NCBI GenBank assembly: GCA_900169235.1
Contig: FWCC01000409.1
Location: forward strand, 1-41,570
Length of the DNA: 41,570 nucleotides
Reading direction: 5' to 3'
Source: Zarea fungicola
Taxonomy: Eukaryota > Ascomycota > Sordariomycetes > Hypocreales > Cordycipitaceae
Both the position numbers and the translations under genes were made by a program. The notes below the pieces were generated by a model. It had not been told where the DNA came from. It searched no databases and saw only the letters and a program-made list of their open reading frames with translations. The stretch's first letter is position 1. Each line of letters opens with the position of its first letter. Shown one piece after another: positions 1 to 41,570 of this stretch.

Positions 1-92
1 CCTATAGGGGTAGCTATGAGATCCCTGTTGGCTCCACCGTCTATATAATGTACGCGGCGCAGTCGCGTACTTTCCACCTAGGCCTGGCCTAT
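1..92 (+). repeat. Left arm of ~92-bp inverted repeat
   Basis: It begins CCTATAGGGGTAGCTAT and matches the reverse complement of 4824-4916 along its whole length. About nine transitions, one transversion and a 1-nt indel separate the arms, and at every transition this left arm has the G or C. It may extend left of the window. It looks like the terminal inverted repeat of a larger DNA transposon of unknown class. Confidence 0.8.
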
Positions 93-115
93 GACAGCTA
101 GTAAGATTAAGGCTA

Positions 116-1931
116 ACGTAGGCCACCTACCTAAGAGCCACCAAATTGCAATATTGCCAGCGAGGAAATTCTCTTATAATAACTATAAATAAATTTAATT
201 AATTATTAAATAATTATACTCTAATAGCCTTACTATTAGAGATATTAGTATCTAAAAAATTAATTATCCTAGCCTTTTTAATCCTAAGTAATTATTAATT
301 AAGCTAGTAATATATCTTTATAACCTTAAGGACTATAATAAACTTCTAATTAGGATTAAATATAACTTTTATATGTTTTTTCTCTTATAAATTAATAACC
401 TATTATATAAGAATATTTATTTATATCTAGGTAGTAATAATTTAGCTATTTTTCTTATTAATTCCCTTTTATATCTTATATATAATAAGGCGGCTAATAG
501 GCAATGTCTTTCTAGTTAAATTATGCCTTAAAAATAGCCTTTTAATGCCTAGGCTATTAAAAGGGGTATAAATATTAGTATATAGATTTTATTAAGGCGT
601 TTAAGGCTTCTCTAAAGTAACTACTGCCTTTAGTGGCTCTATTATAATATAAGGACTTAGTAATAGCTTTGCCTAATTAATTAGCTAAAGCCCTATAGCC
701 TTTTAGCTAACTAAAATGTTTTTTTAAGTAATCCTAAGCTCCTAGGCCTTTATATAATACTATAGGAATATACTCTTTCTAATAGGCAATAAATCTATAA
801 TAGTAAAGTGCCTACTAAGATATAAGGTATAATATTACTTTATAGGGCTAAAAATAGCTATATTAAGGGGTTAAAAAATATAACTACTATATATTAGTAG
901 AAATAGTATAAAAATGTCATTTTAATAATATTCCTATAGAAATTAAGTTATATAATAACTACTATAGCTATTAATAACTAATAACTAGTAGCTAGGCTTT
1001 TAGGGCTTTATTTTTAATATAAATACCTTTTTAAGCTAATAAAGAGCAATATTATTATTTATCTAGCCTTTTTTAATAGCCTTAAAGAACTAGTAGATAT
1101 AAGGGTCTAATATTATAGGAAAATTCTAATATTAAATAATATTACCTTAGAAGATAACTAGTAGGTTAAGCTTTACCTTAGTGGCTAAGATATATTTAAT
1201 AATTATAGTTTAATACTATAGCCTAGACTACTTCTTTAGGGCTATTTTTTTCTTTAATAACCCTAGTACTAGGCTATTCTCTTATTGCCTTATTACTATC
1301 TTTATTTTATTTATATTATATCTATTTTTAGGGGGGATCTCTTATAGTGCTAGAATAGTAAGAAGATAAAAGAATTCCTAAATAGTGTTAGTTAAGGCGC
1401 TATTTACTCTCTTTAGGTTAATTCTCTTACCTTTTAAGGTCTTAACCTTAGGATTTTACTAGAGGAAGCCTTTAAGCTAGTTCTTTCTAATTAGCTTAAA
1501 GTCACTATTAAGTCTAGCTACCTTTATAGCCATCTCTTAGACCTAGCTATATATTAGAGCGTTGCTAGTGGCATCTTAAACTAGAATCTAGCTATAGAGA
1601 TGCCTCTCTTAAGTACTTAAAAGGCGTTATAACTACTTAAAAGCCTTCTTTTTTAGTAATTTTCCTCTTAACTAGCTATTAAGGGTCTAATAAGGAATTT
1701 CCTAGCGTTTTACTGCCTTACGCTAGCTTCTACTACTAAGAATGTCTTAAATTGCGTTTTAAAAGTCTTATTTAGTATATTAAGCCTCTATAATGCTAAT
1801 AGAAGAAAATTAACTTTAAAAGAATAAAAATTGCATAAGTTATTATGGTTTCTATAAGGTTATTAGGGAGAGGTATGTAATGTATTAGGGTGGCTCCTAA
1901 GTGGGGTGGCTCTTAGGTGGGTAGCCTACGT
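116..1931. mobile_element. TA-flanked 1816-bp TIR element, Fot1/pogo-like, degraded
   Basis: The left end ACGTAGGCCACCTACC (from 116) is mirrored at 1931, read on the minus strand as ACGTAGGCTACCCACC; the first ~27 nt differ at two positions. Both ends are flanked by TA. The right end has a second subterminal copy of the AGCCACC motif. Length, ACGT termini, TA target and twin subterminal motifs match the better preserved element at 2467-4328, so I place it in the same Tc1/mariner-pogo (Fot1) group. The interior is too AT-mutated for a readable transposase. Confidence 0.7.
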
Positions 1932-2044
1932 TATAAAGAAAAAAGGCCTTAGCGATTTTAAAAGTGTATACTAGGATAAAGTGGTATATATTTTATAGAG
2001 AGTAATAAATCTATTAATAATAATAATATATCTAATGTAATTTA

Positions 2045-2466
2045 CAGGTGAGCAGGCCATATAGGTAAGTAGGCCACCTCTTATAACCTTAGGGTATATA
2101 GCTAACTATAATAAAATAAAATAAAGTGGAATTAATAAAATCTAATTAGAATCCTCTAAAGAAGTAATTTCTACTTTATTATTATATATTCTAGAAGTAT
2201 AGCTAATTTCGCTATAATTACTATATTACTAGTAGTATAATTTATTGCGTTTTAGTTAACTAGACGCCTTAGCTTTAGTGTGTTTTTTTTTAACCTTAAC
2301 CTATAATTAAGTAGCTAAATTTTTTCTATCTTCTAAAGTAAAAAATCCTCTAGTCTATAAACGCCTTTTTCTAATACATTAATAGTAGGAAAGTTATTTA
2401 TTTACTACCTCTAGGTCCTTAACTTAGTCTTATAAAAGAACTATTTATTATAAAGCTTTTATTATA
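2045..2466 (-). mobile_element. 3' end of a third Fot1-like element, interrupted by the next one
   Basis: After a TA at 2043-2044 comes a terminal motif with twin GGCCA repeats resembling the end of the 2467-4328 element. Then (minus strand) comes the end of a transposase frame finishing in EDSN-stop near 2138-2146, as in the intact neighbour. Where the neighbour has its zinc-knuckle Cys/His ligands, this copy reads tyrosines (YSNYSEISYTSRIY). Cys to Tyr and His to Tyr are the G:C to A:T changes expected of RIP. The rest is cut off at 2466 by the insertion starting at 2467. The other end was not found. Confidence 0.6.
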
Positions 2467-4328
2467 ACGTGGTTAATAAGCGTGCGGCCCAAATAAGTGT
2501 GCGGCCCACCTTACATGACCCTTCAACCTTCAACCATTAATAATTCAACTACAATATAAAATATAATCTAAAACTAATTAGAATCCTCTTCCTCACTGGT
2601 TTCTACATTTATTGTATATGTACGCGCATTATGTCCAGTCTGGCCGCAGACACCACAACGCCGGCCGTGCGTTTTAATGCGTGGCTTGCGACCACTATGC
2701 GCCTTCCTTTCGTCTTATACCTGAATATCTACATCTATCTGCTCCTTTAAATCTCTTGTATCCTGTATAGAGAGAGATCCCTCTGCTCGTAGCCTGGTTT
2801 TTTTAGCCCGCCGGCGCTTACTAATTAGCTTATTGGCCTCCTTAAACCCGTGGACCTGAGCGCGTAAAAGGGCAACCTTATGTATAATCGCCACCACACC
2901 CTTCTCAAAACTCTTAAGCACATTAAGAGTCTTAGTTAAGGAGCTAGCTAGGTGATTGGCTATTCGTTTTTTTAGAATTAAAGTCTGCGCAACCACCTTA
3001 GTCGCGTTACTTGGCGTTCTAGAAACCCAAGACCTAGCTGTTCTAGGACGTGAGTTTTGAGGACTTAGCGTCTTAAACTTAAGATCTAGTATAGAAATAA
3101 CCTTTTCTAGATTAAAAGGTATAATGCCAGCACCTCTAAAACCACCTTAGATATTTTCTTTTATCATAGAGTCATAGAAAGCCAAATAAAACACAGGGAA
3201 AAAGTCCTCCTTTATAATGTACATAATACTAGCCATTATAAGATGCTCAATTTACCGCCCATAGGCTGTTTTAAGTGGACTAAAACAACCAACATCTAGA
3301 GGTTAGAGTATATAAGAGGAATGTACAGGCATGCATAGTATAATAATTTTATTCTCTTAGCAGTATAGCTCAAATTTAGCTAAGTAATGACTTTTATAGC
3401 CATTAAGGATAAGGAGGCGGTAATTACCCTTATTTTAATCTTTTATAAAATTATAAAAATATTATATCTAATTTGCGCTAATTTTATTTATTGTCTAGCC
3501 ATTTGAACTTATATTAATGCGCTAATTTATAGGAAGTCGCGCATCTTTAAACCAAGTTAATAGGAGATTCTAGCCCTTTACCACGATGTATAGCGGCACT
3601 GTCTAGCCTTAGGAATTAACCCCCTATATTACTATAACCCATTCCCTATTACCAGGCTACACTAATTTTGCTTTTCTAGTTTAATTAGAGCTTATAACGA
3701 CCATTCCTATAGAGATAAGACCCATTATAAACCCAGTCTTATTAAAGTTATAGATATTAGACTCCTTAATACCGTACTTTAAGATTATATTCTATAGAAG
3801 CGTAAACCAACTACAAATAATAGTTAGATCTTCGCATTTGGCCCTCTGATAGTCATATCTCTGTTTAAAACGCGTAATAAGCTCTGGTTGGCGCTATACG
3901 AGGTTTTTCGCCCAGCGCACGCCGACGCGTCCGCCATTGCGTTCCGCGAGTAATTGGTTCGCCATATCTTCCACGTTCGCGTACCGGGGGGGTAGCCCTT
4001 GCAAATCTAGCTGAAGAATGTATTTTACTATCGCCTTTTCCTCTGAATTGGTAAGCTTCCGTGATTCTGGTATATAATCGCGTCGCGAAATTCGGCCGTC
4101 CCGTCGCGCACGTATGGTTGTACGTGGTACGCTGTAGAGCTTAGCAACTTCTCTACAGCTTAGTTTTGGGTCTTTTTGGAGAGCTGTAAGGGCAAGAATA
4201 ATCCTTGCCTCTTTTGACGAGTGTTCCATTAGGGTTGGTTGAGTATTGTAGATCTGAATACCTGGGATGGCAAAAACGAGGTCAAGTGGGCCGCACACTT
4301 GTTCGGGCCGCACGCTTATCAACCACGT
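2467..4328 (-). mobile_element. Fot1/pogo-type DNA transposon with complete ends, 1862 bp
   Basis: The terminal inverted repeats start ACGTGGTTAATAAGCG at the left and ACGTGGTTGATAAGCG at the right (minus strand) and run about 45 bp. Each holds two copies of a GTGCGGCCC motif, plausible transposase-binding sites. The element is flanked by TA on both sides (2465-2466 and 4329-4330), the target of Tc1/mariner-pogo elements. It sits inside an older, related element whose end lies just to the left. It carries the transposase pseudogene 2574-4229. Confidence 0.88.
2574..4229 (-). pseudogene. Fot1/pogo-family transposase, disabled by point mutations
   Basis: The frame from the ATG at 4229 to the TAG at 2574 is exactly 552 codons with no frameshift. 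It is broken only by internal stops, many TAG or TAA at likely CAG/CAA (Gln) positions. The N-terminus (MEHSSKEARIILALTALQ) holds a pipsqueak-type helix-turn-helix followed by a CENP-B-like HTH with RRDGRISRRD and RWAKNL. The first DDE-domain landmark reads NFNKTGF (minus strand of about 3721-3752) where the family usually has an FDETGF-like motif, so catalytic Asp and its neighbour have changed by G to A. The C-terminal zinc knuckle CGVCGQTGHNARTY has lost its last Cys to Tyr, and the frame ends EEEDSN. All damage fits RIP; the element is inactive. Confidence 0.85.
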
Positions 4329-4823
4329 TACTTATAAATACTATTTAAATAACCTAACTTGCTTTAAAGTATACCTAACTATAACTTATATTAATAAGCT
4401 ATTATTATATTTTAATTAATTCTATTTAATAAGTTACCTTATCTTAAGTAGTATTAACTATGCCTTATAGTAGTATTAATAAAGATTATACCTCTATTAA
4501 GGAGACTATATAGTAACTTATTAAGTAAGTTTACTAACTATTTAAGTAAAATACTATACTTAAATAGTAGTAGTAGTAATTTAACTAAACCCTATAGGCT
4601 TAGGCCTAAAATATAGTAGGAAGACACTCCTTTATACTAAAGTTTCTTAAACCTAACCCTTATAATAGCATAAAGGGCAATATAAGAGCTTTTCTCACTT
4701 AAGATAAGGCTTACCTTTAAGTTAATATAACTATTAATAATAAAAAAGTAAAGATCCTCTATATTAGAAACCTTCTTACTAATAAAGTAATAAAATAGTA
4801 GGAGCTAACCCTTTATAACTATT

Positions 4824-4916
4824 ATAGGCCTAGGCCTAGGTGGAAAGTACGCGACTACGCTGCGTATATTATATATATAGTAGAGCTAATAGGGATCTTA
4901 TAGCTACCCCTATAGG
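4824..4916 (-). repeat. Right arm of ~92-bp inverted repeat
   Basis: This is the reverse complement of 1-92, ending CTACCCCTATAGG at 4916. At the transition sites it carries A/T where the left arm has G/C, so it is the more heavily mutated arm. The target-site duplication cannot be checked because the left arm lies at the window edge. Confidence 0.8.
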
Positions 4917-5454
4917 AACTTATAGTAATCTTATAGCTAGTTAGATCTCTCTTCTCCTTAAGCTAATATAAATAATTCTTAGTTACCTTAACTATAATAA
5001 TCTAATAGGCTTTAACTATAATATATATTTACTTTACTAATAGCTTACTATAGGTAGTATGTGAACTAGATATTAGTAAGAATAGAACCTATAGTAGAAT
5101 AGGAGGAATGGATAATGCGGTGTATAGAGGAGGGTATATAACTTGCCCTAGGACTAATTTAATAATAGCTAGTAGAGTTACTATAAGTAAGCTCCTAAGT
5201 TATAATAAAGCTATTAAAATAAGATCTACTAGTATAAAACCTATTAGTAGAAGCAAATCCTCTACTATTATAGCATCAAAGGACGGCCAACTTGACAATC
5301 ATGACATGCAAAATCTCTATTGTAGCCGTAATGCTCATCTAAGCGCACAAAAAACACATACACCCCAACGAGCTCCATCTAACTAATGTTCATTCTATTC
5401 CCAACTCTTTCGTTTTCTAACTTTGGTCTTGTCGGGAGGGCTTCCTTTCTACCG

Positions 5455-6367
5455 CTACCGCCTGACACCCTGACTCTTGGCCTTGTTTTCCACCTCCATC
5501 ACCGCATTGCTCTTGCCGCCACCGTTGCCGCTGTCCTTTTTATTCGAGCCGGCCAGGTACGCCGCCATGTCAAAGTCGCCCATGGGGTTAGAGGCCGCCT
5601 TACCGCCGCTGCCGCCGCTGAGGATGGTGTTCATGGGGTTATCCTTTTGCGCGGCCTCCCACTCGGCGCGAGTTTCCGGGTCCACTGGAAAACATGTCAG
5701 TCACTATATTTCACAATCTGAGAAAGCAAGAGGAAGAAATTGGGACATACTGTTTTCAACAAGCTTGGGCATGCCAATGAAGATGCCCATAGAAACGAGA
5801 CCCATGAGAATCATGGGGTTCATGAGAATACTCATAATTGAGACTATATCATAAGATGTTAGCTTTTGTGATTTTTTTTTTCTTTTCTTCCATTACACGG
5901 GTGTGCAACTTGGAGTGCGTGTGAAACGTACACTTTGGCCGCTCCATGAAATAACTCTTTTTACCCAGCGCGCGCACCTCAAAGCCCGCTGACCCGTCGC
6001 TGCCTCGTCGCAGAGATAGAGCCTCGCCCTTGTTGTCCCAGTCGTTGCCGCGGTACGTCTCCCACGCCTGCACCTCCGTGGTCACATCACCGGCCTTGTC
6101 CTCGCCGACGTCGATCCGCAGCGGCATGAAGCCGTCCGTCGGGCAGTGCACGTCGACGAGGTAGGAGCCCGCTGTGACGTTGTGAAAGACAAACGTGTGC
6201 ACGTCGGAGAGGGGCGCGGAGAGGCGCTGGCCGAGGCGGGTGAGGGTGGCGTGGGAGCGCGGCGAGAGCGTCAGGGGCGCGGGCGTCGCGGGGAGGTGGA
6301 GCGTGATGGAGGCGGCGGAGGCGAGCTGCGCCAGGGCGAGGAGCCCGGTCGGCGATGGGAGGCGCAT
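5455..6367 (-). CDS. EMC7: ER membrane protein complex subunit 7 (EMC7)
   Basis: Three exons: 5932-6367, 5751-5843 and 5455-5684, giving 252 aa. The start is the ATG at 6367 because it opens a signal peptide (MRLPSPTGLLALAQLASA). Residues 20-145 form the lumenal beta-sandwich domain of EMC7, with the family-like stretches HNVTAGSYLVDVHCP and YRGNDWDNKGE. Exon 2 encodes the single transmembrane segment (ILMNPMILMGLVSMGIFIGM) and exon 3 the cytosolic Gly/Ser/Asn-rich tail starting MDPETRAEWEAA. The first intron uses GTACGT with a GCTAAC branch point, the second GTATGT. EMC inserts and stabilises multi-pass and tail-anchored proteins in the ER membrane, and EMC7 is a peripheral lumenal subunit. 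This is a housekeeping gene right beside the transposon block. Confidence 0.9.
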
Positions 6368-6836
6368 CGTTTTTCGGGGTGGTGTATGTGTTGGTGGTTG
6401 GATGCGGTGGGATTGTTTGATGGCGAAACGTTGCCAGTGCTTTTCGGTGTGGAGGAAGCTTGGGAGGGTCGTTTGCTTGGGGTTGAGCTGGCCAATCAGA
6501 GGCGGCGTGGGGCAGACGGGATCCGTCATGTAAGTTGCCATTGCGAATGAGGAAAACAGTAACATGAAGTAAGTTGAATTTGTGAAGATAGATTTTTAGA
6601 TTTTTTTTCCTTCTTTTTTTATAATAATTTCATAATAGTAAAAGAGTCATTTGTCCTATTTTGGTGATTTCGGTATCGACGAAATCGTTTACAGAGGCAT
6701 CTAGGATTGAATGCCTCTGACCTCGACCTATTATATACCATAAAGGTGTAAATCTAAATTCCCTCGTCTATTTCTTGGTATCCGTTGCAGCAAACTTTAG
6801 TAGCTTTTTTTACAGCCGACTCAATCCCTTGCCTAG
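6368..6836. other. Intergenic: EMC7 promoter and dehydrogenase 3' flank
   Basis: I see no gene here. Minus-strand open frame continues upstream of the EMC7 ATG only as 5'-UTR. T-runs at about 6597-6625 and an AT-rich patch separate the two minus-strand genes. Confidence 0.5.
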
Positions 6837-7784
6837 TCAGGCCATCGTGTTGGTCAATGGCTTGCCAGCCAGGAGCAGCTTCAGGTTCTCCTCAATGAGC
6901 ACCTCGGAGCCCAGGGGCCTGTTGCCGGCGGCGTGCGGCGACAGGATCAGGTTGGGCGCCTCCCAGAGCGCGCTCGAGGCGGGCAGGGGCTCCTCCTCAA
7001 AGACGTCGAGGGCGGCGCCGCCAATCTGGCGCTTCTCGAGGGCGGCCACCAGCGCCGCCTCATCCAGAGACGTGCCGCGGCCGACGTTGATGACCCAGGC
7101 GTGCTCGCGCAGGTGGCTCAGACGCTCGGCGTTGAGGGCGTGGCGGGTCGAGTCGGAGCCCGGGAGAATCATGACGAGGGCGTCCGTCTTGCGCAGCAGC
7201 TCGGGCAGCTGGTCCTCGGCAAAGACCTCGACGCCGTCGCGGACACCGGCATGGCGGGCGACGCCGCGGACGGTGGCACCGAGGGCCTGGAGGTGCGGCG
7301 CGAGCGTCTTGGCAATGTTGCCGTAGCCCCAGATCAGGACGTTGGCGTTGCGCAGGGTGGAAAACATGTTGGCCGGCAGGGTTGGGTCGCCGCGGAGGTG
7401 GCCGGCCCACTTCTTCTGGACCTGGAAGTCGCGCATCTCGTGGAAGCGGCGGGCGGCGGCGAGGAGCAGGGCCAGGGCGTGCTCGGCGACGGGGATGTTG
7501 TGCAGGCCGGAGCCCGAGGTGACGGTGACGCGGGCGCGGTCGAAGCCGGCGGAGAGCACGTCGTTGGGCCCGGCGGCGAGCGACTGGATCCAGCGCAGCG
7601 AGGGCATGCGCTTGGCGGCGTCCTGGAGGTTGGCGGCCGTGTTGAGCCAGGTGACGAGGACCTCGGCGTCGAGGTGCTCATCGGGGATGAGAGCGGCAGG
7701 GTCGTAGGGCACCACTGTGATGGATTGGCCCTTGAGCTGCTCCTCGAGGTTGAGCTTGATCGAGGTAGGGTAGAGAAGCTTCAT
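6837..7784 (-). CDS. D-isomer-specific 2-hydroxyacid dehydrogenase
   Basis: Single exon, 315 aa. The ATG at 7784 is the start; the frame is open ten codons further but only to a TTG. The protein has the two-domain D-2-hydroxyacid dehydrogenase layout: a catalytic domain (about 1-95 and the C-terminus) and a Rossmann NAD(P) domain with GYGNIA at 153-158. The catalytic triad is visible: Arg236 in NVGRG, Glu265 in DVFEEEP and His284 in SPHAAG. It should reduce a 2-oxoacid to a D-2-hydroxyacid, or the reverse, in the cytosol; the substrate (glyoxylate, hydroxypyruvate or another 2-oxoacid) cannot be read from the sequence. It is GC-rich with strong third-position bias, which explains the long antisense open frames. 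No operon-like link to neighbours is apparent. Confidence 0.88.
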   Translation of the reverse strand: MKLLYPTSIKLNLEEQLKGQSITVVPYDPAALIPDEHLDAEVLVTWLNTAANLQDAAKRMPSLRWIQSLAAGPNDVLSAGFDRARVTVTSGSGLHNIPVAEHALALLLAAARRFHEMRDFQVQKKWAGHLRGDPTLPANMFSTLRNANVLIWGYGNIAKTLAPHLQALGATVRGVARHAGVRDGVEVFAEDQLPELLRKTDALVMILPGSDSTRHALNAERLSHLREHAWVINVGRGTSLDEAALVAALEKRQIGGAALDVFEEEPLPASSALWEAPNLILSPHAAGNRPLGSEVLIEENLKLLLAGKPLTNTMA

Positions 7785-9118
7785 GATGGGCGTCGTGACA
7801 AGGAGCAAGGTCAATGATGTTGATTGCGTGGGATTGGAGAATAAGAGGAGGGGCAGTGAAGGTGAGATGAGACTGGGAGGCTGTTGGAATATAAATCATG
7901 CGCAAATGCAAACGGGGGGAACCAATGCCCGCGATTGTTGCACGGTCGGCAATTGAACGTATGGAGGGGCTGCCGTTTATGATGGGAATGGTGGGGCAGA
8001 TGGCGATTTCGGTTCTCAAGGCCATCGAGCGCATCGGCCTTTGTGCCGCGCTGGTTTGGATGGAATTATTTGGTGGTGTGTGTTTTGCGCATTTAGCCGC
8101 TCTAATTACCGATCCAGTCAAGGTACGTGGGGGCTCTTATTATTTAATATTAGGTACCTAGTATATCAAGCTGCCTCTGGGACACGTTTTAGCTGCTCAG
8201 TCAGTGAGTGGTAGTAATAGTGGTATATGGACAGGCAGGTTAGTCCTCCGAACTTGTTCGTCATTTGATAGCCGGTGGCGCCCTGGTTGGGGAAAGCCGC
8301 AGAGGCCAGGAGGGATTCTGGGGGGCTACAGCGGGGTAGCCCCTGTAAGGCCACCCAATACAGCAAACCTCGGCGAATGGGGTGCCAATCGGGTGGGGAA
8401 GACTTGGCCTGTCAAGGTCTCAAAGGTCTCATCGGCTACTGGTGGAAGAATAAGCCTGCTTTCTCGAGGCACATTCTTTGCCTGACCACCGGCTTCCCGA
8501 AGATTTGGTCCGTCACTCCGGAGTGCAGAAACCGTAGCGGTAATTAACTCAAGACTGAATTGCCCGTGGGGGTACGCCCTACCTTATATAGCCGTTTCCG
8601 CCAAGTGCATTAATAACCGTCGAGTCAGATCTTGGTACACGCCAGTCTCTTCCCTACCTACCCTGCATACCCGGGAGCCAGAATCATGCCAGCCCTAGAT
8701 GCCTTTGGTCGTCGCGGTTCGAATCATGACCGAGTTCTTTCTTTCTTACGTATGAGGCAACGTAAATGTTCCGAGATCAGTCAATCAATCTCCATCCTAG
8801 TAGCTACGAGTCAGGGAGGCGCACATCGTGGACGCAGGTGGAATCAACCACTTCTTAAGAGTGGACGGTGGTAATAACGAAACTACTGGCCATCTTTACA
8901 GTTCAAAGTAGAGGCTTCTAATTTCTTTCATGTGGACAAAATTTAAAAATCGAAATCTTGCATTCATCCTAGATAGCTACTGTTACCAGCTAAACCCAAA
9001 TGGTGGGTTTGTATGTCAGGACAATCCAATCTTCTTGGCGGCTCCTCTAATCGCACACAATATCAGAACAAAATCATTTGCAAAAGAGAAGGCGAAAAAA
9101 AATAAACAAAGTGCGCAC
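7785..9118. other. Intergenic, 1.3 kb
   Basis: This holds the dehydrogenase promoter (next to 7784) and the 3' flank of the secreted-protein gene. Short open frames on both strands lack plausible starts, splice structure or recognisable domains. I see no RNA gene and nothing else I can support. Confidence 0.4.
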
Positions 9119-9775
9119 TTAAGCGCACTTGGCCTTCTATATAGAGATCCAAAATTAGCAAGCACATCTTGTACCAGGGAATAAGAAAATTACGTACGCA
9201 GGCAGCGAGGCACTTGGTCTGCTCAAGAGCAAGGACGGTCGAGTTGCAGGCGACGTCGCACTGAGAGAAGCGAAAATTAGCAATGTATATACGTTGGAGC
9301 CGCCAGGATTCCGAAAAAAACTCACAGCGCCGTTGCAGATGCTCTGGCCGATGGAGCGGGCAATGGCCTCGGTGTCGCGAGCATCAATCTCGATGTCGCG
9401 GGCTTCAACTTCGGTCTCGCGGACCTTGAGTGGCTATAGTGTGAGAAGGCAATTAGTCAAAAATCCCCGTAAATGTGAATGGTAAAAGAAGACAAAAGAG
9501 TCCGTACACCCAGGTCGCAAGCCTTCTGGCAGGCAGTCTTGGCAATGCCAGCAGTGCCAATGTTCTAAAGAAAAGTTAGCATCGTACCGACATGGCTTGT
9601 TGGTCGTCTGAAGACTTACGCAAAGAGCCTTGCAGGCGGTCTGGCAGGCGGAGAGCGCCTCGCCAGTGAGAGTACCGCAGGTGCGGCGCATGATGCTCGT
9701 AGACTCGGCAGCCGGGCCGGGCAGAGCAACGGCAACGGCCGAAAGCATGGAAATGATGGTGATGGAGAACTGCAT
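9119..9775 (-). CDS. Small secreted cysteine-rich protein, duplicated CX3C helical-hairpin pattern
   Basis: Five exons: 9620-9775, 9508-9564, 9326-9433, 9198-9260 and 9119-9136, giving 133 aa; every intron is phase 0. A signal peptide (MQFSITIISMLSAVAVALPG) is followed by 12 cysteines at 33, 44, 48, 52, 64, 68, 104, 108, 112, 124, 128 and 132. The spacing CX3CX3C-X11-CX3C occurs twice (44-68 and 104-132, the second with an extra final CX3C), indicating an internal duplication. Between the copies, residues 73-100 are four heptads with a V/A-R-D/E/S triplet every seven residues (R at 76, 83, 90 and 97), probably a charged helix. Such spacing is typical of disulphide-linked helical hairpins. No named family is recognised. 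Likely extracellular; an effector, defence or surface role is possible but unproven. Introns have good branch points (GCTAAC, TGACTAA). Confidence 0.75.
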
Positions 9776-9945
9776 TTTGATAGATTGGATTGTGAAAAGC
9801 GATCAACACTTTGAAAATTTATATAAAATTGTATAGAAAGAGTAGTCAATACTCGAGAGAAAAGAATAGAGAGTAAGAGAGTTGGTTGAGTGGAATGAGC
9901 TTGTTGTTCTTCTTCTTTTCTTCCTCCAAGGCGAGGAGAACTCGG

Positions 9946-9953
9946 TATTTATA
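9946..9953 (-). promoter_or_regulatory. TATA box of the secreted cysteine-rich protein gene
   Basis: TATAAATA on the minus strand, about 170 nt upstream of the ATG at 9775, with a pyrimidine-rich stretch downstream. A second AT-rich TATATAAA lies at about 9817, rather close to the ATG. The first is the better core-promoter candidate. Confidence 0.45.
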
Positions 9954-12218
9954 TGCATTTGTTGACGATATCTTCCTTCATTCTTCTTTGGCTTCACCCT
10001 CTTCAACGTAAGGATACCCGTTGGTCCAGCTGCTCGGCGACTCCGATACGTGCAATGCTGGCGCAGACTGTCAGCCTTTGCATCATGGCATGAACGAGAA
10101 ATGCCAATAGAGGATGCTATGAAACCTATTATTGGCGGGGCATGTTAGAAGTCTCTATCTTTTTTTAGATAATAAGCTTGGCTTCTACATATGGCCGCGT
10201 GGGACGGCTAATTCACGTAAACGTTACCATACCATACGGAGAGATATCCAGTCAGGTTGAACATTATGAGGCAGAGTTCATAGCTTTCTGGCTGGCAAAA
10301 TGTCCATCTGTACTCTGCCTTGCATATACGCCTTGGAATACTTTCTGTGATTTGACAGCTGCAAATGTACCACGTACTTACGTACTGTGTATTTGCATTT
10401 TGTAAACAACTTTGAAAAGAGCGGAAACTCAGCCCAAGTTACATATTATTCTGACTATACTTACATTTTACATCCATTTCATAATCCTACGACCTAAATG
10501 ACACTAATACTGCAAGTAAAATCATGGTCGCTTTCACCTTACAAGCTTTCAGTCTGATACTTGCCAAGTCTGATTCAACACCCCGCAATGTCTACATGGT
10601 GAATCCGGAGTTCGCAGGGGGCACTGGCACCTGTTGCCCATTTTGGCAATTACCTCGACTGCCGACTACTCCAGTAAACACTGAAACTGGGCCCTGTAAA
10701 AAATGTCCATTGTATATGGAGTAATTCGTTGATTTCAATACCCCGCGGACAGCTACCATTTAGCATGATGCTGTAGCTGGGACTGATGTCGTGAGATATT
10801 GGCGCGACGTCGCGCTCTGGGGTGACTTGGTGGGATGACTGCGGAATTAGCCGAGCGCCGTCTCGGGCGCAAGGAGATGGGCATGGATTCAAATCAATTC
10901 AATGCAGCAATTACTGGATGAACATCTAGAAAATAACTAAACTAAAAAAAGAGGTTCTAATTCAACGAGTTACATGAAAACCTAGTGCTTACTTTCGTGA
11001 TGGTTTCCATCTGAAACGCGTTGCATTGACCTCGTCTGTGAGGGTCAATGAATTGCCGACAGAAACGCATCCATGCTAAGCCCATCAGCAGCAGGGAAGA
11101 TCAGACATGCTATTGACTACTCTGCAATATACCATGGAGCAGATAATCTAGGATCACTTCTTGCTATATGCTGTGGAAAAGCATAAAATTTGGTTATAGT
11201 TATATTTCTCCAAGAAAGGTAGAGAGCCCAACGAAAGCCAACCTGCACCAACAACACGGCTGATACAGCATGTAATGTACAGCTCTCATCTATGTCGCTG
11301 TACTGTAAGTTATTGTTGCTGCCAACATATGTACATGTCCAAGCACTTTGGTCTGGCGCGAGTATTCAAACAGCACCCTGTCATGACCAGCATCTTCATA
11401 AGCAACACCTTTCATCGCTTGAAGAGAATAAATGTGGCACAGACTAGGCTCCATCCGCCTGACACGTCCCCAAATATCCGCTCAATAGTAATGACCCAGT
11501 AGCAACTAGATATAGGTGGCTTGGCTCATCTTTGGCTTTGAAGGCATTGATCGTGGTAAGCAGATGTTTCGCGCTAGTCGCTCGGCAGGCGCCGTAGAAA
11601 TCAGACGACAGCCATCTTGTGTCGGGTTTACTGTAAGCATCGACCCCGACCACCCGACACGCGGATCCAAACCCGGAAAACCCGTGGCTAAAGGAAAGTA
11701 GGATCTGGATCATGACAACTCCAATGGCTACACGACAGACTGCCCGCTAGGGGGAGGCTTGTGTGCGACCCTAATGAACCACTCACTGCCCAACTGGGGC
11801 AACTCTGCGATATAACGGCGATTGTAATTTTTTTTGGCGATTTTCACGAAAAGAGTAACGACCTGGCCCAAATAGCGCTTGAACAAATAAATAAAAAATA
11901 GGCTTGCTGTCATCGAAACCATTCTGTACATTCTTTTGCCCTTGACAGTAGTCTGCCAGGCGTTTTGATGAGCACCACTACTTTCCTGTCGCGAAAATTG
12001 CCCTTTTCAGCTACTAAAGTGGCGTTGTAGATCTGTTACGTCTCTCTTTATGCGTGCCATATGTCGACAATGCACCGCGGTATAGACGTGTGCCGCATTA
12101 ACCGGACCCCTTGCAGCCAAGGCTCAAAATTTCAGCCCATGATACAAGGTGCGTTTTGCAACGCATAACCATTCGGCAAACTCAGGGGAGTGCTAAAAAA
12201 AACTCTTGAGTTGTTGGG

Positions 12219-12226
12219 TATATAAG
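12219..12226 (+). promoter_or_regulatory. TATA box of the four-TM protein gene
   Basis: TATATAAG about 83 nt upstream of the ATG at 12309, a normal distance for a fungal TATA promoter with a short 5'-UTR. Confidence 0.5.
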
Positions 12227-12308
12227 ATATGTGCTGGCCCGCACACTGCACATTGGGCAAACTATCCAGTGTTCATCCAATGTTCATCCAATTTTCAGCT
12301 CGCCCAAG

Positions 12309-12901
12309 ATGATGCGCCCTGGGGTTCTTTTCTCGTTGACTGCGGCTCAGGGAATATACGCCGGTATTTCCTTGGCACTGTTTAGTTACGGTACGCTTGC
12401 ATCTCTCTAGCCCCTTGTTTTTGTAAAATAGTTCATAGAATAGCTCACTAACTTTATATTTAAAGGCATCCACTCATCTGCGGTAAAAAGTCACATTCCT
12501 GGAGCTTTCGTTGCTGGGCTTGGATCCTCATTGCTCTCCGTCGTAGCTCTCTCCTACAAAGCCATGACGTGGCGTTCTGTATCAGAAGGTACTCCATCTC
12601 CCACCGTTAGAGGTGTTAATTGGCTAAATTTTGAGTAGGAGTCAAGTTATACCAGGTGTTTATATCTGACGCAATTCATTGCTTCCTCCATATGGCAACC
12701 TTTGTGTGGTTGATTATCCTAGTCACGGCGCAGAAAGAATGTGAAGCTGCGGGATGCGCCGTGGTGAAAGCAGCAACAGCCATTAAAGGTTTTGAATACG
12801 CCGTGTGGGCAGCGACTTCTACGCTAATTGGAATCGAAATATCGAAGAAACGGATGATGGCCAGAACATACATGGCGGAGAAGCTCGCAGCACACACCTG
12901 A
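12309..12901 (+). CDS. Four-transmembrane (MARVEL-like) membrane protein
   Basis: Exons 12309-12390, 12466-12588 and 12639-12901 give 155 aa. Introns use GTACGC and GTACTC donors; the second acceptor (TAG at 12636-12638) is chosen because the next AG (CCAG) would put a stop in frame. Four hydrophobic segments are visible at about 6-27, 36-56, 79-97 and 113-135, with short termini on one side and a basic tail (KKRMMARTYMAEK). Size and topology match fungal MARVEL-type or other small tetraspan proteins, but no signature residues confirm a family. Probably a plasma- or endomembrane protein of unknown function. Two ATGs are adjacent at the start (12309 and 12312). Confidence 0.7.
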
Positions 12902-13591
12902 ACTGTGCACAAAAAGTCCGGCGGTGTTCAGGCTTGAAAATAGTTGGTTAAATTGGACGTACCGGTCTGCGCATGAGACACATAGAAGTGTCGTGGGCCA
13001 GGGATCGGAGGCTGAGACAACGCCTGTCTATCTGACAATGCCACTTCGTGAGTCTTGTGGAAATTTATTTGAATAGGGTCCGATGAGGGTCTCTTGGCGA
13101 GAAAGAAGCAGATTTAAATGGCTATGGAGCTGTTAATAAGGGTGTTGAGGCATATGTCACTCCGTCGAGGCGAAGTCGAGGATGCTGCCCTATCGCAACC
13201 AAGTGGCCTTGGCTGTGCGACACTCCGTGAGTTGTTCCACGCTCAAACGGAGGCTTTCAACTATCTTCTCAGTAAATAAGCAAACTAAATACACGTGCGT
13301 TTGCAAGAATTATTACAATCGATCGTGTCAAATAAATTTTGCGTCAGCCAAATAAATCCAAGACTGCTTACATGAAGGACAATTCTTGTCCATACTCTCC
13401 ATAACATGAATCGATACAGGAAGCATGAAACCAGTTTTTACAAGAATGTCAAATTGCTTCCTTCTGTAGGAATGAGGCAAAGGAAACTTCCCAAGATCAG
13501 TTCGAACCAGTTTCCGTCAGGTCGTCGTCCCAGGCAATTTAGAGTCAGGGACATATTGGGCAGCAGGTCAACACAGATGGAAAGCAGTCCT
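12902..13591. other. Intergenic between convergent genes
   Basis: Contains the 3' flanks of the four-TM gene (plus) and the Zn2Cys6 regulator (minus). No coding frame or RNA gene could be supported. Confidence 0.4.
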
Positions 13592-15335
13592 CTAGCTGGT
13601 CAACCAGGAACGGGACCGCTTTCTCTCCCGCAGCAGCCTTGCCATGGAGAAGGCTTGATTTATCCCCATGCTGTGCCCGATTTTATCTAGGCAAACCGCA
13701 ATCCACTCTTGCTGCTCTTCCGAGGCTATCCCCGAGTTTCCCGCCACGAGCAGAGGCCACATGAGTGCGAGACCGTTGTTCCCGGTTCCCTCCATCGAGG
13801 GCCAGCCACCATTCTCTTTCTCATCTGCAGATGGGCACCAGTCAAAATAAAATGGCACACTCGCACATACGTCCTCAACAAGTTGCTTGAGCGTCTGCCG
13901 GCATTGGTTTGCCAGGAACGCGTATTGAGCGTCCGCCAGCAGATCGCGGTCTTGCACAATATCAATAATCAGCTCCTGGATGACGATTCTTGCCGAGCGA
14001 TAGTTATTCCACAACTTGGCGGCTCCTAGACTATTATATTCGTGGTATTCTCCGCCCCAAATGCCTTTGATGATTGGTTTCCCATATTCGACTGGAACTT
14101 TGAGGCTTTTGTAGTGCCATCGTTTCGGGGCTTCCAGCACTGCAAGAAAAAGTTCCGAATCTAGTCTCATGGCCTCGCATATGATATCCTTGTGGTAATA
14201 CTCGCGATTTGTCTTTACTTTGGCAAAAAAGTCTGCCAATTCCATGACAAGCGATGACAAGCGGTCCAAAACAGCGTCGTCAAGGCTTCGATAGGCGGCG
14301 GCGTGGTCCGTGAGCTGGGAAAGTATAGGTGGGTTCGGCTTTTCCTGAAATATTCTGCTCAGAGCCTGCGAGCAACAAATATTAGCCTCCATCCATGTCT
14401 TTCTACACGGCATAGATATTTGACAAATGCGACGTACAATTTGTGGACGTAAATGTGTGAACAAACTCAGCCCCTCGAGACGGGTAAGCTGCTCCGGCCC
14501 GCGCAGCTCTATCAACTGCGTCGCACCATCTAAATGGGCCATCCAACGGCCGATGAATGCCTCGTCAGTGCAGGCTATCACCTATACTACCACAATGAGC
14601 AACGGTGAATGGGACAGTGAATGCATCAGGAGAGTGACGGACCTCATAGATGCTAAGGAGAACCACCAAGGCCAGCGTTTCGTCTTTTCTGCAGCATACA
14701 CTGCTTCTGAGGGCCTTGTTTGTTTCTGCCAACGCGATTGTGTACTCGCTTTGTGCCTTGAGCATTGCCCTGGGCGAAAGCCGGACGTTGGCCCATGTGG
14801 CCAAGGCAACAGCATTGACCGCCGTCGTGATGGCAGAATGCCTGTGGCTCGTTTCTACGACAGGTAAGAGGTATGATAAATCATTATTACTGTGGGAGTT
14901 GAACTGCATGTAGTTTGCGATGAGGTAGCATCTCGCCGTCTCCTCCACCGAGTACACGAGACAAGGGGCCGCAGCAGGTACGCCTTGAACACTCTGGCAC
15001 ACGGCGGGCTGCGGAACGGCGGGGCGCTTCGTCGGCTTCTTTTTTGGCGGTCGTTGATTTGCACGAGCTGCGACGACGGCGCTCTCGTCCAGAAAGCTCA
15101 AGTCCAGCGGGTCGCGATAGCCGATGCACTCGGCCTCGGCTCTAATGCACGAGCCGCAGGAGGGCACACCACGATTGCACTGGCAACGAGACGGCGATCA
15201 GTCAGCGTCCAGGGTCAAACGTTACCATGTATTAAACGCGATGCAACAAATGTTGGTCACTCGAGGCTGACCTACACTGAGACGTCGTTGGCGACAGCGC
15301 AGACAGGCTGTGCTCAGTCGCCCTCGAAATGGCAT
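13592..15335 (-). CDS. Zn2Cys6 transcription factor
   Basis: Exons 15276-15335, 14643-15179 and 13592-14581 give 528 aa. The start MPFRGRLSTACLRCRQRRLS is typical of a fungal Zn2Cys6 subfamily. The zinc cluster is split by intron 1 and reads C11-X2-C14-X6-C21-X6-C28-X2-C31-X6-C38, all ligands present. A Lys/Arg/Pro-rich linker (about 60-75, PPKKKPTKR) follows, a likely nuclear signal. The rest is the helical fungal regulatory region, with WMAHLDGATQLIELRG near 190-205. The second intron (GTCCGT donor, 14582-14642) joins IYE to VIACTDEAF in phase 0. It should be a nuclear DNA-binding regulator; its targets are unknown. It lies head-to-head with the seven-TM gene at 16023, so shared control is possible. 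Confidence 0.85.
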
Positions 15336-16022
15336 GGTTGGGTTTCCAAAGTCGGCAGGTAAATCGGGGGAGCCAGGCTTGCAGTGACCGGAGTTGAATC
15401 TCTGAAAATGGAATGTACGGTGGTATTGTGCCACTTTACTGGCATGAGAAAACCAGGTTTATGTAAGTGTGTACGTGAATTAGGACCATGCCTTTGCAAA
15501 AGGCATCCTAAGTAATACGACAGTGGCTGAAATCTACTTGCGTCTTTCAGCAGCTAGTGGAGACCGACATATATACTGCATTGGGAAATGGCGCCGCCAC
15601 AATTCAATCCTCAGCTCCTTTTTAGTGTGAATCAAGCAGCTCCGGGCCTATCGCCGTCAGCGGATGGATTGAGCCTGATCTCAATTAGAATCAGCGAGTC
15701 GTGGCTGTGGGTTCTGTTGCTCGGGCTATGCCTTTGGTGCGGCAATCCGGCAGTGCTGAGCCATGTTATCCTGGCGTCGCCGAGCTCTAGATGCAAACTT
15801 GCCATAGCAATGGTCAGGAAGTTTAAGGTGAGATTGGCGTAGGATGAGGTAGGGCTATTCAAATATTCAATCAAGTTTTGCCCATTTCCAAAGCATAAAA
15901 TCCCAGCTGTCCGACCATCATTTTCCAAGTTCCCAATCCTATAATCATTCACAATCAAGTCCCGTTCTGGAAAGAAGACACAAAAGAAATTACACTATAC
16001 GCTCTCATAAATAATTCTTACC
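15336..16022. promoter_or_regulatory. Divergent promoter region, regulator / seven-TM gene
   Basis: This 687-bp region lies between two genes transcribed outward. It contains a near-perfect hairpin at 15481-15510: arms ATGCCTTT / AAAGGCAT around GCA, extended by outer TAGGA / TCCTA. I see no supported coding frame. Confidence 0.4.
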
Positions 16023-16874
16023 ATGACTTTTGGTCCAGCAGGTTGGGTCTCGGTGGCAGAAATCGTTGTCTATGTACCAGCCCTCATTGCTGCCTTTGTT
16101 GTCTGCTCACGCCATGGCTGGCATCGGGCCTCCGGCTGGTACTACACCATATTCATGTGCATTGTGCGTCTAGCCGGTGCTACTGCCCAGCTTTTGAGTT
16201 ATTCCAATCACTCCGATGGAGTCATCCAGGCAGTCATTATTTTTGAGTCGATTGGCATGTCTCCCCTACTTTTCGCCACTCTTGGCGTCTTGTCGCGCTT
16301 GTAAGTTGATCTCACAACCATCTTCAATACCAGTGGTCAGCATTATCTAATCATATTGCTTGGTAGTGCGGATTGGGTCATTTCGAGACAGTACTTCAGG
16401 TTTGGCGTGAAAGAATTCCGCCTTTTGCAGCTCCTCATCACCCTTGGCTTGATTCTGAGTATTGTTGGTGGTACCAGCACGTCACCCTCCGAAAATGGTA
16501 CCATTACAGTATCCAGTACAAGCAAAGCGGGTGTTGGTTTATACATTGCCGCATTTGCAGGCATTACACTCATTGCTCTTGTCTCTTTCGGCTACAGGAA
16601 AATTGTACCGCGCCAGGAGTCTCAAATTCTGACTGCGGTCTCCATCGCTTGGCCGTTCATCCTTGTACGCCTCACCTATTCTGCTTTGGCAGTCTTCAGC
16701 CACGACCGTAGCTTTTCGATTGCTACTGGAAGTGTTGCAATTCACGCTGGTATGACAGTTATCGGAGAGTTCATGGTCGTCGTTATTTATCTGTTTTTGG
16801 GATTCAAGCTTCAGAAACTTGAGCCAGAGCAACAGGGTGAGGTTACAAATCGCCAGTGGAAGTCTAGACGTTAG
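16023..16874 (+). CDS. Seven-transmembrane fungal integral membrane protein
   Basis: Exons 16023-16300 and 16367-16874, with a GTAAGT donor and CTAATC branch, give 261 aa. There are about seven hydrophobic helices: three in exon 1 (about 9-28, 40-58 and 67-92) and four in exon 2. The N-terminus MTFGPAGWVSVAEIVVYVPA and the ADWVISRQYFR segment after TM3 look like the widespread fungal seven-TM family of unknown function (of the DUF7702 kind). A Ser/Thr-rich loop with an NGT sequon (about 138-153) may face outside. The C-terminal tail is short and charged. Role unknown; transport or signalling are both possible. The start ATG has a good context (TTACCATGA). Confidence 0.75.
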
Positions 16875-17874
16875 TGGAAGCTCTCTCCCGGAACAATGCG
16901 GGTCAGCAAATAAATAATCGGATGGTAGACTTATGATGAATTCCATAGATGCTTCATAGAGTCCAGGTGAAGTTAAATAATACGTCGCATTTTCTGTACA
17001 TATAGATTCGTTTTCAAGTGGATTTTTGCCATGAGATTTCTAAGCCTCAAAATACTGCTGCGTCATACTACCACGTTCAGTCCAAAGGTCCGCATTGTAG
17101 CTAACAAGATACAAAGTTGCGACTGAGTCTAAAATCAAATTGCTACGAATATACTAGTATATTGGTGGACGGGCTGGTGCTGTAGAAATGACACATAAAT
17201 CACGGGCATTTCGGGTAATACTCAGAAATATACGTCATTTCAGCGACAAACATTGAAGACATGTAGATGATCGGGAAATTTCAGACTCGGAAAAGTTGAA
17301 TTGAAGCCCGGCCTCGGACATGATACTGAAGCACTAACTTCGTGCAGGGGGCTGATGACGCTACGTCCCAATTTAATGCTACTAACAAGCAGCTCCATCT
17401 ACCGGGGTCAGTCATCACCGTGTTATCAACGGCTCTTTTTCGGTCTTCAGCCCTCGGCCCTCGCCGACTTTTACCCTGGTGTAGATGCAGAAACGTGGCT
17501 GTGACGGGTCAAACCAAACGATGGAGTGCGTTAGAAAAAGCAGTCTGGATACAGAAGCACTACAGGCATGAGGCGTAGATGCTAGCGCCGAGCAATATGC
17601 CAGATTTGGCCATGGTGGATGGCACCCACAACGCGGCTTTAGGGCATTGCAGGCTGAAGATAAGCCCCGAGGTGCAGCCTCGATGTGGACAAGTTCTTGA
17701 AGGAGCCGTTAGATTTCTCGTGGACAGTGCTCAAGAAGGACGCAGTAAATAAGGCCATGTGCCACCATGATTCATATATAAGTCAACTTCTGTTACTCGA
17801 AAGTGAATTAGGAATCTAGAGAATAAATTATAACCTTGACCAATATACCCCTAAGCAGTCACTCAGCACCTGAA
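16875..17874. other. Intergenic, 1.0 kb
   Basis: Promoter of the gene at 17875 and 3' flank of the seven-TM gene. The short open frame at about 17301-17578 lacks any recognisable domain. Nothing else is supported. Confidence 0.4.
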
Positions 17875-19240
17875 ATGGGTTTGATACGCGATATTGTTGG
17901 CTCGGCCATTAACAACGGCGCCTCTGGAGTCAACAATGGCTTTTCTGGCAAAAACAAATCGGGATTAATCAGCAGCCTGAGGGATCAGGCTGTATCCTAC
18001 ACCACATCTGGATCGTGGAGTCAAGCACCAGTGCCGAGACAATACGGCAGTGGTTATTCGTCTCGCCCACAAAGGAGCAAAAGTTTGTCAGATCCAAGTC
18101 GTTTCAGAAACCAGCAACCATTTGGAGATGATGTCTATTACCAGCGGGAAGAAATTGACTCAAGCCGCCCTCGAGAATCAATAGCCGCATCTCGCCTTAC
18201 ACCCAGGAGCTCAATGCACCGGTCTGGCAATGACTTCTCGCCCGAGCTGCCCCCAGCGTATACTCCATCTTCAGGTGTCAGCCAGACATGTTATTACGAT
18301 GAGCAACCCGCCCGAGGGACTTACACGCATATGAATACGAGACTAAATGGCCAATCCTTACAAGTTGACGGCTTCCGCCCGCTTATTTTACCCCAGATCG
18401 CATATGGAGACGGTCAGCCGTTCCTCCGCGGGTATAGCGCTGAGCTCTGTCGCTACAATATTAGTCTGGAGTCTTTCGTACAAGTCGTTGACAGGATCAA
18501 TGTCGCCATTCTCCCCAGTCCTGAAAACCAGCTATTCCAAAAAGGCGCCAACATTGCTGGTTTTTTCTTGTCAGTGTTGAATTACATCGGATCAATTGAG
18601 TCAACAGAGACTAACTCATTTTAGACCAGGAGCCTCCGGCATAGCTCTCACTGTTGGCCAAGTCGCTCTTGGCCTAGGAGCCGCCGCAGGTCACTCTTCC
18701 AAAGTATCATCAGCATTATCTGAAGCGAATACGAATATTTTCTTCCCACTCGGGCTCGAGTTGTGGTATGTTCTTGCTACAATTTCCCAGTTTCGACTTG
18801 ATTCCAATGGTTAATATTTTTGTCCCTGGTTTAGCATTGGGACCTCTGCAGATGTAGATTCCATGGTTGGCATTTACACCGGCACTGCTCAAGCGACTGC
18901 AGGAGCGATACTAACAGAAGAAAGGCTGGAATACTACAACGGCCTTGTGGCGCCGCTTTCCAGTATCCTGCCGCCAGAACGGCAAGGCGGTCGTCAAGAC
19001 CCAATTGCCCTGCTTGGAAACCAAATCTCACGGCGCAATGATGAAAAGAAAGTTAGAAAGGCAGAGAAGAAGTTGCAAAAGGGTGAAGGCAAGCAGCTTG
19101 GCAAACTGGAGACAGGTCTAAAATGGGTAAGTTTTCTCTGCTCCATGTACCCGAATCTGAGAAAAGGGAGGGAGAGAGGGGCTAACAAACTGATGCTTAA
19201 TAAAGCTCATTCTTAGGCAGGCACGTTAATTATAAGATGA
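17875..19240 (+). CDS. Fungal protein of unknown function, Pro/Ser-rich N-terminus
   Basis: Exons 17875-18569, 18625-18765, 18835-19126 and 19217-19240 give 383 aa. The ATG at 17875 is the first in frame; the frame upstream opens only at a TTG. Residues 1-175 are polar and low-complexity (Ser, Arg, Pro), with LPPAYTPS, a PPxY-like site. Residues 180-330 look like a folded domain: LPQIAYGDGQPFLRGYSAEL, FQKGANIAGFFLPG and a Gly/Ala-rich hydrophobic segment (VGQVALGLGAAAG). A Lys/Glu-rich helix (about 345-370) ends the protein. I believe related proteins exist in many filamentous ascomycetes but know no function. The last exon (AGTLIIR) is the weakest part; the message could instead end in the intron. 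The PPxY motif hints at recognition by a WW-domain ligase. Confidence 0.65.
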
Positions 19241-19566
19241 ATCCATCTCCATGAGGAAGACCGGCAAGCGTTTCGGGCAGACTGCTTCCCTGCCAATCCA
19301 AAGACTGAGCTGCGTAGAGGCTGATATTCGAGAAAAAAATCAGGTTTCTTTTGCATTTAGTGTACCTAATCCGGAATAGATTTTTTTAGATGCTAGTCTT
19401 GTTCGTTCATGGCCGGCAACTCAAAGGCAAAATTGACGTGGATGTGTAACTAGCTCTTTGCTGCTGCGTTGGTAGATTTCAAAGAACAATGTATATTATT
19501 TATATCTTGATTAAATATTACGTAAAGAGCAACTCCAACAACATTACCGCTGTATTTTTTATCATT
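19241..19566. other. Intergenic between convergent genes
   Basis: 3' flanks of the genes at 17875 (plus) and 21060 (minus). AT-rich; no feature supported. Confidence 0.4.
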
Positions 19567-21060
19567 TCATAGTAGAGCCTTGACCTTCTTCTGATAATTG
19601 CTATTATTGGTGGCGAGCTCCGCCTCCCAGAGCATAACACCGCCGTAATTCGGCAAGTTCATTGCCTGAACACGCTTGAGCTCACTGCCAAGCACATTGG
19701 AATCAACATAGCCCTCATCTCCGTCAGCGTCACTCGCTAGTGCGCCAATGAGAAGCGATGTGTTGCCAATTGCGGCGCTCCAGCGCTGCACCGACTTTTC
19801 AAACCCGGGCTGGCCCATGTTGCACACGTTGTTGTTGTAGAACTGGACTGACACATAGTCAAGATGTTGGAAGAGATCCAGCTCATCCGGGTCGGTTTTG
19901 AAGGGACATTGAGGTGCCGCTGTCATGTAGTATTTTTTGCTGCTATCCGTGGCAAAGTTGGAGCGAAACTGCTTGGCCATGCCCGAGTAGCCGAGGGACG
20001 AGCCAGACTCATTGTCTGCAGAAAATATTCTTGTCAGCTACTAATTCACGTACTGGATCATTTTTCGTGTCAATTTAGGAAGGGCTGGCTTACCAAAGTC
20101 AACACCGTCAAGAATGACGTTGCCAAATGGGCGAATCTCTGGCTTCTTGGTGCCGCCCAGGAAGAGATTCCAGATTGTGTCCGCAACTTGCGCTCCTTGG
20201 TCATTGCTGCTCAGCCTCACATCGGCGTAGCCTGCCGCACCACCCATGCTCAAAAGGACGAGCTTGCCGTTTGCCTGGCACTTTTGGATGGCGGGGATGA
20301 GGGAAGTGCCGTCCTGGAGAGATATGGCACCGGCGAGCTTCTGGGCTGCAGACGATCCATTGAGAGAAGGAATAGCCAGGCGCGGGAATTGGCCCTCAGC
20401 GAAGAAGTAGCTGAGGAAGGAGATGTTGACAATGTCGTAAGACGGGTCCGAGCAGACAGTGTCCAGGGAGACAGTGTTGAGCTTCGCACCCCAGTACACG
20501 ACCAGTTTGTTTGTCTTGCCAGGTGAACCTTTGCCGCTGCCACTGCCGCTGCCGCTGCCGCCCCCATTGCTGCTTCCATTGCTGCTTCCATTGCCGTCGC
20601 TGCTGCTCCCGCTGTTGTTTGTCGCCTGTCCACTGTCGTCGCCACTGTGACCACTGCTCCTGTGCTTCGCCAGTCCAACGCCGAGTCCCACGCCAAGGCC
20701 GAGACCGAGTGCAAGAATTATAAAAACTATACCACCAGCGAGGGCAAGCTTCTTCCACAATGGCCAAGGGTTCTTCCAGAATGCCCAACGGCTTACAAAA
20801 CTTGTCTTCTTCTCTGGTTCCGACTCTGTCACCTCTGTATGGGCAGCATCAGCTTCCAAATCTGTCACTTGGACTCTGCTCGCTTCATTTTTGGCTGCAC
20901 CGACTTCTCCTTCAACCACCTTCACTTTCTCTGTGTCGCCCTCCAAGTATGTAACGCCAATTCTAGGCGTCTCAGTGTCCCAACCTGTAAAGGCTGTGAG
21001 ATCAGTTGTTGATGAGCTCGTGGTGGCTGTTGGATCCGTGATTGGGCTCTGCGGTTCCAT
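19567..21060 (-). CDS. Membrane-anchored GH18 (class III) chitinase-like protein
   Basis: Exons 20094-21060 and 19567-20015 give 471 aa. There is no signal peptide. Residues 1-104 are an acidic, Thr-rich cytosolic region, 105-131 a single transmembrane helix rich in GLGVGLG, and 132-184 a Gly/Ser linker (GSGSGSGSG), which points to a type II protein with the enzyme outside. Residues 185-471 are a GH18 barrel: KLVVYWGAK on strand 1, NISFLSYFF on strand 2 and LVLLSMGGAAGY on strand 3. The catalytic motif DGVDFDNE (318-325) is rebuilt across the intron and keeps all DXXDXDXE residues, including the acid Glu325. The C-terminal part has YVSVQFYNN and VMLWEAELA. It should hydrolyse chitin or a chitin-like glycan at the cell surface, perhaps in wall remodelling. 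The start is the ATG at 21060; the frame is open further upstream without a better start. Confidence 0.85.
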
Positions 21061-22502
21061 GTTGAAGAAGTTATGGCAATTATTTCGTTCTTCTGGTTGC
21101 ACTTCGTTTGTCTTTATCGGAAAATTTTGAACTTTACAAATACGGGCAAAACTCACAATTCTTGCTTGTGCAGACTGGTGAAGATAAAGGTGCGCGAGAA
21201 TGGACGTGCGAAAGAAAGTCTGGTCAGAACGGACATGACGGCTACTTCAGGAGAACAAAAGCTACAGACTGACATGATGTCGGGTGTAATCTCACCGCTA
21301 TCAAAAGCAAAAGGTGAAGTGGTAACTGAGACTTGGCATATTTCCGAAAGTTGAGTTGAGACAGAAAAAAAGCAAGACACCAACGTCGCAGACGCCGCCG
21401 AGTGCGGATGCTGCCGCCCCTATTTTCCGATTGGGAATTATGAACTAGAAATAGATAGCCGAGATTACATAGGAATGCCAAATTTCCACCCAGGACATTT
21501 CGACGGATTTTATCCATCACTGTCATGAAGACTAACATTGCATTGCTGTGGTGAAGATGGTCTCGTGCCCGCTCGAGGCTGCATCGTAGCCTCGCATTGA
21601 CCGCAGCTCGTCTTTAATGGCCGTTTCTATGCAAGCCACGTTATTTGATTCAATACGTAGCTGAACCAAGTAGAGGACCCTGAAAGACAAGGGAAAAACA
21701 AGCTCAAGACTTTGGCGCACCCGCAATTTAGCAAGTCTGCCTGTGCTTGCTTTTTCATACTACCAAAGAGCGGGCCACTCACAGAATCAAGTATAAATAG
21801 GCAGCATTTTTCTGAGGCAAATGCATGCACTGATCAAGTTTACTTATGCTTGATTGGACTGGGACTTGAGACATGACGCAAAGCTCAATTGAGTCTACAC
21901 TCTCATAAGTTACAACAGTGACTGTACTTGGCGGTGTGATGCAGTGTACTGTATGCACATATTTGCACAAATTGGTTCTCTAGCGTGCCATCCGTTTTAC
22001 GTAGTTTGAGAGAGTGGATAGAGACATCTGGCGTCTTTCTGATGTTCCATTAATTAATCTAACGATGGCTTTTGTTCCTTTTTTCTGGGCACTGGCCAGT
22101 CCTGTCAGGCTTTCGCTCTCCACTTCCTTTCTATCTATTTTCTTTTGCTTGTCGTTTAATTTAATTTATTGGCCACTGCCAAGAGCCAGAACCTGTTTAT
22201 TCTTCCAATAGTGCATTAGACACGAGCGCCAGCGAGGATCCCCAAAGTTTCACGCAAGTAGAGGAACTAAAATTACTGGACCACCACGAACAATAATGTA
22301 TAGGGTATCACCCATCCCGACGCTGGCAAGTAACAGATCTATCCAACTTGCAGGCGGAAGTTGCAATCTGTACGATTTACAATAAACTATGATATGCTCT
22401 AGGAGAATACGAGGTAAACCTTGGACCCCTAGAAAACATGGCACCGCGCTCTTCTTAGCTGTGGAAATCTATTTTGAACACCTGCCCTCAATAGACTGCA
22501 CT
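21061..22502. other. Intergenic, 1.4 kb; left border of the candidate cluster
   Basis: Promoter of the chitinase-like gene at the left and 3' flank of the cluster regulator at the right. Only short shadow frames; no supported gene or RNA. Confidence 0.4.
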
Positions 22503-24704
22503 CTACATATTTTCAAAATCCAGCGTCATCATCCAATTATAGTCAATCATCAAGTCGTCCGAGCTGAAAAGAAGATCCATTTCTCCGCTTGTTCCATCAG
22601 TATTTAAAAACACTTCTTCGTCTGCCATGTTCCTTGCACGCTCTACAGCGGCAGGCGTGGCTTTTCGAGCTAAGAAAGCCTAAATTAGCAACTCGTTATA
22701 GTTACTTCTGTATTATGGATGCGCAGCTTCCTGGCATGTAATGGCTTGTCCCCTGGCACTTACACGGATGGTTGCTTCTGCCAGTAGCGAAATTAGTCTG
22801 ACCACCAAATTCCTTTCGCCACCACCAGAAACAGTCAAAAGCTGCGCTCATAGATAATCTCGTTCGGACCTGACTATAAAGTGGATCGACAGATTCACCA
22901 GCGTCCGTCCTGAATATTTTCTCACTGTGCCACAGTTGGCCGAGTATTGATGCACCGCGAGCACTCAAATCATTGTTTTGTAAGGACAGATTTCGAAGTG
23001 CCATGATTGCCGCGAAATATGCCTTTTGGCCATGCTCCAAATTAATATGGGCGGCCAGCTCACTGCGGCGGATCCTTAGTATTGATAACGCTGCTAGCAT
23101 GAGCCTGCTGGCCCCAAATGGAAAATCTTGCATTGCTTGGCCGTCCAGCCCGTCCGTTGATGTACCGCTCAGTGTATCGCAGGCCAAGGTAAACAAGCAA
23201 ATGAAGATGTCTGGTCTGCGAACACTGTGGTGAGCTAGGAAATTATATGCCAAGATATGCAAGCGGTAAGCGTGCAGATACAGTTTGTCTGACAGAGATT
23301 AGCAGGGAAGTTTTTCGAGGAGTCTCGTCGCGGAGTCCGCCATTACCAATGTCGGTTGGAGCTCTGGGTGATATTTCCAGCAGCTCCGAGTCAAAATAGC
23401 TGATGAGTGAGACTATGGTATTGCTCTGCCGGTTGCTGGTGTGTTCCATTTCCTTGCTTAACGCAGCAGTTGCACGCATCATTATCTCATGGAGGCGGGA
23501 TCGAAAGCTAGCACGAGTCAATAGCTCCGAAACCTGCGCCTCGTCTGCGTCCGCGTTGGTATTTGGAAGATTCATGCCGCCCAAAGCCAGTGGCGCGATT
23601 CCATCACGCAGTGAGATGCTATACCACGTGTTATCCATTGCACAACTTGGCATTCATTGGCAGTGCCAACGTACCTGTAGTAAACCTCGCAGCATACTCG
23701 CCAAAGCAACGCACGTCGCACTGCTTCTGAAGTGTCTGCATTAATTGCCGTCCGCGTAAAGTCTTGCCCAATTCCAAATATATGCAAGCCAACCTGTCTT
23801 GAAAAGTGCAACGCGGCACCAGATAGGACAAGGCTGACATCTCGATACATGGTGTTCATCGGCACTGGCCACATTGCCAGAAGTAGCAGACCTTGGATAG
23901 TGAGGAGGGGATAAGAGCGAGATTCAAGAGCTAAAAATGCCATGGCGTTCAATTTAGGCGCCAGTACGCCCAAGAGTGTCGGATCTTTCGCGTAATATCT
24001 GCTGCCAACGTAGACTATGGTCCAGAACAAGAATGGGCATTTTTGGTGATAGTCATCAGGGGTCATGGATGGTTCGATCGTTGGCAAAAAGTTGGGCGCA
24101 TATATAGTAGAAAATCTTCGTCATGTTAGTCACATAAAGTGAAGGAATAAAATACACTGACCTAACGAAGCAGTCGTAGATTGTCGAGCTAGCAATTTCT
24201 TGGCCTTCGAAATGTTGTGATGAGCAGCCATCTTCGTCTGGCAAGACAATTTCTGTACTGTTTTTCGCTACTGATAATCTAGGGGACGTCACACTATCAA
24301 GTACCAATGAAGTCAAACCGGTAGTCGGTTCACTACTCTGGGGCGGTAGCGGTGGCAGAGGAGGCTGCCTGTTCGTCTCACAATCTATTGGTCGCACAGG
24401 CGAGCCTCGACTGGATGCTCCATTATCCAACTGCTCGGAAGCCAATCCGCCCCGTGCCGCCTCTAGCTCTTTTTGCAGTTGCGCTTTGGTCTTGCGGGCT
24501 GCCGATGATTGCGAGATTTGGCAATCCAGCCCCATTCGGCGACATCTCCCACATACCCGCGGTGGCTCAGCATCGCATTTAACCTACGGCAGGTCAGATT
24601 CAATGTACAAACCGTATTAATGGATAATTTTGACATACTTTTTGTATTCTACATTCTGTACAGGCTGGCTGGCGTCGCCGTCGCTGCTGCTCTGGGGCCA
24701 TCAT
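22503..24704 (-). CDS. Zn2Cys6 transcription factor, probable cluster regulator
   Basis: Six exons (24639-24704, 24162-24583, 23675-24115, 23347-23618, 22764-23288 and 22503-22669) give 630 aa. The zinc cluster is split by intron 1: C15-X2-C18-X6-C25-X7-C33-X2-C36-X6-C43, preceded by a basic QQRRRRQ. A short coiled coil follows (AQLQKELEAA). The middle region from about 163 (RFSTIYAPNFLP, SPFLFW-like KCPFLFWTIVYVGSRYY) is the fungal-specific regulatory domain of the Zn2Cys6 family. The acidic, Met-rich C-terminus (DLLFSSDDLMIDYNWMMTL) resembles an activation tail. It lies at the edge of the aconitase/lyase/decarboxylase/NRPS block with only 463 bp to the aconitase-like gene. Its own promoter carries the GCCGA/TCGGC elements seen upstream of other cluster genes, which suggests autoregulation. 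All splice junctions keep frame. Confidence 0.87.
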
Positions 24705-24725
24705 CTTTGAAGAGTTGCCGGTGTT

Positions 24726-24755
24726 GCCGAAGCGGTCGCAAGAGCAAGCTTCGGC
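24726..24755 (-). promoter_or_regulatory. GCCGAAGC / GCTTCGGC dyad at the regulator gene
   Basis: A perfect 8-bp inverted repeat, GCCGAAGC (24726-24733) and GCTTCGGC (24748-24755), separated by 14 bp and 22-51 bp upstream of the ATG. CGG-containing dyads are the usual targets of Zn2Cys6 dimers. Similar GCCGA/TCGGC dyads lie upstream of the lyase/aconitase pair and the decarboxylase. Confidence 0.5.
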
Positions 24756-24768
24756 CTGCGAGAGACAC

Positions 24769-24791
24769 GCCGAACTAGCCGATCATGCCGA
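24769..24791 (-). promoter_or_regulatory. Three TCGGC units at exact 9-bp spacing
   Basis: GCCGA occurs on the plus strand at 24769, 24778 and 24787, i.e. TCGGC-N4 repeated three times on the gene strand. The same TCGGC-N4 phasing, four times, is found upstream of the PEBP gene (30103-30134). A candidate tandem binding site for one regulator. Confidence 0.45.
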
Positions 24792-25167
24792 TCGTACAGT
24801 GCGCCTCTTATCAAGGGTTGACATCCACACTGTTTTACCGACGCGCTTGGCCATTCGCGGCCTATTTGGCAAATGTCTTAGTTGACGGCAGTTTGCAGAG
24901 CAACTTGAAGAAAGAGCTCCCATGTACTTCTGTCTATGTATTCGAATTATTGAGCTGCAAGAAACCTTGGCCTGGACGCTACAGGAACTGGCAGTCTCTC
25001 AGTGGGTTCACTAGAATAAAAATGTAACAACGCGGTGCTGATCATGGGAGTCAATGAAATTATGCCGAGAGAGGTGAGCCTCGAAATAATAAAACCAGAC
25101 TTATCTTGATTTGAGGTGTGCAAAGTAGGAGAGTGAGAGTACATAGTTTCCAATTCGCGAAGGCTAT

Positions 25168-28160
25168 TTACCAAACTAATGTCGGATCCGCCGACTCCTG
25201 CAAAGGTTTCTTAGGAGGCTTTGAGCCTGCCATCCCGTTTTTACAGAGAATTTTGAATATTTCCTTGCCATATTTTTTGAACGCTGGCGTAACTCCCCCA
25301 ACATCAACAAGAGACTTCTCAATTTCGCTCAACGAGAAATCAAATTTTCGGCCTGCTACTTGTACAAGGTTGCGGGCAAGATCAATTTGAATGCCCTCAC
25401 CATCGACAGCGGCGTCAAAAAAGTCTCTGTCTGTTATCGTGATCCCAATCATCCCAAGGCTTGGTTGATTGCGGCTATAAATGAATGCAAACGATTCTGC
25501 AATAACGCATTTTACTCCGCATCCTAGTCGAGTATGTTAGCTTACGTTGACAGGACCAATCTCAATAAATTTTGACGATTACCAAGTAAAGCCAAGACAG
25601 CTTGCTCGCGCGATGACCCGCATCCAAACGCTTTGCCAGCGACAACTACATCATAGCCATCTTTAACGCGTTGTCGAAAAGCCGGGTTGGTAAACTCCAG
25701 ACAGTGCGACCCCAGAGCTTCATTCGTTCGAGACGTGACCAGAAACTGGGCGGGTGCGAGCTACAATGTGCTCGATTAGTGATCCGCTCGTCGTGAAATT
25801 AAAAAAAAAAAAATGAAACGAACCGCGTCTGTATCCACGAAATCGCCAAGCCTCTGGATCTTGCCAGAAATTGCTCGTTTGGCTGCCTCTGCGACCGAGC
25901 CATCAGCTATCGATGACATCTTTTTGCCTGCGGAAATTGTTTCAACTTCTTCAAGAGCTCTCTCAAGTCTTGCTTCCAAGTCCGAGCCTTCTTTGTCAGG
26001 TCGAGAGTGGTCTGCTGGATGCACATAAACCGGCTGACTTGCAGCGTCGAACCCATCCCTCCAGATTGAGCCGCGACTTTTCAGGGCTTGCCACCTTGCC
26101 GATGGAATCTTGTCAATAAGAGACTGCGGGTCTGTAATCTTCATACTAAACGATGAAGCTGCAACGGTCGCTGCGGATGCGAGATGTCCAATTGAACCTT
26201 GAATTCCAAGCAAATTGGCAAATCAGTGTCTTGTATCTGCAAAAAGTAGGACACGTCACATACCTTTGCCCATCCTGTTCTCAAAATTTCGATTCTGTGA
26301 AGAAAGCCACACCTCCCCTGGTTTTGCAGCATCTGCTGACATGCCAACGCAGTAGCTGCATCCAGGGATGCCAACTTCAAACCCTGCGTCTCTATAAATT
26401 GCTGCTAGTCCCGATTTTTCAAGATTATCGAGAATTGGACGAGATCCCGGGACCATTTTTTTTGTTTTCCCGTCATTTACAGGCATCATTCCGTTCAGCA
26501 GACCTTGTTCGAGTACAAGAGCCCCAAGGATAATGTCCTCTTCGGCAGTTGTGCATGCACCGATGAAACAGCCGTCCAGGGGCAGACCAACCATGTCAGT
26601 GACGGCGACGACATCATCGGGGTTTGGATACTTGGCCACAAAAGATGATACCATTGAGAGATCAATTTCAAATGTCACTGCATAGGTAGCATTTTCATCG
26701 GGGCACAAGTAGATTGATGCTTCTCTGTGTCTTGCAAGCCGTCGGCTGTCAATGAATGCCTTTGTAATGTGATCAGGAACAAAAATTCCTGTAACACCGC
26801 CAAACTCCTACACCCTCTATGTTAGCTAATAGGTAAGATGGAAGTTTAGCTTTGTTGGTACTTGCAGTTGTCATATTCGCAATAGCAAATCTTGCGTCCG
26901 GTGAAAGATAGGTCAGACCCGGGCCAGTATACTCGACAATGCGATCTGCAGCAACTGTGTTTCGCTTCAACTGTTGTAAAACGTATAGTATAATATCCTT
27001 TCCTCCAACACCAGGAGCGGGACGCCCATTGAATCTGATGTTAATTACCTCCGGTATTTTGAACCAAATCTCACCAGTGATGAGCCCCATTGTAACATCC
27101 GCAGCCCCAAGACCAATAGAGAGACAGCCGTTGGCGCCGGACGAGCAAGTATGCGAATCAGATCCAATAATAAACATCCCAGGTTGTGCACGCTCTCGGA
27201 AGAACTCGGTATGCATAATTGTGTACTGGTAAGTCCTGACTGTTAGCCCTGCCAACAGAACAGTTTGAGGAAAACTTTACTTACATTCATGCCTTGATAG
27301 TCTGTCATTTTGAAAACCTTTCGGGCGTTTTCAGACGATTCGATCAGTTTCTTGACAATTGGGGAATGGTTGACTCTAGGATCCACAACATGGTCTCCTG
27401 CGAGCCAGAATCGATCATTGCGAAAGATTCCAGGTTGACCAACGTCATCATAAGTCTTTTCCATGCCCTAGAATTCAGTTATTAAGGATGTCCACATAGA
27501 TTAGAGCAGACCTGTATTATCCATTGAGATTCCACGTACGGACCAAGATGCCTCTGATGCCAAAATCCAGTCAATTGATACCAAGATCGTATCGCCTGCC
27601 CGAGCGAGGCCTTTGGTGCTTCGCGAGTGTATCGCGAAGATCTTTTCGGCTGTGTTCATAGGCGGCCGGCCAGTTGGTACAGTTGGCTGTGTCTTGGGCG
27701 CCGTCACTCCGTTACGGTCCTCAGAGTTCAAGGACTCGAGCCCTACAAAACCGACAAATTAGCGGAGATGATGATTCAGGTCGTGGCTCCGACGTACAGG
27801 CGGCCAGCAGCAAGTTTACTTCTTGTATAATCACAGCTGTGTTGCTGCTTCCTTGGTCTAGGCCTAGGCCTCCATGGCTGGGTGATGTCGAACAGATTTC
27901 CGATACGTGTTCAAATACACTGCCTTCTCGCATAAACCCACCTAACGACAGTTGGTGAGAAACTGTTGATAATAGGTCCAATATGTGGTGTCCACCTTGG
28001 TAAGTGGTTAGCAATGTACGTGGTCAAGGTGCGAAAGTTGCTCACTTGGAGCAGCGAAGGAAGCTAATTTTACTCCCCGGGAATCTTCCAATAAATTAAG
28101 CCAGTCCTGTAGGACTATTGAGCCATCATCCAGGTCTATGTTAGTAGTTTCGTCAGCCAT
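25168..28160 (-). CDS. Aconitase / 3-isopropylmalate-isomerase-type hydro-lyase, large and small domains fused
   Basis: Nine exons (28046-28160, 27798-27995, 27540-27742, 27285-27467, 26866-27225, 26264-26807, 25824-26197, 25583-25760 and 25168-25523) give 836 aa with frame kept throughout. Residues from about 133 ([12 protein letters not shown]) form the aconitase catalytic region: [24 protein letters not shown] (254-266), and the 4Fe-4S ligands Cys438 (FIGACTTA), Cys503 and Cys506 (PGCSYC). The CX2C pair resembles isopropylmalate isomerase and homoaconitase rather than mitochondrial aconitase. The swivelling small domain follows, with [13 protein letters not shown] for substrate binding. 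It should dehydrate/rehydrate a 2- or 3-hydroxy di- or tricarboxylate, possibly supplying a cis-aconitate-like substrate to the decarboxylase at 31387. Residues 1-132 are an extra segment; Met133 is an alternative start. Intron 5 appears to be GC-AG (26808-26865). It is divergent from the lyase gene. Confidence 0.85.
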
Positions 28161-28478
28161 CAGAAATAGGCAAATCCGCTGAAAAGGTGGCGATTCTTGT
28201 TAATAATAGCAAGGGAAAGCAAAACAGCCAATTATTCTTTCTTGAATTTCAGTTACTTCTGGATTTTTTTATCCTTATATGGTTATTGGTGCAAAGGGTG
28301 AGGGAAGTACCGAACTGTCGAAGTTGGAAGACTGTGCCGAAGTCCGCCATGATTCGGCATCCTGGCGCATGCGTGTCTTCCTCTACGTAGAGCAAGCGAG
28401 AAATTCAAGGAACTTACTTAAACTGCCTCAATATCTCAAAAGAAAAACCGGACTGCAGCGTCTTAAATTTGTTGTAAC
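28161..28478. promoter_or_regulatory. Bidirectional promoter, aconitase-like / lyase genes
   Basis: 318 bp between the two ATGs, so the genes probably share control. It holds a 7-bp dyad TGCCGAA (28335-28341) / TTCGGCA (28353-28359) with an 11-bp spacer enclosing GTCCGCC. That lies 120 bp from the lyase ATG and about 175 bp from the aconitase ATG. The dyad and its GTCCG core resemble the site at 33022-33047 upstream of the decarboxylase. Confidence 0.55.
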
Positions 28479-29520
28479 ATGCCACTAGCAATGACTGGCC
28501 GATTTTCTGCAGCTGAACCCAACTCTCCCGTCGCGAGGCTTCGTGCCGAACTTTCTGCGGCAGACAACATAGTCGTTGGACCTGGAGTTTATGATGGACT
28601 TACAGCACGCATTGCCCTTAAAGCCGGATTCGAATGTCTTTACATGGTCAGTTTCAAGTCCGGGTAACTAGTTGTATTTGCTGACATGAAAGTCATCAGA
28701 CCGGCGCGGGTACGACCATGTCCAGACTAGGCATGCCTGATATTGGCTTAGCAACGCTCAACGACATGAGAGATAATGCGGCAATGATTGCAGGTCTTGA
28801 ACCTTCTGTTCCGCTTGTCGCGGATGCCGACACTGGATATGGAGGTAGCAAAATCTACACGCGCTTGCAGGACACACCACTAACGCTGGGAACTTTGTAG
28901 GTCCAGTTATGGTTGGACGAACAGTGAAGCAATATATCCGGGCCGGGGTCGCAGCATTACACTTGGAGGACCAAGTCCACTCAAAGCGATGCGGCCATTT
29001 GCTGAACAAGCAGCTTGTCGACAACGCTGAATTTATCTCTCGAATTCGTGCCGCAGTAATGGCAAGGGAGGAATCCAAAGGTGATATTGTAATTATCGCT
29101 CGTACCGATGCTTTACAAGAACTAGGTTACGAAGCTGCAAGAGATCGGCTAAAGGAGGCGATCGCTGTTGGTGCTGATGCCGCTTTCCTGGAAGGGCTGA
29201 CAAGCATTGAGCAGGGCCGACAGATCTGCCAGGACTTGGCCCCGTCCCCAGTTCTATTCAATTGTGTGCCTGGCGGCCTGTCTCCAACACTATCAGTGCA
29301 AGAGGCAAAAGATCTTGGCTTCAAGATGATTATATTTCCTGGCCTCTTTCTAAGCCCGGTAACTGTTGCTGCCACTGCGGCCGCCACGACGCTGAAGTCT
29401 CAAGGCTCTGTCGAAAATAGTGGAGGTTCGCCCAAGACGATCTTTGAGATCTGTGGGATTCGTAAGCTCATGGAGTTTGATGGAGCTGCTGGAGGCAAAA
29501 TGTATGAAAGGGACGTTTGA
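28479..29520 (+). CDS. Isocitrate lyase/PEP-mutase superfamily lyase (methylisocitrate-lyase-like)
   Basis: Exons 28479-28646, 28700-28844 and 28901-29520 give 310 aa; introns are 53 and 56 nt with CTGAC and CTAAC branches. The TIM-barrel landmarks of the ICL/PEPM superfamily are present: GVYDGLTARIA, TGAGTTMSRLG, the metal-binding DADTGYGG (98-105), HLEDQ (125-129), and the catalytic-cysteine loop KRCGH with Cys135. That loop marks the lyase/hydrolase branch (2-methylisocitrate, 2,3-dimethylmalate, oxaloacetate) and not PEP mutase, which lacks it. The later part has VPGGLSPTLS and IIFPGLF. It should cleave or form a C-C bond beside a carboxylate, releasing pyruvate, glyoxylate or oxalate depending on substrate. 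Length fits the short ICL/PEPM enzymes rather than true isocitrate lyase (over 500 aa). A second ATG at 28491 is possible. Confidence 0.87.
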
Positions 29521-30379
29521 TAGAATTCTCAGACAGACTGAAATTGAAGCTCGATGTTTTAAATTAATAAAAAAGATATGCATATTTCAGCAGTTAAAAA
29601 TTGAGTTCTGGTGGCGAAAGTGTCGTTGAGTATAACATTGCGACATCACTAGGTTAGTGGCTGCTGCTCGCTACTTCTTCAAACTGTCAGAAAAGCAAAA
29701 CTCCAAGGCTCATCATTCTAGGATACAATATACTTTGCTGAGAAATTTGCTTGCTGGAACCGAGGGACAGTCACCATAAAACAGGCCATGTCTATAGAAG
29801 GGCGTGTCTACCAAGGCAATTCAACGTTGCTCGTTCAGCTACACCGGGAAACGTGTGCAAGTACTAGGCACTGTGCTGTGGGGGAATGGCCGCTAGAAAG
29901 CCACTTCACAATTACGTTCATGCGATCTCGCCAGCCTCACCTGTCGCCGCAATGTTTAACACGCCAAATAATATCGAAGGGCTACTAGCTAGAGGAGGAG
30001 TAATACAGAGATTTAATGGAAATTATAATATTTACGGACTTCAGCGGCGCCTGAGTCAAAGCCGCTCAGCCTCCTGTATGTACCGTGGACTTTCACCTCA
30101 CATCGGCGCCATCGGCCACTTCGGCCACCTCGGCGAAATCAACCACATTAACTAGTTTATGACCCTCACTTTACTGGTACGCAAAGAAAGTTCAGGATAA
30201 GACATCCAATTCCTGCCAGTACGAAATTATCTGTACGTACAAGTGGAACCGTTGCCGATTTTCCGGCCAGTTACTCAAATACTGCAACGCAAAGGAAATT
30301 CTTCCTGGCACTCTCATACTCCAATCGCATCCAACTCCCGGAGAACATATTTGAGCCGCTTGAAACAGAAATCAATAAA
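29521..30379. promoter_or_regulatory. Intergenic with PEBP-gene promoter
   Basis: 860 bp with no supported gene. Near the middle is an AGCGGC (30043-30048) / GCCGCT (30061-30066) inverted repeat, followed by the 9-bp tandem units at 30102-30137. A CGG-N14-CCG pair lies at 30339-30358 just before the PEBP ATG. Confidence 0.45.
30102..30137 (+). promoter_or_regulatory. Four tandem 9-bp units with TCGGC core
   Basis: The units read ATCGGCGCC, ATCGGCCAC, TTCGGCCAC and CTCGGCGAA, so TCGGC recurs at 30103, 30112, 30121 and 30130. They lie about 243 bp upstream of the PEBP ATG. The same TCGGC-N4 phasing occurs in the cluster regulator's promoter in the same orientation relative to the gene. Confidence 0.5.
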
Positions 30380-30988
30380 ATGGCAATTGATGCGCAGCTT
30401 AGTGGCGCTCTGGAAGCCCTTCGCGAACAAAAGATCGCCGTCTTGGGAATAAAATTTAACAGCACTGAAATCAATCCTGGTGATTTTGTCAACAAGGGAG
30501 GTATGTCGGCACTTTTCATCCCTGCCCTCACTGTATTACTGACTGTCATGGTTGCTAACTTGAATACGCTCACAGATGCGAGGACCACTCCAGTAGTCTC
30601 GTTTGACACAGCAAACCCGGCACAGAAGTACATCGTGCTCTGTCTTGATCCTGACGCACCCCACCCGTCTGCAAGCTTCTTGCTCAGTCCTATCCTGCAT
30701 TGGCTGCAAGGTAATCTCCAGATTCCATCCGATGGGAGCAAAGTGTTTGCTGCGACAGAAGCCGTCATGGCTGGGTATAGGCCGCCGAACCCGCCCGGCT
30801 TTAGCCCACCACACAGATACTTGTTTCTGCTGTATGAGCAACCAGACACGCTAAATCTCCAGCAACATATACCAAAGGACGGAGAGCAGCTGGGCCTTTG
30901 GCCACGTCTAAAGTACGATCATCACCAATTGCTGCAAAAGATGGGCTTGGGCGAGCCTGTGGCAGCAAATTACTTTATTAGCAGCTAA
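30380..30988 (+). CDS. Phosphatidylethanolamine-binding (PEBP) family protein
   Basis: Exons 30380-30500 and 30576-30988 give 177 aa. The 75-nt intron (GTATGT...CACAG, branch GCTAAC) is a multiple of three without a stop, so an unspliced frame is also open; splicing is chosen because it joins VNKG to DARTTPVVSF as expected in the fold. PEBP hallmarks are the anion-pocket motif CLDPDAPHPS and the PPHRYLFLLYEQ segment of the second conserved region; LHWLQGNL matches the region between. No signal peptide, so cytosolic. PEBPs bind phospholipids or carboxylates/phosphates. In fungal maleidride clusters PEBP-like proteins assist assembly of carboxylate-rich monomers, so a member beside aconitase-, PrpD- and lyase-type genes fits a direct role in this pathway. 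That role is inference. Confidence 0.87.
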   Translation: MAIDAQLSGALEALREQKIAVLGIKFNSTEINPGDFVNKGGMSALFIPALTVLLTVMVANLNTLTDARTTPVVSFDTANPAQKYIVLCLDPDAPHPSASFLLSPILHWLQGNLQIPSDGSKVFAATEAVMAGYRPPNPPGFSPPHRYLFLLYEQPDTLNLQQHIPKDGEQLGLWPRLKYDHHQLLQKMGLGEPVAANYFISS

Positions 30989-31386
30989 ATTACCACTAAT
31001 AACAAAGTTGTACTAGTCCATGGCGTCGGAGGCGTGATTCAATAGCTGCCTCCACAGCCAAGTTTGTACCCAAGGTTGTTCGACTACGATGGTCTTTAAC
31101 TACACTTGATCACTAGCCTAAGGACGAGCCTTGGAAACACTCTCGGCTTTCTGTCCAGTGCAAATAAATTGTAACTGAGAAAAATCATTACTATTTTACT
31201 ATTTTACTAGTTGCCTGTTAAAATTACAAGAGAGCCCTATCCTTTATAATTTTGTTGCATCTTTTTTGGCCTGGCGGCGCGGCCACAATAGCACTGTCCC
31301 ACTTACATCCCCTTGCATGTGGCCGAGAACTACAAAACAAGGAAAATATTTCTATCAAACCAAATAATATTGTATTCATGTAAAAC
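30989..31386. other. Intergenic between convergent PEBP and decarboxylase genes
   Basis: 398 bp of 3' flanks; AT-rich with T-runs. Nothing else seen. Confidence 0.4.
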
Positions 31387-32847
31387 TTAAGTGATTACAT
31401 TATTTGTTTTCCCAGACAAAAGCTGGCTCAGCGAGCTGATATCGTCACAAGTGTCCAGCCTTAAAACAATCCTTTCAATCGCTTCAGCTCTTTTGTCATC
31501 AATTACTCCCTTTGTCAAAGCCCTCCATTTTTTCACAATTTCCTCATTTGACAGTGGTGGTAAAACGCCTCTCGCTGCTAAGCGTTCGCATACCAGCGGA
31601 TCTGTGCTTCCCTTGAACCAAATACTGACCCGTGTGCGCATTTTGTCTGTGAAATCTGTCATCACACACTCAGTTTTCGCCACGAGGTCCCATATCCCAT
31701 CTCTACACAACTCGGCCGAGGAGAACTGCGCAGGAAAAACTGCATTATCGACAAGATAAGTCGCTGCGCAATATGCATTATTCATTTGGGCGCCGGTTGC
31801 CGTAATGGGTCGCTCTGCTTTCCATCCGCCATGCTCAAAGGCCGGTTTACTAAGTTCAATGAGAATCCTATCAATGCATCCCAGCTGACTCATTTCCTCT
31901 GGGTGCTGGCCTCGTAAATCAATTAGGCAGTCAATTGTGTTATGTGTACCGGCCATGCTCGCGTACGGCTTAACACACACGCTCTTCATTTGCCAGATCT
32001 CGCCAAGGTCCTTGGAAATCTCCTCGACGACATATGGGGGGTCCATACCATTGCCGCTGCTGAACTGCTTCAAGAAACCTCCATATTCTCGTTCAAAGAC
32101 TCTCTTGATCCCGGCATAGCCACTTCGTGCGAGAAAGGCGCCAAGGACCCCGTTGCGGGCGGCAAACCCGTGCTGCATACGTTTTACTTCAGACTCGAAC
32201 TGGGCCGACATCAAGCCACCAGCCTGAGTGCACGCGATCCCCAAAGCATCCTCGATCGCGCCAGGAGGGAGACGCAGCAGCCTGGAAACTGCCGCCGCAG
32301 AGGCAGATGGACCAAATACTGCACCAGAGTGCCATCCCATGGACAGCACGTGAGAGCCACGCAATCCAAGGCCAACTCGCGGCCCAACCTCCAATCCTGC
32401 AACATATGCTAGAAGAAATTCTTCGCCGCTGAACTTTTTAGGCTCAGTAGCAGAGCTTCCTTCATGCTCAGCGGCTGCTAACAAGGCGGGTAGCAGTAGA
32501 CTGTTCGAATGGAGTGGAGCACCGGCATGCCAGTCATCGAGTTCAAATCCTTGAATGAAAGAGCTGTTCAGCATGGCAGCATTGAGGGCAGTCATGCGAC
32601 GCTCGTGGCCAATAATGTTGGCCGTTCCAGAGGTGGGCTCCAATGCAAAGAGCGCCGCGGCAGCTCTCTCCGACCATGGTAAGTGTGCGCCAACCAGCGC
32701 ACAAGCAATTCCATCGAGTACCAGATACTTTGCTCGTGTCTGAAGATCTTGCGGGATGGACTTCCATGATAGCGAAGATACCCAAGTGCAAAGCAAGCCT
32801 GTAGGACTCGCTGGATCGGAGCATTCCTGTGTTGGCGATTGAGCCAT
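31387..32847 (-). CDS. MmgE/PrpD-family, cis-aconitate decarboxylase-like
   Basis: Single exon, 486 aa, the length of fungal cis-aconitate decarboxylases (about 490). The sequence strongly resembles that group: RAKYLVLDGIACALVGA (38-54), ELDDWH (102-107), GWHSGAVFG (171-179), ALGIACTQAGGLMSAQ (201-216) and KRMQHGFAARNG (222-233). Residues placed like the active-site set of known cis-aconitate decarboxylases are kept: Asp104/105, His107 or His113, His173, Lys222 and His302. The expected reaction is cis-aconitate (or an alkylated analogue) to itaconate plus CO2. PrpD dehydratase (2-methylcitrate) is the other family option but fits less well. No targeting sequence is obvious. The neighbouring aconitase-like gene could supply the substrate. 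A TATAAGG-like element lies on the minus strand near 32970, and the dyad at 33022-33047 is a candidate activator site. Confidence 0.87.
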   Translation of the reverse strand: MAQSPTQECSDPASPTGLLCTWVSSLSWKSIPQDLQTRAKYLVLDGIACALVGAHLPWSERAAAALFALEPTSGTANIIGHERRMTALNAAMLNSSFIQGFELDDWHAGAPLHSNSLLLPALLAAAEHEGSSATEPKKFSGEEFLLAYVAGLEVGPRVGLGLRGSHVLSMGWHSGAVFGPSASAAAVSRLLRLPPGAIEDALGIACTQAGGLMSAQFESEVKRMQHGFAARNGVLGAFLARSGYAGIKRVFEREYGGFLKQFSSGNGMDPPYVVEEISKDLGEIWQMKSVCVKPYASMAGTHNTIDCLIDLRGQHPEEMSQLGCIDRILIELSKPAFEHGGWKAERPITATGAQMNNAYCAATYLVDNAVFPAQFSSAELCRDGIWDLVAKTECVMTDFTDKMRTRVSIWFKGSTDPLVCERLAARGVLPPLSNEEIVKKWRALTKGVIDDKRAEAIERIVLRLDTCDDISSLSQLLSGKTNNVIT

Positions 32848-33021
32848 TTTGCTTTTGGGTCGTCAGAAACTAGAAAAAAAATTGTAAATTTTGATTAAAT
32901 ATGTAAGGTTAAAAATCCACATGAGTTTTGAAAGTCGTGATGGACAGCCTGGATAGTATCTATTTAACCTTATAAGTTATTGGCGCTCTGTTTACGCCAA
33001 CGAGGCTTTCCGACGAGAGCC

Positions 33022-33047
33022 TTGCCGAGTCCGGCGACCTTCGGCTT
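33022..33047 (-). promoter_or_regulatory. GCCGA / TCGGC dyad upstream of the decarboxylase gene
   Basis: GCCGA (33024-33028) and TCGGC (33041-33045) flank a GTCCGGCGACCT core, 175-200 bp upstream of the decarboxylase ATG. The left half and GTCCG core match the site at 28335-28359 in the lyase/aconitase promoter apart from one inserted A. On the gene strand TCGCC and TCGGC are also 9 bp apart. Confidence 0.5.
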
Positions 33048-34041
33048 GGGTTTTCTAGAACGCTTGACACTTTGTCGTGTTAACTAGTTACTTGCCGATT
33101 GCTATGGCCTCCCCGGCTCCATCCATACCGAACTGGTCCCTGTGGTTCTTGCCACTACCAACCATTTGTATTGCATCCATCTCCAATATCAAGTTCAATC
33201 GGTGCATCCATATTTTCGTCTGGCTTCCATTTAACCGAGACAATCAGGCAATCTATTCGTGGTATTATAAGCCAGTCAGCTGGCGGGCGGGGGCAGAGAG
33301 TACCGTTGATTTTGTCACGGACCGGCCGGCAGAGGCGCCGGAACTATCCGTAGCTGAGGCTTTAGAACTGCGCTGGAAGGCATTCATAGGCTAGGTTTAT
33401 TCTACGATCAGTGGGTAGTTTATCACTAAATGGATGCCTCTGACCCCGTCATCACAGCAAAGCCTCCCACTGCACCTAATAACTTTCAGCAATAACAAGT
33501 CTCGTTCCCAACAAGGACAGCATTTGCCTGTTGTAACCTTTTTGGGCCGACCGGTGGACCTGTTACTCTTCCGACTGGCTAGGGTGGCCACGGCCTCTAC
33601 AGGTTGGCAAACTTGAAACTACCAGTGGCCCGTCGCAATGGGGATTTATTGAATGTGGCAATGGTACGATGCACAGTGAGCGTCCCACAGTTTCCACCTC
33701 ACGGAATCTACCAGCAGCTTACCTTGCCCAGAGCCTTGGTACTCCAGGACAAGCCTTTGCCAAGATGCTGGTCGGCGGTCATACGCAATTCTTCAACCCA
33801 CCGAGGTGACCCATTCTGCGCTCCGCCCACTGATTTTAGCTGTCATGCACACCGATTCCATAGTTAAGGATTCCCGTTGGCACAAAGGCGGCCCATCCTG
33901 GTAGGCTGACCGAAGCCCGATCTTCCGTCTTTTCTTCTCCCGCGGCGCACATGCACAGCTGGCGTCATCCTCAAAATAGTAGCAAAGCCCTCCTGCCGAA
34001 TTATTAGTCTGCCCTGCATGTTATCATGCTTGTGCCGGGTC

Positions 34042-34116
34042 GTGCCTGAGCCAGACCCCACGGGGCCGGGAACCGTGTCCCAATTCAGGCACAACGCCGG
34101 ACAGAGCCCCGTCCGG
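34042..34116. promoter_or_regulatory. Nested inverted repeats upstream of the FABP gene
   Basis: Outer arms GTGCCTGA (34042-34049) / TCAGGCAC (34085-34092) enclose inner arms CACGG (34059-34063) / CCGTG (34073-34077). Next to them is CCGGAC (34097-34102) / GTCCGG (34111-34116). Three dyads in 75 bp, about 200-275 bp before the ATG, suggest a multi-protein binding region or a hairpin-forming segment. Confidence 0.45.
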
Positions 34117-34201
34117 GCGCCACTCCGTCGCCGAGAAAAAACAGCCTTCCCACATGTGAATAGCATGTGAAGGTTGGCTACGGGAAGAATCTGGGGTGAG
34201 C

Positions 34202-34208
34202 TATAAAG
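34202..34208 (+). promoter_or_regulatory. TATA box of the FABP gene
   Basis: TATAAAG, 109 nt upstream of the ATG at 34317, followed by a C/T-rich leader. This is a good core promoter and fits the strong codon bias of the gene. Confidence 0.5.
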
Positions 34209-34316
34209 ACACGACGATATCTGGGGTAAAAGAAAAGGACGTGGCTTGCTATTCTCCTATACTGTTCTTCTCTGTTCATACTTGCTCCAGCCAAAGTTAC
34301 ATACAACACCACAATC

Positions 34317-34780
34317 ATGCAGGACATTGTCGTTGGCAAGTACCGTCTCACCAAGTCGGAGAACTTTGACAACTTTCTCTCTGAGATTGGTGTGTTTTTA
34401 CCCTGCCCAAAATTTCGTGGTTTCTTTACCTCTTCTAACCCATTTCTGCAGGTCTTGGCTACATCAAGCGCAAGCTTGCCCAGTCCACCAACCCCGAAAT
34501 CACAATCACCCGCGACGGCGACAAGTACACCATGATCACCTCCTCTGCCCTCAGCACCACCCAGATCACCTTCGCCCTTGGCGAGGAGTTCAAGGAGGAT
34601 CGCCAGGACGGCGTTTCCGTTACCAGCCTTGTTACCGCCGATGGCAACACTTGGACCCAAACCCAGAAGCCCGGTGATGGCAAGGACCTTCTCATCGTCC
34701 GCGAGTTTACCGACAGCGAGCTCAAGGTCACGTCCACCATCAACAAAGTTACCGCCAACCGTGTTTACGAGCGCATCTAG
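34317..34780 (+). CDS. Cytosolic fatty-acid-binding protein (FABP/iLBP family)
   Basis: Exons 34317-34389 and 34452-34780 (intron 62 nt) give 133 aa, the usual iLBP length. The family landmarks are in order: GKYRLTKSENFDNFLSEIG at the N-terminus (strand A and helix I), GYIKRKLA, ITRDGDKYTM, LGEEFKEDRQDG (strands E-F), NTWTQTQK and the C-terminal REF...NRVYERI, whose R-x-Y carboxylate-binding pair is typical of FABPs. It should bind fatty acids or another small hydrophobic carboxylate inside a ten-strand barrel in the cytosol. The codons are strongly biased (mostly C-ending), unlike the cluster genes around it, which points to high expression or a different history. The family is best known from animals; fungal members seem patchy to me. 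A role for the cluster product, such as binding or transport, is possible but unproven. Confidence 0.9.
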
Positions 34781-35311
34781 ACGAGCACGGAGGGAATTAT
34801 TGTAAATAATATGAATAATGAACTGTATAAATACCTTTGCACTGCATCTGGGCGGAGCCAATATCTGTCTCGTAAATTTGTACCAACGTATTTAATCTAT
34901 CTGTCGATGTAGCTGCATCGGCGGCAGGGGTCCTTGTCAATTTAGCCTCGCTGCATGTAAATCCGCTTCCTGGAGAACCCTGCCTGTTTTGCTAGCTTTG
35001 TACTTAGTTGTCTAGTTTCAATACTGCATACAGCCCGATCCTGCCGAGGCGGACACGTTAAATTACACTTGCATGCTTTTAGCATATGACATCTCGAGGT
35101 GTGTGCAGCACTTCATCGACATCAACCAAGCTCATTCTTTAGGAGACGCATGAGGCAAGGAAACGTACTTGAAAACATCAAACTTATTCTTCTACTACTA
35201 AATCGTCGCAACAATTCTTTGACTCTGACTAATTCCAAACTTTTTTTTGACATCTTGCGCCTCTAATCCCCGAGCTAGCTCCTACGCGTATATCAGGCTA
35301 TGATACCATTT
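34781..35311. other. Intergenic between convergent genes
   Basis: 530 bp of 3' flanks (FABP plus, unknown minus). No supported feature. Confidence 0.4.
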
Positions 35312-35836
35312 TTACTCGTCGAGTTCACGGTGTGACCTTTTTCTCCTGCGCTTGACAACATAACCATCCTCTCCCTCGACGAACGGGCCTGCATTTTCAT
35401 TTTCCTTTGCCGAAGAGGGTGCGGCTCCTTCAGAGCTCGGGCCACCTACATTCATCCAGTTAAAGCTCTTGGAACAACGGGATTTCGACTCCTGCTTGTG
35501 TTCCAGTTCTTTGGCGTACTTGGTAGCCAACTCTGTAGATTTGGCGGCATGCTGTTTGTAGGTCCCCACGCTCGGCAGCAGCGGGTGCTTGGCCCAGGTA
35601 CCGTTCTTCCACTGGACGACTATGTGAATGAGTTCCATCAGAGCACGACTGCGCCCTGCCGAGAGTCCTTTTGTAAATTCCTGGGAGTGTCGAATCTCAT
35701 AAGCAATAGTTTCCAGTCGGGAAACTGACAGCACATCGTCATGGCTAAGAGTGAATGTATGCCTCTCTTTGGTGAAGGGGCATCGGAAAGCAAACGTGAT
35801 CTTCGGGACCTCTTTATCTGTGTCCGAACCGACCAT
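35312..35836 (-). CDS. Small protein of unknown function, probably nuclear
   Basis: Single exon, 174 aa, from the ATG at 35836, chosen for its strong context (GCACCATGG). The frame is open to another start near 36010 (232 aa), but that extra part looks like leader sequence. No domain is recognised. Residues 1-55 look like a small folded unit (ITFAFRCPFTKERHTFTLSH), 60-105 are helical, and the C-terminus is polar and ends with a dense basic stretch (KRRRKRSHRELDE), a likely nuclear localisation signal. It lies between the FABP and NRPS genes. Whether it belongs to the cluster is unknown; it could be a small regulator or an unrelated neighbour. Confidence 0.55.
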   Translation of the reverse strand: MVGSDTDKEVPKITFAFRCPFTKERHTFTLSHDDVLSVSRLETIAYEIRHSQEFTKGLSAGRSRALMELIHIVVQWKNGTWAKHPLLPSVGTYKQHAAKSTELATKYAKELEHKQESKSRCSKSFNWMNVGGPSSEGAAPSSAKENENAGPFVEGEDGYVVKRRRKRSHRELDE

Positions 35837-36405
35837 GGTGCAAGAGTTGTGAAATATTTTCTGCGCGACACTTGTTAGCTGTGTGACGAACAAAACTGGT
35901 GAATGTAGAATAGCTGTATCATACGAGTAAAGGAAGCAAGGAAGAAGATTTCTTGAAGCCTGGAAGCCGTGCGCAGTCTTGAGGGCAAAGCTCTTCTCTG
36001 CAACCAGCACTATTTGGGGTCTTGAAATCGGGGGGAAATTTAAGAAAAGACGTGAACTTGACAGAGAAGCGTTATATTCCTCTCACACTGTGCCGAGCCT
36101 CACTTTATAGCGTTATAGTCCATAAAAGTGAGGGCCATCACGACAAACGGCAAAGAGAGTGAAGCGGCGCTAAACCTATTGAAGGCCACAGTCGCGAGGC
36201 GGAAGAGCAACAGTCAAAGAAACTCTACTTGAGCTACACATTGGCAAATTGAAAAGCTTTTAAAACTTTTCTTCGAGGTCTACAATTGTTCCAAACTCTA
36301 TGGCATTCAATAAAAATACGAATCTATATTCTCGCTCTATGCTTGTATCAATCGTGCGCAGGAAGGCGTAGGAAGTCTTATAAATCATTTCTCGCCGAAT
36401 CAAAC
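35837..36405. other. Intergenic: promoter of the small unknown and NRPS 3' flank
   Basis: 569 bp between two minus-strand genes. No coding frame supported beyond the possible N-terminal extension of the small protein to 36010. Confidence 0.4.
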
Positions 36406-39400
36406 TTATGCCAAAGGATCAAACACATCATCTGGGTTGCAAGCGACGTCATGCATAGCTTGATCAAATGTCATCAACAGTCCTTTGACCCAGTCCTTGG
36501 TCATGAATTCGTACCCAGGCCATGTCTCACTGTAAGTCAATCGCAGCGAGAGAGGGGCGTCATCGGCTTCATGTTCAGGCCAAATCTCCATGAGAACCGG
36601 AACCAACGCGTTCGTTTCTCTCCAGCTAATCAGCTTGTCATGGGTTCGCTCAAATACGGGGAACCCAGCCGCCGACAACTCGGTCGTGGTAGGATCAGTC
36701 TTTGGAAGCACCTGCAAAATGACACTGCTGTCGAATCGACGAGTCGTGCGCGCAAATTGGACGTTGGGGCACGGCACTTCCATGTGCGGCAGGTTTTCCA
36801 CGTGCTGGGTCGAGACATCCGTGCAAAGCTCGCGGTGCGTGCGGCGCTGCGACTTGCCAAAATTGACTCGTGTGAGCGTCCCTACGACCATCATGGCAAA
36901 GACGTCGACCGAGTCCGCAGTCGGCCGGCCATGGTATCCTCCTGCGAACTGAATGTCCAGGTCCTTGTCCAGCTTCTGCTGCTGCAGCTGCTGCGGTTCC
37001 ACCACGGTCTTGGCCAGGGTCATGGCCCAGGCTGCTTGTACCACTGCGGTTGGTGATTGGATACCATGACGACGAGCATTGCTGATGAGCTGCTCAAGAT
37101 TGAGCAGTCCCCTCACAGACTGGCTGGCATATCCTGTGCCTACGCCCACATATTCAACCTGAGAGCTGCCTTGCAGATTTGTCAACTCCAATTTTCTGCT
37201 GCCAGTCTTGAAGGCGGTAACTCCTCCAAGCTTCATTGACCAGTAAAGGGTGGACGACAGCCAATCCGCGCTGTAGTGCCTTTCCACTGGAGCCATGACT
37301 CCGTACTTTCCTTCGGCACCAGCCGGCTCTTTGCCATGGTACACCTGGAAAATATCCTTGGCCAGCTTCTGGAAGCTCATGCCGTCGTATATTGCGTGCA
37401 GTGCGGAGAATATCAATACACGGTGCTTCAAATCTGCTGACTGAACAATGGTTGTGACTCCACAAAGGCTGTTTAATCCGAGAGTGCCTTCTGCCGCCTG
37501 CTGTGCATGGATGATAGTTTGCTGCCACAAACTCTTAGGATCAGTACTATACTCGCTCACAGTCGTTTTAACGACGCTATGTACTGCAGCAGGCGAATCG
37601 GTCGACAAAATGCAGATCGCAAAAGGGGCCAACGGATGCTCGACCTCCACAAACATGGAACGAAAGGCATCATACTTCTTCAGGGTTGTGCGGATACTCT
37701 GCTCGAGACGGCCAATGTCAATGTGCTCGGGGACTTTGTAGAGATAATGCTCAGTCCAGGGCTTCGAGATCCCAAGTGTCTCAATTTCAGTCAAGAGGGC
37801 AAACCCTCGAGTGTGAAGGGCGGTTGCTGGCAGGATTTGCGCAATCTCTTCAGTGGGAAGTCCAAGCTTGTTGACACATTGTTGGCGGCAGAATGCAGAG
37901 AAATGCTTGAGCTTTTGCGAAAACGTAAATTCGAGCAGCTGCTCCTCATCTTCAAGCTCCATGATCACCTCGTCATCGTCTTCAGCAAGAGACTCAGCTG
38001 CGGCTTCCGCAGCACGTTTGTTTACATCGATAACACTTTGGACAAGGTCGTCCAAGGTATTACTGGCTAATACCAAGTCCATGCCAATGTGCTCAATGCC
38101 TAGCGATCGAGCTTCTTGCAGAAACTTCATCGACCTCAAACTGTCAACGCCAATCGACTGTAATGAAACTGACGTATCGGAAAGCGTATCGTGCCCCAAC
38201 ACCAATTCCAAGGCAAATTTGACATTCGCGGTCACACTCTCGACATTGCCAAAGTCCAGTGCCACCGGGCCATTGCGGTCGTCAGCTGGTGCTTGGGCTT
38301 TGGCAGTATCCGAAGAACCAAATCGCTCTTTAGCGTCCAGCTGCAGCGTTTTCCGGTCCGTCTTACCGCTGGTTATGCGAGGGATTGCAGCCATAATGAC
38401 GTATTCCACGGGTCTCATCCAAGCCGGCAGACCCTTCTCAGCAGAGGCACGGCACTCTGCAATAACGCGTTGCTGATACTCGCTCTCATTGGTACCGTTG
38501 CTTTCAGTGTCTTTGTTCAATCCAATGTAAGCAATGAGGAAACTTCCATCCAGAACGACTGTGGCAATCTCCTTGACTTGGGGGACTTGATCAATGATGG
38601 TGGCCTCAATTTCTCCCAGCTCGACACGTCTAGCATTTAGCTTGACCTGTTCCATGCTTAGGCGACCTTGGAGCTCTAGCTGAGGTACACCTTCGTCGGA
38701 CCACACGATGCGCCCCTTGTCACCTGTTCTGTAGGCGCGGTCAAAGCCCAATCCAGTAACAAAGGCAGCTGCAGATTCCACGGGACGGTTGTGGTAGCCG
38801 TAGCCGACAAGAGGCCCAGCAAGCACAACTTCTCCGGAGAGCCCCATTGGCATCTCCACAAGCTCATCTGTGCGGTGGTTGTCCACAATGATGATTGAGC
38901 AGCAGCTAAGAGCACGGCCTGCAATAGACCCTCTGTAGCCAACGCGAACGACAGAGGCGGTGTTGTTGAAGGTAGCCTCGGTCGGTCCATAGACGTTGAT
39001 CAGTCGCTTTGGAGGCGTGCAGGCTTTTGAATCGCTGGAAAAGTTATCGATGGAGTACTTGGTCAGAGCCTCTCCTCCACTGATTATGTTCCTCAGTGTA
39101 GGCACATTTTTCGGCCTGATGAGCGTAGCCATGGTCGCCACGCATAGCAAGGTGTTGACATTGAAAAAGGTTATGGCCGCTTCGAGGTTGGAGAGTAGCA
39201 GCTGGCGATCAGCAACACACAATGTTCCACCATAGCTCAGCGTGAGGAAAATTTCCAGTATAGTGAGATCAAAGGTTGGCATGCCGAATTGAAGCCAGCG
39301 CAAGTCTGCTCCTGAAGGGAAAGGCTCAAAGGCTTCTGCGTGGACACTGATAGCGGTAGCCGCCATACTATGTCCAATCAAAACAGCCTTGGGCTTTCCA

Positions 39401-40752
39401 GTGGAACCACTTGTATACAAGACATAGGCCAAATCTTCTGGCGTAGGGCCGTCTCTTTGTAGGGTAGTTGAGGAAGATAGTTCCTCGGACAGGGAGGGGG
39501 CTGCCTGGTTGTGCTGCCATTTGGGGGTTCCATCACTAATGTCAACCCAGATGATGCTATCCAGTTTCGCTCTTGCTTCGGCTGGAAGCGCATCAAGATT
39601 GATACCAGGGAACGGAACAGTCCCTCTGCCTAGCACCACAGATGCTTCGGCATCCTCCAATATATCAAGCAGACGGCTTGGTGGGGCATCCAAGGGAAGC
39701 GGGCAAAACGCCATGCCAGCTTTCATCACACCCATAACACCAATATAAAACTCCAATGACCCTGGAAGAAAGAGAGGAACGACCCTCTTGTTTCGGAATA
39801 CTGACTTCCAGTTCGAGGATAAATGATTCTCGGCCACAGCCAACTCCGTTGCCAGTCGGTCCGCCTTTTGGTTCATATCGCCATATGTCAGGCACCGAGG
39901 GCTGTCCAGAGAGTTTCCAGCATATTCGACTGCGACTGCATTGGGGGTTTGAGCAGCTCGTCTCTCAAAGGCACTGTGAAGGAGCAGTGGTAAATCCTCA
40001 TGGGCAGACGTTCCAATATCGACTTTAAGTGGCGGTGCCCGTTGGGTTGTGGAAGGTGGGTATCCGAGGGCGGCCGGCTTGGTTACTTTACGATTTTGTT
40101 TTTGTGACATGTATGCAGCCGACAGGTCCGCCAGATGAGAAGCTGCTGCGGCAGCACCATGTGCTTTATCAAAATTTAGGGTGAGGTCGGCGGTCAAATT
40201 GTCGGATGATGAGATGTACAGTACAAAGGACTAAAGGGGCCATGTTAGTGAATGCTGACAGCAAGCACAGCGTTTGCGAACCCTTGAAGGAACAAAACTT
40301 GCCTGTCGCAGGGGACCATCTTGTCCCTTTGTAGCAACTTCATGAGGTGCATATAGTCTAATAGCGAAATCGAGGCACTCTTCGTTGGTGGCGTTTGACT
40401 CCTCAATGGTGAGTGTTGTGCTCTCAGAGTCAAAGGTGTGCGGCTTGTTAGTAACCAAAGCCGACGCAGTCACAAGTCGTCTTTCCACTTGCGGTTCACT
40501 GCCTTCAGTAGTGGATAGATATTCAGCCACAAATGCAACATTGTCTTGTTCTACAACTGCCGCGACAAAAGTTGCAAATGCTTTGAGAATTTCTTGGCGA
40601 TCGGCGGAGACGGGGACAGCAGGCAAAAATACACTGTGAAACTGTACAGAAGACGACTCAGCTGTATTCCCCGGACCAGAGCCACGCGACCATAAGTCAT
40701 AGAACGGCAGCTCTGTCTTGGGAACCATGGCGGAGCTGGAACCAGCGTTCAT
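36406..40752 (-). CDS. Monomodular nonribosomal peptide synthetase, A-T-C
   Basis: Exons 40303-40752 and 36406-40230 give 1424 aa. The 72-nt intron is GC-AG (CAG|GCAAGT, branch CTAAC, TTTAG) and joins Q150 to S151 in phase 0. Residues 1-220 are an N-terminal region of unclear fold. The adenylation domain (about 234-780) has LYTSGSTGKPKAV (A3), FDLTILEIF with Asp471 (the residue that binds the alpha-amino group of amino-acid substrates), NVYGPTEA (A5), YRTGD (A7), GRLSMEQVKLNARRVELGE (A8) and Lys773 (A10). The carrier domain has GVDSL with the phosphopantetheine Ser847. The condensation domain (about 915-1424) has LPATALHTRGF and LHAIYDG (1094-1100): the first His of HHXXXDG is Leu, but the catalytic His1095 and the Asp-Gly remain. 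It should activate one amino acid and join it to a second substrate. There is no thioesterase or reductase, so release is by the C domain. Substrate not predicted. Confidence 0.9.
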
Positions 40753-41570
40753 GATCGTTTACTCAAGTGAATGATGATGTACACGAACCATGAGACTGAG
40801 ATTCTCTGGCTGTAATTGTTTAATCTGAAAGGGCTATTTCATATTTAATAATCTTCCATCAATTGCTTACTCCACCGACGTTTCGTCCGCATATCTACCT
40901 AATGCTGACTTGAATAGGTCAATTAGCACAGATGGGACGAATGACCTGTGAGATTTATCTCACGTAACCGGGTTTCGGACACAGGCATTCGGTCAACCGT
41001 ATCCCGCTAAAATCTTTCGGCAAACAGGCCCAAACCAAGGACTAGTTAGAGCGAAACCCGGACTCCAGGCTGGAATAGGCATGAAATTACAGTGTTTTTA
41101 GCGTTCCTCTCAGCTTTCGGGCTTACATACGCAGGGCAATAGGAATCCACTCACAGGCTGCTGTAGCCACACAACGTTGATGGATTGGTTGACTGTGGTC
41201 TACCCACGGTCAACTGTAAAGTGGCCGTCTCACCCCCTCACCCTGTGTACTCCTCGTTGTAGGGCAAACCAATCGGCGGCGTCAGCGGAGACTTTTTCTG
41301 CTTTAGGGCTTAGGCCGATCACTTTCTCAATGAAGCCCATGGTGAGCACCCCTGTAAGCTACGAGCCTGATTGTTGCCTTCAGACACCCCCAACGTTGCT
41401 CCTGCAAGACTGTGTTCACATCCTGTCTTGTCTTCAGAGTGAAGTACCGTAAGAAAGATTTGCCGGCAGCTGCCACAGCCATGGGAACCAGGCAAGCAAC
41501 TGCTGTGCCATTTGTGCGCGCCGCCACAAGATGGCCGGCTATAAGCTTATTGTTGCGCGGGGTGTGATTA
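40753..41570. other. NRPS promoter and right edge of the window
   Basis: 818 bp. It includes the palindrome at 40948-40963, a CGGTCAACCG near-palindrome (40990-40999) and a TTCGGC at 41016-41021. On the minus strand near 41340 an ATG in good context (CACCATGGG) opens MGFIEKVIGLSPKAEK and about 20 more codons before a possible donor. I found no convincing continuation, so it is not called as a gene. Confidence 0.4.
40948..40963. promoter_or_regulatory. Perfect palindrome in the NRPS promoter
   Basis: GTGAGATTTATCTCAC: 7-bp arms GTGAGAT / ATCTCAC around TT, 196 bp upstream of the NRPS ATG. The arms contain GATA-type cores on opposite strands (ATCT / AGAT), so a GATA-factor (nitrogen or iron control) or a dimeric regulator could bind. 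Confidence 0.45.

Follow-up and report, generated by a model that had tools for sequence, protein, structure and literature searches.

Putative CoA-free branched-dicarboxylate cleavage genes beside a nonribosomal peptide synthetase gene in Zarea fungicola

Nicotinate fermentation by Eubacterium barkeri uses the 2,3-dimethylmaleate hydratase DmdAB and a 2,3-dimethylmalate lyase, and the isomerase of this dimethylmaleate route is of the PrpF type. In the methylcitrate cycle, PrpD-, aconitase-, and PrpB-like enzymes perform the three steps downstream of methylcitrate synthase. Maleidride-type clusters hold an alkylcitrate synthase. Other relevant precedents, as described in the cited texts, are the Aspergillus fumigatus nonribosomal peptide synthetase (NRPS) SidE, which makes fumarylalanine (PMC10512231), the maleimide farinomalein from Isaria farinosa (PMC6412548), and the Pantoea hvr route proposed for pantaphos, which pairs the PEP mutase and isopropylmalate isomerase (IPMI)-like dehydratase families (PMC7858074).

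The window analyzed here is a whole Z. fungicola contig of 41,570 nucleotides, and any cluster border past position 41570 is out of sight. Eight genes occupy 18 kb (22503-40752). Seven of the eight models are intact, their spliced frames being free of internal stops, and the regulator was modeled only in part:

22503..24704, minus strand: Zn2Cys6 transcription factor gene (in the sequence, stop at 22503 and start ATG at 24704)
25168..28160, minus strand: aconitase-superfamily hydro-lyase, LeuC-LeuD fusion, 836 aa, 9 exons (gene model)
28479..29521, plus strand: ICL/PEPM-superfamily lyase, 2,3-dimethylmalate-lyase-like, 310 aa, 3 exons (gene model)
30380..30988, plus strand: PEBP-family protein, 177 aa, 2 exons (PF01161, PBP, 1.7e-14)
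31387..32847, minus strand: MmgE/PrpD-family enzyme, 486 aa, single exon (gene model)
34317..34780, plus strand: animal-type fatty-acid-binding protein (FABP, iLBP), 133 aa, 2 exons (Lipocalin, 7.4e-13)
35312..35836, minus strand: small uncharacterized protein, 174 aa (one open frame)
36406..40752, minus strand: single-module A-T-C NRPS, 1424 aa, 2 exons (gene model)

The eight-gene set proposed by the first-pass annotation is therefore present in full, as seven closed models and a part-modeled regulator. Pfam backs the family names (PEP_mutase, PBP, including the PEBP call, MmgE_PrpD_N, Lipocalin, AMP-binding, Condensation, and Aconitase). The locus also has the Zn2Cys6 gene noted earlier, whose partial model, spliced by hand, matches Zn_clus (1e-9) as well as Fungal_trans (2.3e-6). 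Among the titles and abstract openings turned up by our literature searches, none described this combination of genes as a cluster in fungi.

The aconitase-like protein (Pfam Aconitase, 2e-73) carries an N-terminal extension of about 125 aa, and its gene contains one GC-AG intron (26865-26808). Among the best 120 of 1481 matches, those closest to its 704-aa part are Trichoderma proteins (68-69%). It exceeds the cut-off of the LeuD/DmdB model TIGR02087 (119.4 vs 108.95 bits), and residues C438, C503, and C506, presumably the Fe-S cysteines, are invariant in 17 sequences; together these two features identify a LeuCD/DmdAB-type hydro-lyase. The LeuD specificity loop reads FLVT, compared with YLRT in 2pkp and YLVY in 3vba. 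Judged by its sequence, this loop appears nearer to that of isopropylmalate/citramalate isomerase (YLVY) than to that of homoaconitase (YLRT), whose small-subunit Arg we take to be the specificity residue. The presence of Val instead of Arg points to a dicarboxylate substrate. Homoaconitase was rejected on this replacement and on a score of 195.6 bits with the h_aconitase model (cut-off 529.9). The original aconitase-like label thus stands for the family and is corrected to an enzyme of the LeuCD/IPMI kind with Val in the loop.

Divergent from this gene is that of the ICL/PEPM lyase (Pfam PEP_mutase, 6e-40). Its top match among 46 PDB sequences is the 2,3-dimethylmalate lyase 3fa3 (E 4.6e-94), presumably from A. 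niger, with the oxaloacetate acetylhydrolase (OAH) 3lye a close second (E 8.4e-92). The motif KRCGH, which we take as a lyase signature, is aligned, and among characterized enzymes the protein appears closest to 2,3-dimethylmalate lyase. The OAH marker region reads FSFATL in 3lye, FPFAAL in 3fa3, and FPGLFL in the window lyase. OAH was set aside because Pro replaces the Ser that we assume to be its signature, although the stretch GTTMSRLGMPD looks more OAH-like. PEP mutase was rejected at 73.5 bits with the NCBIfam PEP_mutase equivalog (cut-off 319.55). The superfamily assignment of the first-pass annotation is accordingly kept and narrowed to a KRCGH lyase nearest 2,3-dimethylmalate lyase.

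Across 46 sequences, residues H113, H173, K222, and K293 of the MmgE/PrpD enzyme (Pfam MmgE_PrpD_N, 1.1e-67) do not vary. Its predicted fold resembles ACOD1 and IDS epimerase, which are tied, and the methylcitrate dehydratases are farther. With regard to the earlier description as cis-aconitate-decarboxylase-like, the predicted fold is as much IDS-epimerase-like as ACOD1-like, identity to ACOD1/IRG1 is 24-25%, and the Thr of the ACOD1 motif DDTWHP aligns to a gap. Methylsuccinate isomerase and IDS epimerase are described as having a second catalytic Tyr four to five residues ahead of the conserved His (PMC12290011). Both were rejected since the window enzyme has L168 S169 before H173, and no Tyr, at the position set by His spacing only; L168 is invariant in the 46 sequences.

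The three enzyme families also occur side by side in bacteria. A plasmid of Paraburkholderia sp. 22B1P (448618-455527) carries, in order, ICL/PEPM, leuC, leuD, a GntR gene on the opposite strand, MmgE/PrpD, and an MFS transporter. By tblastn, the order ICL, LeuCD, MmgE also holds in Caballeronia SBC2. The Paraburkholderia run resembles the fungal locus in the adjacency of the three families and in its MmgE, 43.9% identical to that of the window. It differs in its separate LeuC and LeuD, its GntR regulator, and its MFS transporter, and it is annotated by family names only. Burkholderiales MmgE proteins are 42-44% identical to the window protein, compared with at most 31% for other plasmid records among the best 25 of 315. 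In a quick tree of 44 rows rooted on Variovorax (40 of the best 120 proteins, three bacterial proteins, and the window protein), they are sister to the fungal clade. LeuC and LeuD of both Burkholderiales share just 29-33% identity with the fungal fusion. The bacterial regions were picked from match lists and all come from plasmid records; scans of bacterial genomes turned up no relatives, whether the query was the aconitase alignment or the lyase. Partial sets are found elsewhere: LeuCD and ICL/PEPM near transporter genes in Pseudoroseomonas, Roseomonas, and Halalkalicoccus, the last also with a PrpF-domain gene; MmgE with ICL and no LeuCD in Tistrella; and MmgE with neither ICL nor LeuCD nearby in Variovorax.

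Aconitase-like and MmgE genes are found across many ascomycetes. The longest contigs carrying the two are equally long in six of 17 species compared, plus one further pair, and differ in the other 11. In two species the locus tags are two to three apart (VHEMI09954/09956 and N7515_008141/008144). This comparison used 38 of the best 120 of 1481 aconitase-like rows, 25 of the best 120 of 4914 MmgE rows, and the full set of 22 NRPS rows, and left aside T. viride, P. variotii, R. emersonii, and E. elasticus, whose two rows are from different strains. The homologue searches had scored 7996 (aconitase-like), 7996 (MmgE), and 7988 (NRPS) candidates. The proposal that the three carboxylate enzymes form one set gains from these data, with the families adjacent in two Burkholderiales and two of the three sharing contigs in other fungi.

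The adjacency in Paraburkholderia and Caballeronia suggests a CoA-free route that would split a branched dicarboxylate. We consider it likely, on comparative grounds, that the fungal trio encodes such a route and that the NRPS is separate or a recent neighbor. The MmgE/PrpD enzyme would act, by the enolate mechanism put forward for this family, on cis-aconitate or 2-methyl-cis-aconitate (1,4-dicarboxylate backbone) and give an itaconate/citraconate-type or a methylitaconate/dimethylmaleate-type acid. Hydration of the double bond of citraconate or dimethylmaleate by the aconitase-family enzyme would yield citramalate or 2,3-dimethylmalate, both of them alkylated malates, and the lyase would split this product into pyruvate plus either acetate or propionate. 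Control of the trio may lie with the Zn2Cys6 gene. We infer all three steps from families, motifs, and a part-conserved neighborhood. Against 2-methyl-cis-aconitate as substrate, propionate would be regenerated, a poor catabolic design. The predicted route shares with the DmdAB system the pairing of a LeuCD-type aconitase-family hydratase with an ICL/PEPM lyase. Unlike in that system, the hydratase subunits are fused, and MmgE/PrpD stands in place of the PrpF-type isomerase. In the literature searched, we found no substrate assigned to the trio, two members of which are widespread in ascomycetes and all three of which occur together in bacteria. A substrate assignment would put a name to a CoA-free route that handles acids of the itaconate/citraconate type.

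The A-T-C architecture assigned to the NRPS holds. AMP-binding (1.9e-51) and Condensation (2.6e-11) are matched, PP-binding falls under the Pfam cut-off (18.2 vs 20.8 bits) with the carrier motif GVDSL present, and the core motifs FDLTILE, NVYGPTE, GVDSL, and LHAIYDG are intact. The intron (40302-40231) has a GC donor. We found 22 relatives at E <= 1e-100 among the 7988 scored candidates, and at least eight loci of the family, including the window copy, in the genome (36 of 80 candidates scored). The fungal NRPS SidE is described as giving a dicarboxylate-amino acid product, a kind of product that may be considered here too; SidE is bimodular and the window enzyme a single A-T-C module.

A biosynthetic tie between NRPS and trio is possible. 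In its fullest form, the eight genes would be one biosynthetic cluster: the trio would supply an unsaturated acid, and the NRPS would couple this acid to an amino acid, with an acyl-amino acid or a maleimide as the product. An NRPS with intact motifs, a Zn2Cys6 gene, and a PEBP gene within 18 kb are consistent with this, as is the maleimide precedent of farinomalein. The named species are absent from the window NRPS branch (tree of 21 of the 22 proteins), so that this branch may be lineage-specific. In the contig-length comparison, none of the 22 NRPS rows agrees in length with the 38 aconitase-like rows and one agrees with the 25 MmgE rows: MmgE match P0191 and NRPS match P0250 lie on contigs both sized 6465, which may reflect linkage elsewhere or chance. 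We nevertheless regard a single cluster as doubtful. In the flanks of seven NRPS paralogues, a tblastn search at 1e-4 without positive control matched none of seven other genes of the window (at most 9.9 kb per side, with one side of 5.4 kb at C429 and one of 1.4 kb at C163, near contig ends). Named carriers of the NRPS and of the trio overlap scantly among the matches listed. The Paraburkholderia trio lies beside a transporter gene, with no NRPS annotated in the 29 kb shown. Moreover, the Asp of FDLTILE is, we assume, typical of amino-acid activation, and in an A-T-C order the loaded amino acid would act as donor and would not itself be acylated. The number of NRPS loci, the paralogue flanks, and the carrier overlap do not support the earlier claim of an NRPS that joins the trio product to an amino acid. 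Maleidride-type logic is not supported either: none of six citrate-synthase matches in the genome is on this contig, which stops 0.8 kb past the NRPS, where a gene beyond would be missed. A more elaborate version, which we consider unlikely, has a bacterial-type module recruited into a lineage-specific cluster, with a citraconate/dimethylmaleate-type acid and an amino acid joined by the NRPS into a maleimide or acyl-amino acid and the animal-derived FABP serving as carrier or in self-protection.

A second cycle of the methylcitrate type, serving to break down propionate or alkylcitrate, would account for the resemblance of the trio to the PrpD, aconitase, and PrpB steps, and prpB heads the NCBIfam matches of the lyase. 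It seems less probable again: prpB reaches 215.1 bits against a cut-off of 354.4, the hydratase loop lacks the homoaconitase Arg, and the predicted MmgE fold is closer to ACOD1/IDS epimerase than to methylcitrate dehydratases. PrpD itself was rejected, the single NCBIfam PrpD model matched giving 16.5 bits (cut-off 950), and another MmgE/PrpD gene, on contig C100, scores higher in Pfam (302.6 vs 230.2 bits for the window gene). Phosphonate biosynthesis of the kind proposed for pantaphos, in which a PEP mutase works with an IPMI-like dehydratase, would fit the PEP_mutase family match, the LeuCD-like enzyme, and the pairing of such families in the hvr route. It is very improbable in view of the PEP mutase score and the KRCGH motif, and candidates for phosphonomethylmalate synthase (HMGL-like PF00682, citrate synthase) have no match on this contig. 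Both readings were set aside on the missed model cut-offs, the KRCGH motif, and the lack of a citrate-synthase or HMGL-like match on the contig. The trio most plausibly represents the cleavage route proposed above, and annotations of PEP mutase, aconitase, and cis-aconitate decarboxylase next to an NRPS need not indicate a biosynthetic cluster.

The PEBP, FABP, and small genes are without explanation in the cleavage model. The small gene (35836-35312) has no confident Pfam match, only Tmpp129 at 0.035, below the cut-off. The PEBP has five more matches in the genome, all on other contigs. The FABP gene, which the text of the first-pass annotation did not mention, lies between the MmgE and NRPS genes. 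A lipocalin family scan of the genome gave no match, missing even the window gene, and carries no weight as an absence. The best PDB match of the FABP is 5gge (2.9e-32), and the window copy is the only one found in the genome by a protein scan.

All eight genes of the first-pass annotation were recovered in the window, which spans the entire contig C158 of a 43.1 Mb fungal assembly of 456 contigs. The aconitase-like gene was spliced into nine exons encoding 836 aa, and spliced models were also built for the lyase, PEBP, fatty-acid-binding protein (FABP), and NRPS genes. The MmgE/PrpD gene consists of one exon and the small gene of a single open frame; the model of the Zn2Cys6 regulator is partial. 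Pfam agrees with each of the families named, the carrier domain of the NRPS falling under the cut-off. Two introns, 40302-40231 in the NRPS gene and 26865-26808 in the aconitase-like gene, have GC donors (GCAAGT).

The three carboxylate enzymes (aconitase-like, ICL/PEPM lyase, and MmgE) belong together according to fungal pairings and bacterial gene runs. In 6 of the 17 fungal species compared, the aconitase-like and MmgE rows have longest contigs of the same size; this comparison covers two of the three enzymes and carries little weight as linkage evidence where the contigs span megabases. Short matching contigs were found in Daldinia bambusicola (81738) and Aspergillus rambellii (97307), and one further pair shares a longest contig of 44728 bases. 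The locus tags of the two genes are two apart in Torrubiella hemipterigena and three apart in Penicillium bovifimosum. In a quick tree of 44 MmgE rows rooted on Variovorax, the window protein clusters with two database proteins within a Trichoderma/Cladobotryum/Lecanicillium group, and the two Burkholderiales sequences branch as the sister group of the remaining 41 rows.

Seven bacterial regions picked from the match lists were viewed, six of them annotated. A Paraburkholderia plasmid carries in a single run ICL/PEPM, leuC, leuD, a GntR regulator on the opposite strand, MmgE/PrpD, and an MFS transporter. In Caballeronia SBC2, whose record is unannotated, tblastn showed all three enzymes, again in this order. 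The MmgE proteins of these two are 42-44% identical to that of the window; the remaining plasmid records reach at most 31% among the 25 of 315 matches listed. LeuCD and ICL/PEPM occur together in four of the six annotated regions, and all four also carry a transporter or transporter-binding-protein gene. The Tistrella region encodes MmgE, ICL/PEPM, and an ABC transporter, LeuCD not being found there, and in the Variovorax region MmgE is present but neither ICL/PEPM nor LeuCD was found. Based on this gene context, the bacterial neighborhoods suggest a possible role in carboxylate import and breakdown. One region of a Halalkalicoccus sp. FCH27 plasmid (L054) combines LeuCD and ICL/PEPM with PrpF-domain, MFS, and tripartite tricarboxylate transporter genes, a set akin to what we take to be the isomerase-hydratase-lyase set of nicotinate fermentation.

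The aconitase-family enzyme is a LeuC-LeuD fusion with an N-terminal extension of about 125 aa common to its fungal relatives. Its top matches are Trichoderma proteins (68-69%), and Daldinia, Aspergillus, Penicillium, and Colletotrichum are also among the best 120 matches listed. Its small-subunit-like portion scores above the cut-off of the LeuD/DmdB family. At the loop that we take to set the substrate class, it reads FLVT, versus YLRT in homoaconitase (2pkp) and YLVY in isopropylmalate/citramalate isomerase (3vba); the FLVT loop favors a dicarboxylate bearing a hydrophobic side group as its probable substrate. The lyase retains the KRCGH motif, and its top PDB match is 2,3-dimethylmalate lyase (3fa3, E 4.6e-94), closely followed by oxaloacetate acetylhydrolase (OAH; 3lye, E 8.4e-92). 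At the position presumed to tell these two apart, FSF in OAH and FPF in dimethylmalate lyase, it has FPG, whereas its GTTMSRLGMPD stretch is nearer OAH and counts against the dimethylmalate-lyase reading. Because of these family and residue comparisons, we propose citraconate, dimethylmaleate, and their malates as candidate substrates. A PEP mutase identity was rejected, the equivalog model scoring far under its cut-off. Two more good lyase matches, about 50% identical, lie on contigs C191 and C419.

The NRPS has the core motifs of its A, T, and C domains. Among 7988 scored candidates, 22 relatives were found at E <= 1e-100; eight of the 10 species-labeled rows are, we assume, Cordycipitaceae. 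The genome contains at least eight loci of this single-module A-T-C family, window included (C158, C429, C163, C172, two on C135, C397, and C190). A tree of 30 rows groups the window NRPS with P0241, with P0242, and with the two pieces of its closest paralogue in the genome, a C135 copy broken across two frames. The C429 and C172 copies fall in branches with Cordyceps species and relatives, and the C429 copy is 93.8% identical to a Zarea fungicola protein over 1437 aligned positions. This one gene suggests that the fungus is a Cordycipitaceae member close to Zarea or Lecanicillium. Seven other window genes had no match at 1e-4 by tblastn in the fetched flanks of the seven NRPS paralogues. These flanks and the number of loci speak against the biosynthetic partnership first proposed, in which the NRPS would join an acid made by the three enzymes to an amino acid. 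Judged from sequence, the NRPS appears to stand apart. In Lecanicillium saksenae, an NRPS-family and an MmgE protein are encoded on different-sized contigs. A recent local joining of the three genes with the NRPS is possible: one MmgE match and one NRPS match lie on contigs of identical size (6465). In their respective trees, neither of these two belongs to the branch of the window protein. Most likely, the region holds a carboxylate-cleaving module adjoining an unrelated or newly joined NRPS.

The region also contains an animal-type FABP gene in a fungus (34317-34780, + strand), found in one copy in the genome. The top PDB match of its product is an FABP (E 2.9e-32), and its exon 1 has 73 coding bases, which we take to be the size in animal FABP genes. 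Such resemblance makes acquisition from an animal by transfer possible.

Left of the eight genes lie:
6837-7895, - strand, D-2-hydroxyacid dehydrogenase gene
13592-14581, - strand, fungal-transcription-factor-like stretch (PF11951 weak, 19.6 vs. a cut-off of 21 bits)

Positions 1-6000 are AT-rich (GC 28.5-38.3% in 2-kb steps). They look like a decayed transposon, and an ORF at 3894-4331 weakly matches Psq/Tc5 helix-turn-helix domains.
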